Source: Ehretia macrophylla (taxonomy: Eukaryota; Streptophyta; Magnoliopsida; Boraginales; Ehretiaceae). Taken from it: 64,000 nt of DNA. This document shows, one piece after another, positions 1 to 64,000 of this stretch (position 1 is its first letter; each line of letters begins with the position of its first letter). A program made the translations under genes and the position numbers. The notes beneath the pieces were generated by a model. It was not told the DNA's origin. It did no database searches and saw nothing but the letters and a program-made list of their open reading frames with translations. The stretch spans positions 39,060,235-39,124,234 of the forward strand of contig CM075781.1 in the NCBI GenBank assembly GCA_037974665.1, read 5' to 3'.

Positions 1-2740
1 TGAGAGTTTTCAACTTCTAGATTGAACGTTTATTAACATTAACGCAATATTAAGTGAAAACATGATAAGTTCGATTTAAACGGTTATTGATTTCCTATGA
101 GATTTCTCTATAAAAGTACGCACGTTAATGAAATACGGACCAAATTTATTTTTATTTGAAAAACTTGCAACTCAAGTGAAGTTTACTACATTGTAGGTGC
201 AATCAAAATTCCATAATTCAAATTAAAAGCGATAAACCTCATTTTTTTGTTAAATTCTGTAGCCTAGTAGTAGCCAAATGGCTATAGATGGGCTACGAAA
301 GGGTCAAATTCGGTAGCCCATCCGTAGCTAGGGACTACGGATGGGCTACGAACAACTAAAAATATGTATTCTAACTTGTTAATAGGTAAGAACAACATAT
401 TAAAACAAGTTAATATCTTCATATTTTTCTTGTTTATGAAGTTTAGACTCAATGTGAGAGTTTTTTGACTCCTAGATTGAATATTTATTAACATTAACGC
501 AATGTTAAGTGATAACATAATAAGTTCGATTCAAATGGTTATTAATTTCCTATGAGATTTCTCTATAAAAGTACACACGTTAATGAAATACGGACCAAGT
601 TTATTTTTATTTGAAAAACTTGCAACTCAAGTGAATTTTCCTACGTTATAGGTGCAATTAAAATTTCATAATTAAAATTAAAAGTGATAAACCTCATTTT
701 TTTGTTAAGTTTCGTAGCCTAGCAGTAGCCAAATGGCTACGGATGGGCTACGGATGGGTCGAATTCGGTAGCCCATTATGCTACGGAAATGTCGAATTTC
801 GTATCCCATCCGTAGTTAGGGACTACGGATGGGCTACAAACAACTAATAATATGTATTCTAAGTTGTTAATAGGTAGGAACAACGTATTAAAACGTGTTA
901 ATATATTCATATTTTTCTTGTTTATAAAGTTTAAACACAATGTGAGAGTTTTCAACTTCTAGATTGAACGTTTATTAACATTAACGCAATATTAAGTGAA
1001 AACATGATAAGTTCGATTTAAACGGTTATTGATTTCCTATGAGATTTCTCTATAAAAGTACGCGTGTTAATGAAATACGGATCAAGTTTATTTTTATTTG
1101 AAAAACTTGCAACTCAAGTGAAGTTTACTACATTGTAGGTGCAATAAAAATTCCATAATTCAAATTAAAAGCGATAAACCTCATTTTTTTTGTTGAATTC
1201 CGTAGCCTAGCAGTAGCAAAATGGCTACGAATGGGCTACGAAAGGGTCAAATTCGGTAGCCCATCCGTAGCTAGGGACTACGGATGGGCTACGAACAACT
1301 AAAAATATGTATTCTAACTTGTTAATAGGTAAGAACAACATATTAAAACAAGTTAATATTTTTATATTTTTCTTGTTTATGAAGTTTAGACTCAATGTGA
1401 GAGTTTTTTGACTCCTAGATTGAATATTTATTAACATTAACGCAATGTTAAGTGATAACATAATAAGTTCGATTCAAATGGTTATTAATTTCCTATGAGA
1501 TTTCTCTATAAAAGTACACACGTTAATGAAATACGGACCAAGTTTATTTTTATTTGAAAAACTTGCAACTCAAGTGAAGTTTACTACATTATAGGTGCAA
1601 TCAAAATTTCATAATTAAAATTAAATGTGATAAACCTCTTTTTTTGTTAAATTTCATAGCCTAATAGTAGCCAAATAACTACGGATAGGCTACAGAAGGG
1701 TTGAATTCCGTAGCCAATTAGGCTATAGAAGGGTCGAATTCCTAGCCCATCTGTAGCTAGGGACTACGGATAGGCTACAGACAACTAATAATATGTATTA
1801 TAACTTGTTAATAGGTAGGAACAACGTATTAAAACGTGTTAATATCTTCATATTTTTCTTGTTTATGAAGTTTAAACACAATGTGAGAGTTTTTTGATTC
1901 ATAGATTAAACGTTTATTAATATTAACACAATATTAAGTGAGAACATGATAAGTTCGATTTAAACGACTATTGATTTTCTATGAGATTTCCCTATAAAAG
2001 TACGCACGTTAATGAAATACGGATCAAATTTATTTTTATTTGAAAATCTTGCAACTCAAGTGAAATTTACTACATTGTAGATGCAATCAAAATTTTATAA
2101 TTCAAATTAATAGTTATAAACCTCGTTTTTTTTGTTAAATTCCTTAGCCTAGCAGTGCCAAATGGCTACAGATGGGCTACGGAAAAAAGAAGTCCGTAGC
2201 CTAGTAGTAGCCAATTGGCTACTGCTAGACTACGGAATGGTCGAATTTCGTAGCCCATTCGTAGCTAGGAACTACGGATGGGCTACAGACAACTAAAAAT
2301 ATGTATTCTAACTTGTTAATAGGTAAGAATAACGTATTAAAACGTGTTAATATCTTCATATTTTTCTTGTTTATGAAGTTTAGATACAATGCGAGAGTTT
2401 TTCGACTCCTAGATTGAATGTTTATTAACAATAATGCAATGTTAAGTGAGAACATGATAAGTTCGATTTAAACAGCTATTGATTTCCTATGAGATTTCTT
2501 TATAAAAGTACGCACGTTAATGAAATACGAACCAAGTTTATTTTTATTTGAAAAACTTGCAACTTAAGTGAAGTTTACTACATTATAGGTGCAATCAAAA
2601 TTTCATAATTCAAATTAAAAATGATAAACCTCATTTTTTTGTTAAAATCTATAGCCTAGCAGTGGTCAATTAGCTACGGATGGGCTACGGACGTAGAGAA
2701 GTCCCCGTAGCTCATCCATAGCTAGGGACTATGGTTGGGC
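1..2740. repeat. CACTA subterminal tandem array, alternating short and long monomers
   Basis: The phrase GAGAGTTTT(T/C) followed by the same AT-rich body recurs at about 1, 454, 943, 1398, 1884 and 2393. Monomers are therefore roughly 453, 489, 455, 486 and 509 bp. Short and long monomers alternate, so 1-942 and 943-1883 form a two-monomer higher-order repeat. The longer monomers carry an extra block of GTAGCC/GGCTAC motifs. Reading frames of 76-78 codons recur once per dimer and are by-products of the repetition, not genes. Confidence 0.85.
313..349. repeat. Perfect 15-bp-arm hairpin repeated in each subterminal monomer
   Basis: GTAGCCCATCCGTAG at 313-327 and its exact reverse complement at 335-349 flank a 7-base loop. 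Versions recur near 808-836, 1256-1292, 1743-1782, 2250-2286 and 2707-2733, with increasing mismatches toward the terminus. Related CACTA elements use such paired motifs as transposase-binding sites; that role is inferred here. Confidence 0.8.
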
Positions 2741-2988
2741 TATAGACTTTATTATTTTATTTTTTCCTATTTAATTAAAATGTTTATATTTATGATGTAG
2801 CAAATTTGTCAAGGCTAGGCTACGGTGCTTTATTTTTTTAAAACTTTTTTTGAATAATATATAGTCCGTAGCCAATTCATGGCTATTTGGCCACTGCATG
2901 GCTACGAATGTTTTTAAGAATTTTTTGTCGATTTAATTAAATAATCCGTAGCTAGTCCGTAGCAAATTTTCCATGGCTAGGCTACGAA

Positions 2989-2994
<6 letters not shown>

Positions 2995-3045
<51 letters not shown>
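2995..3045. repeat. (AT)n microsatellite
   Basis: About 50 bases of uninterrupted TA dinucleotide lie inside the CACTA subterminal region. Confidence 0.95.
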
Positions 3046-3049
<4 letters not shown>

Positions 3050-3238
3050 TTAATTAAAATTATTGTCTATAGCCAATTGGTAGTAAATTTTTATTGCCAT
3101 TTCAACGGGGCCTAAGTTGGTTACAGATAGGGTACGAAATTTGTTTCCGTAGCAAATCCGTAGCCTGGCAGTAGCCAATTTACTACGGAAAAAATCCGTC
3201 ACCCAATTCCGTTGCCCAAACGCTGTTTTCTTGAAGTG

Positions 3239-3518
3239 TACATATGACATGTTCATGTTCTTGCATGTAAGGAAATAAAGTGAAGAAAATAGTTTTGTTA
3301 GACTTGAGTCTCCAAGAATTCATGCAAACTGGACCCAATTGTCGACTTTATAATCGTAAAATTGAAATTGGAGGAGTGGCCGGCTTGTACATGTGTAAAA
3401 CTCATTGCTTTATTATGGTAAAAACAGATGTTAAGGTATGAATCTAATGAGGCTGGATTTTGGAAATAAGCTTGTTTCCAATTTCCGTAAACCTGCAAAA
3501 CAGAGAACGGAGCCGCAA
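3239..3518. other. Short unassigned spacer between CACTA end and gypsy LTR
   Basis: A 66-codon minus-strand frame (3298-3498) is present but has no recognisable domain. I see no repeat ends or gene signals here. Confidence 0.5.
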
Positions 3519-5979
3519 TGTAAGACCCAGCCCGAGACTACATCTGCATTAGGTCATATTATACATAACTAAATTATTTTATATGCATTTGACTTCTTTT
3601 ATATGCTGTTAAATAGGTTTATGTATGTTTACCTCAATTTACATGCATATCATCGTTTAACGTGCAACCGAATATTCTAGGTGTCGTAGGAAATTAATTA
3701 ACACTATAGAGCTAAGATTAGTAACTAAATATTTAGGAATTGACCAAAATGGCAAACTAGTAATACGCAAGCAAGTTGAAGGGTACTCTTGTCCTTGGCT
3801 AAAATTTACAAAATATCCTAATACTATTTGATCTCACCCTAGTCAAAACACACAAACACACACCATTACACACTCACACCACACGACTCAAACACATACA
3901 CATAATCTGAACACACTACACGATTTTGGCCAAGGAGAAGAGAGAGAGTAGAAGAAGAAGAAGAAATGAAGGAAGAGAAAAATAGAAGCAAGCCATTTTC
4001 AAGCTCTTCAACCATTTTCAATCAATTTTCTTCCATTTCTTACTCTTGCAAAGGTGAGGGATGTTTTCAATAGCTTTGCTAAAGCCATATGATTCATGGT
4101 TATGTGTTCATCTTGTTGTTGAGAATGATTAAGATGTACATGGTTTTATATTGTGCACTTGAGCTTTATTTGATGATTTAGGATTTCATGACTTGGTATT
4201 GTGTGGTTATGGCTTATGGGTGTTCTAGGATGCTAGATTAATGTTTAAGTGTGGATGTTACTCTTGAAGTGAAGTTGGTTGAGTGAGGAGACCGTTTAGA
4301 AGACAAGTCTTGAGCCTTGAGTGTTGTTGATATTTTGTTGTTTCTAGTTGTGCCCTAATGTGTTTGGTTGGAATTGAATCTATATGTAAGTTATAGTATG
4401 CTTGTGTGATGTTGGAAATATGGTAGAAGGATGAGGAATAGGGTGTATGTAAAGGAGTTGCAAGGGTGGTGGCAAAAAAAAAAATGGGGTGAATTTGTGC
4501 TTGATTGTGAATTTGGGGTGAAAATCGTGCCTGTTCGGGGGTAAACCCAGTTGTGTTATCACGACTGGGTAACCCAACCGGACAAATTCCAGTAACATCC
4601 GGACGTCATACCCGGTCGTGATCAACACGACCGGACTACCTGTTGTTCAGTTTGACAACTTTGCGCAATAATTTTCCGAAGACTATGTCTCACCCAATTT
4701 AACTCCAAATTGAGTTTTGTTTGATTCTAAAACTATCTGCTTTCGATAAACTTTAATTCTATACTAAAATAAGAGTATTTGGAGTATGGGAAAGTAGGGA
4801 AATTAACCGCTTAAGTTAGATTAATGCAAAAGTTGAAGTTGTTTACTTAGTTAGCTAACATGAACAAGGAACATTGAGGAGATTATTTGGGCATTGTAAG
4901 AACATGTATTTATTGATCTTTCATTACACTTCAAGTTTTTCTTGATGAAGTATTGATTGGCTTTGAACTTGTTAGATATCATTACTTCAATATGTTTGCA
5001 TGACGGAGACAACGTACTTTGTTGTCGTCCAAATATGTTCTTGCTTGATTAGTACCCACTCTCGCTTGGTGTGTTTCCTTGAAGAGTTGGGACGCATTTT
5101 TCCAATTGTTAAATAATACAAGTAGCTTATAAACCCCATGGTAGAAGTTCCGATTCCCTTGAGCGGCATCGGGTTGTCGGGTATAAGTCTCGGCTACCAT
5201 GGTTATGGGTTGCCTCCAGAGTGCCCATTCTTAATTGGCGTGATAAAGATGATTTGACAAGAAAGTTCGAGACTAGCCATCTCCAACAACTGTTCGCGTA
5301 TCTATATCATTTTTATCTGCTCTCGCTTAGTACAACCCTTGGAGAGTAGAATTAGGTACTTGTTTTGTTGTCGTTATTATATATATATGGTATTCAATTA
5401 TTAGTTGCTCTTATGTGCACGACATGAGTTATCAAACTGGTTTTGAGAGGATAAAGCCTGTGTGAAAACCTTAATTTCTCATCCTCACTGAGCTATATGC
5501 AGGATTAGCTCACCCATCTTTCTAGTACTTACAAGTGAGACCGAGGTCGAGCTAACTGTATAGGTTGAGGGCGATGAGGCTTTATGTGATGAGACTGACT
5601 TCTATTTTTGTTGATCTTCATGCTTGTGTTGAAGACATAGATTGTTAATAGAAACCGATGATGTACTTTTGAACAACCCTATATTATGTAATATTCTTTT
5701 GGATTATTAACTATATACTAAGCTTGATTACCATTCTTTTAAGGCCTAGATGTCTGTATTTGGCCATGTATGAGGTACAAGTAGGGAAGCTAGGTCTTGT
5801 AATTATGAAACAAGTTGTTGTGGCCTCTTAATGCCAAATGCCATGAGCATTCTTTTGAAGTTACTCGTGGAAGTTAATGAATGTTTAGGTTGTTAAAAAA
5901 TGATCTTACAGGTATTAAGCTGGTTAACACGTCGTGCTCCGACCTTAACCTCCACAGGCCTTGGTCCCGGGGCGTGACA
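3519..5979 (+). mobile_element. 5' LTR of a Ty3/gypsy retrotransposon
   Basis: The segment begins TGTAAGACCCAG and ends GGCGTGACA, the TG...CA boundaries of an LTR, about 2.46 kb long. It is followed 10 bases later by a tRNA-Met-type primer site and then by a gag frame, which fixes it as the 5' LTR. It belongs to the same family as the solo LTRs at 28561-30931 and 60144-62517, which lie on the opposite strand: both ends and several internal blocks match, for example TTATTTTATRTGCATTTG near the start and CGACCTTAACCTC / CGTCCTTAACCTC near the end. No 3' LTR partner was found, so the element is truncated. Confidence 0.85.
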
Positions 5980-5989
5980 CCTATTTAAG

Positions 5990-6001
5990 TGGTATTAGAG
6001 C
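5990..6001 (+). other. Primer-binding site, initiator tRNA-Met type
   Basis: TGGTATTAGAGC differs at one base from TGGTATCAGAGC, the usual primer-binding site of plant gypsy elements, and sits just after the LTR end. Confidence 0.8.
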
Positions 6002-6290
6002 TAGCTTTAGTTAGCATTGAGCTAGCTTTAGTTAGCGTAGTCCGAGTTTTGAATAGTGGTCCCTGGGGAAGAGTCTTTACCTGAATAAAGTCTTAGGTGA
6101 TTTTTATATGTACTTATGTGTAACCATATGTACTTAACGTGTTATAATTGTTTCTTGTTTATGTTTAACTTACATGTTAGATATAGTTCTATTACGTGCA
6201 TATTAGGAGTGTTATAAGTGTATGTGTTCATGACTCACATAATTCATGCATAACCTATAACCGTGACTGGTATCTGTTCTATATCTATAG

Positions 6291-7330
6291 ATGGCAGGTC
6301 ATAACACTCGTAGCAACACTGGATCCCAAGAGCGCAGGAATGCGAATCAAGCTAATCTCGGGATGGCGATGTTCAATTTGATGGCGATTGCTGTAGATAG
6401 AATGAGTCGAGTTATGGAACAACAAGCAGCAACGGCAAATAATAATAATAACAATAACAACAATCATGGTGCTGGTAGCAGTGATGGAAACGAATGTAAT
6501 AGGGGAGGTGATAACCTCAAGGATTTCTTGTTCTACAGCCCTCCGAAGTTCAGGGGCCAACCAAATAGTGAAGAGGCAGAATATTGCCTGTCTCGGATGA
6601 AGAAGATTTATGTTGCACGGGACTATGCAGAGGAGAAAAAGGTCGCCTATGCAGTCTTTCAGTTAGAAGGTGATGCAGAGACATGGTGGGATATAGTGAG
6701 AGATCAGTGGGAGGTTCAACATACTCTATTTACATGGAGGAACTTTGTTAGAGCATTCAAGAGTAAATACATATATAAGGTTTCTCGGGACAGGAAGATG
6801 AATAAGTTTATGTACTTAAAGCAAGGAAGCATGACGATGGCGGAGTATGGGACAAAATTTGATAGACTCTCCCAATATGCACCGTATATGGTCTAGACCC
6901 CGGCCACCAAGATATGGAAGTTTAACCAAGGGATGAGACTCGAGATTCAGGATAGGCTGAGAATAGCGGAGTTCGACACTTATAATGCTATTATTACGGT
7001 TGCATCGAGGGTTGAAGAGATAAAATTATCAATGAAGGTTGGTCTATCTTAGCAGAACAAGAGGCCCTTTCAGACTCAGGGTCAGTCTAGAGCATTCTAG
7101 ACCCAAAAGCCCTAGGATCAGGCTAGACTAGCAGTTATTAGGCCTCCGCCTAACGTCCCAACCACTCAGGTAGTTCGTGGAGCACCGGGAAGTGCAACTA
7201 CATCCTAAATTATTGTGTGCAAATATTGTAACAAGAAAAGGCACTCTAAAGCCCAATGTTGGAGGAAAAGTGGCAAGTGTATAAGGTGTGGAAGTGATCA
7301 ACATCTCGTTAAAGATTGCCCAAAGTGGCA
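6291..7330 (+). pseudogene. Ty3/gypsy gag with two CCHC zinc knuckles, broken by stops
   Basis: The frame starts at ATG 6291 (MAGHNTRS...), has an Asn-run region, then the retrotransposon gag core with FYSPPKFRGQ and GDAETWWD. It stops at TAG 6894-6896, but gag homology continues in the same frame, with further stops near 7050 and 7205. The C-terminal part from 7215 holds two consecutive C-x2-C-x4-H-x4-C knuckles (cysteines of the first at codons 2, 5 and 15 after 7215; the second at 22, 25 and 35), which bind genomic RNA in functional elements. There is no frameshift within gag, only nonsense mutations, so decay is by point mutation. Confidence 0.88.
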
Positions 7331-7790
7331 GAGGAATGATGCTCTAGTTCAGCCTGTAAGGAATGCTCCAGCGCAAATGGTTCAAGCCCGAGCTTATGCC
7401 GTGGATCAAGAAGTCATTGTAGATGATCCTGGTATTGTTGAAGGTACCTTCTTGATTCACAATCAATTGCTTAAGGTTCTTTTTGATACTGGAGCTATGT
7501 ATTCATTCATAACTCCCAAATATGCATATCGTACTAAGTTTCCGGTTGAGAACTTACCATATAATGTAGAAGTTAGCACACCAATGGGCCCCAGATATGC
7601 CACTAGACTGGCATGTAAAGCATGTAAGATATAGGTTGGGAATCGGGAATTTTTGGCTGATCTCATAATGCTTATCTTCCGAGACTATGAGGTTATTATG
7701 GGGATGGACTAACTATCACGACATCATGCACGATTAGATTGTCAAACCAAGGTTATTGACTTCTGAGTACCGGGACAACCTGTACTTAAG
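7331..7790 (+). pseudogene. Ty3/gypsy aspartic protease remnant
   Basis: The same frame as gag continues into VLFDTGAMYSFIT, the retropepsin active-site signature (catalytic Asp codon at 7485-7487). The Ala-Met after DTG replaces the usual Ala-Ser/Thr. A stop follows at about 7632. The next region still reads like the protease-RT linker but carries further stops, so no complete Gag-Pol polyprotein can be made. Confidence 0.8.
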
Positions 7791-8765
7791 GTGAGAGGAG
7801 AACGTGACTTATCGGGAAATACTGGGAAATCCTCAGGCAAGGCTGGGAAATACATGAGAAAAGGTTGCAAGGGATATTTGGGTTACTTAATCAACAAGCC
7901 AACGGATCAAGTTAAGTTAGTGGAAGTACTAGTGGTTAAAAAGTATGCTGATGTATTTCTGAAAGAATTGTCAGGATTACCGCCTAAAAGAGAGATTGAG
8001 TTTGCGATTGAGACCCTACCAGGTACACAGCCAATCTCTAAGGCTCCTTACCGCTTGGCTCCACTGAATTGCAAGAGTTGAAGGTTCAGTTACAAGGCTT
8101 GTTGGAAAAAGGCTTCATACAACCTAGTTCATCTCTATGGGATACCCCGGTGTTGTTTGTGAAGAAGAATGATGGAACGTTGAGGCTTTGTATTGATTAT
8201 AGGGGGTTGAATCAAGTGACAATAAAAAACAAGTACCATTTGCCATTGATCGATGAATTGTTCAATCAACTTCAAGGAGCTAAGGTTTATTCAAAATTTG
8301 ACTTGCGGCAAGGATATTATCAACTCCGTATCAAGCAGGAGGATATACCTAAGTCAGCTTTCAGAACGAGGTACGGGCATTATGAGTTTGTTATAATATC
8401 ATTTGGATTAACAAATACTCATGCCGCTTTTATGGACTTGATGCACAAGGTGTTTCAACCGTATTTGGACTAGCTCATGGTGATTTTTATAGATGATATC
8501 TTGGTGTATTCAAAGACCAAGGAGGAACATGGGAGGCATTTGCGTTTGGTATTGCAGAAGTTGAAGGAGCACCAACTGTTTACCAAGTTCAGCAAATGTG
8601 AGTTTTGGCTCAAACAAGTGGCCTTCTTGGGTCATGTGATATCCCAAGAAGGGATTGTTGTGGATCCTTCTAAGATTGATGTTGTGTAGTCATGGAAGAA
8701 ACTGAAGAATGTCACGGAGGTATGTAGTTTTCTCGGTTTGGCTGGATACTACAGGAGATTTGAAT
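7791..8765 (+). pseudogene. Ty3/gypsy reverse transcriptase, frameshifted and truncated after RT
   Basis: The reading begins in the gag frame with pol sequence (VKKYADVFLKEL, PYRLAP), shifts by a one-base loss near 8065, and continues with the RT fingers and palm ([31 protein letters not shown]). The catalytic motif is FIDDILVYS (about 8484-8510), preceded by an in-frame TAG at 8472. After a stop at 8688 homology continues to GLAGYYRRF near 8761, the start of the RNase H-connection region, then ends abruptly. RNase H, integrase and 3' LTR are absent, so the element is a 5' fragment. Confidence 0.88.
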
Positions 8766-9100
8766 GTTACACTTAAAGGTAGCTTCCTTAGATAAGTAGA
8801 TAACTTCAGGATGATGGTTGGATTGTGGATTAGAGGTTCTAAGGAGACAATATGTAGTCAAAGAGGTGATAGTACACTTCAGGAACTTGTCTTTGGCTAT
8901 AAGTGAGTATAGCGGGGCATTATGGTCAAGTATTGCTAGAGGACTAGCGAGAATATTCTATTCATTTCCAGAAGAAAGGTTAATTATGTCTTTGGTCCCT
9001 CTTCTAGCTATCTACCTTATAAAATATTTAAACTTAGTTAAGATATATTATTTTAAGAGAGGATATAATCCTTTGACGATTAGAATCAAAGAAGACTTTC
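8766..9100. other. Unassigned sequence after the gypsy truncation point
   Basis: A 96-codon plus-strand frame (8818-9108) exists but shows no motif I recognise. It could be an internal piece of the same retroelement or unrelated DNA joined at the truncation. Confidence 0.4.
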
Positions 9101-10040
9101 TATTTTAGGAAGGAGTTTCTATTTTGAGAATTGTCAAGATATTGAATTATGTAATTAATTAATTAATTAAAGTCCAGAAGACTGCTGAGATATTTAAGGT
9201 AATTTTTTCACTGTTAGAAAAATAGATTATTCTTAAATAGTAGTTTGGATTTAGAATGAATTAAAGAGTGTTCAATTTATTGGCAATTAGATATTTAAAA
9301 ATAGACTTTCTATTTTATGGAAAGAGATTTCTATTTGTTATTTATTGTCAGGATTAAATTAAATTGGAGCAAACTGGCTGAACTAGGACCATGGCTCACA
9401 GTAGGACCACCTACCTTAGAAAAATCGGCCAAGGGTGGAAAAGAAGGGAGAAGGAAAAAAAATAGGAAATTACTTGTGGAAGAGATTTGGACTTTTCTCT
9501 GACCAAATCCCATATCGGAATTTCAGGAATTTTTCTCTAAATCTTTTGCCTATAAATAAACCTCTTCTCTAACTCTGAAAAAGGCTCTACACATAATCTC
9601 TTCTCATATATCTCTTCTCTCTCTCTTAAGTAAGCTTTGCCTTTGTGAAGAAACTCATTTCTAGTTTATATCTTTTAGTTTAGCAAAATCTAGTCCCACA
9701 ACTAGATTATACTTTAGAAAGATTTTGGTCATAGAGGAGAAGATCAAAGTAAAGGAGCAGAAGTAACATCTTCTAGGCTTGAAGATCAAGGTGTTTTGTG
9801 TTCTTGCATCGTTTTTCGCAAGAGGTATGCCTAGATCCTTGTTTCAATTGGAAATTAAATTGTAAACTATTTTTTGTTTTACTATTACATGTTTAATCGC
9901 AGTAAGATCCTACATGATTATTTTCGCCATGTTCATAGAAATTTTTTGAATATGAATCATGTAACCTAACCACTTTTTCCTTCATGATCTTCTTAAACCC
10001 GTGGCATCACGATCCTAAAATTGTAAGTTCGGTTATCATT
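9100..10040 (+). mobile_element. Possible LTR relic with promoter-like and primer-site-like signals
   Basis: The region contains a clear TATAAATA at 9551-9558, followed by a CT-rich leader (9570-9640) and a long untranslated-like stretch. It then reaches TGGTATCAAAGATT at 10051, similar to the tRNA-Met primer site TGGTATCAGAGC. That order (promoter, leader, primer site) fits a 5' LTR, probably copia-like. Exact LTR ends and a partner LTR were not found, so this is tentative. Confidence 0.4.
9551..9558 (+). promoter_or_regulatory. TATA box of the putative LTR
   Basis: TATAAATA followed by a pyrimidine-rich leader typical of plant LTR promoters. Confidence 0.4.
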
Positions 10041-10170
10041 TTTGTTCTTATGGTATCAAAGATTATATTGGTGAAAATTGGGGTGGTGACAATATCAACC
10101 ATAGTTAGGAATGATATGTAGGAAATATTTGGACATACTCTCTGTTAACATCTTGACATTATTTATCCTA

Positions 10171-11018
10171 GATTTAGATCCCTTAATAATATTGTTTGTA
10201 TAATAATGTTATTAGGAAATAATCTTAACTGTTCATTTATCAAGAAAATATCTAGACCCTTAATTGAATATCAAACAAAATCAACCCACAATCTTTTCTA
10301 ATTTATTTTTCGCCATTTCTTTTCCATTGCTTCTTTCATTAATCTTGCAGTTGGTTTCCACGAGACCAGTAAAATACAAAATTGAATCAATTTAATGCTA
10401 TATTGACTCATAGCCAACACTATTATTCTATTATAATTGTAAAATTGAACTGACTAAAAGTACTATCAAAAAAAGAAAAAACACAAAAGAATGTAATATA
10501 ATAGAGAATGGATGATAAGAGGGAGATTGTTCTTCAGACAATTACACTTATAATTTGTAAATAAAGAATGGATGATAAGAGGGAGATCATTTTTCAAACA
10601 CCATATTTACCAAGAAACAAATGATTTGGCATGATAAACAGAGAACACATGGAACATTACTATCAACTTCACAATTTTACAATTGCAATAAAATAGTAGT
10701 GTTTGTTATGAGTCAATATAGCATTAAATTGATAAATCACAACTCAACCAGTTGGATACCAATTGCAAGATTAAAGCTTTCAGGATGTTCTTTCGACAAT
10801 TCTAATCTTATGTTTCAGAGTTCCAATCATGGACGAGGATTGTAATAACGAAAGAAACAATGAAAAAAAATGGTGGGGAAATAAATTAGGAAAATATTTT
10901 TGGTTAATTTTGTTTGATATTCAATTAAGAAACTAAATGTTTTTTTGGTAAATGAACGGATAAGATTATTCTCTAATAATATTATTATACAAATAATATT
11001 ATTAGGGGATCCAAATCC
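10171..11018. mobile_element. Fold-back element with roughly 300-bp inverted arms
   Basis: The left arm 10171-10448 and the right arm 10672-11018 are reverse complements with scattered mismatches. Shared landmarks are GGATCCC(C/T)TAATAATATT at the tips, TTAATTGAATATCAAACAAAAT in mid-arm and GAGTCAATATAGCATTAAATTGAT near the loop. The loop (10449-10671) holds a direct repeat of AGAATGGATGATAAGAGGGAGAT at about 10505 and 10565. No transposase is encoded. The structure fits a MITE or fold-back element; the superfamily is not assigned because the target duplication is not clear. Confidence 0.75.
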
Positions 11019-11074
11019 TTGCAACTAAGTGAAAAACATTAACATGTTCGAATAATGTAGTTGCAAAATTTGAC

Positions 11075-11948
11075 TAGGAATGATAATAGGACGAGTTCGG
11101 GACGGGTTCGGGATGGGGGGGACCTATCCCCGCACCTCTCCCTGTCACCTGAAAGGACTTCCCGTCCCTCGCCCCACCCTTGTTAATAAATCCTCGAGGG
11201 GTATGGGAATTACCCACAGAGTTTTTTTTTTGTTTTTTTTAAACTATGCACTTACATTAATCTACAATACACAAACTTCAAGATGTAAACTAAAATTAAA
11301 TGAAAATATAAATATAGATATTAAATTAACATCAAATATGTAGTATAGATTGAGTTTTAGTTTTGCAATTAAAAATAAATATTCCTTGCAATAACTTAAT
11401 AAAGAGAAGAATATTGAAAAGAGTATCTGAGATAGAATCCTAAAAAAGTGGGTTAATGGTGAGTGGTAAGTCTTGATAGACGTATTTTATATTTATAAGC
11501 TATAATCCTAAGAGGTTTAGGTTCTTTTTTCTGGTCAAAATAAGATATTTAACTTTAAAGTTTACTGTTTACAGGTTAGTTTCATTGACACAATTTGAGC
11601 TGTAAAATATAAAATATTAATATGTAACCCTAACACTAATACAAATAAGGAAATAGAGAGGAATTAATTAATATTAACAATTAGCCTAATAAATTAGGAA
11701 AGAATAATCTTTCCTAATACTATACAATTAACTAAAATATTTTAACATAGATAAATAAATAAAATGTTTAAACAATTTTATTAATATGCGGGGTGGGAAA
11801 TGTCTATCCTCATCCCCTGCCCCACCCATGTGCAGGGATTCAAAGTCAATTCTCATCCCCTGCCCCATTCCCTGTCCCCCACCCCAATAGTACCCCCATT
11901 TGGGGCAGGGGCGGGGGCCCACAAAATCCATCCCCATTGCCATCCCTA
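11075..11948. mobile_element. Non-autonomous hAT element with GC-rich termini
   Basis: The ends are TAGGAATGATAAT (11075) and, on the minus strand, TAGGGATGGCAAT (from 11948), matching a common plant hAT terminal repeat. Flanking octamers AATTTGAC (11067-11074) and AGTGTGAC (11949-11956) agree at 6 of 8 bases, consistent with an old 8-bp hAT target duplication. Each end carries 100-170 bp of G/C-rich GGGGCGGGG-like sequence, while the middle is AT-rich without a transposase frame. Confidence 0.75.
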
Positions 11949-12024
11949 AGTGTGACAAATAATACTTTCTTTCCTTTTAGAGAAAATACAATATAGAAAA
12001 TAATTGGAGAGTTTCATACATTTA

Positions 12025-12254
12025 GGTTGTGATTGGTATGAGAGAATGAGTTAAGAATAGAATGATATTTTCAAATTTATTTTGATTCTTATGCTTAGTA
12101 TGAGGGAATGAACTTGACAATCTCATTCCCAAGATAATCACATTCTCCTATACATGGGAATAGTCATTTCAGGCCAAACACATGAGAATAGCTCATTCCC
12201 ATGTGGTTGGGAATGAACCTTATTTTTTAAATGACAAATATACCCCTGTCAAAT

Positions 12255-12321
<67 letters not shown>

Positions 12322-12421
12322 GTAATAGTTTAATAATAATAATAATAATAATAATAATTTATTATTAAATTATAATATTAATATTAATAATTATAATAAT
12401 AACATTATATCAATAATAGTC

Positions 12422-12455
<34 letters not shown>

Positions 12456-12550
12456 TTATTATTAAATTATAATATTAATATTAATAATGATAATAATAAT
12501 TTATTAATATTATTATTAATAATAATATTATTATTAATAATAATACAATA

Positions 12551-12602
<52 letters not shown>

Positions 12603-12889
12603 GTTCACATTTATATTCATGTAAATCTTATTTTTAATACTATAATAATGAAAGGGTAATCATGTCATATTATACAAATTATTCCCATTACCACTTCTAT
12701 ATACTGTATACCAAACATGAGTTTGGAATCAATATACCTATTGCTATCTCCATTCCTAGAGTATACCAAGTATGTCATTCATATTCCTAAGTTCATTCCA
12801 TTCCTTAGCTCATTCCATTCCCAGCTTCATTCCATTCCTTAGCTCATTTTATTCTTGCCCAAATTCATTCAAGTGTATCAATCGTTACA
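12025..12889. mobile_element. PIF/Harbinger-type MITE, copy 1
   Basis: It is bordered by TTA (12022-12024) and TTT, a degenerate TWA target duplication, with imperfect inverted ends GGTTGTGATTGGTAT / TGTAACGATTGATAC. It shares both ends and many GAATGAG / CTCATTCC blocks with the element at 35310-36314. No transposase frame is seen. The centre is expanded by an AAT microsatellite array. Confidence 0.7.
12249..12603. repeat. (AAT)n / (ATT)n microsatellite array
   Basis: About 350 bases of AAT repeats with internal variation and two near-identical 80-base blocks (about 12320-12400 and 12420-12500), ending in ATT orientation, so parts can fold back on themselves. Confidence 0.9.
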
Positions 12890-13460
12890 TTTGAGATATT
12901 TGAATTGATGGCTCTCATTTTCCTTTTTCATTGCAAAAAGAAGATTGCAAAGTTTTAAGAATTCTTTTGTGAGGTTAGGAGGGTAGGAAAAGAAGAGAAG
13001 TGAAGGAAGATATGAGAATGAAAAAGTTTAGAAGGGCTTATCGGGATGAAAAAGGAAATGAAAGTTTTTGCAAAAATTGGGATTTAATATGATAAAGGTG
13101 TACCTAAACCTTACTTTATGTTTTGCTATTACTGTTACTATTTATTTGATTGGCTTGATGTTCTTTCTTAAATAACTTAATTAATTTTATTCTTTAACTT
13201 TTATACATAAAAAAATAATTCAATAATATAAAAAATATATAAATATCCATATTTTGATATTATATATTAGTTACATGGACTACTAATTTCTGGCCGGTTG
13301 AAGGAGCTTTGAGGATCATGAAACCATTCGAACTAATTTATATAGTGTCGATGGTGTAATGGTGGAATAGACCTCCAGTAAGTAAGAATTAATTAATACG
13401 TATCAAGTTTTAAACTATGCTAATCTATTTTATATTACCCTAGATGAATGATATTCTGTG
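12890..13460. other. AT-rich spacer, no gene seen
   Basis: No frame or repeat end of note. It leads into the block that is duplicated at 39990-40492. Confidence 0.5.
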
Positions 13461-14115
13461 GAGGGAAATTGCAAAGTCGGGCCCACGTTGGGTTCATATC
13501 GAGTTAATCTATCGATACTAACCTAATGTTAACATTTTCATCCTGACGACAGAGACACTCGACGACCAGTATTTAATGTGACATTTACCACACTTTAATC
13601 AAGCGTATATATAGTCTCCCCTCCGCAGAGTCCACTTTCAATGAAATGTCTGATATAACAACTCAAGACCAAGGGAAAAACTCAACCTAAAAATTTAGTC
13701 TATTATAAGGGTGAAATTGTGATGTGAAATCATTACAGTGGGGTGGGGGTATGTATGGATTGAGGGAGGGACAGGGACAGGGACGGGGACGGGTATAGGT
13801 ACAGGTGCGGGTGGGGGTGCGGACTAACTAAATAGGCCGGAAGAGAGACGTAAGCTGGCCAACATAGTAAAATTTAGTTACTTTTAAACTCCAACAACAC
13901 AAGCGAATAGTTCACTCAAAAGCCAAGTTTCAAAGACATGAGTTAAAACTTAAATGCTCAAACCGAAAGCAACATCAACTATCTAGAGACACCAAACAAC
14001 TTGGGGGAATTGCTTCAAAACATTAACACGTTTGGAAACTTCCATCTCTCATGGATGTAGGTGCTACCAACTCGCGCAAAAGAGAGGGGGTAATGTGTCA
14101 TGAACTTGGGAACGT
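13460..14115 (-). other. 3' flank of the lectin gene, shared with the second lectin locus
   Basis: The sequence from about 13470 to 13985 matches 39995-40492 with scattered substitutions, including the shared phrase AAGACATGAGTTAAAACTTAA and a G-rich run at 13738-13815. It lies downstream of the lectin stop codon and defines one side of an old duplication of this locus. Confidence 0.75.
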
Positions 14116-14250
14116 ACACATTTCCGTGAATATATTCAGCTTCCGCCTTAACCGAGTTTAAGGTTCAATTGGCTTGATATAAACACATTTCCGTGAATAT
14201 ATTCAGCTTCCGCCTTAACCGGGTTCAAGGTTGTGATTGGCTTGATATAA
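14116..14250. repeat. 67-bp tandem duplication in the lectin C-terminal coding end
   Basis: ACACATTTCCGTGAATATAT begins at 14116 and again at 14183, each followed by the same CAGCTTCCGCCTTAACCG stretch. The duplication crosses the end of exon 3 and replaces the expected stop soon after YIKPI with an extended tail. Confidence 0.9.
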
Positions 14251-15604
14251 ACTCCAATTGAAGTAATAACACTTTCTGCAGTACCATGGAAGCCACCAAA
14301 TTGACGATCGTCTCCAAATTCAAAGCAAAATTCCTTGATATTGTTGAGCGGGTGACCAAAGGATCCGTGTTGACCAAAGGGTCCATGTGTGCTCAGATTG
14401 GTATAAAATGTGATAGATGTTATCCCAAAGTTGTCCCTCCAACCTCTTATGCCAGTGAGATACTCTGATGGATAATTCAACTTCACCTGTTTAATTTACG
14501 TATTCAAACAAAAAAGGAACATCATTTAAATCCCTCTAAAATCCTACTTTCAGTATTTATTTGATTAATCCACACAGATAGAAAAAGCATAGGAATTTAT
14601 ATACTTTCTAAACTTGGACAAAATTTTATAAATTCATAACTTAATCAGCTTGTAAAATTGATCTCAATATACAGTTTTGTGGCCATAACTAAACTGGACT
14701 TCAATTTTTAGTAACTTGATCACCTTAGAGGTGGATTGAGGATTCTTTCCAGTAAACTATATGTTACGTCTCGAGCCAAAAACTCTAGGTTTTTAAGCAA
14801 AATTAGTGTCATTCGACTGGTAATTGAATTTTTTTTCCCGACTAACATGGAAATCCAACTAACAAAGTCCAACCATTAGTTTGGAGCACTGGTAAATCCT
14901 GAGTGCAAAGGTTCGCCCTAACACATGTACTAAGCCAGTCAAAGTGTGAATTTAATATGTAGCAAATGAGTATTGAAATCAAACATACTGGTGTTGCGAG
15001 CATAAAAAATAATTACTTGAAACTTACATCAAGTGACCAAAAAATTGTTAATCCAAATTACTTAAATCTATGATACCGCTTATAAATTACTAATTTAACA
15101 CTATTCCAACCAATGTGGACATACATCGACCCTTGAATCAACGCTACAGATTTAAACCTAACGAAGTCTAATATACCAACGTGACAAATCTCAAGTGTTT
15201 AATTGAATAATGGTTTATGTAATACATATCTAGTGAGTGGGGAATATACTCACAGCCTTAAAGTTGTCTCCGGTCAGCTGGCCGTATCTTTCCGATAAGA
15301 CCAGAGCTCTATTCTCAACATACTGGAATTGGAAAGAGTAAACTTTATCGCCGTGTGATACAAAAATTTGAACGAGTTCAGAGCGCCCCTTCTCATCCCA
15401 AACAATTATTCCTGCATTATTGCCCACTGGACCGACCTTGATCATGCTTGTATCACCAATTTCTTTGTTTTTCTGCTTTGGTGTATCAACCCATTCTGTT
15501 ACTTAATTCACAGCTTCCAAGGGGCAAATGAGGATAAATATTACCTTTTGTTGGAGGAGTTTTGATAGATAAGGCTCGCTAAATGCAAAAAGTCGTGTGG
15601 CCAT
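14148..15604 (-). CDS. Jacalin-related lectin, three exons
   Basis: Minus-strand gene. Exon 1 is 15604-15545 (ATG, 20 codons, donor AAG|GTAATA). Exon 2 is about 15472-15254 (73 codons, acceptor CAG, donor GCT|GTGAGT). Exon 3 is 14486-14148 (acceptor ACAG|GTGAAG, ends at a stop). All junctions are phase 0, giving about 205 residues with one jacalin domain. Landmarks are KVGPVGNNAG, VWDEKGRSELVQIFVSHGD, ENRALVLSERYGQLTGDNFKA, then VKLNYPSEYLTGI, ITSITFYTN and the C-terminal SIGVYIKPI strand. Family members are cytosolic or nuclear sugar-binding proteins linked to stress and defence. The usual GxxxD ligand loop before the last strand reads GTAESVITSIG, so the sugar-contacting Asp appears replaced. 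The exact exon 2 start is uncertain, and the last 25 or so residues are altered by a tandem duplication. Confidence 0.72.
14487..15253 (-). other. Second intron of the lectin gene
   Basis: A 767-base AT-rich intron starting GTGAGT and ending ACAG on the minus strand. Its part from 14663 onward is also present at 47514-48010 in the decayed copy, which shows that the duplicate carried introns and arose at the DNA level. Confidence 0.75.
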
Positions 15605-15950
15605 TGTAGACATCGAACACATTAATCTTTTTATATAGGTGGACTACACATACATAAAATAACTTTTTTGTTTATGAATTGATATTAATTTAGATTGACA
15701 AAAGAAATTTTTTTTGAACACTAGTAATGCTATCACACAGGAAAAGAAAGATTCCTATGCCCCCCCTGGCCCAATTTTTCAAAAAAGCATGTTAAAAGCA
15801 TAGATGTTTGCATTCACTTATTAAAGAGGACGTTGGAAATTTATTACGGGCCCTCTTGAATCTTTATAAGATTTTAAGTCAAATCGTTCCTAAAGGATAG
15901 CTTGGATGACATCAAAGATGAATGATAGGGGTTCAAGACTCTTTAAATTG
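15605..15950 (-). promoter_or_regulatory. Upstream region of the lectin gene
   Basis: A TATATAAA-like box lies at 15629-15638 on the minus strand, only about 25-35 bases before the ATG. That is very close, so the real start of transcription is uncertain. A boundary to the higher-GC block lies somewhere in 15725-15950. Confidence 0.35.
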
Positions 15951-18900
15951 TTCTGAAATTAGATTTTTAATTAGTTCCTCTACCGGGAACCACTAGGTCC
16001 CCAAAGAGGTTCTTGGTCTCTAGGCCAAGAATAACAACTGAGAAGGAGATAGATTCCGTTCTACCACTGCATTAAATAATGAAATTGTTACTTTACTTTA
16101 TATCTTTTGCTAAAGCGATACAATCTAAATTAAAGTACCTGGAAAAACAATGGGACCCAGTTCCACGGAAAAAGAAAAGTCTATTTCAGGCTAAGCTGAT
16201 GTATTTGCAGAGTCTTTTTCACCAACTAGAATATATAAGAGCCCTCTTCCTTCATTCGAGAATCGATTTGATGTTCAACTTTAGCTAATAGCTAGCCTAA
16301 TCAAAGAGGCTATATCAATGGTCTGGTGACGATGAGGTATTGAAACGCTCCCATACTAAAGTTCTATAGAGGCTAAGTCAACCTAGGGTATGTGAAATAC
16401 AGATTACCAGATTACCTTAATAGTTTCATAGCATAGCAGAGACAAACATATAGGCAGGTGGCTAGTGGTCGTCCTGACGAACCAGCCATTCATCTCTTCT
16501 CCTTACAATCGAAATCTTGCCCATCCTAAAAAAACCTTGTCCAACCTACGAAGCCTTGGAAATTTTTTGCTCGAAACAGAAATATGTATTCTCGCTCTTT
16601 ACTATGCGACACTCACTATTTGTACTCATTCCCTCCCCGAATCCCTTTTTTTAATGGATCTTTTCTTGTGTTTAGGTTAGCTCTCTACTTTCATCTCTGC
16701 TTGCCTATCCTCCTTGTTTATTTGTCTTCATAGGTTGTGATCATTTAACGCCTAATATATCTTCAAGAAGAAGCCCAGTTAAAGCCCCCTCATAGAGGTG
16801 TAGTGTGTATTAGTGGTCGCCTCGACGCCTCTTTCTTTAGGAAGACGGTTAAAGTCCTTATCATAGATTACCAGTAGTCCCTTCAAATGTGATAAATCAT
16901 TTCGTTATGCACCTTGCCCTACCGCTTTGTGAGTCTTTCTTCTCCCAAAAATGTTCTGAGCTTAAGTGCTAATGTGGTATAAGGGAAGGGTTTTTTTCTT
17001 GTCTATTTAGCTTATTCTTTGGTCTACCAAATTTTCGGTCAATGCTGCGAGTGCCTTCATGCGGCAATACAATTATCTAGAGAGTGAGTTGCTGATCATA
17101 ATGCCTACTCTTAGTAGGATTTCCAGTAATCGGTTCTAGGTTGGGGTGCGAATAGTAGCATAGTTGTTTAGTCATCTTCCTCTTACGTATTATTATCTAA
17201 GGGCTTTGAAGCTGGTGTCTTTACTTATGTCATTAGCAAGGTGTAAACTACTCTGCTGCTCGCTTCGTAAAGCTCTGCTCCTTGCTTTTCTTCCTTTAGT
17301 ATCTTGTTTTTCTCTTCCACTACCTTCACTCGCTACCTTGCCTTCGACAACTCAAACTAGGAGTGACCATTGTTTTCTTGTAGTTTCCATACGTCAATGA
17401 CTCTGTCCGATAGGTTGCCCAATGGTGCAAGTCTTAGTTAGGTGTTCCCGATCGACTAACTGTTGTGAAAATTAGTGAATTAGGAGTTGTGCCTTAATCT
17501 TTCGAAGGTGCTTGAAAGTCTTTTTACTTATGGCATAACCGATCCTGCTAGTTAGCAAGCCTTGCCATTCGGATGAAAGGAATATCATCCTAATGAAAGC
17601 CTGATTTTTCCCTTATCAATGTTTGAGATGCCTAGTTGTGTCAATTTCCCTAGTTGACAATATTACTTTTATGCCTGGCGGCAACTCGGATCTTATGTTC
17701 TTTAGATGCCCAGCTTATCAGCCAAACAACTGGCAGATAATTAGGCCAAATCCTCTGTTCACTGCGATTAGAATTGAGACTACGATCTCCGGTTAAATTA
17801 GCCACGTTCCAGCAAAAAGCTAGTCGAACTAGAGCCTGTTTTACGGGGTCTCTCGAGCCCACTGTTAACCAAAGTACTGATCTCCTCTTTCCTAGTGAGT
17901 CATATTCCACTTTGCCCGCTATTCCAGTCTTCCCCGTTCTTGTCTACATAAGGACTGCCTATGGTTAGCTCTTCAACTCTTGGCTCTGACAATCTCAAAA
18001 GAGAGAGTGTGACAAGAAATTACACTGAATCATTACTTATCCCATCTACAATAGGTAGAAAGGGGATATAGAAAAAGAAGGGCTTTAGTGTTGAGGAAGG
18101 TGGTAGTTTTTTCTTACTTGTCAGCGAGATTGGCCTGGGTAGATTTTTTTTCATAGCTATGTCGCTAAATCCCTTGCGATTTTTCTTTTTTTGATAAAGA
18201 GGAGAGAGTGCATTTGTTGGTATAGAATCTAGAAGCAATCCTTCCCGCTAGGCTACTCTTAACTTAATAAGTCATTTCCTTAGTCAGCAGTTCAGCCCGA
18301 GGGCAGGCAACTAAAAAAAGAACTACAGCTTCTATCTCTTATAGGTCACCTTAGACTGATCCTTAGTTCTTCTCACGTGCAACCAAGCCAACATTCCTTA
18401 TGAGATGGGATGCTCACTAATCGACTGCATATCTCGAGATGCGAAGAATAGCGTAAACATAAAAAAAGACTACCTTGATCCTTTCGAAGCGGATATTCAT
18501 ACGCCCATTGGATTGGGTTATTTGAAGATGACACGGGTTTCGGCTTTCTTGCTTTCCGTTGGTTCCCTTTGGTTAGAGAGGATAACTCTTATTAGGCTAG
18601 TAAGGAAAATGAATTAAGGAAAGAAAGATCCTAGGCCCCATACAAAAGAAAGACCGGGCGATAAAAAATAAAGAAGGTGTGTTGGAGCAAGTGTAGGCAG
18701 CAAGTTACGGAGCAAGTGGAGAAGGGCTCAAAAGCTGGAATGTGCTAGTGCGCATTACGGTTTCTCGCTCCTACACGCTAACTTAGCTTGTAGTTTTCTC
18801 GCCCCTACGCTTGCTTGGTTCCGGGTTGCATTGAGTAGAAAGCATCGAGAGGTGTTTGGTGAGGAGTGGCAAGGTAAGTAGTTAAAGCGTTTAAGCTGTG

Positions 18901-21900
18901 CAGCCAGCCTTGGTATGGAGAAAAGTAGTGGTAGTGTTAAGTAGTGAATTCCCCCTCACGTACATCGATCGTAATTCTTTGTTTATCTAGTGATATATAA
19001 TTGGTATTTTACCTACTCATAATACCTCTTCTTAGACTTTGAGTGGAATACCTAGTTCTTCTCTTTCCTCTTGGCCTGTAAAGAGATGATTCTTTCCCTT
19101 AGACAGAGTAAGCTTAGTATGCCTTTCGGCAAAAAAGATTTGTTTGCTTTAGACTCCCCTACGTCAAGTAGGAACGAAACGACGATCGGACCAACTTGGT
19201 CTTTTTTTGGATAAGGTGGGAAAGAGTCTTATTATTCCCTTATTATCGGACTTAGGACGTAGCCTTATATCTCCTATGGAAAGGTATGAGATGTGTGCTT
19301 GTTGTAGTTTCTTTCGTAACCCCACCCACGCCCCCTATCAGTGGATTCTTTGAATGCCTTATTGTGGTATTGGTTCTGTTAATCCATAAAAGGCTAGCAT
19401 GTGTAAATTGTAATTAGTGTCTCTTCCAGATCCTCGTGTAGTTTCGTTGAGGAAAATGTGGAAAGTCTGCGTGGAAACGATACGTTAGTATTTCCTCGGT
19501 CGATATCTCTTTGAGTAAACACTTCCGATCTGTCAGTCCCTGGGTTCCAAACCTATGATCGAGAAATCAAGAATTGCTTAAAAGAAAGAAGTATGAAAAT
19601 AAGGGATCCAAAAAGGGGTCATTAACCGCGAGCTCGGGGTGGGAGCATACGACAAAATGCCAGGCTATCGATGTGGTTACTAAATGTTGCTTAGGAAGTG
19701 TGGCATTGTAGCCATTGGTTGTAGCCTCATAACTAAGCTAACGAACCGTGTTTGCGAGACTGGTCTTGCGAAGATGTAGTTGTTGAACCACGCCTATCTC
19801 TTCTTTGATCTCTTTGCTGAGTAAAGACCTTTGATCCGCTTTCGACAGAGACTAAGACTCTGCCTATCCAACTGCTCTTTCACCTCTTTCATGGGATAGG
19901 TATACTAGTCCCCAGTTCTATTAGAAAGATATTCATTATTTATTTTCTTACCTACAGATAGTCTATTGCGGATCTTCAATTCAATCATAGGAAGAAGAGA
20001 TGACTGGATCTGGATACCGTAAGGCATATGCAACAACACGAAAAATGTCAAAAAAGGGGATATGACCATGAAGAGGTTGGGCTGGTTTCGGATCTTTCCT
20101 ATTTCTTTTTTATATATGCAAAATGCAACTTATGAAAGAAGAGAGAAGACATCCATCGTAACAAAGAAGGGCTCTAAACCTTACTTTTCTATATCCTTTT
20201 CTCTATGGTATGGTAGATAGAATATGAATTTCTTCTTCTTGTGATTCTTTCGGCTGTTCACCTGAGCGAATTCTTTTCTCTATTGTAGTTGTCTCTATTG
20301 TACCTGAATTGAATCCCCAACCTTCATATCATCCTTACTTTACTTGGAGCACACTGACTATATTCCGCATAGGTTGGCAAGAGCTTATTTTATATCTTCA
20401 CAAGACTGAATTGAATTAGCCTCGGGGAATTGAACTACCTTGATATGAATCCCTGGAACTCACAGAAGACCAAGGCAACTCCACTCTCTATTCAACATAA
20501 GCTTGGGATCTTTCTTTCCTAAAATAAAGAGTTTACCTTGAAGCCATGTCTTTCTTCTATTCTTTAAAGCCAGGAGCTGGACTTCTTCTTCCTGACTCGA
20601 TTCACAGTTTAATCACACTAAGCCAGAGCTTAACCACGGTGAGAGAGATAGCAGGGTAGGGATGGGGAACCAATGTCACCAAGTTAACTAGCTGTCTTAG
20701 ATCTTTGAATAGACAGAGAGATATGTTCTTCCTGTGGACCAAGAGCGTATTCATTCAAAGAGGTAGCAATGACTTTCTTCCTACCCGAAAAACGTAGTAA
20801 GCCGAGAAAAAGACATTCATATTCACCCAGGCACAGGATAAAGGAAAAGAGAAAGCTGAGACTACAAACCGCTAATTGCTGCGAATCTGGGAGGGATGTT
20901 AATGGTAGCTCAGAAACGTCTGGATCCCAGCATCAATATCCGAGGGCGGTAAGGATGAAGAGCAGCAGTGAGAGAAAGTGATGAAGGCTTGGATCGAGAG
21001 AGAGAAGATAGAATAGATAGATAGGAGAGGGTGGAGCTAGGAGTAGTTGTGTAAGCTAGTACACGAGGTTGCTTCTGGGGGTTGCTTTCTAGGGAAGCGA
21101 GTGAACAATGGTCTGTGCCAAACAATAAAGTCCAAGAGCAAAACCCAATACTAAATCCAAGCTATAAACGCCTTTCACGGGCCGATCACGGAAGGAAACT
21201 CACAGCCGAACCTCACCACCGCCCGGGCCCCCCTATTGGGATAATCATCCAAGGTTTATGGGGAAAGAAGAGGTTGGCTTGAGCGGAGTAGCAGAAATGA
21301 TAGGATTTTTCTCTCCCGTAGGTTGGATAGAAATCTATTCTGTGGGAACGAGATTATTAATGTTTATGTTTATACCAATAATATCACATCCGCATATGGA
21401 TATCGGATTGGCCCATGATGAATGTTAGTGCCGCCACGTCAGCAAGCTCTTGAATATCGAGACTCAATTGTGGAGCCATCAATAATCTCTAGGAGCAGAC
21501 AATTACTGAACACTTTCTTAAACTGCTAGAGGGCAGGAATTATCCAAAGCATAAAGCCCACACCACATGGATTCCTACATAAGATGTTGCTTGCAAGGTA
21601 CAGGAAGTGAATACTTCACTCGTTACGGCCTTGTGAGTTCTTAGGTCATCTGTCTACAGGCGTCACTTCTCCATCAATGTTGTTTATACATGGTTCGGAA
21701 TAGTTGGTTTGTTGCAATTAGTAACTTAGGGACCATCACTACTCTACACCATGATTGCTTCAGTTCTAGTTAATTTCAAGTAAGCACCATTGGCGTTTCC
21801 GGTTAGACTTTAGCTGAATGGGCCACTTGCTGCTAGCTAGCGGGTGACAATATGTATGACGTTGACTTTTCGCTATACCGAACGAAGGAGAGAGCTTTGA

Positions 21901-23430
21901 TTCTCGGTGCTAGTGATCGGTAGTTTCAGAATGAATGGTAGGATTCATAGGCGGAGAGGGCTACCTATATGTTGCAGGAGGGGGCTAAGATGCCCAGAAA
22001 GTCGTGATTGGCAACTTCACTGCATCAATAAAAAATGAAAGTGAAATCAGCTAAATCAGCATAGGGTGATACATTGGAAACGAGTTCAGAGTCGGACTAG
22101 GATTCTATCATTCCTCCCTGACTGGTGGAATTGTTCGACCATTGGGTTATTAGTTGACTTGTTCAGATGGGTATTCCAAGAAACCAACAGAGTGAGAGTG
22201 TTACTACGGCAATCGAAAGTCGGTTAGCACATCAATAAATGAACCACTAATCTCCACCATTGAAGACCAAGGAATGCCAATCAAGAGAAATCCTGCATCA
22301 GATTGAAAGCAATAAATAGCCCCTCAAAGCATTTACTAGCAGTGTCACCGATGCTTTAGTAACCAAAGCTTTCCTAGCTAGAGTGAGTGGGATGATGAAG
22401 TCAAAAAGATTCGGGTTCACCATCCACTTCCCTGGAAAAGGGCTTATGAACAAATCAATCAACACAATTGTGACTATTCCCCGCCATAAAACTTGGCCAA
22501 ACATGAAAAAAAGCACAAGGACTTGAGGGCATTATCCTCGTATCTTGTCACCTGACTTGTCTATGCGGTCGTATCCCCCACGAGCCTTCTCTGCCCGTTC
22601 CTTATGGAACTTAGAAAAAAAGGTAAGACATATCAGCTTCTTCAATCAGTCATCCGGATAGCACTCCATTTTGCCAAGGTGGTTGTGACTCGTACAACAA
22701 TCGAAGCTTGAATGGGTTACAATGAGTTATCATCATTCGTCACCATCTGGTGTGAAAGATAGGGAGAAAGAATTTTACAGATCCTTTGTGGGAGAGTGAG
22801 AGGACGCAGAACACCAAGACGTGGGAAGGTCATGTACAATAGGGGTAGAATCCTAAATTGCTACAACTCTAGTAGGCTTCGGCAGTGATGCTCCCGCCAG
22901 TTAGACTTTTGAACTGAGCCAAGGCTTGAAATCACCATGGTTTTCAAATTTAGCCAAGCGGATACCTCAATCCAATTTCAACATTTTGTAGGGAAGCCGA
23001 GAATTTGGGCTAAGCAGTTGAAGATTCAGGAATTCATAGTCAAATAGGGATTGGAAAGCTATCCATTTGTCGGCCTCTATCATATCCTCTTTTCTCATCA
23101 GCATTTAGGTAGCTGAAGGATGGAAATAATATTGTGACTCCAATTCGATCAAACATGGTCTTGGTCCAGGCATACGAAAGGATGGGAACGAGACCGAAAA
23201 TCCAGTTCAGTATCTCAGGGGTCTAGGTTGGTTAGGTAGTCCTCCCTCCGACTGAGACGTTGGTCCGACATTCAAAAAAGGTTGCAGTCAACTTAGTCCC
23301 ATGGATTTTGACACAGGTCCGAGTTTGGGGTTCAGTCGAGAGGTTTCCCTATCCCTATCAGTCGAGTCGAGCTACCGCTCACCTTTGACCATCACATGGG
23401 TTCGATAACAGTCAGGATACTCTCGACCTA
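15950..23430. other. Probable nuclear insertion of mitochondrial DNA (NUMT)
   Basis: About 7.5 kb with visibly higher and even GC than the AT-rich flanks, no transposon ends, no long frames, and the short G/C-mixed style of plant mitochondrial intergenic DNA (for example around 16950-18000, 18700-18900 and 20900-21300). I could not identify any standard mitochondrial gene, rRNA or tRNA, so the assignment rests on composition and texture. The frames of 60-72 codons (such as 16079, 18405, 20769 and the minus-strand frame 22298-22516) have no recognisable domain. The right edge is sharp at about 23431, where the segmental duplication begins. Alternative: ordinary nuclear intergenic DNA. Confidence 0.5.
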
Positions 23431-23589
23431 TACTAACCCTACATTTTTTTAATTTGTTTTAATGATGACATGACCACGAAACCTGTAACAGCACTCATTA
23501 AGGGCAAAATAGTCAATTCTCATGATCAACCTATTTTTTTATTAAATGAAAGCACCTAAGAGGAGAAAAAAAAATTGAGAGATCTTTTT

Positions 23590-23745
23590 TTTATCTAAGG
23601 CAAAAAACGTAGCTACCACCGAGGCTTTGGTCTGGCGATATGTTACTTGATTTGAGTGCGAGAAATTGAAAAAAAATTGAGTTTGAGGCAAAAAACGTTA
23701 CTACCACCAAGGCTTTTGTTTGGCGGTATGTTACTCGCTTTTGTC
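23590..23745. repeat. Tandem pair of GCTACCACC(A/G)AGGC blocks
   Basis: GGCAAAAAACGTAGCTACCA at 23600 is repeated about 86 bases later (23686) with GTTACTACCA, each followed by AGGCTTT and GGCG(G/A)TATGTTACT. A third, shorter version occurs at 24712-24745. The same layout is in copy B (about 55645, 55735 and 56766). Confidence 0.7.
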
Positions 23746-24772
23746 TGCGGTTGTAAGCACAGGTCTTGGTGGTTGCATCTTAATATGTGTCAAGTGAGTA
23801 CCTTATCTGAAAGTTTAAATTATTAGAGTGGGGTTTAATGTATTATTTAATTATTATCTTTAACATACTCGATGCAAATGCAAGCCGAGTTAGTGTTTGG
23901 GCCCTGTATTTAGACAGTTTTAATACATATACATATATATATATACACAACGGGTCAGATACCCACTAAAATTTATAAAACCAAATCCGAACCCGTTTAA
24001 ATTATATTTTACCAACCCGTGACGGAAACTCGTCGGGTTTAGATTTTGCTTACCAAACTCAAACCCGTTAAATATTTAAAAACTCGCGGATATCCAACCC
24101 GACCTGTTAATGAATAGAAAAAAGATTTTTTTTAAAGAAAAAGTTAAAAGGTTTTTAAAAGAAATTAAAAGAAGTACTAAAATAATAACAAATCGAAATG
24201 GATTAAAAAAGAATAAATTAAATTTCTTTTCTATAAACAAATATAAACTAAAAAAAAACATTCAGTGAAATCTTTATACTGAGAAACTATCATCCTTCCA
24301 TAATAATATGAAATAACCTGAAGAAAAAAAAAATAAAGTACTTGTCACAATTATAAATTATCATTCTCGTTTGAGTTATTGAGCAATTGAGCGGTTGTAT
24401 TAGTTAAATTAGATAAAAGAATAAGTAAAATTAAACTATGAGGGTTAACAATTTATAATAAGAGTTGAACTATAGCCCACAACTGTTAATCTTGAATTAA
24501 TATTAAAAATTTATATTTTCTTAAATAATGTATTATTTGTATATGTAAGTAAATATATAAACATTTTTATTAATTTTTTAAACTAAATTACTAATCGGGT
24601 TTTCGACTTTTGAATTTGTTTTAAATTGTTATTATCAAACCCTATCGGATTATCCATATGTAACTACTTGTAAAAATCAAACCCTAATGGATAATTAGGA
24701 GATCTTTGATGGCAAAAAAAAAACGTAGCTACCGAGATACCCCTTTCTCATTTTCTTGCATCTATAACACAT
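23746..24772. other. AT-rich non-coding DNA within copy A
   Basis: No supported gene. It includes a short TA run at 23930-23945 and long A/T tracts. It is conserved in copy B at 55800-56823. Confidence 0.6.
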
Positions 24773-24818
24773 TTACCTAGCGTTGAAAGGAAGAAAAATT
24801 GCCCGGAGTCCTCCAGCT

Positions 24819-25589
24819 TTACTTGCTTTCCTTTTCCAATTTCTCTTTGATAGGACTCTGATCATCATCCGTTCCTCCATCCGTTGAGTTTCCACCAAAA
24901 ACCTTGTTGCCTTCAGTGGCCCTAGATGCAGCGGCAGTTGGCTTCTGATGTTCATCCTCGCGTGCGCCATTTGACTTGGCTTCACCTTCAAACTGGTTGC
25001 CTTTAGTGGCCCTAGATGCAGCGGCAGGTTCAGATAGCGTCAATCTTCCAGTTGGCTTCTGATGTTCATTCTTTCGTGCGCCACTTGACTTGGCTCCAGG
25101 TACAAACTTGTTGCCTTTAATAGTCACAGCTGCAGAGGCAGGTGCGGGTGCCGTGAATTCCTTAGTTGACTTTTGATGTTCATTCCTTGACTTGCCATCA
25201 TACTTGTTGTCTTTAGTCGCCTTAGCTGCAGCGCCAGTTGTAATATTACTTGGCGTCGATGCACCAGTTGACTTCTGATCATCACCCTTTCGTGCATTCC
25301 ATGCCTTTTCACCATCAAACTTGTTGCCTATAGTGACCATAGCTGCAACAACAGGTGTAGTTGGAGGCAATGCTCCACTTGAGTCCTGATATTCATCCTC
25401 TGGTGCATCACTTGAGTTGCCACCACAACACTTGTTGTTATTAATGACCTTTGCTGCAGAGGAAGGTTTACTTGGCGCCGATGCTCCAGTCGAGTTCTGA
25501 TCATCATTCTTTTGCAGATTGTTTGGACCGCTAGCAGGACGGACATTCGGGGCAGTAGTTGGAAGGGGAGGAGGAGAAGGGGAATCCAT
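24819..25589 (-). CDS. Hypothetical repeat-rich hydrophilic protein, copy A (256 aa)
   Basis: Not recognised. The frame starts at ATG 25589 (MDSPSPPPLP), with a Pro-rich N-terminus, then about six degenerate units of 30-40 residues with the core (D/E)-(H/D)-QKSTGA...AATKGNKFDG...KSSGAR, and ends EKLEKESK. It is very hydrophilic, lacks a signal peptide and membrane segment, and is probably disordered. Two other frames of 64-72 codons overlap it because the repeats are compositionally biased. The paralogue at 56870-57481 keeps the start, the stop and the frame despite losing repeat units in multiples of three bases, which supports coding. No intron or partner gene is seen. A non-coding origin cannot be excluded. 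Confidence 0.55.
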   Translation of the reverse strand: MDSPSPPPLPTTAPNVRPASGPNNLQKNDDQNSTGASAPSKPSSAAKVINNNKCCGGNSSDAPEDEYQDSSGALPPTTPVVAAMVTIGNKFDGEKAWNARKGDDQKSTGASTPSNITTGAAAKATKDNKYDGKSRNEHQKSTKEFTAPAPASAAVTIKGNKFVPGAKSSGARKNEHQKPTGRLTLSEPAAASRATKGNQFEGEAKSNGAREDEHQKPTAAASRATEGNKVFGGNSTDGGTDDDQSPIKEKLEKESK

Positions 25590-25620
25590 TAGGGTTCAAT
25601 TTCTTAGTTTCCAAAAGTAT

Positions 25621-26130
25621 AGATATCTCCAGTTCTCCGATCCGCCTGTGATGATATATAAGAAGACGTTTAGTGAGCACGCGTAAATATTATCAGTTAA
25701 TGTCTTTTATTGACAAATTCGTAACTCATGCATGAAACAGTTTGCAGTGTTTCTCATTTATTTGGTTGAATGCACGCCACTTAATTGGTTGGTGTTAGGT
25801 TTTAAAATAATTAATATATATGACTGAAATAATTGAATAATAATTTAATGTAATTAAAAATTTTAATTTTGAATTATAATTTCGTGTTAGGTTTTAAAAT
25901 AATTAATATATATACAACTGAAATAATTGAATAATAATTTAAAGTAATTAAAAATTTTAATTTTGAATTATAATTTCAGAATCATTCCAAAACAAAAAAG
26001 TTCTTGTTAATTGGCTTATGTGCAATCATTTCTTTAGAATAGATTTCTCCAGTTCTCCGATCCGCCTGTGATGATATATGAGAAGACGTTTAGTGAGCAC
26101 GCGTAAATGTTATCAGTTAATGTGTTTTAT
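25621..26130. repeat. 420-bp direct duplication upstream of the repeat-protein gene, copy A only
   Basis: A roughly 90-base block with TCCAGTTCTCCGATCCGCCT occurs at 25628 and again at 26048, spaced 420 bases apart. Copy B has only one (about 57520), so it lost the intervening part or A gained it. Confidence 0.85.
25792..25977. repeat. 92-bp tandem repeat
   Basis: GTGTTAGGTTTTAAAATAAT starts at 25792 and again at 25884, with near-identical AT-rich bodies. Copy B keeps only the beginning of one unit. Confidence 0.85.
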
Positions 26131-26428
26131 AGGTTATAGCTAAGAACTTCATGAGCATCACTTCAGTGGCAGAAATTAAAGTTTCTCTTTTGTGATACTT
26201 CTGACAATTTCATTTTACATGTGTTGAGTCAAATTGGTTTACATTTGAGTTACGAAAATATTCTCTAAAAGATTATATAAATCGAAGTTGCCACAAATTC
26301 ATGTTAATTATATAAAATGCATTTTATTTTATGGATAATATTGTTTTATGTTACGTCTCCAATATGAACTGGCTCCCTTGTTTCAAGAGTCGAGTTAAAT
26401 GGTTAACTAGAGATCCGAATAATTATAA

Positions 26429-26804
26429 TGTAACGAACTTGAATTTTAGAGAGAGAGAGTAAACGGGAATTAAAGGAAAAAGTGTATAAATTGAGTGCTT
26501 TGTATTGAATTGCAGAAAAATAAGAAAGCAATTACAGTAAAGAAAAGTAAATAATATGATAGTTGATAGCTTAGCTTTCCTCTGCCTATTCTCTAGCTTA
26601 TATAGCATTCCCCTTAGCTCACATGCACAATGCCTAATAGAATATGATTGTAGCTAATAAGACACGTATTCATTTAGTTGCTGAGACGTGGTCTTGGTTC
26701 ATGTGCACCTTCTAATAGCGTGATCCACCACTGCATTAGGCTCGATAGACGAGGTTGAGCTAATATCATTCATAGAGAAGTCCCGAGCTATTGGGGTTAT
26801 AACA
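26429..26804 (-). repeat. 3' LTR of the gene-capturing element, copy A
   Basis: 376 bp; on the minus strand it begins TGTTATAACCCC and ends GTTACA. A TATATAAG box lies near 26596-26604. Confidence 0.9.
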
Positions 26805-26819
26805 TTACCTTACCTTTTT
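26805..26819 (-). other. Polypurine tract
   Basis: Minus strand AAAAAGGTAAGGTAA directly abuts the TG of the 3' LTR, the expected place for plus-strand priming. It is preceded by CCTTGAGGACAAGG, a phrase common upstream of plant gypsy 3' LTRs. Confidence 0.8.
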
Positions 26820-26849
26820 GAAAGAACCTTGTCCTCAAGGTTCAAGGAA

Positions 26850-26999
26850 AAACCAGGCAGCTTTGTGGCATAGGCTAATTAACTCAAATTGTTTCTCAAA
26901 ATACTTCTTTTGAATCTCATACGGGCATAAATGAAGCCTGTCATAATCCAATCCACATTTGCTAATCGCCACCATCTTTTCTTTCTCAATTCCCTCTTT
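26850..26999 (-). pseudogene. TatD-type DNase fragment (captured)
   Basis: The minus-strand frame gives [20 protein letters not shown] followed by [21 protein letters not shown], which matches the conserved N-terminal part of plant TatD-related metal-dependent DNases, where the motif is [10 protein letters not shown]. In copy A the metal-binding Glu is Lys (SKCG), while copy B keeps GECG. A small insertion after FEL shifts the frame before [12 protein letters not shown] sequence. Only about 50 codons of a protein of over 300 residues are present. It cannot be functional as an enzyme. Confidence 0.8.
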
Positions 27000-27034
27000 A
27001 TCATATGATCCCGCCACAGACCTTGATATGTAGA

Positions 27035-27157
27035 GCACCAATTGTAACGATCCAAATAGAAATAGAACAATAATTGAGCAATTGAGATTGTATTGCCGAC
27101 TTTTCTCATCGAGAGCTTGAAGGAAAAGAAAATAACAGAAAGGAAATAACAAGATTG
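27035..27157 (-). other. Possible internal U5/primer-site remnant of a related LTR element
   Basis: On the minus strand this stretch is pyrimidine-rich with CAAGCTCTCGATGAG and ends CGTTACAATTGGTGCTC. That resembles the end of the element's own LTR (AAAGCTCTCAAT ... GTTACATTGGTGG). It separates the PDI and TatD pieces and could mark a template-switch junction. The resemblance is short. Confidence 0.4.
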
Positions 27158-27820
27158 ATTCTTCTCTGGAATAGAATCGGATTTGTAGAAAGGTTTGAGA
27201 TTATCTTGTAGAAATTTCTCCCTGAATGACTTAATATTGCTCTCGGATATTTCACCATCCAATAAAAATTTCCTTGTATCCTAATTTCCTATATATGCAA
27301 GAACATTTGTAGCCTTTCCATTGACACCAAAGTATCCCGAGACTGGTTTTCCAACTTTTTCATTATATAATTCCACATAAACAGAGATAACCTTCCCCTT
27401 AAAAGCTTTTGCCGCTTCTTTGAACACCAGTAGAAACTTCTCAGAATCTTTGGAAGTTGCAAAAAGTATCAACTGTTTCTCGATTGGATTCTCAAAAGCA
27501 TGAGAGGCAGTTTCTCGTGTAAGATTGATAACCAGAGGAAACTTGTTGATAAATACAAAATCAGCAATGGCTGATTTAGTGAATTCACCACCAAAATGGC
27601 TAATCTTTTCAACTTTTTTCTTGATGACTACTACAGCAGGTCTTTTGACATCTGGATCAATGTGAAAGAGTTTTGCCACATCTGAACTGGTAGTCTGATA
27701 AAAGTCGACATCATCTTCCAATTTTGAAGCAGCAGCAAGTTCATTGCTCTCTGAACCCACAATTGCGTTCAAAAATCCAAATACAACTGGTTTTCCGGCA
27801 GCCAAGATCTTTTCCTTCAT
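27158..27820 (-). pseudogene. Protein disulfide isomerase (PDIL1-3/1-4 type) fragment, captured and intronless
   Basis: About 220 codons match the b and b' thioredoxin-like domains and the start of a' of plant PDI-like 1-3/1-4: PVVFGFLNAIVGSESNELAA, LEDDVDFYQT, DVAKLFHIDPDVKRPA, GGEFTKSAIADFVF, KQLILFATSKDSEKF, GKPVSGYFGV and finally [12 protein letters not shown]. Both CGHC catalytic sites lie outside the fragment. Copy A has a GAG-to-TAG stop at 27287-27289, after LAYIGN; the frame continues beyond it. No intron is present over this length although plant genes of this family are multi-exon, so the source was probably spliced RNA. In the donor gene the product is an ER-lumen folding enzyme. 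Confidence 0.9.
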
Positions 27821-28222
27821 GCTTTTATTCTTGCCCTTTCTGGCAAGAGTGAGAAAGAGCTCAACTGATTCTTGTGCAGAATAGTATCTGGACAAGTGCA
27901 GTAGTTGTCGTCCTACAACCAGATCATAAAATTTCAAGCCAACCCAGTAGTAGACCACCTCAAACCAGCCAAAACATGGTGCCATGCATGGCAAAGCAAG
28001 GCAGAGGTGTAAAGCATTGTCAATAACTTGTTTATGATCCTCCAAGGCATGAAAAACCAACTTTAACTACCCATAGTCCAGGTTAAATACAACTTTCTCC
28101 AAATAATGAACTCATCCATGAAGTAACTTTGTGGACCTAGAAGAAGTCCTAGAGGCAAAGTCTTCACATTTTACGAGGCCAACACGGAGGCCATGGCTGA
28201 CGGCATCAAGAGCGACTCTGTC
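27821..28222 (-). pseudogene. Mitochondrial FAD glycerol-3-phosphate dehydrogenase (SDP6-type) fragment, captured
   Basis: The order [31 protein letters not shown], then (after a TGA) VHYLEKVVFNLDYG, (a TAG) and LKLVFHALEDHKQVIDNA, ALPCMAPCFGWFEVVYYW, RQLLHLSRYYSAQESVELF follows the N-terminal FAD-domain part of FAD-dependent glycerol-3-phosphate dehydrogenase of the inner mitochondrial membrane. Two in-frame stops (about 28112 and 28072) are shared with copy B, so they predate the duplication. The dinucleotide-binding GxGxxG lies upstream of the captured piece. At about 27820 the frame runs without interruption into the PDI fragment. Confidence 0.9.
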
Positions 28223-28225
28223 ACC

Positions 28226-28300
28226 AACAAACGATAAGATCCTAACGAAGTACTCCCGCCCAACCGATGACAAAACAATCGCGTGATTCTCATCAATAAG
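28226..28300 (-). pseudogene. 26S proteasome ATPase RPT2 micro-fragment (captured)
   Basis: Twenty-five codons read [20 protein letters not shown] then ILSFV. This closely follows the N-terminal OB-fold region of plant RPT2 (regulatory subunit 4), where ENHAIVSSSVGPEYYVGILSFV is conserved. It is fused in frame to the PPR piece upstream and the dehydrogenase piece downstream within one 121-codon frame. The match is short but specific. Confidence 0.72.
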
Positions 28301-28477
28301 AAAATTCAACAACAAATTATAACTAAACGTCCCGGGTTTAAACCCAAATTCATTTTCCATAACATCAAGTATACGAATAGTTTCATTATAAAATTTGAAT
28401 TTCGCATAACATTCGATGAATAAGAAGAAAGTACTATCACTTATGTTAACATCTGAACCCTGTTTTATGTCATTCAT
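28301..28477 (-). pseudogene. Pentatricopeptide repeat (PPR) protein fragment (captured)
   Basis: The first 59 codons of the frame starting at ATG 28477 contain [20 protein letters not shown] and [15 protein letters not shown], matching the helix pattern of PPR motifs (about one and a half repeats). PPR proteins act in organelle RNA processing. Sequence upstream of the ATG (to 28560) may be more of the same gene with stops. The frame runs straight into the RPT2 piece. Confidence 0.78.
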
Positions 28478-28560
28478 GCCTAAAAACTGTTTGCCGAAAC
28501 GTTAAATCCAGAGAATGTTCGAATTGTTTATGATTGACATGCGTTGCTCGTTACCGCCGC

Positions 28561-30931
28561 TGTCACGCCCCAGCCCCAGCCCCGAACCCGCAGAGGTTAA
28601 GGACGGAACGTGACGTGTCGAATACCCTAATACCTATAAGATCATGAATTAATAGCCTAACATTCACTTATGTACCACAAGTAACTTCAAAAGATGGCCC
28701 AACTCCTGGGGCACATCATGACTTGATTAACCTGATCAATATATGTATATATACAAGACATAGTTCCTCCAAGCTTTCATGACACAATTCATTCAAAGAC
28801 TTCTAGGTCTCAAAAGAATAAAATACTAAGTTAAATTATAACCCAGCTGTCCAAAAGAATAATTCAATCCATCAAGTTATACAAGTACAAGATTAATTCT
28901 ATTATAACAAGAGTTATCCAACAGATACAAACAGAATCACAACAGATAGAAATCTGCCTCATCACACAATTCAACTTCGCTCTCGACCTGTACGATCGGC
29001 TCGGCCTCGGCCTTACCTGAAATTATTAGAAAAAAGGGTGAGCTACACCACTTAGCTCAGTGAGGAATACCGGGGTAGGGATTTTCACAGGTGTTTTATC
29101 TTTCATTTTGAAATCATTTAGAAAGTCATATCATGCATACAAGATCAATTAACAAAATAACAACAACATATAACAAGATAACAACAACATATAACCCGAC
29201 TCTCCAAGGGCTAGGGCCCAAGCAAGAGTGGTAAGATAAGATTAAAAGGACACAGTTGTCTTGCAGTAACTGGAGACGACCGGCCTAGTAATAATCATCA
29301 ATATCAACCTCTGACTCCATACCATAGGGTAATCCGGATAAACCCAAGTTCCTACGACCCACTTCTCCAAGGCTTAAATCCAAGCAAGAGTGAGATTGGG
29401 GACCATGGTAGTCGAGACCTTCTGGCAAGCCCGATGCCGCATAGGGGAAACGAACGCTACCATACCCGTAGAATGGCTGCATCATTGCCACACACACACA
29501 TATTCCAGCCATAATTGCACATAACACAAGTAGATGACAGGAAGGAGGCAACAAAGTAGGTTGCCTCTGTTACAAGAACAATTGTCAATGGCATAACAGA
29601 TGAGCATGAAAGCAATTAGTATGTATACCAATTGCAGTACCATAAGTAACACCACAAGTATGCTTGAATAACCACATGTACTACACTTCTCAACATATTT
29701 ACATGGTCTATAACCTATAATATTGGACAACCTACTCAACACGCATTTTCATAACATACCATAACCGAAAACAATGGAATGAACCCAATTGAGAAGTTCG
29801 GTCGTGTACCCAGTTGTGTTGATCATGATTGTGTACACGACCGTCAGAATGTATGTCAAAAGTTCGGTCGTGTACCCTGTTGGGTTGATCACTACCGTGT
29901 ACATGATCATCAGAATGTATGCCAAAATACGGGAGTGTACCCGATTTTATTAAACACAACCGGGTACACGACCTTCCCCCTGCGATGCCAAAACGCGTAG
30001 TTGGCCATTTTGCTCCTAACATGATTTCTTACTTCTAACACTTATCCAAACATCTAATATCCTCAAAAGGTGCTGTCAACCAATATATACAAGTTCAATA
30101 ATCATACCATAACATCCTTGAAACATCAATTAGCATCAAACCAACCATGAATCTGCCTTAACTCAAGAACACCCAAAAACACCCATCAAACTCTAATATG
30201 TTTAACTTTTATTTTTTCTCTTGCATACCACTTATACACTCTCCAACACAAGTAATAGCATCATCTAAACCATGGTAACACTTCCCAACTCATCAAGATC
30301 ATTATTTACACAAGCAAGAGAATGCCCTAGCTCAACCAATCCATAACGCAACAACCCACCCCATAAGCCTTTAGTTTATGCACCATAAGCAAGAAAACAA
30401 CATATATATACACCATGTAACCTTGTATGAACTTTGAGAAAAGCTTTTGAAAGAATCTCTCACCTTTACAAGAGTTAGAAATGCAAGAAAATGTTGTAAG
30501 ATGCAAGAGAAAGCTCAAGAATGGCTTGATGATGCTTGGCATGGCTTAACTTCTTCTCTTCTCCTTCTTCCTTCTTATTCCCTTCTTATTTTCTCCTTTC
30601 TTCTTCCGCCTTAGCTGGATCGTGTAGTGTGTGTGTGTGTGGTATAGTGTATGTATGTGTTTTGTTTTAGTTAGTGGAAAATGTTAGGTAGGATATTATT
30701 TGGCTAAGGCCAATTACCAAGTTGCCCTTTTAACTTAATGTGTTTTCCTAGTTTGCCATTCGGTCCAATTTTTAGTAGTTTAGTTAGCCAATGTTATCTA
30801 ATAGGGTTTAATTATAGCCTATGTTAACTAAAATACTCCAATGCACATTAAACGATGCAAATGCACATAAAATAATTTATTTATATATCATATGAACCAA
30901 ATACACATGAGGTCACGTGTCGGGCCTTACA
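28561..30931 (-). mobile_element. Nested solo gypsy LTR, copy A
   Basis: On the minus strand it starts TGTAAGGCCCGACACG and ends GGGGCGTGACA, 2371 bp, and belongs to the family of the LTR at 3519-5979. It stands alone with near-matching 5-bp flanks (GCCGC at 28556-28560, ACCGC at 30932-30936), as left by recombination between two LTRs. It interrupts the gene-capturing element between gag and the PPR fragment. The same insertion is present in copy B, so it predates the duplication. Confidence 0.88.
29795..29998. repeat. Tandem hairpin units inside the solo LTR
   Basis: Three units of about 60-70 bases each pair GGTCGTGTACCC-like and GGGTACACGACC-like arms around TTGATCA. Frames on both strands here arise from the repetition. 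A diverged version is in the LTR at about 4540-4635. Confidence 0.75.
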
Positions 30932-30993
30932 ACCGCCATTTGAAGAGATATCGTCGTTGATCATCTGTAACGAAGTATCTTCGTCGGATTTCA

Positions 30994-31407
30994 TTACAAT
31001 GTCGTTGCATGAGGTATGGTCTTCCGATGTAACAACAGTTGGTGGAAAATTAAACTGGAGTACCCATGATAGTGGTGATTGGAGAACTCACCGATTAAAT
31101 AGGCAGAATTGTCAGAGCTATCTATGTGGACGAAACCCGGAAGGGTAGTAGGTGTTGTCGCCGATGATAGTGTAGAAGATGTCATCATCACCGTTGACAA
31201 AGTGGGCACCGAAGATGGTAGAGCTCCAAATTTGTCAATTAAGAGCGCAATATATCGGTCAAATTTGGCGTCAAGAGTTGTGAGTGTAGAATTGAGAGTG
31301 CCAAGAGTTTGTTGATGGTCATCGAGCCATTGAGAATGCTTGGTTGCAATTTGTTCAAGCTTCTTCACCGTTTCCTCCATAGCATCAAGTGTTGTTTCGT
31401 CCGCCAT
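30994..31407 (-). CDS. Gag-like N-terminal protein of the gene-capturing element, copy A
   Basis: The frame begins at ATG 31407 (MADETTLDAMEE), 26 bases inside the 5' LTR end, and runs 137 codons. It has a predicted coiled-coil start (VKKLEQIATKHSQWLDDHQQ, TLNSTLTTLDAKFDRYIALL) followed by a Ser/Thr-rich linker, as in the N-terminus of plant gypsy Gag. The capsid core and zinc knuckle are missing. The solo LTR and host fragments follow directly. The frame is also open in copy B (62580-62993). Whether it is made is unknown. Confidence 0.6.
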   Translation of the reverse strand: MADETTLDAMEETVKKLEQIATKHSQWLDDHQQTLGTLNSTLTTLDAKFDRYIALLIDKFGALPSSVPTLSTVMMTSSTLSSATTPTTLPGFVHIDSSDNSAYLIGEFSNHHYHGYSSLIFHQLLLHRKTIPHATTL

Positions 31408-31432
31408 GTTCGACACTCAACGAAACCACCAA
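31408..31432 (-). other. Primer-site region of the gene-capturing element
   Basis: TTGGTGGTTTCGTTGAGTGT follows the GTTACA end of the 5' LTR on the minus strand. The position is right for a primer-binding site; the primer tRNA is not identified. Confidence 0.5.
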
Positions 31433-31808
31433 TGTAACAAACTTGAATTTTAGGGAGAGAGAGTGAATGAGAATTAAAGAAAAAAGTGCAAAAATTGAGA
31501 GCTTTGTTTTGAATTACAGAAAAACAAGAAAGCAATTATAGTAAAGAAAAGTAAATAAGATGATAGTTGATAGATTAGCTTTCCTCTACCTATTCTCTAT
31601 TTTATATAGCATTCCCCTTAACTCACATGCCCAATGCCTAACATAATATGGTTGTAGCTAATGAGACACGTATTTATTTAGTTGCTGAGATATGGTCCTA
31701 GTTCATGTGCACCTTCTAATAGCGTGATTCACCACCGCATTGGGCTCGATAGACCGGGTTGAGCTAATATCATCCGTAGAGAAATCTCGAGTTATTGGGG
31801 TCATAACA
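31433..31808 (-). repeat. 5' LTR of the gene-capturing element, copy A
   Basis: 376 bp, paired with 26429-26804. A TATATAAA box lies at about 31599-31607 on the minus strand, with some 165 bases to the LTR end, which suits R and U5. Confidence 0.9.
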
Positions 31809-32420
31809 TATAAGTTCTGAGTTCACCACGACTTCGGCTTGCATGATATCAAAAGAAATAAGAAAAAAAGGAAGAAAAAAAGAAAGACCATCAACTTATT
31901 CACTGTGGCGATTATACATTAAATTACTAACGTTTCTTTTTTGCATATTTTTAATATAAAGTCAAGACGCATGCATTATATTACGGTCCACATTTAGTGG
32001 AATTGAGTATGATACATTTGTCCAATTGTGAAGATCGGACTACCATATGCATAATGTTTCATACTGATTGCGAAGTTAAAAGAAAAAAAAAGCATTCAGT
32101 CCATTTCATTCGGGCAACATTTAAGCTTAATATCTTAACTTGATTATGATTTACAATTTTAAATTCAACATATTTGAACTAATTATAATTAATTTTAATA
32201 TTCTCTTTCTAAGGACCGATGATATACAGCTAATAGCTTATATGATGGATGAGAATCATCACATAGTTTGAGGAAAAGTCAATATATCCACATTGGATGG
32301 GAGATTGGACTCAAGACATTTTTAAATATACTTAATTTTATGTTTGATCATGTTGTCTAGGTTTTTATTCATTTTTTTAAAAAAAAAATCCTCCATAAGT
32401 TATTCAATCAATTCATAGTT
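31809..32420. other. Flank of the element within copy A, start of a degenerate repeat region
   Basis: No gene. It contains the first of several copies of a phrase of the type ATGG(A/G)(G/T)TAAGATATATTTGTCC (here near 32000). It matches 63397-64000. Confidence 0.6.
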
Positions 32421-32800
32421 TAATAGTCCACAACTTATCTCTCATGAATGAGAATGGCACCAAGGATTTTACTTTTTATAGCTCACTAATTCTAGGAAAA
32501 AATTTATTCATACATTTTTACTTCTTTGATCTTATTATCCTATTGTATTTAAATATTTTTTTTATTTTTTGAATGAATGAATGATGATTTTCAACTTTAA
32601 TTTTTATTTTTCTACGAAAGCACACATGATTCAAGAAACTATTATTTTGAAAAATTATTGTCAATTTTTTTTGTTTAATTTTTTGGCTGTAAATAATTAT
32701 CAACATTACTTTACAAGAAGAATATCAATTATGAGCCTTCACTTCAACTTGTGCGAACCCCTCGAAAACGTCATTTGTGTGCCATAATCACATTGTAGCT

Positions 32801-35306
32801 TGTGTGGTTTAGTCATAAATTATGTGTGATTCATTCTAATGTTATCTTCAAGAGGTGGGCATTTTTTTTTTTTTTACATTTCTCTTTTGTGGTTTCCACT
32901 ATTACAACAAAAGAATCTGCCTTATTATCTATATACATATACACACATATAAATATATCCATTCGTTAAGCAACCAAGTTAGCCACCTCCGTTCCGTTAA
33001 AGAAGAATCACCTCTCTGGAAAGAAGAGAAATCTTAGAAGAACAAAATATGTGGGCTTGATAGCATTAGAATTGGAGTACGTTAAATACCTGAAAATAGG
33101 CAAACATTTAGACTTGGAGCACTTTTCTCAAAAGTTTTATATCTAAAATATTTGGGCACTTCTCTCTAATATCATTTTTACCCTAATATGTTGGCATTCT
33201 TAGTGAACACATACATGCTCTTGGTTAATACGGGCTTAAGTCTCCCTTTTTCATAATTTTTATGCCAACCTTGTCATTATATATAAAAAGAAATTAATCA
33301 CCATCAAGAGATTTTTTTTGATGCTAAGAACAATTAGTAAATTCAACATTTGTTCTTATTTTTGATATTTTGAAGATATATTCAACTCTACAATATATTA
33401 TGATTCAATAATGACAATGGATTAAGATATATTTGTACAATAGTGAGATCGGATTAGTATATGAAAAATGTTTGTCCAATTTTCTAAGCTTACGTGCACC
33501 ATGGTTGGGATTGAAAACTAAATCAATAATAACTCAACACCAGGAATCAATGACTTTTTCAACACCCGAAAGTAACCACACAAGCCTAAGAGATAGTGTA
33601 AGGAGTGCTGGTTTCTTCATTATTTTAACAAAAGTTTCTACGGCTAGAGCTCCCCGGTCTATGCCAAAAAAGAAGGTACGGGGCCCCGCTCCAATAGACA
33701 TCGAAAAAATTCATCTAATCAGAATACCACCTTCCTTTCCTTAACCTTGGGCTTGGTAATCGATAATAAAGAAAAAAAAAATTGGAAAACTAGTAGTATT
33801 CAGTCTATTTCGCTAGACGACATGTCAGTTGTAACGTAGAATCTTAATTTATAGCTCTAGTACCTTATACTATGATCCAAAAATGAGAATGGATTAAGAT
33901 ATACTTGTATCATAGTGAGACCCGATTAATATTTGACAATTTTTTGTCCAATAAGTATTAATTCTCTTTCACTAGACAACTTGTATGCTGTAATCTAGTA
34001 TCCTAACATAATTATGATATTTATCAAGATTAAAATTTTGAATTGTGAATATTTGGACTTTAGTGCTCAACCAGTTCTACTAAATTTCATATATGTGTTT
34101 TTTTTAAGGACCAACGATCTATACATTAGAACATATATAGAGAGGATTAACCCATGTCATACTCTCAAAAAAAGTGAAGAATTTTGAACAAACAAGTATC
34201 TTATATCTGTACACAAAACTGATACATGTGGGTACGTAAGTTAAAACTGAAGATGTGGGTACGTCAGTTAAAACCGAAAGAACTTATGCGGAAGCTTTAC
34301 AGTATTATTAGCTAGTGTAAATGCAAATAAAAAATAAAAAGAAAAAAAGAAAACCCATCCTTTTCTTTTAGTCCCCCAACCCACCCAACAAGTCTTTCTA
34401 GAAGTCGTAGGGATTTTAAAAGTCCAACTTGTAAAGAGTTGGGGGTGACACTGTGACTTTCTTACTTTGGGTGACAGGGAAACAGAGAGGTCTAGGCAAT
34501 ACTATAGAAAATATTTAGGTGCAGGCCACCAGATCATAAAGGGCAAACGGTAGAACATATATTGAGAGGATCAGAGTAATTGTGATATTCTGATACTTCA
34601 TGAAGGAGATTATACAACTCACATGTTCGTTGATTTCCAAAATCAAGTGTATATGGCAGAGCTTAAAAAGCTTTTATTTTTTCTTTTTCAAATTGTAAGT
34701 CAAAGTCTAATTAGAACTCAAAACATTTAATCATGATGAATCACTACATATTTACATTCTACCCTACTCCTGGGTAGAGCTTCACAGCTTTCTTTCTTCT
34801 GATAATTATTAAAATAAACACGATCTTAAATCTCTAACTGGCTTATTTGACAAGACGCCGCAGATAGACTATATAGTTCACGTTGCCATTCAAAATTATT
34901 TCAATGGTTGTAATTGAAGTTTGTCTTGCGTGATATTTCTAGTAGTCTCATGTTTACACTTGTTGAATAAAACTACTTAAATTTGAGTCACTAACTATTA
35001 AGTGACCACTTTATCTAAAAAGTTAAAGTGTTAGAGATGTTCATTAAAATCCTTTGCACGTGCAGGTGTAAAATCCCCTACTAGAATTTGTTGAGATGTT
35101 TGTTAAAATCTCCTACACGTACAGGCGAGATTTGTTTCCCCTACTAGAATTCGTTGATATGTTTGTTAAAATCTCCTGCACGTGCAGACGAGATTTGTTT
35201 TTTAGCCTAACACGTGAAAAGGCTTTAATGTTTTAAATGGGTAACAACGAATTTTGAACTCATGTCCTAGACTCTGATATCATATTAAGTGATTTTGTTA
35301 CATTAC
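32801..35306. other. AT-rich DNA without a supported gene
   Basis: A 103-codon plus-strand frame (33433-33744) has no recognisable domain and lies within the degenerate repeats. Three near-identical AAAATCTCCT(A/G)CACGTGCAG-type stretches occur at about 35045-35200. Confidence 0.5.
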
Positions 35307-35309
35307 TTA

Positions 35310-36314
35310 GGTAGCAATTGATATGTGAGAATGAGTTAGAAATGAAATGATATTTCTAATTTTATTCCAATTCCCATGTTTGGTATAAATGAACGAACTC
35401 AAAAATCTTATTCCCTCGATAATCCCATTTCTATGAACATAGGTATACCCATTCTTGCCAAAAAATATGGGATTAACCCATTCTCATATACTTTAGATTA
35501 ACTTATTACTCAAGTGGCCAAAATACCCTTAAAACAATGTATTACATACTATAAAATAACATTATTATTAATATAATTATTATTACTTTTAGTTATTAGT
35601 ATTATTTATTATTTTAATATAAAAATTTATAACATAATAGATCAAATAAATTACAATAACAATAAATATCAACCAAATACATCAATATAATAAAATAAAA
35701 GTAAAAATGAAATAAAATATAACAAAAAAGATATAATACGATAATAAGATCAAAAAATATATATTTACTGTAAAAGTTAATAGAAATATGTAAATTAATA
35801 ATAAATAATAATAATAATCAATACAAATAATGATAATTGATATTATTATTAGATAATAAAATAAGTATATTAATAATATATGCTTTAAATATAAATATAA
35901 ATATCAAATAATAAATTTAATGATATTAAAAAATGCAAATAATGTAAATTTAATAGAAAATATTATATCATAATATATTAAAATAAATAACAATAAGAAT
36001 AACAATAAATAAATATAATAATGATAATATGCCTCAAATTACTAACCATTATTATGACGCTTATTTTTATTCTTAAAACTATAATATATCTATAACAAAA
36101 AAAATGGCATTCATGTCGTTTTATGTAAATTATTCTCAGTAGTGCCCTATTATACTAACTACCAAATATAGGCTTAGAATCATTCTTATTTTTATTCCTA
36201 GAGTAGACCAAGCATGACGTATCCTTTCACAAGTTCATTCTAATTCTAGGGTCATTCTATTGCTTAACTCATTCCATTCATGTCCAAAATCATTTAAACA
36301 TACTAATCGCTCCC
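35310..36314. mobile_element. PIF/Harbinger-type MITE, copy 2
   Basis: Flanked by the perfect target duplication TTA (35307-35309 and 36315-36317). Terminal repeats are GGTAGCAATTGATATG and, from the right, GGGAGCGATTAGTATG. The outer thirds match the element at 12025-12889. The centre is AT-rich with no transposase frame. Confidence 0.8.
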
Positions 36315-36317
36315 TTA

Positions 36318-37158
36318 TTATTTTCAACACTAAGTATTTCATAGATGAATGTTGTTTTAATTACACCTTCAATGTGCAAGACCCCCCTACTGCAAAACAT
36401 GGCGTGAATACTTAAGCATTATATTATGACCCAATTAGTGAGAATGGAGTAAGATATATTTGTCCAATTGTAAGATCAACTTAAAATGTGTATATATCTT
36501 TCCCATACTGATTCTGAAGTAAACAGAGGATAAATATTCAGTCCATTTCATGAGGATAGCATGTAAGCTGTAATTATATCTTAACATGATTATGATTTTT
36601 AGATCTGACTAGCTAGATCACAATTTTAAGTTGTGAACAGTTGAACTTTTAGTGCTAAACTAAAACGATAGTTTTCTATGTTAATTTTATTTTTCTATGA
36701 GAGCCCATATTAGTTTCATTCAGCAAAATTTTCTCTTAAGAATTAACATTTTATCATTTTTTGATTTAATGCATGTCTAAGAAATAATATCAACCATTAG
36801 TTAGGCAAAATATCGATGAGTCTTTACTTTTGCAAGTGAAAATCACTCGACAAAAAAGTTTATTTGTATGCCATAATCACATTACACGGGTGTATTATAT
36901 TATGATCCAATTATTGATAATGGATTATGATATATTTTTCGAATAATGAGATCGCATTTTCATATGGAAATTGTTTGTCCTATACGTATTAATTCCATTT
37001 GAGTAAGACGATATTTGAGCTGTTATGTAGAACCCTAACTTATTTATGGTTTTTATAATTTACGACATCACAATCTTGAATTTTGAATGTTTGAACATAT
37101 AGCAGTAATTTTATATACGTGTTGTTTTTTAGGATACTTGATATAAACAAGTTGTAAA
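36318..37158. other. AT-rich spacer made of two degenerate repeat units
   Basis: Holds the repeat blocks at 36400 and 36895. No frame or gene signal. Confidence 0.5.
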
Positions 37159-37167
37159 TTCGTACTA

Positions 37168-37667
37168 GGGCAAATCTTACAAATAGTCCCTATTGTTTAC
37201 AAATTTTTGACAAATAGTCCCCATTGTTTGTAAAAGTTTTACCAATAGTCCCTATTGTTTCACAAGTCATTCCGTTAGTCCCCATTGTTTGCAAAAGTGT
37301 GACAATTAGTCCACATTGTTTTGAAAAGTCACTCAATTAGTCCTCATTGTTTGCAAAAGTCACTCAATCAGTCCCCATTGTTTCCAAAACTCACTCAATC
37401 AGTCCCGAATGTTTGCAACCACACTTTGGGGAGTGATTGATTACCTTTTGCAAACAATGGGGACTGATTGAGTCACTTTTCCAAACAATGGGGACTAATT
37501 GAGTGACTTTTGCAAACAATGGGGACTAATTGTGGGACTTTTACAAACAATGAGGACTAATTGTGGGACTTTTGCAAACAATAGGGACTAACGAAATGAC
37601 TTGTGAAACAATAGGGACTATTTGTCCAAAATTTATAAACAATGGGGATTATTTGTCCAATTTGCTC
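37168..37667. mobile_element. Mutator-type MITE built of AGTCCCCATTGTTTGCAAAA repeats
   Basis: Perfect 9-bp target duplication TTCGTACTA at 37159-37167 and 37668-37676, the size made by Mutator-like transposases. The ends are GGGCAAAT and GAGCAAAT (minus strand). The left half holds about seven units of 30-37 bases with AGTCCC(C/T)ATTGTTT, and the right half holds the same units inverted, so the whole element is one long stem with a short centre near 37415-37440. It has no coding capacity. Confidence 0.88.
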
Positions 37668-37676
37668 TTCGTACTA

Positions 37677-39072
37677 CTATAATATCTTCATAGATTCCAG
37701 AAATTTCATGCAAGATAAATATGAAAAAAAAAAAGTTGGGGCCGAGCTCTGGCTCCCCGTAGGGGAGGGTTTTTCTTTTAATAAGAGAGAAGCATCTTTA
37801 TAGCTATAAATTTCTATTTATCTTATTCCAAATCTATTTTATTTGTTTATGCCATGATTATCCTATATATAATTAAGTTATTTTGAAGATCAATCATAAA
37901 AATAACTTCCTTCTCTGATCTGTTTAGTTTCTCTCAAATCACAAGACTATTAGGCCCCAACTAGGGAATCTCTTAAGTATATGATGCGAAACGGCCATGC
38001 ATAAATTAACCTAACAATCAAGAGAAGCACGAGTTAGTAGCCAAGGGCGTTGAGGCCTCCTCCATTTACTTACGATTGAGTTATACTACTCTTAGATCAA
38101 GAATTTCGCTACTCATAATCAGTGGCAGATCTACCAATAGATTAGTAGGAGTTATAACCTCCATTAATTTAAAAGAACGTTAAAAATTTTATATATTTTT
38201 TTTTGTGAAAAAGTTTAAGCATTTATGTATTTTTAATTAAAAAAATAATTAATCTCCACTCAAAAAAAATGTGCTCATAATACTTAAAAAATAATATGTT
38301 TTAAGTCTTATTAAAAAAAATTCTTAAATCTGCCCGACTCGAAATGATGTCCATCAGTACTGTAGCATTCTTTACGTCTTTACTAATACGTAATTCATGA
38401 GTTCTAGATTGGACTTTTTAGTTTTTTCGGTAAAGACTTCAACATGAGAAGACAGAAATGGTTGATGAACATGATCAATAAGGACGGAGCCGCATTAATT
38501 GTGATTCTACAGAATGAAAGGGATCATACAACTAACACGTCCCCTGAGAAGTAAACATGGGTCGTTTGTTTCTTGGGTTGCAATTTAAACAACTCAACCG
38601 TCCAGACATGCACAAGTGAACTGTACAACATGTGAGATTTATTCTGATATTTTTAAATGTGAGGATTATAATTTGAGCTATAATTGCCGAGCAAAAAAAT
38701 ATGTGAGCTATAATATCTTAACTTGATTATGATTTTTTAATTTGACAAGATGTCAATTTTCCTATGGGAATCGTTGAACTTTTGGATCTAAACTAATAAA
38801 TGATGATATTTAAACTCAATTTTAGTTTTCTACAAGGGCCCCTTTTTCAACAAAAGAAATATCGATCATTAGTTGGGAAGGATCCTAGAGTCTATACGAA
38901 ATATCTAGACATAATCTTTCTATTAATATCTAACAGTATTAACCCTCACCATCCTCCATCAATTACTCGCCCAAGTCTCCTTATTTGCTTACCATAATAA
39001 ATACATACTTGATGAGATTATTAAGTTCACTAATCCATTATAACCACATCTAGATTTAGCCCTAGAGATTTT

Positions 39073-39078
<6 letters not shown>
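37677..39078. other. AT-rich spacer with a possible small MITE remnant
   Basis: AGTGGCAGATCTACC near 38121 resembles AGTGGCGGACCTACC at 53568; both precede AT-rich tracts and may be ends of the same small element family. No gene is supported. Confidence 0.35.

Positions 39079-39120
<42 letters not shown>
39079..39120. repeat. (TA)n microsatellite
   Basis: About 42 bases of TA dinucleotide. Confidence 0.95.
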
Positions 39121-39122
<2 letters not shown>

Positions 39123-39989
39123 CACAAGAGTATTCAAATGTCTAAGTGCACAATCGTGAGGTTGATCGTGGGATCTATGATGTTGTAAAGTGTGGGGCAC
39201 GATTTTGAGTACGCAATATTTAAGCATCGACGATGACAATTATGGATCGACTTTGTTCAGATATGGAGGACATGTGGTGATAACTGATAAAATAAAGGAA
39301 CAAAGGTGCGAAGTAAGAGAACCATTTGATGATTATTAAACCACTTTATATGTAAAAGTAGCAACAAGAAACGAAGAAAAAACAACACAAGCAATGCTAA
39401 AAACATGATGCTAAAGTGTAACCTTTTTTCTTTAGGAGGGATGGGAATTTAGAATTTCCTACTTTCCTTTACTCCTTTCGTTTACACATTTCATTTATCG
39501 CTTCCACCATGAGTAGTTGTAACATGGGATGGTTATCGGTACTCACCAATTAAGATATTCTTTTGTACAAAGGTTCCTTTGTTACTTCTTGATCATTAAA
39601 GCAATTAAAGTCCTCGCGGATTGAGGAATTCGTTTAACATATAGGCTTCTCTTCAACTGGCACTCTAAAATATCAATAATTTCGTTTAACATATAGGCTC
39701 CGTTTGTTTGCCGTTAAATAACTTGATAGTGAAAAAAACTTGTGGGGCAATATTTTGTCTCAAAAATAAAAGTATTTATATGTTGTTTGAATGTTATATT
39801 ACAAAAACATATATTATGGGTGTAACAGGAGGTGGTTTGGGGTGGGATGGGTGTAACAATTCAAGTTTAAGGGAAGTGACCAACCCAAAATATTAGTATA
39901 TTAGGAGGGAGAACCCCTTGAATTTAAAAATCACTACTTTGTAAGGGTGAGATTTTAATGTGCGATCATTGTATTCTACCCTCTTAAGA
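39121..39989. other. Spacer without a supported gene
   Basis: Short frames only (for example 39708-39896). It leads into the duplicated lectin flank. Confidence 0.5.
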
Positions 39990-40492
39990 ATCGATGCTCA
40001 CATCGGTCTAACCTATCGACACTGGTCCAACGTTAACCTTTTCCTCCTGACAGAGGTACTCAACTATCAGTATTCAACTTACCACATCTTAATCAAGCTT
40101 ATAGTCTCCTCTGTGTAGAGTCCACTCAATGAAAAGTCTATTGTAATTACTCAAACCTAATGGGAGAACCCAACCCAAAACACAAGTTTATTAGAAGGAT
40201 GAACTCCTTGCACTTAAAAACCATCACTTATAAGGGTGAAATTGTGATGTATGATCATTAAAGTGGGTGGGGGTATATGTGGGTTGATGAAGGAAGTGGG
40301 GGTTGTGGGGGTGAGGTGTGGACTAACTGAATAGGCCGGAAAAGAGACATAAGTTGGAAATTACCAACATAGTAAAATTCAAATACTTTTTAAACTCCAA
40401 CAACACAGGTGAACAGTTCGCTCGAAAGCCACTCTAGATTTCAAAGACATGAGTTAAAACTTAAATGCTCAACCAAAAGAAACATCAACAGG
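39990..40492 (-). repeat. Second lectin locus, 3' flank
   Basis: Parallel to 13470-13985, with substitutions and an internal duplication of the AACCCAA / TTATTAG block (about 39870-39960 and 40165-40250). Similarity stops at about 40492, where retroelement sequence begins. Confidence 0.75.
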
Positions 40493-40523
40493 AACCAGTG
40501 CTTCCCAAATATCACACAGGTCG

Positions 40524-40829
40524 AGAAAGAGACTTGTCATCAACGATCAGGCGAAGGGGAATGCTGATCCTTCTTGGGAGGCGACGTTAGAGCGCAGGTC
40601 CAAGAAGGCCTCATCTTCAACCAAGAAGAGATCTTCTCAAGGGGTCTCTATTAATGAGCCGATAGGGGCCTGAGCTGAGAGGGCCTTCCCCCTAAAAGAA
40701 AAGGTCCAGGCCCCGAGCCAGGTGGTCGCAACGACCACACCAACTCTACTCGATCCTCGTCTTAGCAAGTGGCCTAACAACCAAGTTGTCGATGAGATAG
40801 ACACCACCACTGCCACTATAAGTCTTTGA
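40524..40829 (+). pseudogene. Antisense accessory frame of the Tat element
   Basis: A plus-strand reading of about 100 codons (RKRLVINDQAKGNADPSWEA, then Ser/Lys-rich sequence) is broken by one TGA near 40670. A further piece in a plus frame at about 40915-41010 reads LLVVLALFEKIESSFTELEC. Tat-lineage elements often carry such antisense frames between integrase and the 3' LTR; their function is unknown. Confidence 0.5.
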
Positions 40830-41099
40830 CTCTCCCCTTATTCATTTTTAGCTCGAGTGCTACCATATTTAATTGTCCTTCCTTTTTTTGTCTTAACAGG
40901 CTGAATCTTACCTCCTTGTGGTATTAGCCTTGTTTGAGAAGATAGAGAGCTCCTTCACTGAGCTGGAATGCCGCTATCAACACGTCAGGATTGAGCTCGC
41001 AAACACTTAGCTAGAAACGAGGAGGAAGACACATTTGTCCCAGAATCCACTACCACTGTTGTTGTTCCTTCAAGCTCGGCTGCCCATCTCAAGGCTTAG

Positions 41100-42050
41100 G
41101 GTTTTTGCTAGGTTTTTTTTTTTAATGTACTTCGGCTCGAGCTAGCCACCCATGTACTATTTTTGAATTCAATGAACCAATCTATAGTCACTTTTTGCCC
41201 TTTGTTTTTACTTTGTTTATTTGAATACAACATATCCATCAAGCTGAGCACTAATGTCTGTTCATTCAATCTTCCAAAGTAAATTGGGTCGGCAACTTAC
41301 TTATGCCCTTAGGTCAAGTCTCTAGCCTATCTCTTAAGTGAATCCACTTGATTTTAAAGGCAAACTCAATTTAAAACTTAAAATGAGTTTTAACCTTAAA
41401 GCTTAATCAAACCAAATTGATGCCCGAACCTAGTTGGACCTTCGATAGTCATCAATAAATAAGTGAGATCACAACCTTATATTGATATTGCTCCCAAGCT
41501 AAGCGTTTATTGAGTGTTTTCTCATAATGTCCTCTATTAGTTTTAGGCTCGAATTGGCCTCAGTAGTCTAACCTTATGAGTGTGTTTACCCACGACATCG
41601 TCTTACCTTGGACCATTAGTGTGACTCGCACGCATTTAGCTAATCAGCTGAATTAGTCTTTACCAAGTAATAAGTGCATTAACAATCGCGACCTCGTTAT
41701 AGCTTTAGAGTAATAAAATATACCGACCTCACAAAGATGTACAAAATTCACAAGTATACTTTTTTTTTTTTTTGACTTGGCATTCAAAAAGATTTTAGTA
41801 CATTTTGTTCAAAGCACAAAAATATCTTTCCGCAGCTCGGCAATTATACAAGATAGAATGCTCAGCATTCTAAGCATTTTTTAGCTGCTTTCCATACTTA
41901 TCAATAAGATAGAAGGTCCTAGGTTGAAGCTCCTTCACTACTTAGTATGGACCTTCCCAGAGCGGGGAAAGCTTGCCACTTAAGGTTGGTTGAAAGATGG
42001 CTCTTCTTAGGACCAAATCCCCTTCTCTGATTGACTTGGGCTTGACCTGC
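41100..42050. other. Non-coding 3' region of the Tat element
   Basis: No frames with recognisable domains. Contains a T-run at 41760-41774. Confidence 0.5.
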
Positions 42051-42059
42051 TTTGCAAAG

Positions 42060-42960
42060 ACTCTCTCCATGGTCGACTTGCTAGCTAGTATTTAGACTTG
42101 AGCCTTAGCCTACAACTCTTCAGCCAAGTCTAACTCTTCTTGGATCCGGGTTCTGTTTATTTCTTTGACATAGAAGAAGGTCCTACTGGTGGGAGACCTG
42201 ATCTCCATTGGCAGAACGGCTTCCATGCAAAAGACAAATTGAAGGGCGACTTTCCTATCGTCGAGTTGAGTGTGGTGCGATAGGCCCATAGGACCTCTGG
42301 GAGTATTACTGCTCATTGTCCCTTTGCCTCTCCTAGCTTGGTTTTCAAGCCCTGCAAAATAGATCTATTAATTACCTTGACTTGGTCATTACATTGAGGA
42401 TGAACAATAGATAAGAATCTAAGATCAATCCCAATCTCGGCACATTTTCCTCAGAAGTACGCACTATCAAACTATTTTTCATGGTCGGTTACCATTACTT
42501 TGGGCACATCAAATCGACAGATGATGAACCTTCACACGAAGTTCCAAGCCAACTTGTTGGTGATTCTCGCTACAGCCTAGGCCTCGGGCCACTTGGTGAA
42601 GTAATCAACAGTCACGAAGGCATGCTTCTTCTGATCCACACTATTTGGAAATGGCCCAATAGTGTCCAAACCCCACTAATAAAATGGCCATGAGCTCAGC
42701 ATTACAGTCAAATCCACCACGGGTTTTCTCTGAACATTGACAAATCACTAGAAAGCATCATACCGCTTTACAAATTCCTTGGCATCCTACTCTAGGGTCG
42801 GCTAGAAGTAACCCTGCCTTAAGGATTTTCGAGCCAAAGCTTTGCCTCCGAGGTGGTTTCTACTTATGCCTTCATGAATTTCTTTTAGTATGTAGTTTCC
42901 CTCCTTGTGCTCTACACACTTCAAAAGAGGCCAAGTATAAGCCCTTTTATATAATTACCC
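42060..42960 (-). pseudogene. Integrase of the Tat element
   Basis: Minus-strand reading, with several stops: HEGISRNHLGGKALARKSLR near 42830-42870 (His half of the HHCC zinc site; the Cys half is mutated), VPKVMVTDHEK...FDSAYF near 42470-42510 (DDE core), GIDLRFLSIVHPQCN, then the C-terminal part at 42110-42316 with RKVALQFVFCMEAVLPMEI. The enzyme would insert cDNA; here it is inactive. Confidence 0.8.
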
Positions 42961-43129
42961 GACCACGATGACAAACCGAGAAGCCTACATCTCAATCTTC
43001 TAAGATGCATTTTCATCATCTGGGACCATACCCCCTCGAGGAAGTCCAGGATCAGCCTAGTCCAATCCGGACGCACATTTAACTTCGCAATAATTTTCCC
43101 ACCAATCTAAACACTTGGCTCAGAGATCT

Positions 43130-43500
43130 CCTCTACATGGACCAATGCAGGATGGTTCTCTCTAGTTGCTAACTTGGAAAAGTATCAACTTTAACATTCT
43201 CTTTTCTTGGGATTTACTACATCGAAAATCTTTGAAATCCCGAGACCAAATCCTTAACCTTGCCAAGGTAAGCAAACATCACAATATCCCTATCCTCAAA
43301 TTATCATGACACTTGATTAGTGATCAGCTAGGAATCGGTGTACATCTCTACAGTCCGAGCCCCAAGTTGAGCCATTATTTTCAGTCCTACCAACAATGCC
43401 TCTTATTCGGCCTCATTGTTCAAGGTCAGGAATGCAAATTTTAAAGAATACTGGTGCTCATGCTCCATCGGGTCAAGAATCACAACTCCAGCTTCGTTGC
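43130..43500 (-). pseudogene. Second (archaeal-type) RNase H of the Tat element
   Basis: Readings LTLNNEAE*EALLVGLKIMAQ, then VEMYTDS*LITNQVS and IPRKEN match the aRNH domain found additionally in Tat-lineage elements (NNEAEYEALLAGL and DSQLVVNQV in intact members). Stops interrupt it at least four times. Confidence 0.72.
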
Positions 43501-43534
43501 TTGATTTACCTAATGCCCCGTCAACCTAGATCTT

Positions 43535-43930
43535 CTAGACCTCTTCTGGATTATACTTAGTTCGGCCGGTGCATTCCACTACAAAATCAGCAACTACTTG
43601 AGCTTTAATAACCATTCTTGACTGATACGCTATGTCGAATTGACTAAGCTCTACTGCCCATTTGAGAAGTCTGCTTAAGGCTTCTGACTTGTACAAAATG
43701 GACTTGAGTGGCGCATCAGTCATTACCTTGACAGAATGTACATCAAAATAGGGCCTCAATTTTGTAGACGCTGTGACCAGATCCAAAGCAATTTTCTCTA
43801 AGGAGGAGTACCTCGAATCGGCTCCCTTGAGGGATTTGCTAACATAGTGGACGAGTTTCTGATCCTTGCCTTCTTCTTGGACCATCGTAGTTGCCACTGT
43901 TGTACCTAAGCATGCCAAATATAGTACCAA
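43535..43930 (-). pseudogene. RNase H of the Tat element
   Basis: A 131-codon open stretch includes LVHYVSKSLKGADSRYSSLE and FDVHSVKVMTDAPLKSILYK, the usual RT-linked RNase H of Ty3/gypsy elements, ending AQVVADFVVECTG. It is open but isolated by stops from RT. Confidence 0.85.
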
Positions 43931-44166
43931 CTTTTCCCCTTCCTAGAGTCGGGATAGTGGAGGCGACATAGATAGGACTTTTTCAGATCTTCAAACGCCT
44001 TCTGACATTCCACCATTCACTCAAAGTTTCAAGGATTTCCAAGGACTTTGAAGAGAAGTGCACACTTATTCGCTGACCTAGACATGAACCAGCTCAAGGC
44101 AGCCACTCTGCCTATTAGCTCTTGTATGTCATTCATGCAACTCAGCGGTGTCAAATCCAACATAGC

Positions 44167-45074
44167 CTAAATCTTTTCCAGGTTTGACTCAATTCCCCGA
44201 GTCGTGACCATGAAACCCAAGAACTTTTCGGCCTTAACACCAAAAGCACACTTCTCTGGATTCAACTTGATCCCAAACTTTTTCATGGTAGCAAAGGTTC
44301 TTCCCAGGTTGAAAATGTGATCCTCAGCCTTCTTATTCTTGACCAACATGTCATCAACATAGATCTCCACATTGCGTCCGATTTGGGACTTGAAGACTTT
44401 GTTCACCATCCACCAATAAGCGGCCCCTGCATTCTTGAGGCCAAATGGCATGACCTTGTCATAGTAAATCCCTTTGTTAGTGATAAAAGCAGTCTTCTCT
44501 CGGTTCCCGAGAGCCATCTCGATCTGGTTGTAACCTTTGAAAACATACATAAAGATGAATAGCTTCCACCCCGAGGTGGCGTCGACTATTTGGTTGATCC
44601 GAGGCAAAGGGAATCTTTAGGGCATGTCTTATTTAGGTCAGTGAAGTCAATATAGAATTTTTACTTGCATGGGGTCTTCGGAACTAGAACCACATTTGAC
44701 AACCAAGTCGAATACACAATTTCTCGGATATGGCCCACATCGATCAACTTATCCACTTCCTTATAAATAACCTTCTAATTATCATAATAAAAATGTATGT
44801 GTCTCTGTTGTACCGGTTGGTGATTGGGCTCAACATTCAAATGATGCTCAATTATACTTGGGTCGATACTTGTTATACCAGTAGCAAACCAAGCAAATAT
44901 ACTTTCATTTTGCAAAAAGAATTGGCTTATACCTTTCTTGAGGTGGTTGGGAAGCTCACTTACAATCTTAACTTTTTTGCTGTCGTTAGATAGCTGAATA
45001 TCCTTCAAATCATCGGTAGGGCTTTCTCGCTTGGCATCTCTCTTCTCCTCGGGTAGTTCTGGGTTCCAACTCAC
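44167..45074 (-). pseudogene. Reverse transcriptase of the Tat element
   Basis: The region carries FAWFATGITSIDPSIIEHHL (pol N-terminal part), a stop near 44775, the FYIDFTDLNKTCPKD stretch, and an open 146-codon block (44167-44607) with FKGYNQIEMA, KTAFITNKGIYYDKVMPFGL and the catalytic YVDDML at about 44345-44361. The replacement of the usual two-Asp context is not seen; the motif itself is intact. Stops elsewhere disable the gene. Confidence 0.88.
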
Positions 45075-45218
45075 CTAGTACTTCGGGCGTAAGAAAGTTT
45101 CATAACATTCCTGAGCTGAAATTTGTGCACCTCTGAGCTCTGCAATACCCATGATAGTTGAAAACTTTATCATCTGGTGGAAGATTTAAGGAACCGCTCT
45201 GAACTAGTTTAGGGCCAC

Positions 45219-45602
45219 TTAGCCCAAGATCCCATTATAGGCAGAGTTGCAATCCATCACAATAAAGTTAGCCTGCATGGTGGCACGCTTGTCTCTCGCC
45301 TCCAAAGTTAGTAGGAGATTGATTATCCCCTCAATCTTGTATATGTGCTCAGTGAACCCCACTAAAGTTCCTCTCAATAGCCTCAGCCGACTCCGGTCCA
45401 GCCCCAACTACTCAAAATCCTTCAAGAAGATTACTTCTACCAAGCTCCCTATGTCCACCATAATTCTTCTGATTATGTGGTTAGCGATGGTTGCACTAAT
45501 CATCAAGGGGTTATCATGTGGGAGCAGTACCCCCCCTCTAAGTTGTCCGAAGAAAAGATCATCATCTTTAGGCCTCGGGTCACTCTTGCCACCGGCTCTC
45601 AC
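45219..45602 (-). pseudogene. Protease of the Tat element
   Basis: Minus-strand frames 45602-45408 and 45407-45219 join at a stop. The active-site stretch reads VDIGSLVEVIFLKDFE, where DxGS corresponds to the catalytic DTG/DIGSS. It is followed by LLRGTLVGFTEHI and the typical ATMQANFIVMDCNSAYNGIL. Confidence 0.8.
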
Positions 45603-45799
45603 TCATGCCCAGCCCCGACATATCATTTTTGACCTGCTGAGGTCTCTTCACCAGAAGCATGGCCTCCCGCAATTGTCTCAATCACGGCTTGGTGAACACC
45701 ACCTAGAGCTCACCTCGGGGGACTATCTCCATCTCTTCTGATCTAGATTCCGAGGTGACTGACTCACAATGTATCTCCTCAAATAGCCTCGGGCAATCA

Positions 45800-46753
45800 A
45801 GACCTGTATCTCCTACTTCAACTCCTTACAATCCTTAGTATTATGCCCAAAATCGTTGTAAAATCAGCAGAACTTGTTCTTTAACCTCCTCTCAAGCCGA
45901 CCACCCATCCTGGGTGGGGGAGGTATGTTGTACTAGGTTTGCACCTCCATCAAGTTTCGTTTCCTTAGAGCATTAAGGGGTGTAAACATTATAAACCTCG
46001 ACTTTTGCCTCCATTATTACTGCTGCTATTTTCCTTTGTCAGCTTGGGCTTTATTCCCGGGCTGACTCTTCGGTGCAGAGAACTCCTCCTTCTTTGTCAA
46101 CTCATCCTCCTTATCATCATCTCTATTTGCCTGGTGGATCTCTTCAACATGGATATATCCCTAAGTCCTGACCATCAGATCGGCAATGGTATCCACTGGG
46201 TTGATAGCCAATGATAATATGAGAGCTCCCGACTAAGCCCACTTTGGTAAGCTATCAACACCATGGAATCCTCGAGGTAAGGAATCCTAAGAGACTCCTC
46301 GTTGAGCCGAGTTGTGTATGACCTCAGGGTCTCTTTTTTTTGCTGTCGAACTGTCAACAGTGAAGAAGTATGTCACGTCGGGCGTCAACTCCCTACGAAC
46401 CAAGCCAAGAATGCCTCTGCTATCTCGGTGAATGTATCGATCGATCCCGACGGGAATTCTTGATACCAAGTTAGCGCGTTCCCCACTAATGTGGTCGGGA
46501 ATGCCTTACACTTCACTGCATCGATCATGTCATGGAGAGTCATGTGATGGTCAAAGTTCCTGAGGTAGCTGGTCAGTTCTCCCTCTCTATTGTACATGGC
46601 TAGGTTAGGCATACAGTTACCCGCAGGTATTGGAGTGGCCAAAATATCCAGGGTCAATGGACTAACCCTGAGCTGATAGATGACTTTAACAATCGCTACC
46701 GCAGTCTTAGTTGGTTCGGGCTCAGTATAGGCTACTATCTTCCCCTTTATCAC
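45800..46753 (-). pseudogene. Gag of the Tat element
   Basis: The frame from 46753 contains CKAFPTTLVGNALTWYQEFP and IDTFTEIAEAFLAWFVGS, and continues through a frameshift to TVRQQKKETLRSYTTRLNEE and PYLEDSMVLIAYQSGL (46175-46357). A CxFYNDFGHNTKDC zinc-knuckle-like motif lies near 45828-45880 with one mutated Cys position. Plant Tat/Athila-type retrotransposon gag domain. Confidence 0.85.
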
Positions 46754-47185
46754 CTCGGGACGATGAACAGGCCCTGTGGATCCCCAATCGTCAGCTTCGT
46801 TTCGAGCCCCTCGCGCTTGCTCCAGAACACCTCTTTCATACCTCGGGTAGGTTAACTAAACCCAGGTTTGGTGCTTCGGTGGAGTCGGTTGATTTACAGA
46901 AAGGAGACTCACCCTGTCTTGGAGCTTTTTGAACATCTGGAACAAAAACTTTACCTCGGGACTCATAAAAGCCGTTGGATCCACCGCTTCAAGCTGGAAA
47001 GTGTTTGTGGCTAAGAGTATACGCTAACTCGGTCCAACGCGGGCTTAGGTTAGGTTTGTGTTGGGGGCCGTTTTAGGTATCCCTTCCGAATATGGAGGGT
47101 CCTCGGCCACATAACTATGGCTTCTTGTGTTTACCATGGTGGTTTTACTCAGTGGGTTGGTGGGAAACCTGGGAAGAGCTTTCTC

Positions 47186-47200
47186 ACAAATGGCACCAAC
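47186..47200 (-). other. Primer-binding region of the Tat element
   Basis: Minus strand TTGGTGCCATTTGTGAG follows the LTR end, as in Tat-clade elements. Confidence 0.7.
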
Positions 47201-47459
47201 TGACGAGGATGGAAAGTTTTAATATGCCCGAGCTTAGTAATCCGACCTCAAGCTACCTGACCTGTAAAAAAAGGGAAGGAACCACAGGGGTGGAGGCCTG
47301 TGTTTCCCCTTGGGTGTAAGAATAATTAATATGTTCAATCTAAATGGTAGGTAGTTGAGAACAATTAATATGCACCAGTTACCTAGTAATGGTTGGTGAG
47401 TGGACTATTTATATTAACACTAATTACGGGTAGCAATTAATGCTTAGTGTTGTCTGACA
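47201..47459 (-). repeat. Short 5' LTR of the Tat element
   Basis: On the minus strand it runs from TGTCAGACAACACTAAGC to ATCCTCGTCA, 259 bp, with a TATAAATA box near 47405-47414. The boundaries are inferred from TG...CA and the adjacent primer site; a partner LTR is absent. Confidence 0.6.
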
Positions 47460-47513
47460 CTATTCAAGCCTGCCTGAGCTCATTGCTAGCAGATAAAGCT
47501 ATTGTCTAGTGAG

Positions 47514-48335
47514 TATATAGTTTTATGGGCATAACTAAACTTGATTTCAATTTTAGTAACTTGATCACCTTAAAGGTGGATTGAGGATTCTTTAGAGTAG
47601 ATTATATGTCATGCCTCGAGCGAAAAACTTTAGATTCTTAAGTAAAATTAATGTCATTGGATTGGTAATTGACTTTTTTAAACCCAACCATCAGTTGGGT
47701 TCAATGTAGCCTAACCATTAACTCGTAAATCTCGGGTGCAGCAATGCGCCCCAACACATGCACCAAGCTAGTTACGAGTGTGAACTTAATATATAGTCAA
47801 AGAGTTTCGAATCCAAGTACGCTGGTATTATGGGCATAAAAAACAACTAATTGGGGCTTATATAGATCAAATGACTTAAAAATAGTTAATTCAAATTATC
47901 ACTTAAATTTATAACGCCCGCTTATAAACCTACTAATTTAATACTATTCTTACCAATGTGGACATTACACTAATTTATGTAATATATATCTAGAGTGAAT
48001 GGGGAATATACTCATAACGTGGAATTTGTCTCCGGTCGGCTGGCCGTATCTTTTCAATAAGACTAGATCTTAATTCTCAACATACTGGAATTGGAGATAG
48101 TAAACACTATTGCTGTGTGATACAAAAATTTGAATGATTTCAGAGTGCCTCTTCTCATCCCAGACAATTATTCCTGCATTATTGCCAACTGGACTGACCT
48201 TGATCATGCTTGTATCACCTTTTTTTTTGTTTCTTCGGTTTGGTGTATCACCCATTTCTGTTACTTAAGTCATAGCTTCCAGGGGGTAAATGAGGATAAA
48301 TAAGGCAAAAGGTCATGTGGCCATTGTAGAGATTG
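47514..48335 (-). pseudogene. Jacalin-related lectin pseudogene (second copy)
   Basis: Matches 14663-15613: part of intron 2, exon 2 (about 48255-48013; reads KVSPVGNNAGIIVWDEKRHS, IIQIFVSHSN, QFQYVEN then a stop) and exon 1 (ATG at 48324-48322, with an early stop). The donor site after exon 2 has decayed to ATGAGT. Exon 3 and its flank are gone, replaced by the Tat element. A frame 48070-48255 is its longest remnant. Confidence 0.85.
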
Positions 48336-48378
48336 AACTTTTTTACTGATCTACAGAGATACCGATTTGATCCATCTT

Positions 48379-49585
48379 TGTTGTCCCTTAATTGAACATA
48401 AGAGGGGGGTGAATTAGGTTATATAGGTAATACTACTACTTTTTTGATTAGGCAATATACTAGCAATGATTAATAAAAACAATCTAAAACAAATATGCAC
48501 TCTAGCAATAAAAATTGTAAGTGACATAATTTATCAAACACTTAGTGTGCAAAAAATAATGCAAAAAGAGAGTTGAGAGAAAGAGATTGCAAATCACGAT
48601 TTAGCGTGGTTCGGCCCCCGTCTAAGTCCACTCTTAGGATTTCAACAATCTTCACTATGGTAAATCTTCAAATGTTTGTGAGTCCACAAACCAACTACAA
48701 TGATAGTTCAAGCTTTTACAATAGAAAATTTTCTTCTCAATACAAAGCTTCAACCCCAACACCTTTGACAAGGAATTCATTCATTTCAAAGTGTTTAACT
48801 CTCTCTTTTTGATAAGTGTTTGAAATCAACAATAAAAGCCTTCTTTTAGGGTAGATGAATACAATGCATGCATTTCTCAATATTGCTCACAAATTCTTGC
48901 TCAAGTATTACACAATGATGATTCAAAGATGAATATAGTGTTAGAAAATAAGAGAAATTGCTTTGAATCAATGCTTTGAAAGTTTGCAATTGAGAGAGTT
49001 TAATAGAGGCTGAAATGTGTGCATTTAATGCTCTTCAACGTTCATAAAACGGCTCTATTTTAAAAGAGCATTTTGGCCTGATTGGTCGACCCCTACTCCA
49101 CCGGTCGACTGGTGGAGAGACCCTCGTCCGGTGGAGAGGTCTCGGGCAGACGACCCCTGCCACACCAGTCGACCGGTTGCCTCAGGTCGTTCGGTTTGCT
49201 CAAGGCTGCTAGGAAATTGGTTTTTATTATTTTTTGAAATGTTTCTTTTAAGCGTCTTTTGTAAAACCTTTTTTTCAAATGTTTCAAAAATGACTTTTGA
49301 GAATCATCATTGAGCATGTACCATTTGCAAGACCCAAATCCCAATCAAGTCCCAACCAGTACCCCTTATGACTTTCATCTCCATCCTTATAGCTCCATCT
49401 TCATTTCTTTGATTCTCTATATTTTCTTGAGTTGATGGATGATCTTTTTTCTTCTATAGCTTGATGGACTTGGAATTCGGAGACAACCTTGATTCATCTC
49501 ATTCATGCACACTTAAACAAATTCATTAGACATAACCGTGGTTTGTTATCATAAAAAACAAGATTAGAAGCTTTTTAGGCTAACA
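48379..49585 (-). repeat. 3' LTR of a SIRE/Maximus-like Ty1/copia element
   Basis: On the minus strand it starts TGTTAGCCTAAAAAGC directly after a polypurine tract and ends near TTAAGGGACAACA (48379). Internal phrases CACCCCCCTCTTATG and the GTGGTTCGGCCCCCGTCTAA block (opposite strand, about 48610) are typical of this copia group. The frames 49093-49344 and 48573-48812 inside it are not genes. Confidence 0.72.
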
Positions 49586-49602
49586 ATCTCCCCATTTTTT
49601 AT
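49586..49602 (-). other. Polypurine tract of the copia element
   Basis: Minus strand AAAAAATGGGGAGATTGT, followed by the LTR; the phrase GTCATCATAAAAAATGGGG is characteristic of SIRE-type elements. Confidence 0.75.
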
Positions 49603-50082
49603 GATGACAAAACCATCCTCAAATAGTAATAACAATGTAAGCATAATGAGTTTGAGAGAACAATTTGTACACTTTAAGTTTGCTTGAACCTAAAAATTTG
49701 TAAGATATAAGTTTGTATAAAACTCCCCCTCAACTTGTGCATACTTTAACTAAAGTTGAATTCATACTCCCTCTTAATGTATGAGTCTTCTTTTTAACTC
49801 AAGTCCTACTCATTTACTCATTTGTCATGTTAGCTTTTGTATTACATTTACATACATTTTTTTTTCTCCCCCTTTTTGTCATTAGCAAACAAGGTAAAAT
49901 AAGAGTAAAGTCAAAAATGTAAAGCAAAGTAGAACAAACAAGAAATTAGAAGCATATATTGGAAGAACATAGAGAGTTGAAAAACATTAAAAATGCATGA
50001 AAAGATGTTTTTGAAAGGAAAAGTGCAATATCTAGGGGATAGGGGAAAGAAAGAAAATCCTAGGAATCTCAAGACATCCTTC

Positions 50083-51062
50083 CTAGTTCTTAAACTTCTC
50101 ATAGAGCTTCTCAATCATCGTCTTCATGCCCTTCCTCTCAGTATTTACTTGAGCAAAGCCAGTTTCAACATCCAATGATAATTGATTAACTCGTGAAGTC
50201 AAATTGTCAAGCTTGGTATTGACTTCTTCAAGAGTAGCTTGGCGAGATCTTCTTCTTGTAGAAGAACCTGCACCTTCAATATCAACCCGGGAAGCCCTAA
50301 TGTCAGCATCTTGTCCTTCGTCACCTCTTTCATCACTCTCGCTTGCTGCGTCACCTTTATCTCCCTCCTCCTCAAGGTCATAATTTTCAAGATCATCAAC
50401 TGTTGCAGTTTGATTCTTAAGGAATTGAGGTTGCTCAATATAGACTATCTCGTTATTGACACGAGCCATATATCGTCTATAATGGCAATATTTATCAAGA
50501 GCGTAGGTAGAAACATTCAGAGGTTCACACGGACCAACACGAGAAATATCTTTTAGACGGAAAAAATGACACAAGATCACCCATAAAGCAAGGACTTTTT
50601 TTTGAAAGCCAATATGTGACTAAGCTTAATGTGTGGGAGGTTGATTTTTACCTTCTTGTAAATGAGATGCATCACATAGCCCGTGAAGAATAGAATAGAC
50701 TCGTCTTTCACACTCCGAGGCATGATGACTTAATTCAAGATATAGAGAAGCAGTCGTTTTTCAACACAAATGTGATCTCTTTTAGGCATAAAAGTTTCTG
50801 ACCTTTCCGAGCCTTCCCATAGTGTAGCAATTATCTCCGTTGGGGCATTGTCGTGTAGCCCTTTTGGTAGGTTGGCAGAAGAGTAAATCTTGAGTCCACT
50901 ATTTGGAATACCAAGCATGTTAGCCAAGTCCTGTTCACTTATAAATATATTGACATCATTGACCCTACTCTTTATCACACGCACACCATCATTGTCTCCT
51001 TCTACCGCATAGGCATAGAATTTCCCAGTCCTTGGATCTGCCCTATAAGCAATTTGGAGATG
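50083..51062 (-). pseudogene. Post-pol accessory frame of the copia element (env-like / plant transposon protein)
   Basis: Two minus-strand frames, 51062-50730 and 50580-50083, belong to one broken gene. The first has VNDVNIFISEQDLANMLGIP, typical of the plant transposon-protein domain found in the extra 3' ORF of SIRE elements. The stretch between them continues (VKDESILFF, YVMHLIY) past a stop and a probable frameshift. The second ends in an acidic linker (DLEEEGDKGD), a basic patch STRRRSRQ and a coiled coil (LDNLTSRVNQLSLDVETGF). The 5' part and all of gag-pol are missing. Function of this ORF class is not established. Confidence 0.65.
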
Positions 51063-51309
51063 TAACAAGTGGTATCAGAGTAATAGGTTATGATCATTTA
51101 AGAACTTGTGGATTGGGTACCTAAGTTTTTGTTGCGTATTAGAATGCTTAAATTTAGATTTACTGCTTGAGTATAATCGTGCTTAGGCTTAAATTTATTA
51201 CTTTGAGTACAAGAAATGCATAGATTTTTATTTTTGAATTGTGTTTTTCTAGATTTCTTATCTTAGAGATTAAGTTTCGAGGACGAAACTTTTGTTAAGG
51301 GGCAAAGGA
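51061..51309 (+). mobile_element. Internally deleted gypsy element: primer site joined to 3' end
   Basis: TGGTATCAGAG at 51070 is a tRNA-Met-type primer site. Only about 215 bases later comes CGAGGACGAAACTTTTGTTA, the phrase that precedes the 3' LTR in Tekay/Del-type chromoviruses, and the polypurine tract AAGGGGCAAAGGA (51297-51309). All gag-pol is missing between them. Confidence 0.75.
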
Positions 51310-53270
51310 TGTAACATCCCAAAATTTTAGGGGTTGACTTTTCTTTTATTTTAAAACTTTGACCCTTTGACTGAGTAAGTTTAGATAATTAATGTAGATT
51401 TTAATTGAAGATTTTGGGTGATTTGAAGCCTAAAAACTTGGCCAACTAACTTAGTGGGGTTTTTTTTTTTTACCTACTTATGTGGAAAAGAGGGAGAACG
51501 TGGTTTAGGTACCGCTGCTTAGTTATTTATAAAACAAAGAAGTGCAGATGTAGAAAAGAACGAAAGGAGAAAAAGGAAAGAAAAAATTGCATCTTTATTT
51601 TTGTAACTTGGCAGACCACATTGATATTTAGCAATGATGTTCGTGGAAAATATCTTGTGTATTTGGTGTTCAAGGATTTGGGTTTCGAATAATTTGTTTA
51701 CATTTCAGAATTGTGGCTTTGCAATTTTAGAAACAAGGTAAGTAGATACCCTTCCGTATAGTCAATTCCCCTATTCTTCGTTGAAGATTAAACTATTGAT
51801 TGCTTCCAATATTCTGCTCATAAATTATATTACTTCCGGTTACTGATAGTACTCCTTGAATGTTGTTGCTCCTTTCTTAATACTCTATTGTTTTCAAACC
51901 AGTCTTGTTGAACTCCTCCAATTCGCATAGTTTAGGAATAACATCAGAAGGAGAAATAATTATTAATCAAAACAATGCAACTACGGCCACGCTTTTACTG
52001 TTTCGAGTGCCATCATTTACTAAACTATACCTTGTACCTACATGGATGAATATGAATCTACATAAAATAATAGTTGTTGGTCTTTAGTATTATAGTACAA
52101 AGGCAGCCATTAAGATGTCAATTCTATATTTTAATTCATATGCCTAAGTTAAACAAGTCCACGTAAGTAATTGTCTTTTATCATTCTCGAATCTGTTTTC
52201 AGCGAGTTAGCACTTTGTAAGTTGTTCTCTGAAATTCTTCATATGTTTCTTGTTAATCTATTGTCCCCCTTCTACTACTGATACTTATAATACTTCACTC
52301 ACAATAAAATGATAAAGGTTCCAATGATTTTATCGTAATAAGAGGATTTCACAAGCAGGCCATAATAAACACTTTTTGAACTCTAATTTGCATGGCTTGA
52401 TGCTACTGTAAACTCATTTCTTTGTAAGCCCCTTTGGAATTCTTTTGGAATGGTCTTACATATTCCACTTAGAACAACGATAAAATGATGGCTAGTGTTT
52501 GCAAGTTCCCTAAACCTTGAATGCATTTGTTGCTTGTTCATCTAATCAACTCCTTACCTTGTCTTCTTTTCTAAGTTTCCAAACCTGCTTCTTTGTTGCT
52601 GATATTACTACTTCCAATTAATTAATCTTGCCGAAGCCGAGATAGTCCTTTGTTGCATCGACTATCTTCTAAAAGCTGTGAAAACCCCTATCAGAGGGTT
52701 ATAATATCCATCTTTGTTATCCTAAACGATGGAAAATAATACCCGTTATCATTGTTATGTGTTGATAATTGATGTTGATGTTGTTATCGTTGATTATGTT
52801 GATGTTGTTTATGACGATAATGTTCACAATTAGTTCTTGTATCCCGTGATAAATGTTGGCAATTACTCATTGAAGTTGTATAGTCTTCATATCTTGGGTC
52901 TTATTCTCCTTACAATTGTTCATTTTATTGTCCACTACTTACCCCTTCTTTCTCATCTCGATTTGGTAAGGTTTCACTATATATATCACTCAATGAAACT
53001 TCAAGGGAGAAATTTAGTTCCCGTAGAATATATCTCATCTATGTTTGTTGTTGGTTTCATTAATGATGATTGTAACAACGAGAATAGCAATCAAATACGA
53101 AAAGAAAGATATTTACGATAAACCAAACCCAAAGTCACCATCATCTCATCAGCTCTACGCTGCCCTAAGTTGGGACAATTTTTTTGTTGACTTTGCAGGG
53201 TGCTTGCTCCAGTGGTGTGAGTTTCGCTATAAATGCGATAGCTACTGAAATTAATTTACAATTACGTTTA
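51310..53270 (+). mobile_element. 3' LTR of the gypsy remnant, right end uncertain
   Basis: Begins TGTAACATCCCAAAATTTTAG, the typical start of Tekay/Del-group LTRs, directly after the polypurine tract. The exact end is not found. The region up to about 53270 has an LTR-like texture, including GAT/GTT-rich runs at 52740-52830, and no genes. Frames at 51480, 52837 and 53045 are unrecognised. Confidence 0.6.
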
Positions 53271-53721
53271 AAGTGATAAAATTCGCCTTAGCTTTCCTTT
53301 AAATCAAACACCGAGACATAAAAATAAAAATAAAAATAAAAAAAAGACTCTTCATCATGGTATTATTTGTGATGGACACGCAGGAAAAGTTGGGATCTTT
53401 GTGTAGAAAATTTGCCTTGGAGTGGTGGACCCGTGCCGGCAAATTACATTCACAACACAGTCCTCACCTTTATTACGACGGAGAAAAAAACCCCAGAAAT
53501 TGACCGAAGCAACCGACTGCAGCTCCACTTGTATGTATATATATATGTGTATATATATATATACACATAGTGGCGGACCTACCTTTCCTTAGAAAAAATA
53601 TTTTTTTTTATTTTTTAATATTTTTTTAAAAAAAATTATTATTATATTTAACACATTGTACGCATCCTTAACTCTCTTACTATACGAATAATACCCTCTG
53701 AGTATGAGTGTTTGAGTCCGA

Positions 53722-53767
<46 letters not shown>

Positions 53768-55185
53768 TGAATTTTCCGCCGGTTTTGCCGTGGAGTGCTA
53801 TCAGGCTTCTTATTGCAACAGCCCATTACTTGACTATCATACCAACTCTTAGGTCTGACTTGTTCACTGTTGATTGTCATTAGTTCGACTAGATTCTACT
53901 TCGTTGAAATAAAGCTTACAGCAACTTCATCTGTAAAATCACAGATTCGTCTTCCTCATTACTAGATGAGATTCAATGTTTGTCATCACTCTAACTTTTA
54001 ACATATGGGACTGTACGCTGGTGACTTGTTGACGAAAAGCAAGAATTTGCCGATTGTTTAGCTTGGTTGTTCAACTTTCTAATTTAAAACCCAATAGGTT
54101 TATCACTTCCATTAAAGAGTTTTTGCGTGGATTGGTCATGCACATGCGAGAAGGGAGATCGAGAAGAGAGATGCATGTATTGAAGAAAAGCCAGAACCCT
54201 AACTGAAAACAACATGCTTCCTCGTTTAACACATAGTATGATTATAATAGTCACATAACAAAAGAAAGACGATTGGTTCTAATCGATATTCCAGTAATGG
54301 AAAGAGTTCGGACAAATTTTCAGCTGTCTTGCCTTCCTTGTATTATTTATATTAGTCAATGGTCATAATAAACTAATTAAGAAGAAGATATTAAGATTTT
54401 TATCACCTAAATATCATTTCCTATACGGATTTTTAGTTAGCAACCTAAATTAAAAATTAAAAAAAATAATAATAATAATAAATAAATAAATAAATAAAAT
54501 AATAACAATAAAAAAAATAATAATAATATTGATTAAAATAATAATAATCCCTCTATTTTTTTTTCCATAATAGAGAGTCAAATTAATGATTCTCTACTTT
54601 TACAAACTCTCTATTTTAGGCTCTTTATTTAATTTCACTCCAATAAACTCTTCAAATTTTATCTAAATTTGTTACTTAACAATTTATGTTTAATTATTAT
54701 TGACTATGTTCTAACTAAAATTGTAAGATTAATATAATTTAAGTTGTTAAATGTTATTATTATTATTATTATTACTATTATTATTATTATTATTATTACT
54801 TATTACTTATTATTCTTGATTATAAATAAATTTATTTGATATATCATTACCTCCACTTAATGTTAAGGAGAAAAAAAAAACATTTAACAACTTAATAGCT
54901 CACCGCTTGTAGCTTGACAACAAAAAACAAAACAAAACAAAACTTAAAGCTCGCTGCTTAAACTTAAGAGCTTGAATAGCAAAAATTAAAAACAGCGAGC
55001 AACTTTCACTCGCTGCTTGTAGCGTGCAACTTTCACTCACTGCTTTTAGCGAGCAAAGGGATAAAAAATGGAGAGCTTACAAATTTGGCAAGCTTGATAG
55101 CTAATTTGTTGGAGTGTATATTTCGGGTTTGACACTCTATTTTGGCTAAAAATTCAAAGTAGGAAGCATCGTTGGAGATGCGGTT
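53271..55185. other. AT-rich spacer with microsatellites
   Basis: No supported gene. It holds an inverted TA/CA run at 53530-53566, (TA)n at 53725-53766, AATAA arrays at 54460-54550, ATT arrays at 54755-54800, and a cluster of AGCGAGC/GCTCGCTGCTT motifs at 54900-55065 that pair with each other. Confidence 0.6.
53725..53766. repeat. (TA)n microsatellite
   Basis: About 42 bases of TA dinucleotide. Confidence 0.95.
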
Positions 55186-55189
55186 AGGG

Positions 55190-55500
55190 TGGGGTGATGG
55201 ATGGTGAGATTGGATGTAAGGTGGATTTACATAAAAGCTACTAACCCTACATTTTTATTTATAAAAAAAATATGTGTATTTACCACTAATCTTTTAAAAA
55301 TATGACTATTTTTTTTACAAAAAATAAAATTACTCCAACTATAAAAAATACTAGAATTATAGCTCCCACTGAAATAATAATCTAGATCCACCCTAGATAA
55401 CGTAAGGCTCTTTAGATATATATATATATAGGGTAGGGTGATGGATGGTGAGATTGGGTGTTAGGTGGATTTACATAAAAGCTACTAACCCTACATTTTT
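55190..55500. repeat. 65-bp direct repeat at the left edge of duplication copy B
   Basis: A block from GTGATGGATGGTGAGATTGG to CTACTAACCCTACATTTTT occurs at about 55193-55253 and again at 55438-55500. The second occurrence leads directly into the duplicated segment, and the segment's similarity to copy A starts within its last 18 bases. Confidence 0.85.
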
Positions 55501-56869
55501 TTAATTTGTTTTAATGATGACATGACCACGAAACCTGTAACAGCACTCATTGGGCAAAATAGTCAATTCTCATGATCAACCTATTTTTTATTAAATGAAA
55601 GCACCTAAGAGGAGAAAAAAAAATTGAGGGACCTTTTTTATCTAAGGCAAAAAACGTAGCTACCACCGAGGCTTTGGTTTGGCGGTATGTTACTTGATTT
55701 GAGTGCGAGAAATTGAAAAAGAAATTGAGTTTGAGGCAAAAAACATAGCTACCACCAAGGCTTTTGTTTGGCAGTATGTTACTCACTTTTGTCTGTGGTT
55801 GTAAGCACAGGTCTTGGTGGTTGCATCTTAATATGTGTCAAGTGAGCATCTTATTTGAAAGTTTAAATTATTAGAGTGGAGTTTAATGTATTATTTAATT
55901 ATTATCTTTAACATACTCCATGCAAATGTAGGCCGAGTTAGTGTTTGGGCCCTGTATTTAGACAGTTTTAATACATATACATATATATATATACACAACG
56001 GGTCAGATACCCACTAAAATTTATAAAACCAAATCCGAACCCGTTTAAATTATATTTTACCAAACCCATGACGGAAACTCGTCGGGTTTAGATTTTGCTT
56101 ACCAAACTCAAACCCGTTAAATATTTAAAAACTCGCGGATATCCAACCCGACCTGTTAATGAATAGAAAAAAGATTTTTTTTAAAGAAAAAGTTAAAAGG
56201 TTTTTAAAAGAAATTAAAAGAAGTACTAAAATAATAACAAATCGCAATGGATTAGAAAAGAATAAATTATATTTCTTGTCTATAAACAAATTTAAACTAA
56301 ATAGAAACATTCAGTGAAATCTTTATACTGAGAAACTATCATCCTTCCACAATAATATGGACTAACCTGAAGAAAAAAAAATATAAAGTACTTGTCACAA
56401 TTATAAATTATCATTCTCGTTTGAATTATTGAGTAATTGAGCGGTTGTATTAGTTAAATTATATAAAAGAATAAATAAAATTAAATTATGAGGGTTAACA
56501 ATTTATAATAAGAGTTGAACTATAGCCCACAACTATTAATCTTGAACCAATATTAAAAAAATTAGATTTTCTTAAATAATGTATTATTTGTATATGTAAG
56601 TAAATATATAAACATTTTTATTAATTTTTTTAACTAAATTACTAATCGGATTTTCGACTTTTGAATTTTTTTAAATTGTTATTATCAAACCATATCGGAT
56701 TATCCATATATAATTACTTGTAAAAATCAAACCCTAATGGATACTTAGGGCTCTTTGATGCCCAAAAAAAGAAACGTAGCTACCGAGATACCCCTTTCTC
56801 ATTTTATTGCATCTATAACACATTTACCTAGCGTTGAAAGGAAGAAAAATTGCCCGGAGTCCTCCAGCT

Positions 56870-57481
56870 TTACTTGCTTTCCTTTTCCAATTTCTTTTTG
56901 ATAAGACTCTGATCATCATCTGTTCCTCCATCCGTTGAGTTTCCACCAAGAACCTTGTTGCCTTCAGTGGCCCTAGATGCAGCGGCAGGTTCAGTTGGCT
57001 TCTGATGTTCATCCTCGCGTGCGCCACTTGACTTGGCTTCACTATCAAACTGGTTGCCTTTAGTTGTCATAGCTGCAGCGGCATGTGGTGGTGCCGTGAA
57101 TGCTCCAGTTGACTTTTGATGTTCATTCCTTGACTTGCCATCATACTTGTTGTCTTTAGTCGCCTTAGCTGCAGGGCCCGTTGTAATATTACTTGGCGTC
57201 GATGCACCAGTTGACTTCTGATCATCATCCTTTCGTGCAACAACAGGTGTAGTTGGAGGCAATGCTCCACTTGAGTCCTGATATTCATCCTCTGGTGCAT
57301 CACTTGAGTTGCCACCACAACACTTGTTGTTATTAATGATCTTTGCTGCAGAGGAAGGTTTACTTGGCGCCGATGCTCCAGTCGAGTTCTGATCATCATT
57401 CTTTTGCAGATTGTTTGGACCGCTAGCAGGACGGACATTCGGGGCAGCAGTTGGAAGGGGGGGAGGAGAAGGGGAATCCAT
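56870..57481 (-). CDS. Hypothetical repeat-rich hydrophilic protein, copy B (203 aa)
   Basis: Paralogue of 24819-25589 with the same MDSPSPPPLP start and EKESK end. Compared with A it lacks most of the second unit (AMVTIGNKFDG region) and about one further unit around the fourth and fifth, 53 residues in all, without losing the frame. The C-terminal SPIKEKL is SLIKKKL. Function not recognised. In-frame indels suggest slippage or recombination between repeats, with either selection on the frame or chance. Not assigned to any family. Confidence 0.55.
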   Translation of the reverse strand: MDSPSPPPLPTAAPNVRPASGPNNLQKNDDQNSTGASAPSKPSSAAKIINNNKCCGGNSSDAPEDEYQDSSGALPPTTPVVARKDDDQKSTGASTPSNITTGPAAKATKDNKYDGKSRNEHQKSTGAFTAPPHAAAAMTTKGNQFDSEAKSSGAREDEHQKPTEPAAASRATEGNKVLGGNSTDGGTDDDQSLIKKKLEKESK

Positions 57482-58439
57482 TAGGGTTCAATTTCTTAGT
57501 TTCCAAAAGTATAGATATCTCCAGTTCTCCGATCCGCCTGTGATGATATATAAGAAGACGTTTAGTGAGGACGCGTAAATATTATCAGTTAATGTCTTTT
57601 ATTGACAAATCCGTAACTCATGCATGAAACAGTTTGCACTGTTTCTCATTTATTTGGTTGAATGCACGCCACTTAATTGGTTGGTGTTAGGTTTTAAAAT
57701 AATTAATATATATACGACTGAAATATTATCAGTTAATGTGTTTTATAGGTAATAGCTAAGAACTTCATGAGCATTACTTCAGTGCAGAAATTAAAGTCTC
57801 TCTTTTGTGATACTTCTGATAATTTCATTTTACATGTGTTGAGACAAATTGGTTTACATTTGAGTTACGAAAATATTCCCTAAAAGATTATATAAATCTA
57901 AGTTGCCACAAATTCATGTTAATTATATGAAATGCATTTTATTTTATGGATAATATTGTTTTATGTTACGTCTCCAATATGAACTGGCTCCCTTGTTTCA
58001 AGAGTCGAGTTAAATGGTTAACTAGAGATCCGAATAATTATAATGTAACGAACTTGAACTTTAGGGAGAGAGAGTAAACGGGAATTAAAGGAAAAAGTGT
58101 ATAAATTGAGAGCTCTGTATTGAATTGCAGAAAAATAAGAAAGCAATTACAGTATAGAAAAGTAAATAATATGATAGTTGATAGCTTAGCTTTCCTCTGC
58201 CTATTCTCTAGCTTATATAGCATTCCTCTTAGCTCACATGCACAATGCCTAATAGAATATGATTGTAGCTAATAAGACACGTATTCATTTAGTTGCTGAG
58301 ACATGGTCTTGGTTCATGTATGTCTTCGATAGATGAGGTTGAGCTAATACCATTCATAGAGAAGTCCCGAACTATTGGGGTTATAACATTACCTTACCTT
58401 TTTGAAAGAACCTTGTCCTCAAGGTTCAAGGAAAAATCA

Positions 58440-58583
58440 GGCAGCTTTGTGGCATATGCTAATTAACTCAAATTGTTTCTCAAAATACTTCTTTTGAATC
58501 TCATACAGGCATAAATGAAGCCTGTCATAATCCAATCCACATTCGCCAATCGCCACCATCTTTCCTTTCTCAATTCCCTTTTT
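58440..58583 (-). pseudogene. TatD-type DNase fragment, copy B
   Basis: Same piece as in copy A, here with the family-typical [14 protein letters not shown], so copy B is closer to the donor at the metal-binding Glu. Confidence 0.82.
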
Positions 58584-58741
58584 ATCATATGATCCTGCCA
58601 CAGACCTTGATATGTAGAGCACCAATTGTAACGATCCAAATAGAAATAGAACAATAATTGAGCAATTGAGATTGTATTGCCAACTTTGCTCATCGAGAGC
58701 TTGAAGGAAAAGAAAATAACATAAAGGAAATAACAAGATTG

Positions 58742-59403
58742 ATTATTCTCTAGAATAGGATCGGATTTATAGAAAGGTTTGAGATTATCTTGTAGAAATT
58801 TCTCCTTGAATTACTTAATATTGCTCTCGGATATTTCACCATCCAATAAAAATTTCCTTGTATCCTCATTTCCTGTATATGCAAGAACATTTGTAGCTTT
58901 TTCATTGACACCAAAGTATCCTGAGACTGGTTTTCCAACTTTTTCATTATATAATTCCACATAAACAGAGATAAAATTCCCCTTAAAAGCTTTTGCCGCT
59001 TCTCTGAACACCAGTAGAAACTTCTCAGAATCTTTGGAAGTTGCAAAAAGTATCAACAGTTTCTTGATTGGATTCTCAAAAGCATGAGAGGCAGTTTCTT
59101 GTGTAAGATTGATAACCGGAGGAAACTTGTTGGTAAATACAAAATCAGCTATGGTTGATTTAGTGAATTCACCACCAAAATGGCGAATCTTTTCAACTTC
59201 TTTCTTGATGACTACTACAACAAGTCTTTTGACATCTGGATCAATGTGGAAGAGTTTTGCCACATCTGAACTGGTAGTCTGATAAAAGTCGACATCATCT
59301 TCCAATTTGAAGCAGCAGCAAGTTCATTGCTCTTTGAACCCACAATTGCGTTCAAAAATCCAAATACAACTAGTTTTTCGGCAGCCAAGATCTTTTCCTT
59401 CAT
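58742..59403 (-). pseudogene. PDI-like fragment, copy B
   Basis: Same extent as in copy A. The codon that is TAG in A is GAG here, so AYTGNEDTRKFLLDGEISES reads through. Instead a TCA-to-TAA change stops the frame after SNIK (58811), and a one-base loss near 59307 breaks LEDDVDF from the upstream part. The lesions in A and B are therefore independent. Confidence 0.88.
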
Positions 59404-59805
59404 GCTTTTATTCTTGCCCTTTCTGGCAAGAGTGGGAAAGAGCTCAGCTGATTCTTGTGCAGAATAGTATCTGGACAAGTGCAGTAGTTGTCGTCCTACA
59501 ACCAGATCATAAAATTTCAAGCCAACCCAGTAGTAGACCACCTCAAACCAGCCAAAACATGGTGCCATGCATGGCAAAGCATGGCAGAGGTATGGAGCAT
59601 TGTCAATAACTTGTTTATGTTCCTCTAAGGCATGAAAACCCAACTTTAACTACCCATAGTCCAAGTTAAATACAACTTTCTCCAAATAATGAACTCATCC
59701 ATGAAGTAACTTCGTGGACCTAGAAGAAGTCCCAGAGGCAAAGTCTTCACACTTTACGAGGCCAACACGGAGGCTACGGCTGACGGCATCAAGAGCGACT
59801 CTGTC
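59404..59805 (-). pseudogene. FAD glycerol-3-phosphate dehydrogenase fragment, copy B
   Basis: Same piece and same two internal stops as copy A. Here several residues are closer to the family ([25 protein letters not shown]), so copy B has changed less at those sites. Confidence 0.88.
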
Positions 59806-59808
59806 ACC

Positions 59809-59883
59809 AACAAACAATAAGATCCTAACGAAGTACTCCCGCCCAACTGATGACAAAACAATCGCGTGATTCTCATCAATAAG
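59809..59883 (-). pseudogene. RPT2 micro-fragment, copy B
   Basis: Reads [20 protein letters not shown] then ILLFV, one substitution from copy A. Confidence 0.7.
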
Positions 59884-60060
59884 AAAATTCAACAACAAAT
59901 TATAACTAAACATCCCGGGTTTAAACCCAAATTCGTTTTCCATAACATCAAGTATACAAATAGTTTCATTATAAAATTTGAATTTCGCATAACATTCGAT
60001 GAATAAGAAGAAAGTACTATCACTTATGTTAACATTTGAACCCTGTTTCATGTCATTCAT
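59884..60060 (-). pseudogene. PPR fragment, copy B
   Basis: Starts [20 protein letters not shown] and is otherwise the same as copy A. The fused PPR-RPT2-dehydrogenase frame of 121 codons stays open. Confidence 0.78.
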
Positions 60061-60143
60061 GCCTAAAAACTATTTGCCGAAACGTTAAATCCAGAGAATG
60101 TTCAAATTGCTTATGATTGACTTGCGTTGCTCGTTACCGCCGC

Positions 60144-62517
60144 TGTCACGTCCCAGCCCTGAACCCGCAGAGGTTAAGGACGGAACGTGACGTGTCGAAT
60201 ACCCTAATACCTATAAGATCATGAATTAATAGCCTAACATTCACTTATGTACCACAAGTAACTTCAAAAGATGGCCCAACTCCTGGGGCACATCATGACT
60301 TGATTAACCTAATCAATATATGTATATATACAAGACCTAGTTCCTCCAAGCTTTCATGACACAATTCCATCAAAGACTTCTAGGTCTCAAAAGAATAAAA
60401 TACTAAGTTAAATTACAACCCAACTGTCCAAAAGAATAATTCAATCCATCAAGTTATACAACTACAAGATTAATTCTATTATAACAAGAGTTATCCAACA
60501 GATACAAACAGAATCACAATAGATAGAAATCTGCCTCATCATACAATTCAATTTCGCTCTCGACCTGTACAATTGGCTCGGCCTCGAGCTCACCTGAAAT
60601 TATTAGAAAAAAGGGTGAGCTACACCACTTAGCTCAGTGAAGAATACCGGGGTAGGGATTTTCACAAGTGTTTTATCCTTCCTTTCGAAATCACTTAGAA
60701 CGTCATGTCATGCATACAAGATCAATTAACAAAATAACAACAACAATTAACAAAATAACAACAACATATAACCCGACTCTCCAAGGGCTAGGGCCCAAGC
60801 AAGAGTGGTAAGATAAGATTAAAAAGATACAGTTGTCTTGCAGTAACTGGAGACGACCGGCCTAGTAATAGTCATCAATATCAACCTCTTACTCCATACC
60901 ATAGGGTAATCCGGATAAACCAAAGTTCCTACGACCTACCTCTCCAAGGGTTAAATCCAAGCAAGAGTGAGATTAGGGACCATAGTAGTCGAGACCTACT
61001 GGTAAGCCTGATGCTGCCCATGGGAAATGAACGCTACCATACCCGTAGAATGGCTGCATCCTTGCCACACACACATATATTCCAGCCACAATTACACATA
61101 ACACAAGTAGATAACAGGAAGGAGGCAACAAAGTAGGTTGCCTCCGTTACAAGAACAATTGTCAATGGCATAACAGATGAGCATGAAAGCAATTAGTATG
61201 TATACCAATTGCAGTACCATAAGTAATATCACAAGTATGCTTGAATAACTACATGTACGACACTTCTCAACATATTTACATGGTCTATAACCTATAATAT
61301 TGGACAACCTACTCAACACGCTTGTTCGTAACATACCATAACCGAAAACAATGGAATGAACCTAATTGAGAAGTTCGGTCGTGTACCCAGTTGTGTTGAT
61401 CATAATTGTGTACACGACCGTCAGAATGTATGTCAAAAGTTCGGTTGTGTACCCGGTTGGGTTGATTACTATCGAATACACGATCATTAGAATGTATGCC
61501 AAAAATACGGGAGTGTACCCGATTTTATTAAACATGACCGGGTACACGACCTTCCCCCTGCGATGCCAAAACGCGTAGTTGGCCATTTTGCTCCTAATAT
61601 GATTTCTTACTTCTAATACTTATCCAAACATCTAATATCCTCAAAAGGGGCTGTCAACCAATATATACAAGTTCAATAATCATACCATAACATCCTTGAA
61701 ACATCAATTAGAATCAAAACAATCATGAATCTACCTTAACTCAAGAACACCCAAAAACACCCATCAAACTCTAATATGTTTAACTTTTATTTTTACGATT
61801 GCATACCACTTATACACTCTCCAACATAAGTAATATCATCATCTAAACCATGCTAACACTTCCCAACTCAACAAAATCATTATTTGCACAAACAAGATAA
61901 TGCCCTAGCTCAACCAATCCATGATGCAACAACCCACACCATAAGCCTTTAGTTTATGCACCATAAGCAAGAAAACAACATATATATACACCATGTAACC
62001 TTGTATGAACTTTGAGAAAAGCTTTTGAAAGAATCTCTCACCTTTACAAGAGTTAAAAATGCAAGAAAATGTTGTAAGATACAAAAGAAAGCTCAAGAAT
62101 GGCTTGATAATGCTTGAAATGGCTTAACTCCTTCTCCTCTCCTTTTTCCTTCTTATTCCCTTCTTATTTTCTCCTTTCTTCTTCCGCCTTAGCTGGATCT
62201 TGTAGTGTGTGTGTGTGTGTGTGTGTGGTATAGTGTATGTATGTGTTTTGTTTTAGTTAGTGGAAAATGTTAGGTAGGATATTATTTGGCTAAGGCCAAT
62301 TACCAAGTTACCCCTCTAACTTAATATGTTTTGCTAGTTTGCCATTTGGTCCAATTTTTAGTAGTTTAGTTAGCCAATGTCATCTAATTGGGTTTAATTA
62401 TAGCCTATGTTAACTAAAATACTCCAATGCACATTAAACGATGCAAATGCACATAAAATAATTTATTTATATATCATATGAACCAAATACACATGAGGTC
62501 ACGTGTCGGGCCTTACA
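60144..62517 (-). mobile_element. Nested solo gypsy LTR, copy B
   Basis: 2374 bp, in the same position and with the same flanks as 28561-30931. The (GT)n run near 62205-62227 is longer than in copy A (about 30626-30640). Confidence 0.88.
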
Positions 62518-62579
62518 ACCGCCATTTGAAGAGATATCATCGTCGATCATCTGTACCGAAGTATCTTCGTCAGATTTCA

Positions 62580-62993
62580 TTACAATGTCGTTGCATGAGG
62601 TATGGTCTTCCGATGTAACAACAGTTGGTGAAAAATTAAACTAGAGTACCCATGATAGTGGTGATTGGAGAACTCACAGATTAAAAAGGCAGAATTGCCA
62701 GAGCTATCTATGTGGACATAACCCGGAAGGGTAGTAGGTGTTGTCGCCGATGATGGTGTAGAAGATGTCATCATCACCGTTGACAAAGTGGGTGCCGGAG
62801 ATGGTAGAGCTCCAAATTTGTCAATTAAGAGCGCAATATATCGGTCAAATTTGGCATCAAGAATTGTGAGTGTAGAGTTGAGAGTGCCAAGAGTTTGTTG
62901 ATGGTCATCGAGCCATTGAGAATGCTTGGTTGCAATTTGCTCAAGTTTCTTCACCGTCTCCTTCATAGCATCAAGTGTTGTTTCGTTCGCCAT
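62580..62993 (-). CDS. Gag-like N-terminal protein, copy B
   Basis: ATG at 62993 (MANETTLDAMKE), 137 codons, open and collinear with 30994-31407 with about a dozen substitutions. The retained frame is notable for such a small relic, but many of the changes alter amino acids, so selection is not evident by eye. Confidence 0.58.
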   Translation of the reverse strand: MANETTLDAMKETVKKLEQIATKHSQWLDDHQQTLGTLNSTLTILDAKFDRYIALLIDKFGALPSPAPTLSTVMMTSSTPSSATTPTTLPGYVHIDSSGNSAFLICEFSNHHYHGYSSLIFHQLLLHRKTIPHATTL

Positions 62994-64000
62994 GTTCGAC
63001 ACTCAACGAAACCACCAAAGTAACGAACTTTTGTTTTTTAGGGAGAGAGAGTGAATGAGAATTAAAGAAAAAAGTGCAGAAATTGAGAGCTATGTATTGA
63101 ATTACAGAAAAACAAGAAAGCAATTATAGTAAAGAAAAGTAAATAAGATGATAGTTGATAGCTTAGCTCTCCTCTGCCTATTCTCTAGCTTTTATAGCAT
63201 TCCCCTTAGCTCACATGCCCAATGCCTAACATAATATAGTTATAGCTAATGGAACACGTATTCATTTAGTTGCTGAGGTATGGTCCTGGTTCATGTGTGC
63301 CTTCTAATAGCGTGATTCACCACTGCGTTGGGCTCGATAGACGAAGTTGGGCTAATATCATCCGTAGAGAAGTCTCAAGCTATTGGGGTCATAACATATA
63401 AGTTCTGAGTTCACCACGACTTTGGCTTGCATGATATCAAAAGAATAAGAAAAAAAAGGAAGAAAGAAAGAAAGACCATCAACTTATTCACTGTGGCGAT
63501 TATACATTAAATTACTAACATTTCGTTTTTGCCTATTTTTAATATAAAGTCAAGACGCATGCATTATATTACGGTCCACATTTAGTGGAATGGAGTATGA
63601 TATATTTGTCCAATTGTGAAGATCGGACTACCATATGCATAATGTTTCGTACTGATTGCGAAGTTAAAAGAAAAAAAGTATTCAGTCCATTTCATTCGGG
63701 CAACATTTAAGCTTAATATCTTAACTTGATTATGATTTACAATTTTAAATTCAACATATTTGAACTAATTATAATTAATTTTAATATTCTCTTTCTAAGG
63801 GCTGATGATATACAGCTAATAACTTATATGATGGATGAGAATCATCACATAGTTTGAGGAAAAGCCAATATATCCACATTGGATAGGAGATTGGACTCAA
63901 GACATTTTTAAATATACTTAATTTTATGTTTGATCATGTTGTCTAGGTTTTTATTCATTTTTTTAAAACTCCTCCATAAGTTATTCAATCAATTCATAGT

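Follow-up and report, generated by a model that had tools for sequence, protein, structure and literature searches.

The analysed window, a 64,000-nucleotide stretch of contig CM075781.1 of Ehretia macrophylla, harbours an LTR retrotransposon at 26429-31808 (copy 1), the sense strand of which is the minus strand; the element parts given below are on this strand. The two LTRs (3' LTR, 26429-26804; 5' LTR, 31433-31808) are direct repeats of 376 bp each with TG...CA termini, and they share 89.4 % identity across 379 aligned bases (K2P distance, 0.117). A 5-bp target site duplication (TSD), TATAA, is located to the left (26424-26428) and to the right (31809-31813). A second copy of the whole element (copy 2, 58044-63396, minus strand) with TATAA on both sides is found 31.6 kb downstream of the first. 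LTRs and TSD correspond to those of a preliminary description of this DNA, which also listed a polypurine tract. A purine-rich stretch, AAAAAGGTAAGGTAA, indeed adjoins the 3' LTR, but it is weak and broken by two T. It forms part of the element tail (26805-26845), in which the final 40 bp before the 3' LTR presumably resemble the tail of pol and may represent a remnant of its 3' end. Directly after the 5' LTR, the leader (31408-31432) contains the primer binding site-like TGGTGGTTTCG, which may match the 3' end of tRNA-Val. No tRNA genes and no matches to RNA families were detected in the 64-kb window. Classed by its ends, not by its genes, the main element is a decayed plant LTR retrotransposon.

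A gag-like ORF of 137 codons plus stop (30994-31407; ATG at 31407, stop at 30994-30996) follows the leader. The gag-like start proposed earlier thus stands as an ORF at the expected position, but not as a recognised gene: the label refers to position and appearance, because the ORF has no Pfam gag domain and no relative in one size-limited protein search (359 candidates of ~439-1397 aa, a range which leaves out shorter gag-only proteins). Neither a pol domain nor a recognised gag domain was found among the 20 ORFs of at least 60 aa overlapping the element, which agrees with the earlier view that the pol region is replaced, and the element is therefore considered non-autonomous.

Pieces of five unrelated genes are located between the LTRs, all of which lie on the minus strand and hence in sense orientation (probability by chance, 1/32). 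Database matches were obtained for each of the five donors named before, the PPR protein being the least certain. The PPR piece (48 codons, 28307-28450) matches PPR10 in the PDB with an E-value of 2.2e-10 summed over repeats, the best single PDB stretch being 6xyw_BG (E 4.4e-5); it is the weakest assignment, because its Pfam score (PF13041, E 0.033) is under the cut-off and a large protein search (30 candidates of ~245-780 aa) yielded no match to a parent. The adjacent 25 codons (28226-28300; PDB E 1.3e-6) derive from the 26S proteasome ATPase RPT2. FAD-dependent glycerol-3-phosphate dehydrogenase (GPDH) of the SDP6 type contributed 132 codons (27821-28216; PDB E 7.8e-11, NCBIfam E 1.1e-15) with two stops common to copies 1 and 2; database alignments cover about 115 of these codons, and the last ones, assigned by resemblance, presumably belong to GPDH as well. 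A separate "unknown" source for the start of a 261-aa ORF was dismissed, since GPDH runs on through this stretch without a change of frame. The largest piece, 218 codons (654 bp) of a protein disulfide isomerase (PDI; 27164-27817; Pfam E 2.4e-20) with one stop in copy 1, is of the plant PDIL1-3/1-4 type according to the protein search and groups in a tree with Lithospermum (Boraginaceae; support 100/98). The top match P0001 (Thalictrum) was rejected as a relative of the chimera, as only an internal PDI repeat is involved. From a TATDN1-like TatD DNase, 37 codons (26877-26987) could be aligned (TATDN1 8efg_A, E 1.5e-10; PF01026, E 1.7e-4, under the curated cut-off).

Two intervals could be assigned to no donor, one of ~150 bp separating PDI from TatD and one of ~265 bp separating gag from PPR. 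The stretch between PDI and TatD (27010-27163) displays an LTR-end/primer binding site-like motif, CGTTACA ATTGGTGCTC, near 27047, a hint that it may be a U5/primer-site piece of a second retroelement; its similarity to the element's own U5/leader is not above chance, being reached by 45 of 500 shuffles in which only two-base blocks were preserved. Beside the PPR piece, 28451-28560 is in frame with the PPR ORF and contains one stop common to both copies. The stretch at 30932-31087, adjoining the gag-like ORF, is in phase with the PPR ORF, is open in copy 1 and carries one stop in copy 2; it yielded no Pfam match, and 38 of its residues are without a PDB match.

The PDI piece aligns to the plant PDI P0005 over 217 residues with zero gaps. 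PDI genes of this length are reported to have 12 exons in pear (PMC11353384), and 10-11 exons are given for group II PDI genes of Chinese cabbage (PMC5691835), which appear to be of the same type as the captured piece, judging from the length of 571 aa tabulated for pear. As 654 bp, i.e. 218 continuous codons, are devoid of introns against 10-12 exons in such genes, the PDI piece points to spliced mRNA as its source. Retained introns, regarded in the preliminary description as an argument against capture, are hence absent from the PDI piece and, more weakly, from the GPDH piece, whose 132 continuous codons were compared solely with published exon counts (6-7 for FAD-GPDH genes; PMC6039019, PMC8912411). 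The RPT2, PPR and TatD pieces could each reside in one exon and are therefore uninformative on splicing, even though they may likewise stem from spliced mRNAs. The locus is probably best understood as a non-autonomous LTR retrotransposon in which fragments of five cellular mRNAs took the place of pol and of most of gag, via template switching with the aid of helper proteins.

The PPR, RPT2, GPDH and PDI pieces share one reading frame of 445 codons. It is interrupted by three stops in copy 1, and in copy 2 it has four stops as well as a 1-bp deletion; the other five frames of the same stretch contain 15-42 stops. Three joins all keeping one frame are expected by chance in 1 of 27 cases, and the TatD piece is in a different frame, separated from the chain by the ~150-bp stretch. 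Both observations would suit a chimeric host transcript or retrogene of four in-frame pieces, captured in one jump with TatD added separately. Such an origin is nevertheless unlikely: of 1079 matches (245-780 aa), 120 were listed, and in none of these does an alignment begin before query residue 200, so that none of the listed proteins joins PDI to most of the GPDH piece; moreover, each piece comes from the interior of its gene and lacks start and end, which is unusual for a working gene. It is conceivable, if rather doubtful, that the element arrived with an ORF of at least 445 codons fusing PPR, RPT2, GPDH and PDI, that at least five mRNAs were joined to make it in one or a few replication cycles, and that the hybrid protein was translated and useful to element or host before decay. 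Three-donor cases would then greatly understate how readily single LTR elements can give rise to multi-domain fusion genes. Since the duplication that gave rise to copy 2, the fused frame has been evolving neutrally: dN/dS between the copies is 0.94 (444 codons; one gapped codon was omitted, as was one codon with two changes from the synonymous and nonsynonymous counts), and no purifying selection was seen over this period.

About 2.4 kb of the element interior are a solo LTR of a different, Ty3/gypsy-like family (2371 bp, 28561-30931), bordered by the TSD GCCGC on the left (28556-28560) and ACCGC on the right (30932-30936), with one mismatch between the two sides. A homologous LTR at 3519-5979 precedes a Ty3/gypsy-type gag ORF (6291-6896). 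Without the nested LTR, the element measures ~3.0 kb. Like the second copy and the common frame of the four fragments, the nested LTR is absent from the preliminary description. One later insertion into the element thus did occur, and the gene pieces might also have been acquired by stepwise accretion, i.e. as separate retrocopies entering an old LTR element one at a time. This is highly improbable given that reading the sequence by eye revealed neither TSDs nor poly(A) tracts between the fragments, and that only internal coding pieces are present, all of them sense and linked by frame-keeping joins.

Copy 2 resides in a segmental duplicate (55483-64000, plus strand) of 23431-32419, which may extend past the window end. 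It is attributed to this duplication because it has TSD and flanks in common with copy 1; for the same reason it was discarded as evidence of transposition, and mobility is deduced from one insertion with its LTRs and TSD. Both copies have two stops, the TSD and the nested LTR in common, from which the order of events can be read: insertion, then nested LTR, then segmental duplication. The PDI branch of the tree measures 0.19 changes per site, close to 0.14 replacements per codon, the value that neutral decay since insertion would give on the LTR clock; by this rough comparison, capture probably preceded insertion only shortly.

In the proposed capture by template switching, RNA of the element would have been reverse transcribed in a particle built from the proteins of a helper element. 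Minus-strand synthesis would have jumped from element RNA to co-packaged cellular mRNAs in the order TatD, PDI, GPDH, RPT2 and PPR, and would finally have resumed on gag and reached the primer binding site; a single round may have sufficed, or several may have been needed. Integration took place once, leaving the TATAA duplication; later, a gypsy-like element inserted into the integrated copy and collapsed to the solo LTR, and last, the chromosomal segment carrying everything was duplicated. The all-sense pieces, the frame-keeping joins and the intron-free PDI fit this scheme of capture and helper-assisted movement, which the preliminary description had put forward; the gag search, in the size range given above, found no autonomous relative, and mobility is deduced from a single insertion. 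Assembly at the DNA level, by filler-DNA end joining or by a Helitron or Pack-MULE, before the chain ended up between LTRs would accord with maize, where DNA transposons capture gene fragments more often than LTR elements (Helitrons, 1194; other DNA transposons, 462; LTR elements, at least 189; PMC2774510). Here it is quite unlikely in view of the 654-bp PDI piece without intron and the sense orientation of all five pieces. Moreover, no inverted repeats bound the chain among 25 of 29 pairs listed, and the whole chain lies within LTRs with a single TSD, by which the element is seen to have integrated as a unit.

Capture from cellular mRNAs has known parallels, and the element is an extreme case of the shuffling of gene pieces by retrotransposons, namely a gene-transducing LTR element of the Bs1 kind that has drawn on five donors. 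To our knowledge, maize Bs1 is without a working pol. The preliminary description cited Bs1 as precedent, and the literature bears this out: host gene pieces from unrelated donors lie between its LTRs, where they form a chimeric gene (PMC13317346), and are reported to be exon-only (PMC4717578). Bs1, however, has three donors (H+-ATPase, xylan endohydrolase and beta-1,3-glucanase) as opposed to five different ones here, and its transcription and translation are reported (PMC13317346), whereas the present element is known from sequence alone. Soybean TRIM GmaRetroS15 also combines LTRs and 5-bp TSDs with intron-free pieces of three host genes, which are described as transcribed; the gene-carrying TRIMs of soybean, though, measure 1172-1449 bp (PMC4717578), whereas the present element, its nested LTR not counted, reaches ~3.0 kb, possesses a gag-like ORF and draws on five donors. 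Nuclear gene fragments captured by gypsy, copia and unclassified LTR elements are likewise known from a survey of maize B73, but, under the conditions of that survey, none of its 425 elements with at least 189 captures combined two or more standard nuclear genes (PMC2774510). Five sources are accordingly unusual, as stated before: a limited search of the open-access literature, in which single captures and few three-gene cases were encountered, revealed no LTR element with more than three donors. The present locus offers one insertion with five unrelated sense donors, four of them in frame, and a history legible from LTR divergence, nested LTR and duplication, and may thereby show how far serial template switching can go in a plant. 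Comparison of the joins with the parental genes would tell if the jumps follow microhomology and if one cycle or many were involved. The closest parallel for the jumps themselves is provided by Triticeae template-switch complexes, in which an inter-RNA jump during reverse transcription left the outer TSD intact; those complexes join two retrotransposons (two in the table of PMC1950507), whereas cellular mRNAs would have served as the extra templates in the present element.

The gene-carrying LTR retrotransposon occupies positions 26429–31808 on the minus strand and is bounded by two LTRs of 376 bp each (89.4 % identity over 379 aligned bases, K2P 0.117) with TG starts and CA ends, and TATAA is present on either side. 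These features bear out the LTR pair and the target duplication claimed in the preliminary description. In sense orientation, the 5' LTR is followed by a leader and a gag-like ORF that starts at 31407. An unassigned stretch separates this ORF from pieces of genes for PPR, RPT2, FAD-dependent glycerol-3-phosphate dehydrogenase (FAD-GPDH) and PDI; then come a second unassigned stretch of ~150 bp, a TatD piece, a tail of ~40 bp with a weak polypurine stretch, and the 3' LTR. The leader carries, where the primer binding site is expected, TGGTGGTTTCG, which we take to resemble the 3' end of plant tRNA-Val. A Pfam scan of the 20 ORFs of at least 60 aa overlapping the element detected neither a pol nor a gag domain.

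All five donors previously proposed were recovered by database matches, the PPR piece (48 codons) being, as judged from these matches, the weakest assignment. Its E-value of 2.2e-10 to PPR10 (PDB) is a sum of weak matches over many repeats, the best single-stretch match in PDB is mS80/At3g02650 (E 4.4e-5), and the match to Pfam PPR_2 (0.033) is below the cut-off; a large protein set searched with the chain's initial 100 residues gave no match at E 0.001. The RPT2 piece (25 codons) matches 8amz_I, listed as AAA domain-containing protein (E 1.3e-6), and a 26S proteasome regulatory subunit 4 chain (E 3.1e-6). Database alignments of the GPDH piece (3da1_A, E 7.8e-11; NCBIfam 1.1e-15, far under the model's whole-protein cut-off, as expected for a fragment) span ~115 of its 132 codons, the remainder being presumably plant SDP6-like. 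The start of this piece agrees, from VALDAV onward, with the maize FAD-binding motif given in PMC6039019. The TatD piece matches the TATDN1 chains 8efg_A and 2xio_A (E 1.5e-10). The PDI piece matches Pfam Thioredoxin_6 (2.4e-20) and shares up to 72 % identity with plant PDIL1-3/1-4; in a tree built with the 120 listed plant proteins except P0001 (119 in all), it groups with P0075 from Lithospermum erythrorhizon (Boraginaceae) and P0005 (support 100/98). Judged by this single piece and the species among the listed proteins, the host would probably belong to Boraginales or a neighbouring lineage.

The PDI piece (654 bp) aligns to P0005 without gaps over 217 residues. Pear PDIs of this length have 12 exons (PMC11353384) and PDI group II of Chinese cabbage 10–11 (PMC5691835). 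Copied at the DNA level, the piece would be expected to contain several introns. The argument for spliced RNA is weaker for GPDH, with six exons in Arabidopsis, seven in maize (PMC6039019) and six in cotton (PMC8912411), and the short pieces are silent on splicing. Such a chain could form if minus-strand DNA synthesis switched templates, leaving one packaged RNA on its 5' side and entering another internally; this model predicts sense, intron-free, internal pieces that abut one another, with intact retroelement ends on both sides, and the observed chain fits this prediction. Since the element has no recognisable pol, reverse transcription and integration would have been provided by the proteins of a helper. 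The PDI branch length (0.19 per site) only slightly exceeds what neutral decay after insertion would be expected to produce (0.14 replacements per codon), so that gene capture probably occurred only shortly before insertion.

Among known gene-capturing LTR elements, maize Bs1 (review PMC13317346) and a soybean TRIM (PMC4717578) have three donors each, compared to five in the Ehretia element. A maize survey (PMC2774510) lists 425 LTR elements with gene fragments and, under its conditions, no element that combined two or more standard nuclear genes, although Bs1 is itself from maize. The 672 and 1343 captured genes given for rice and sorghum in PMC3726574 are counts of genes, not of donors per element. 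As no LTR element with more than three donors was found in titles, abstract openings and passages of papers listed from an open-access library, five donors are unusual within this limited search, the kind of element itself being known.

The segment 55483–64000 matches 23431–32419, flanks included, as a direct duplication ~32 kb apart, and comprises a second copy of the element (58044–63396). K2P between the duplicates is 0.034 for the left flank, 0.033 for the right flank and 0.040 for the host pieces. Between the copies, the 5' LTRs (31433–31808 and 63019–63396) diverge more strongly (K2P 0.091) than the other stretches compared (0.03–0.05), which suggests gene conversion from another member of the LTR family. 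Both segments also hold a repetitive ORF (24819–25595 and 56870–57487), the first copy of which matched no Pfam family above cut-off.

A 2371-bp solo LTR (28561–30931), reading TGTAAGGCCC...GGGGCGTGACA in sense, is nested within the element and flanked by GCCGC and ACCGC. It is likewise present in the second copy (60144–62517), which, together with the matching segments including flanks, establishes the order of events: the gene-carrying element inserted first (LTR K2P 0.117), it then received the other element, which collapsed to a solo LTR, and the segment was duplicated last. By sequence similarity (65–79 % local identity), the 2461-bp LTR at 3519–5979 is assigned to the family of the nested one; it is followed by primer-site-like TGGTATTAGAG and a gag ORF (region 3519–6896; Retrotrans_gag 6.5e-16, Ty3_capsid 9.6e-11). 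The nested LTR contains three 66-bp direct repeats (29794–29990; 61–85 % identity to the first) with inverted repeats within.

One reading frame is common to the PPR, RPT2, GPDH and PDI pieces from 28501 down to 27165, with three stops in 445 codons; the other two sense frames of the chain contain 15 and 42 stops, the antisense frames 19 to 36. The second copy shares two of the three stops and has two more as well as a 1-bp deletion. Neutral simulation of frame decay since insertion yielded a mean of 1.5 new stops and at least three in 19 % of runs, so that the four-donor frame may have been open when the element inserted. A TAA at 28502–28504, upstream and in the same phase, occurs in both copies, and the frame may therefore start downstream of it. 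No sign of constraint after duplication is apparent between the copies (dN/dS = 0.94 over 444 codons; of the single changes, 11 are synonymous and 38 nonsynonymous). The chances that three joins all keep the frame (1 in 27) and that all five pieces are in sense orientation (1 in 32) are modest odds, both noticed post hoc.

Elsewhere in the window, a minus-strand ORF at 46385–46855 weakly matches Retrotrans_gag (22.9 bits, cut-off 24.1), and positions 1–2742 form a tandem array with an offset near 455–490 bp and copies 84–90 % identical.
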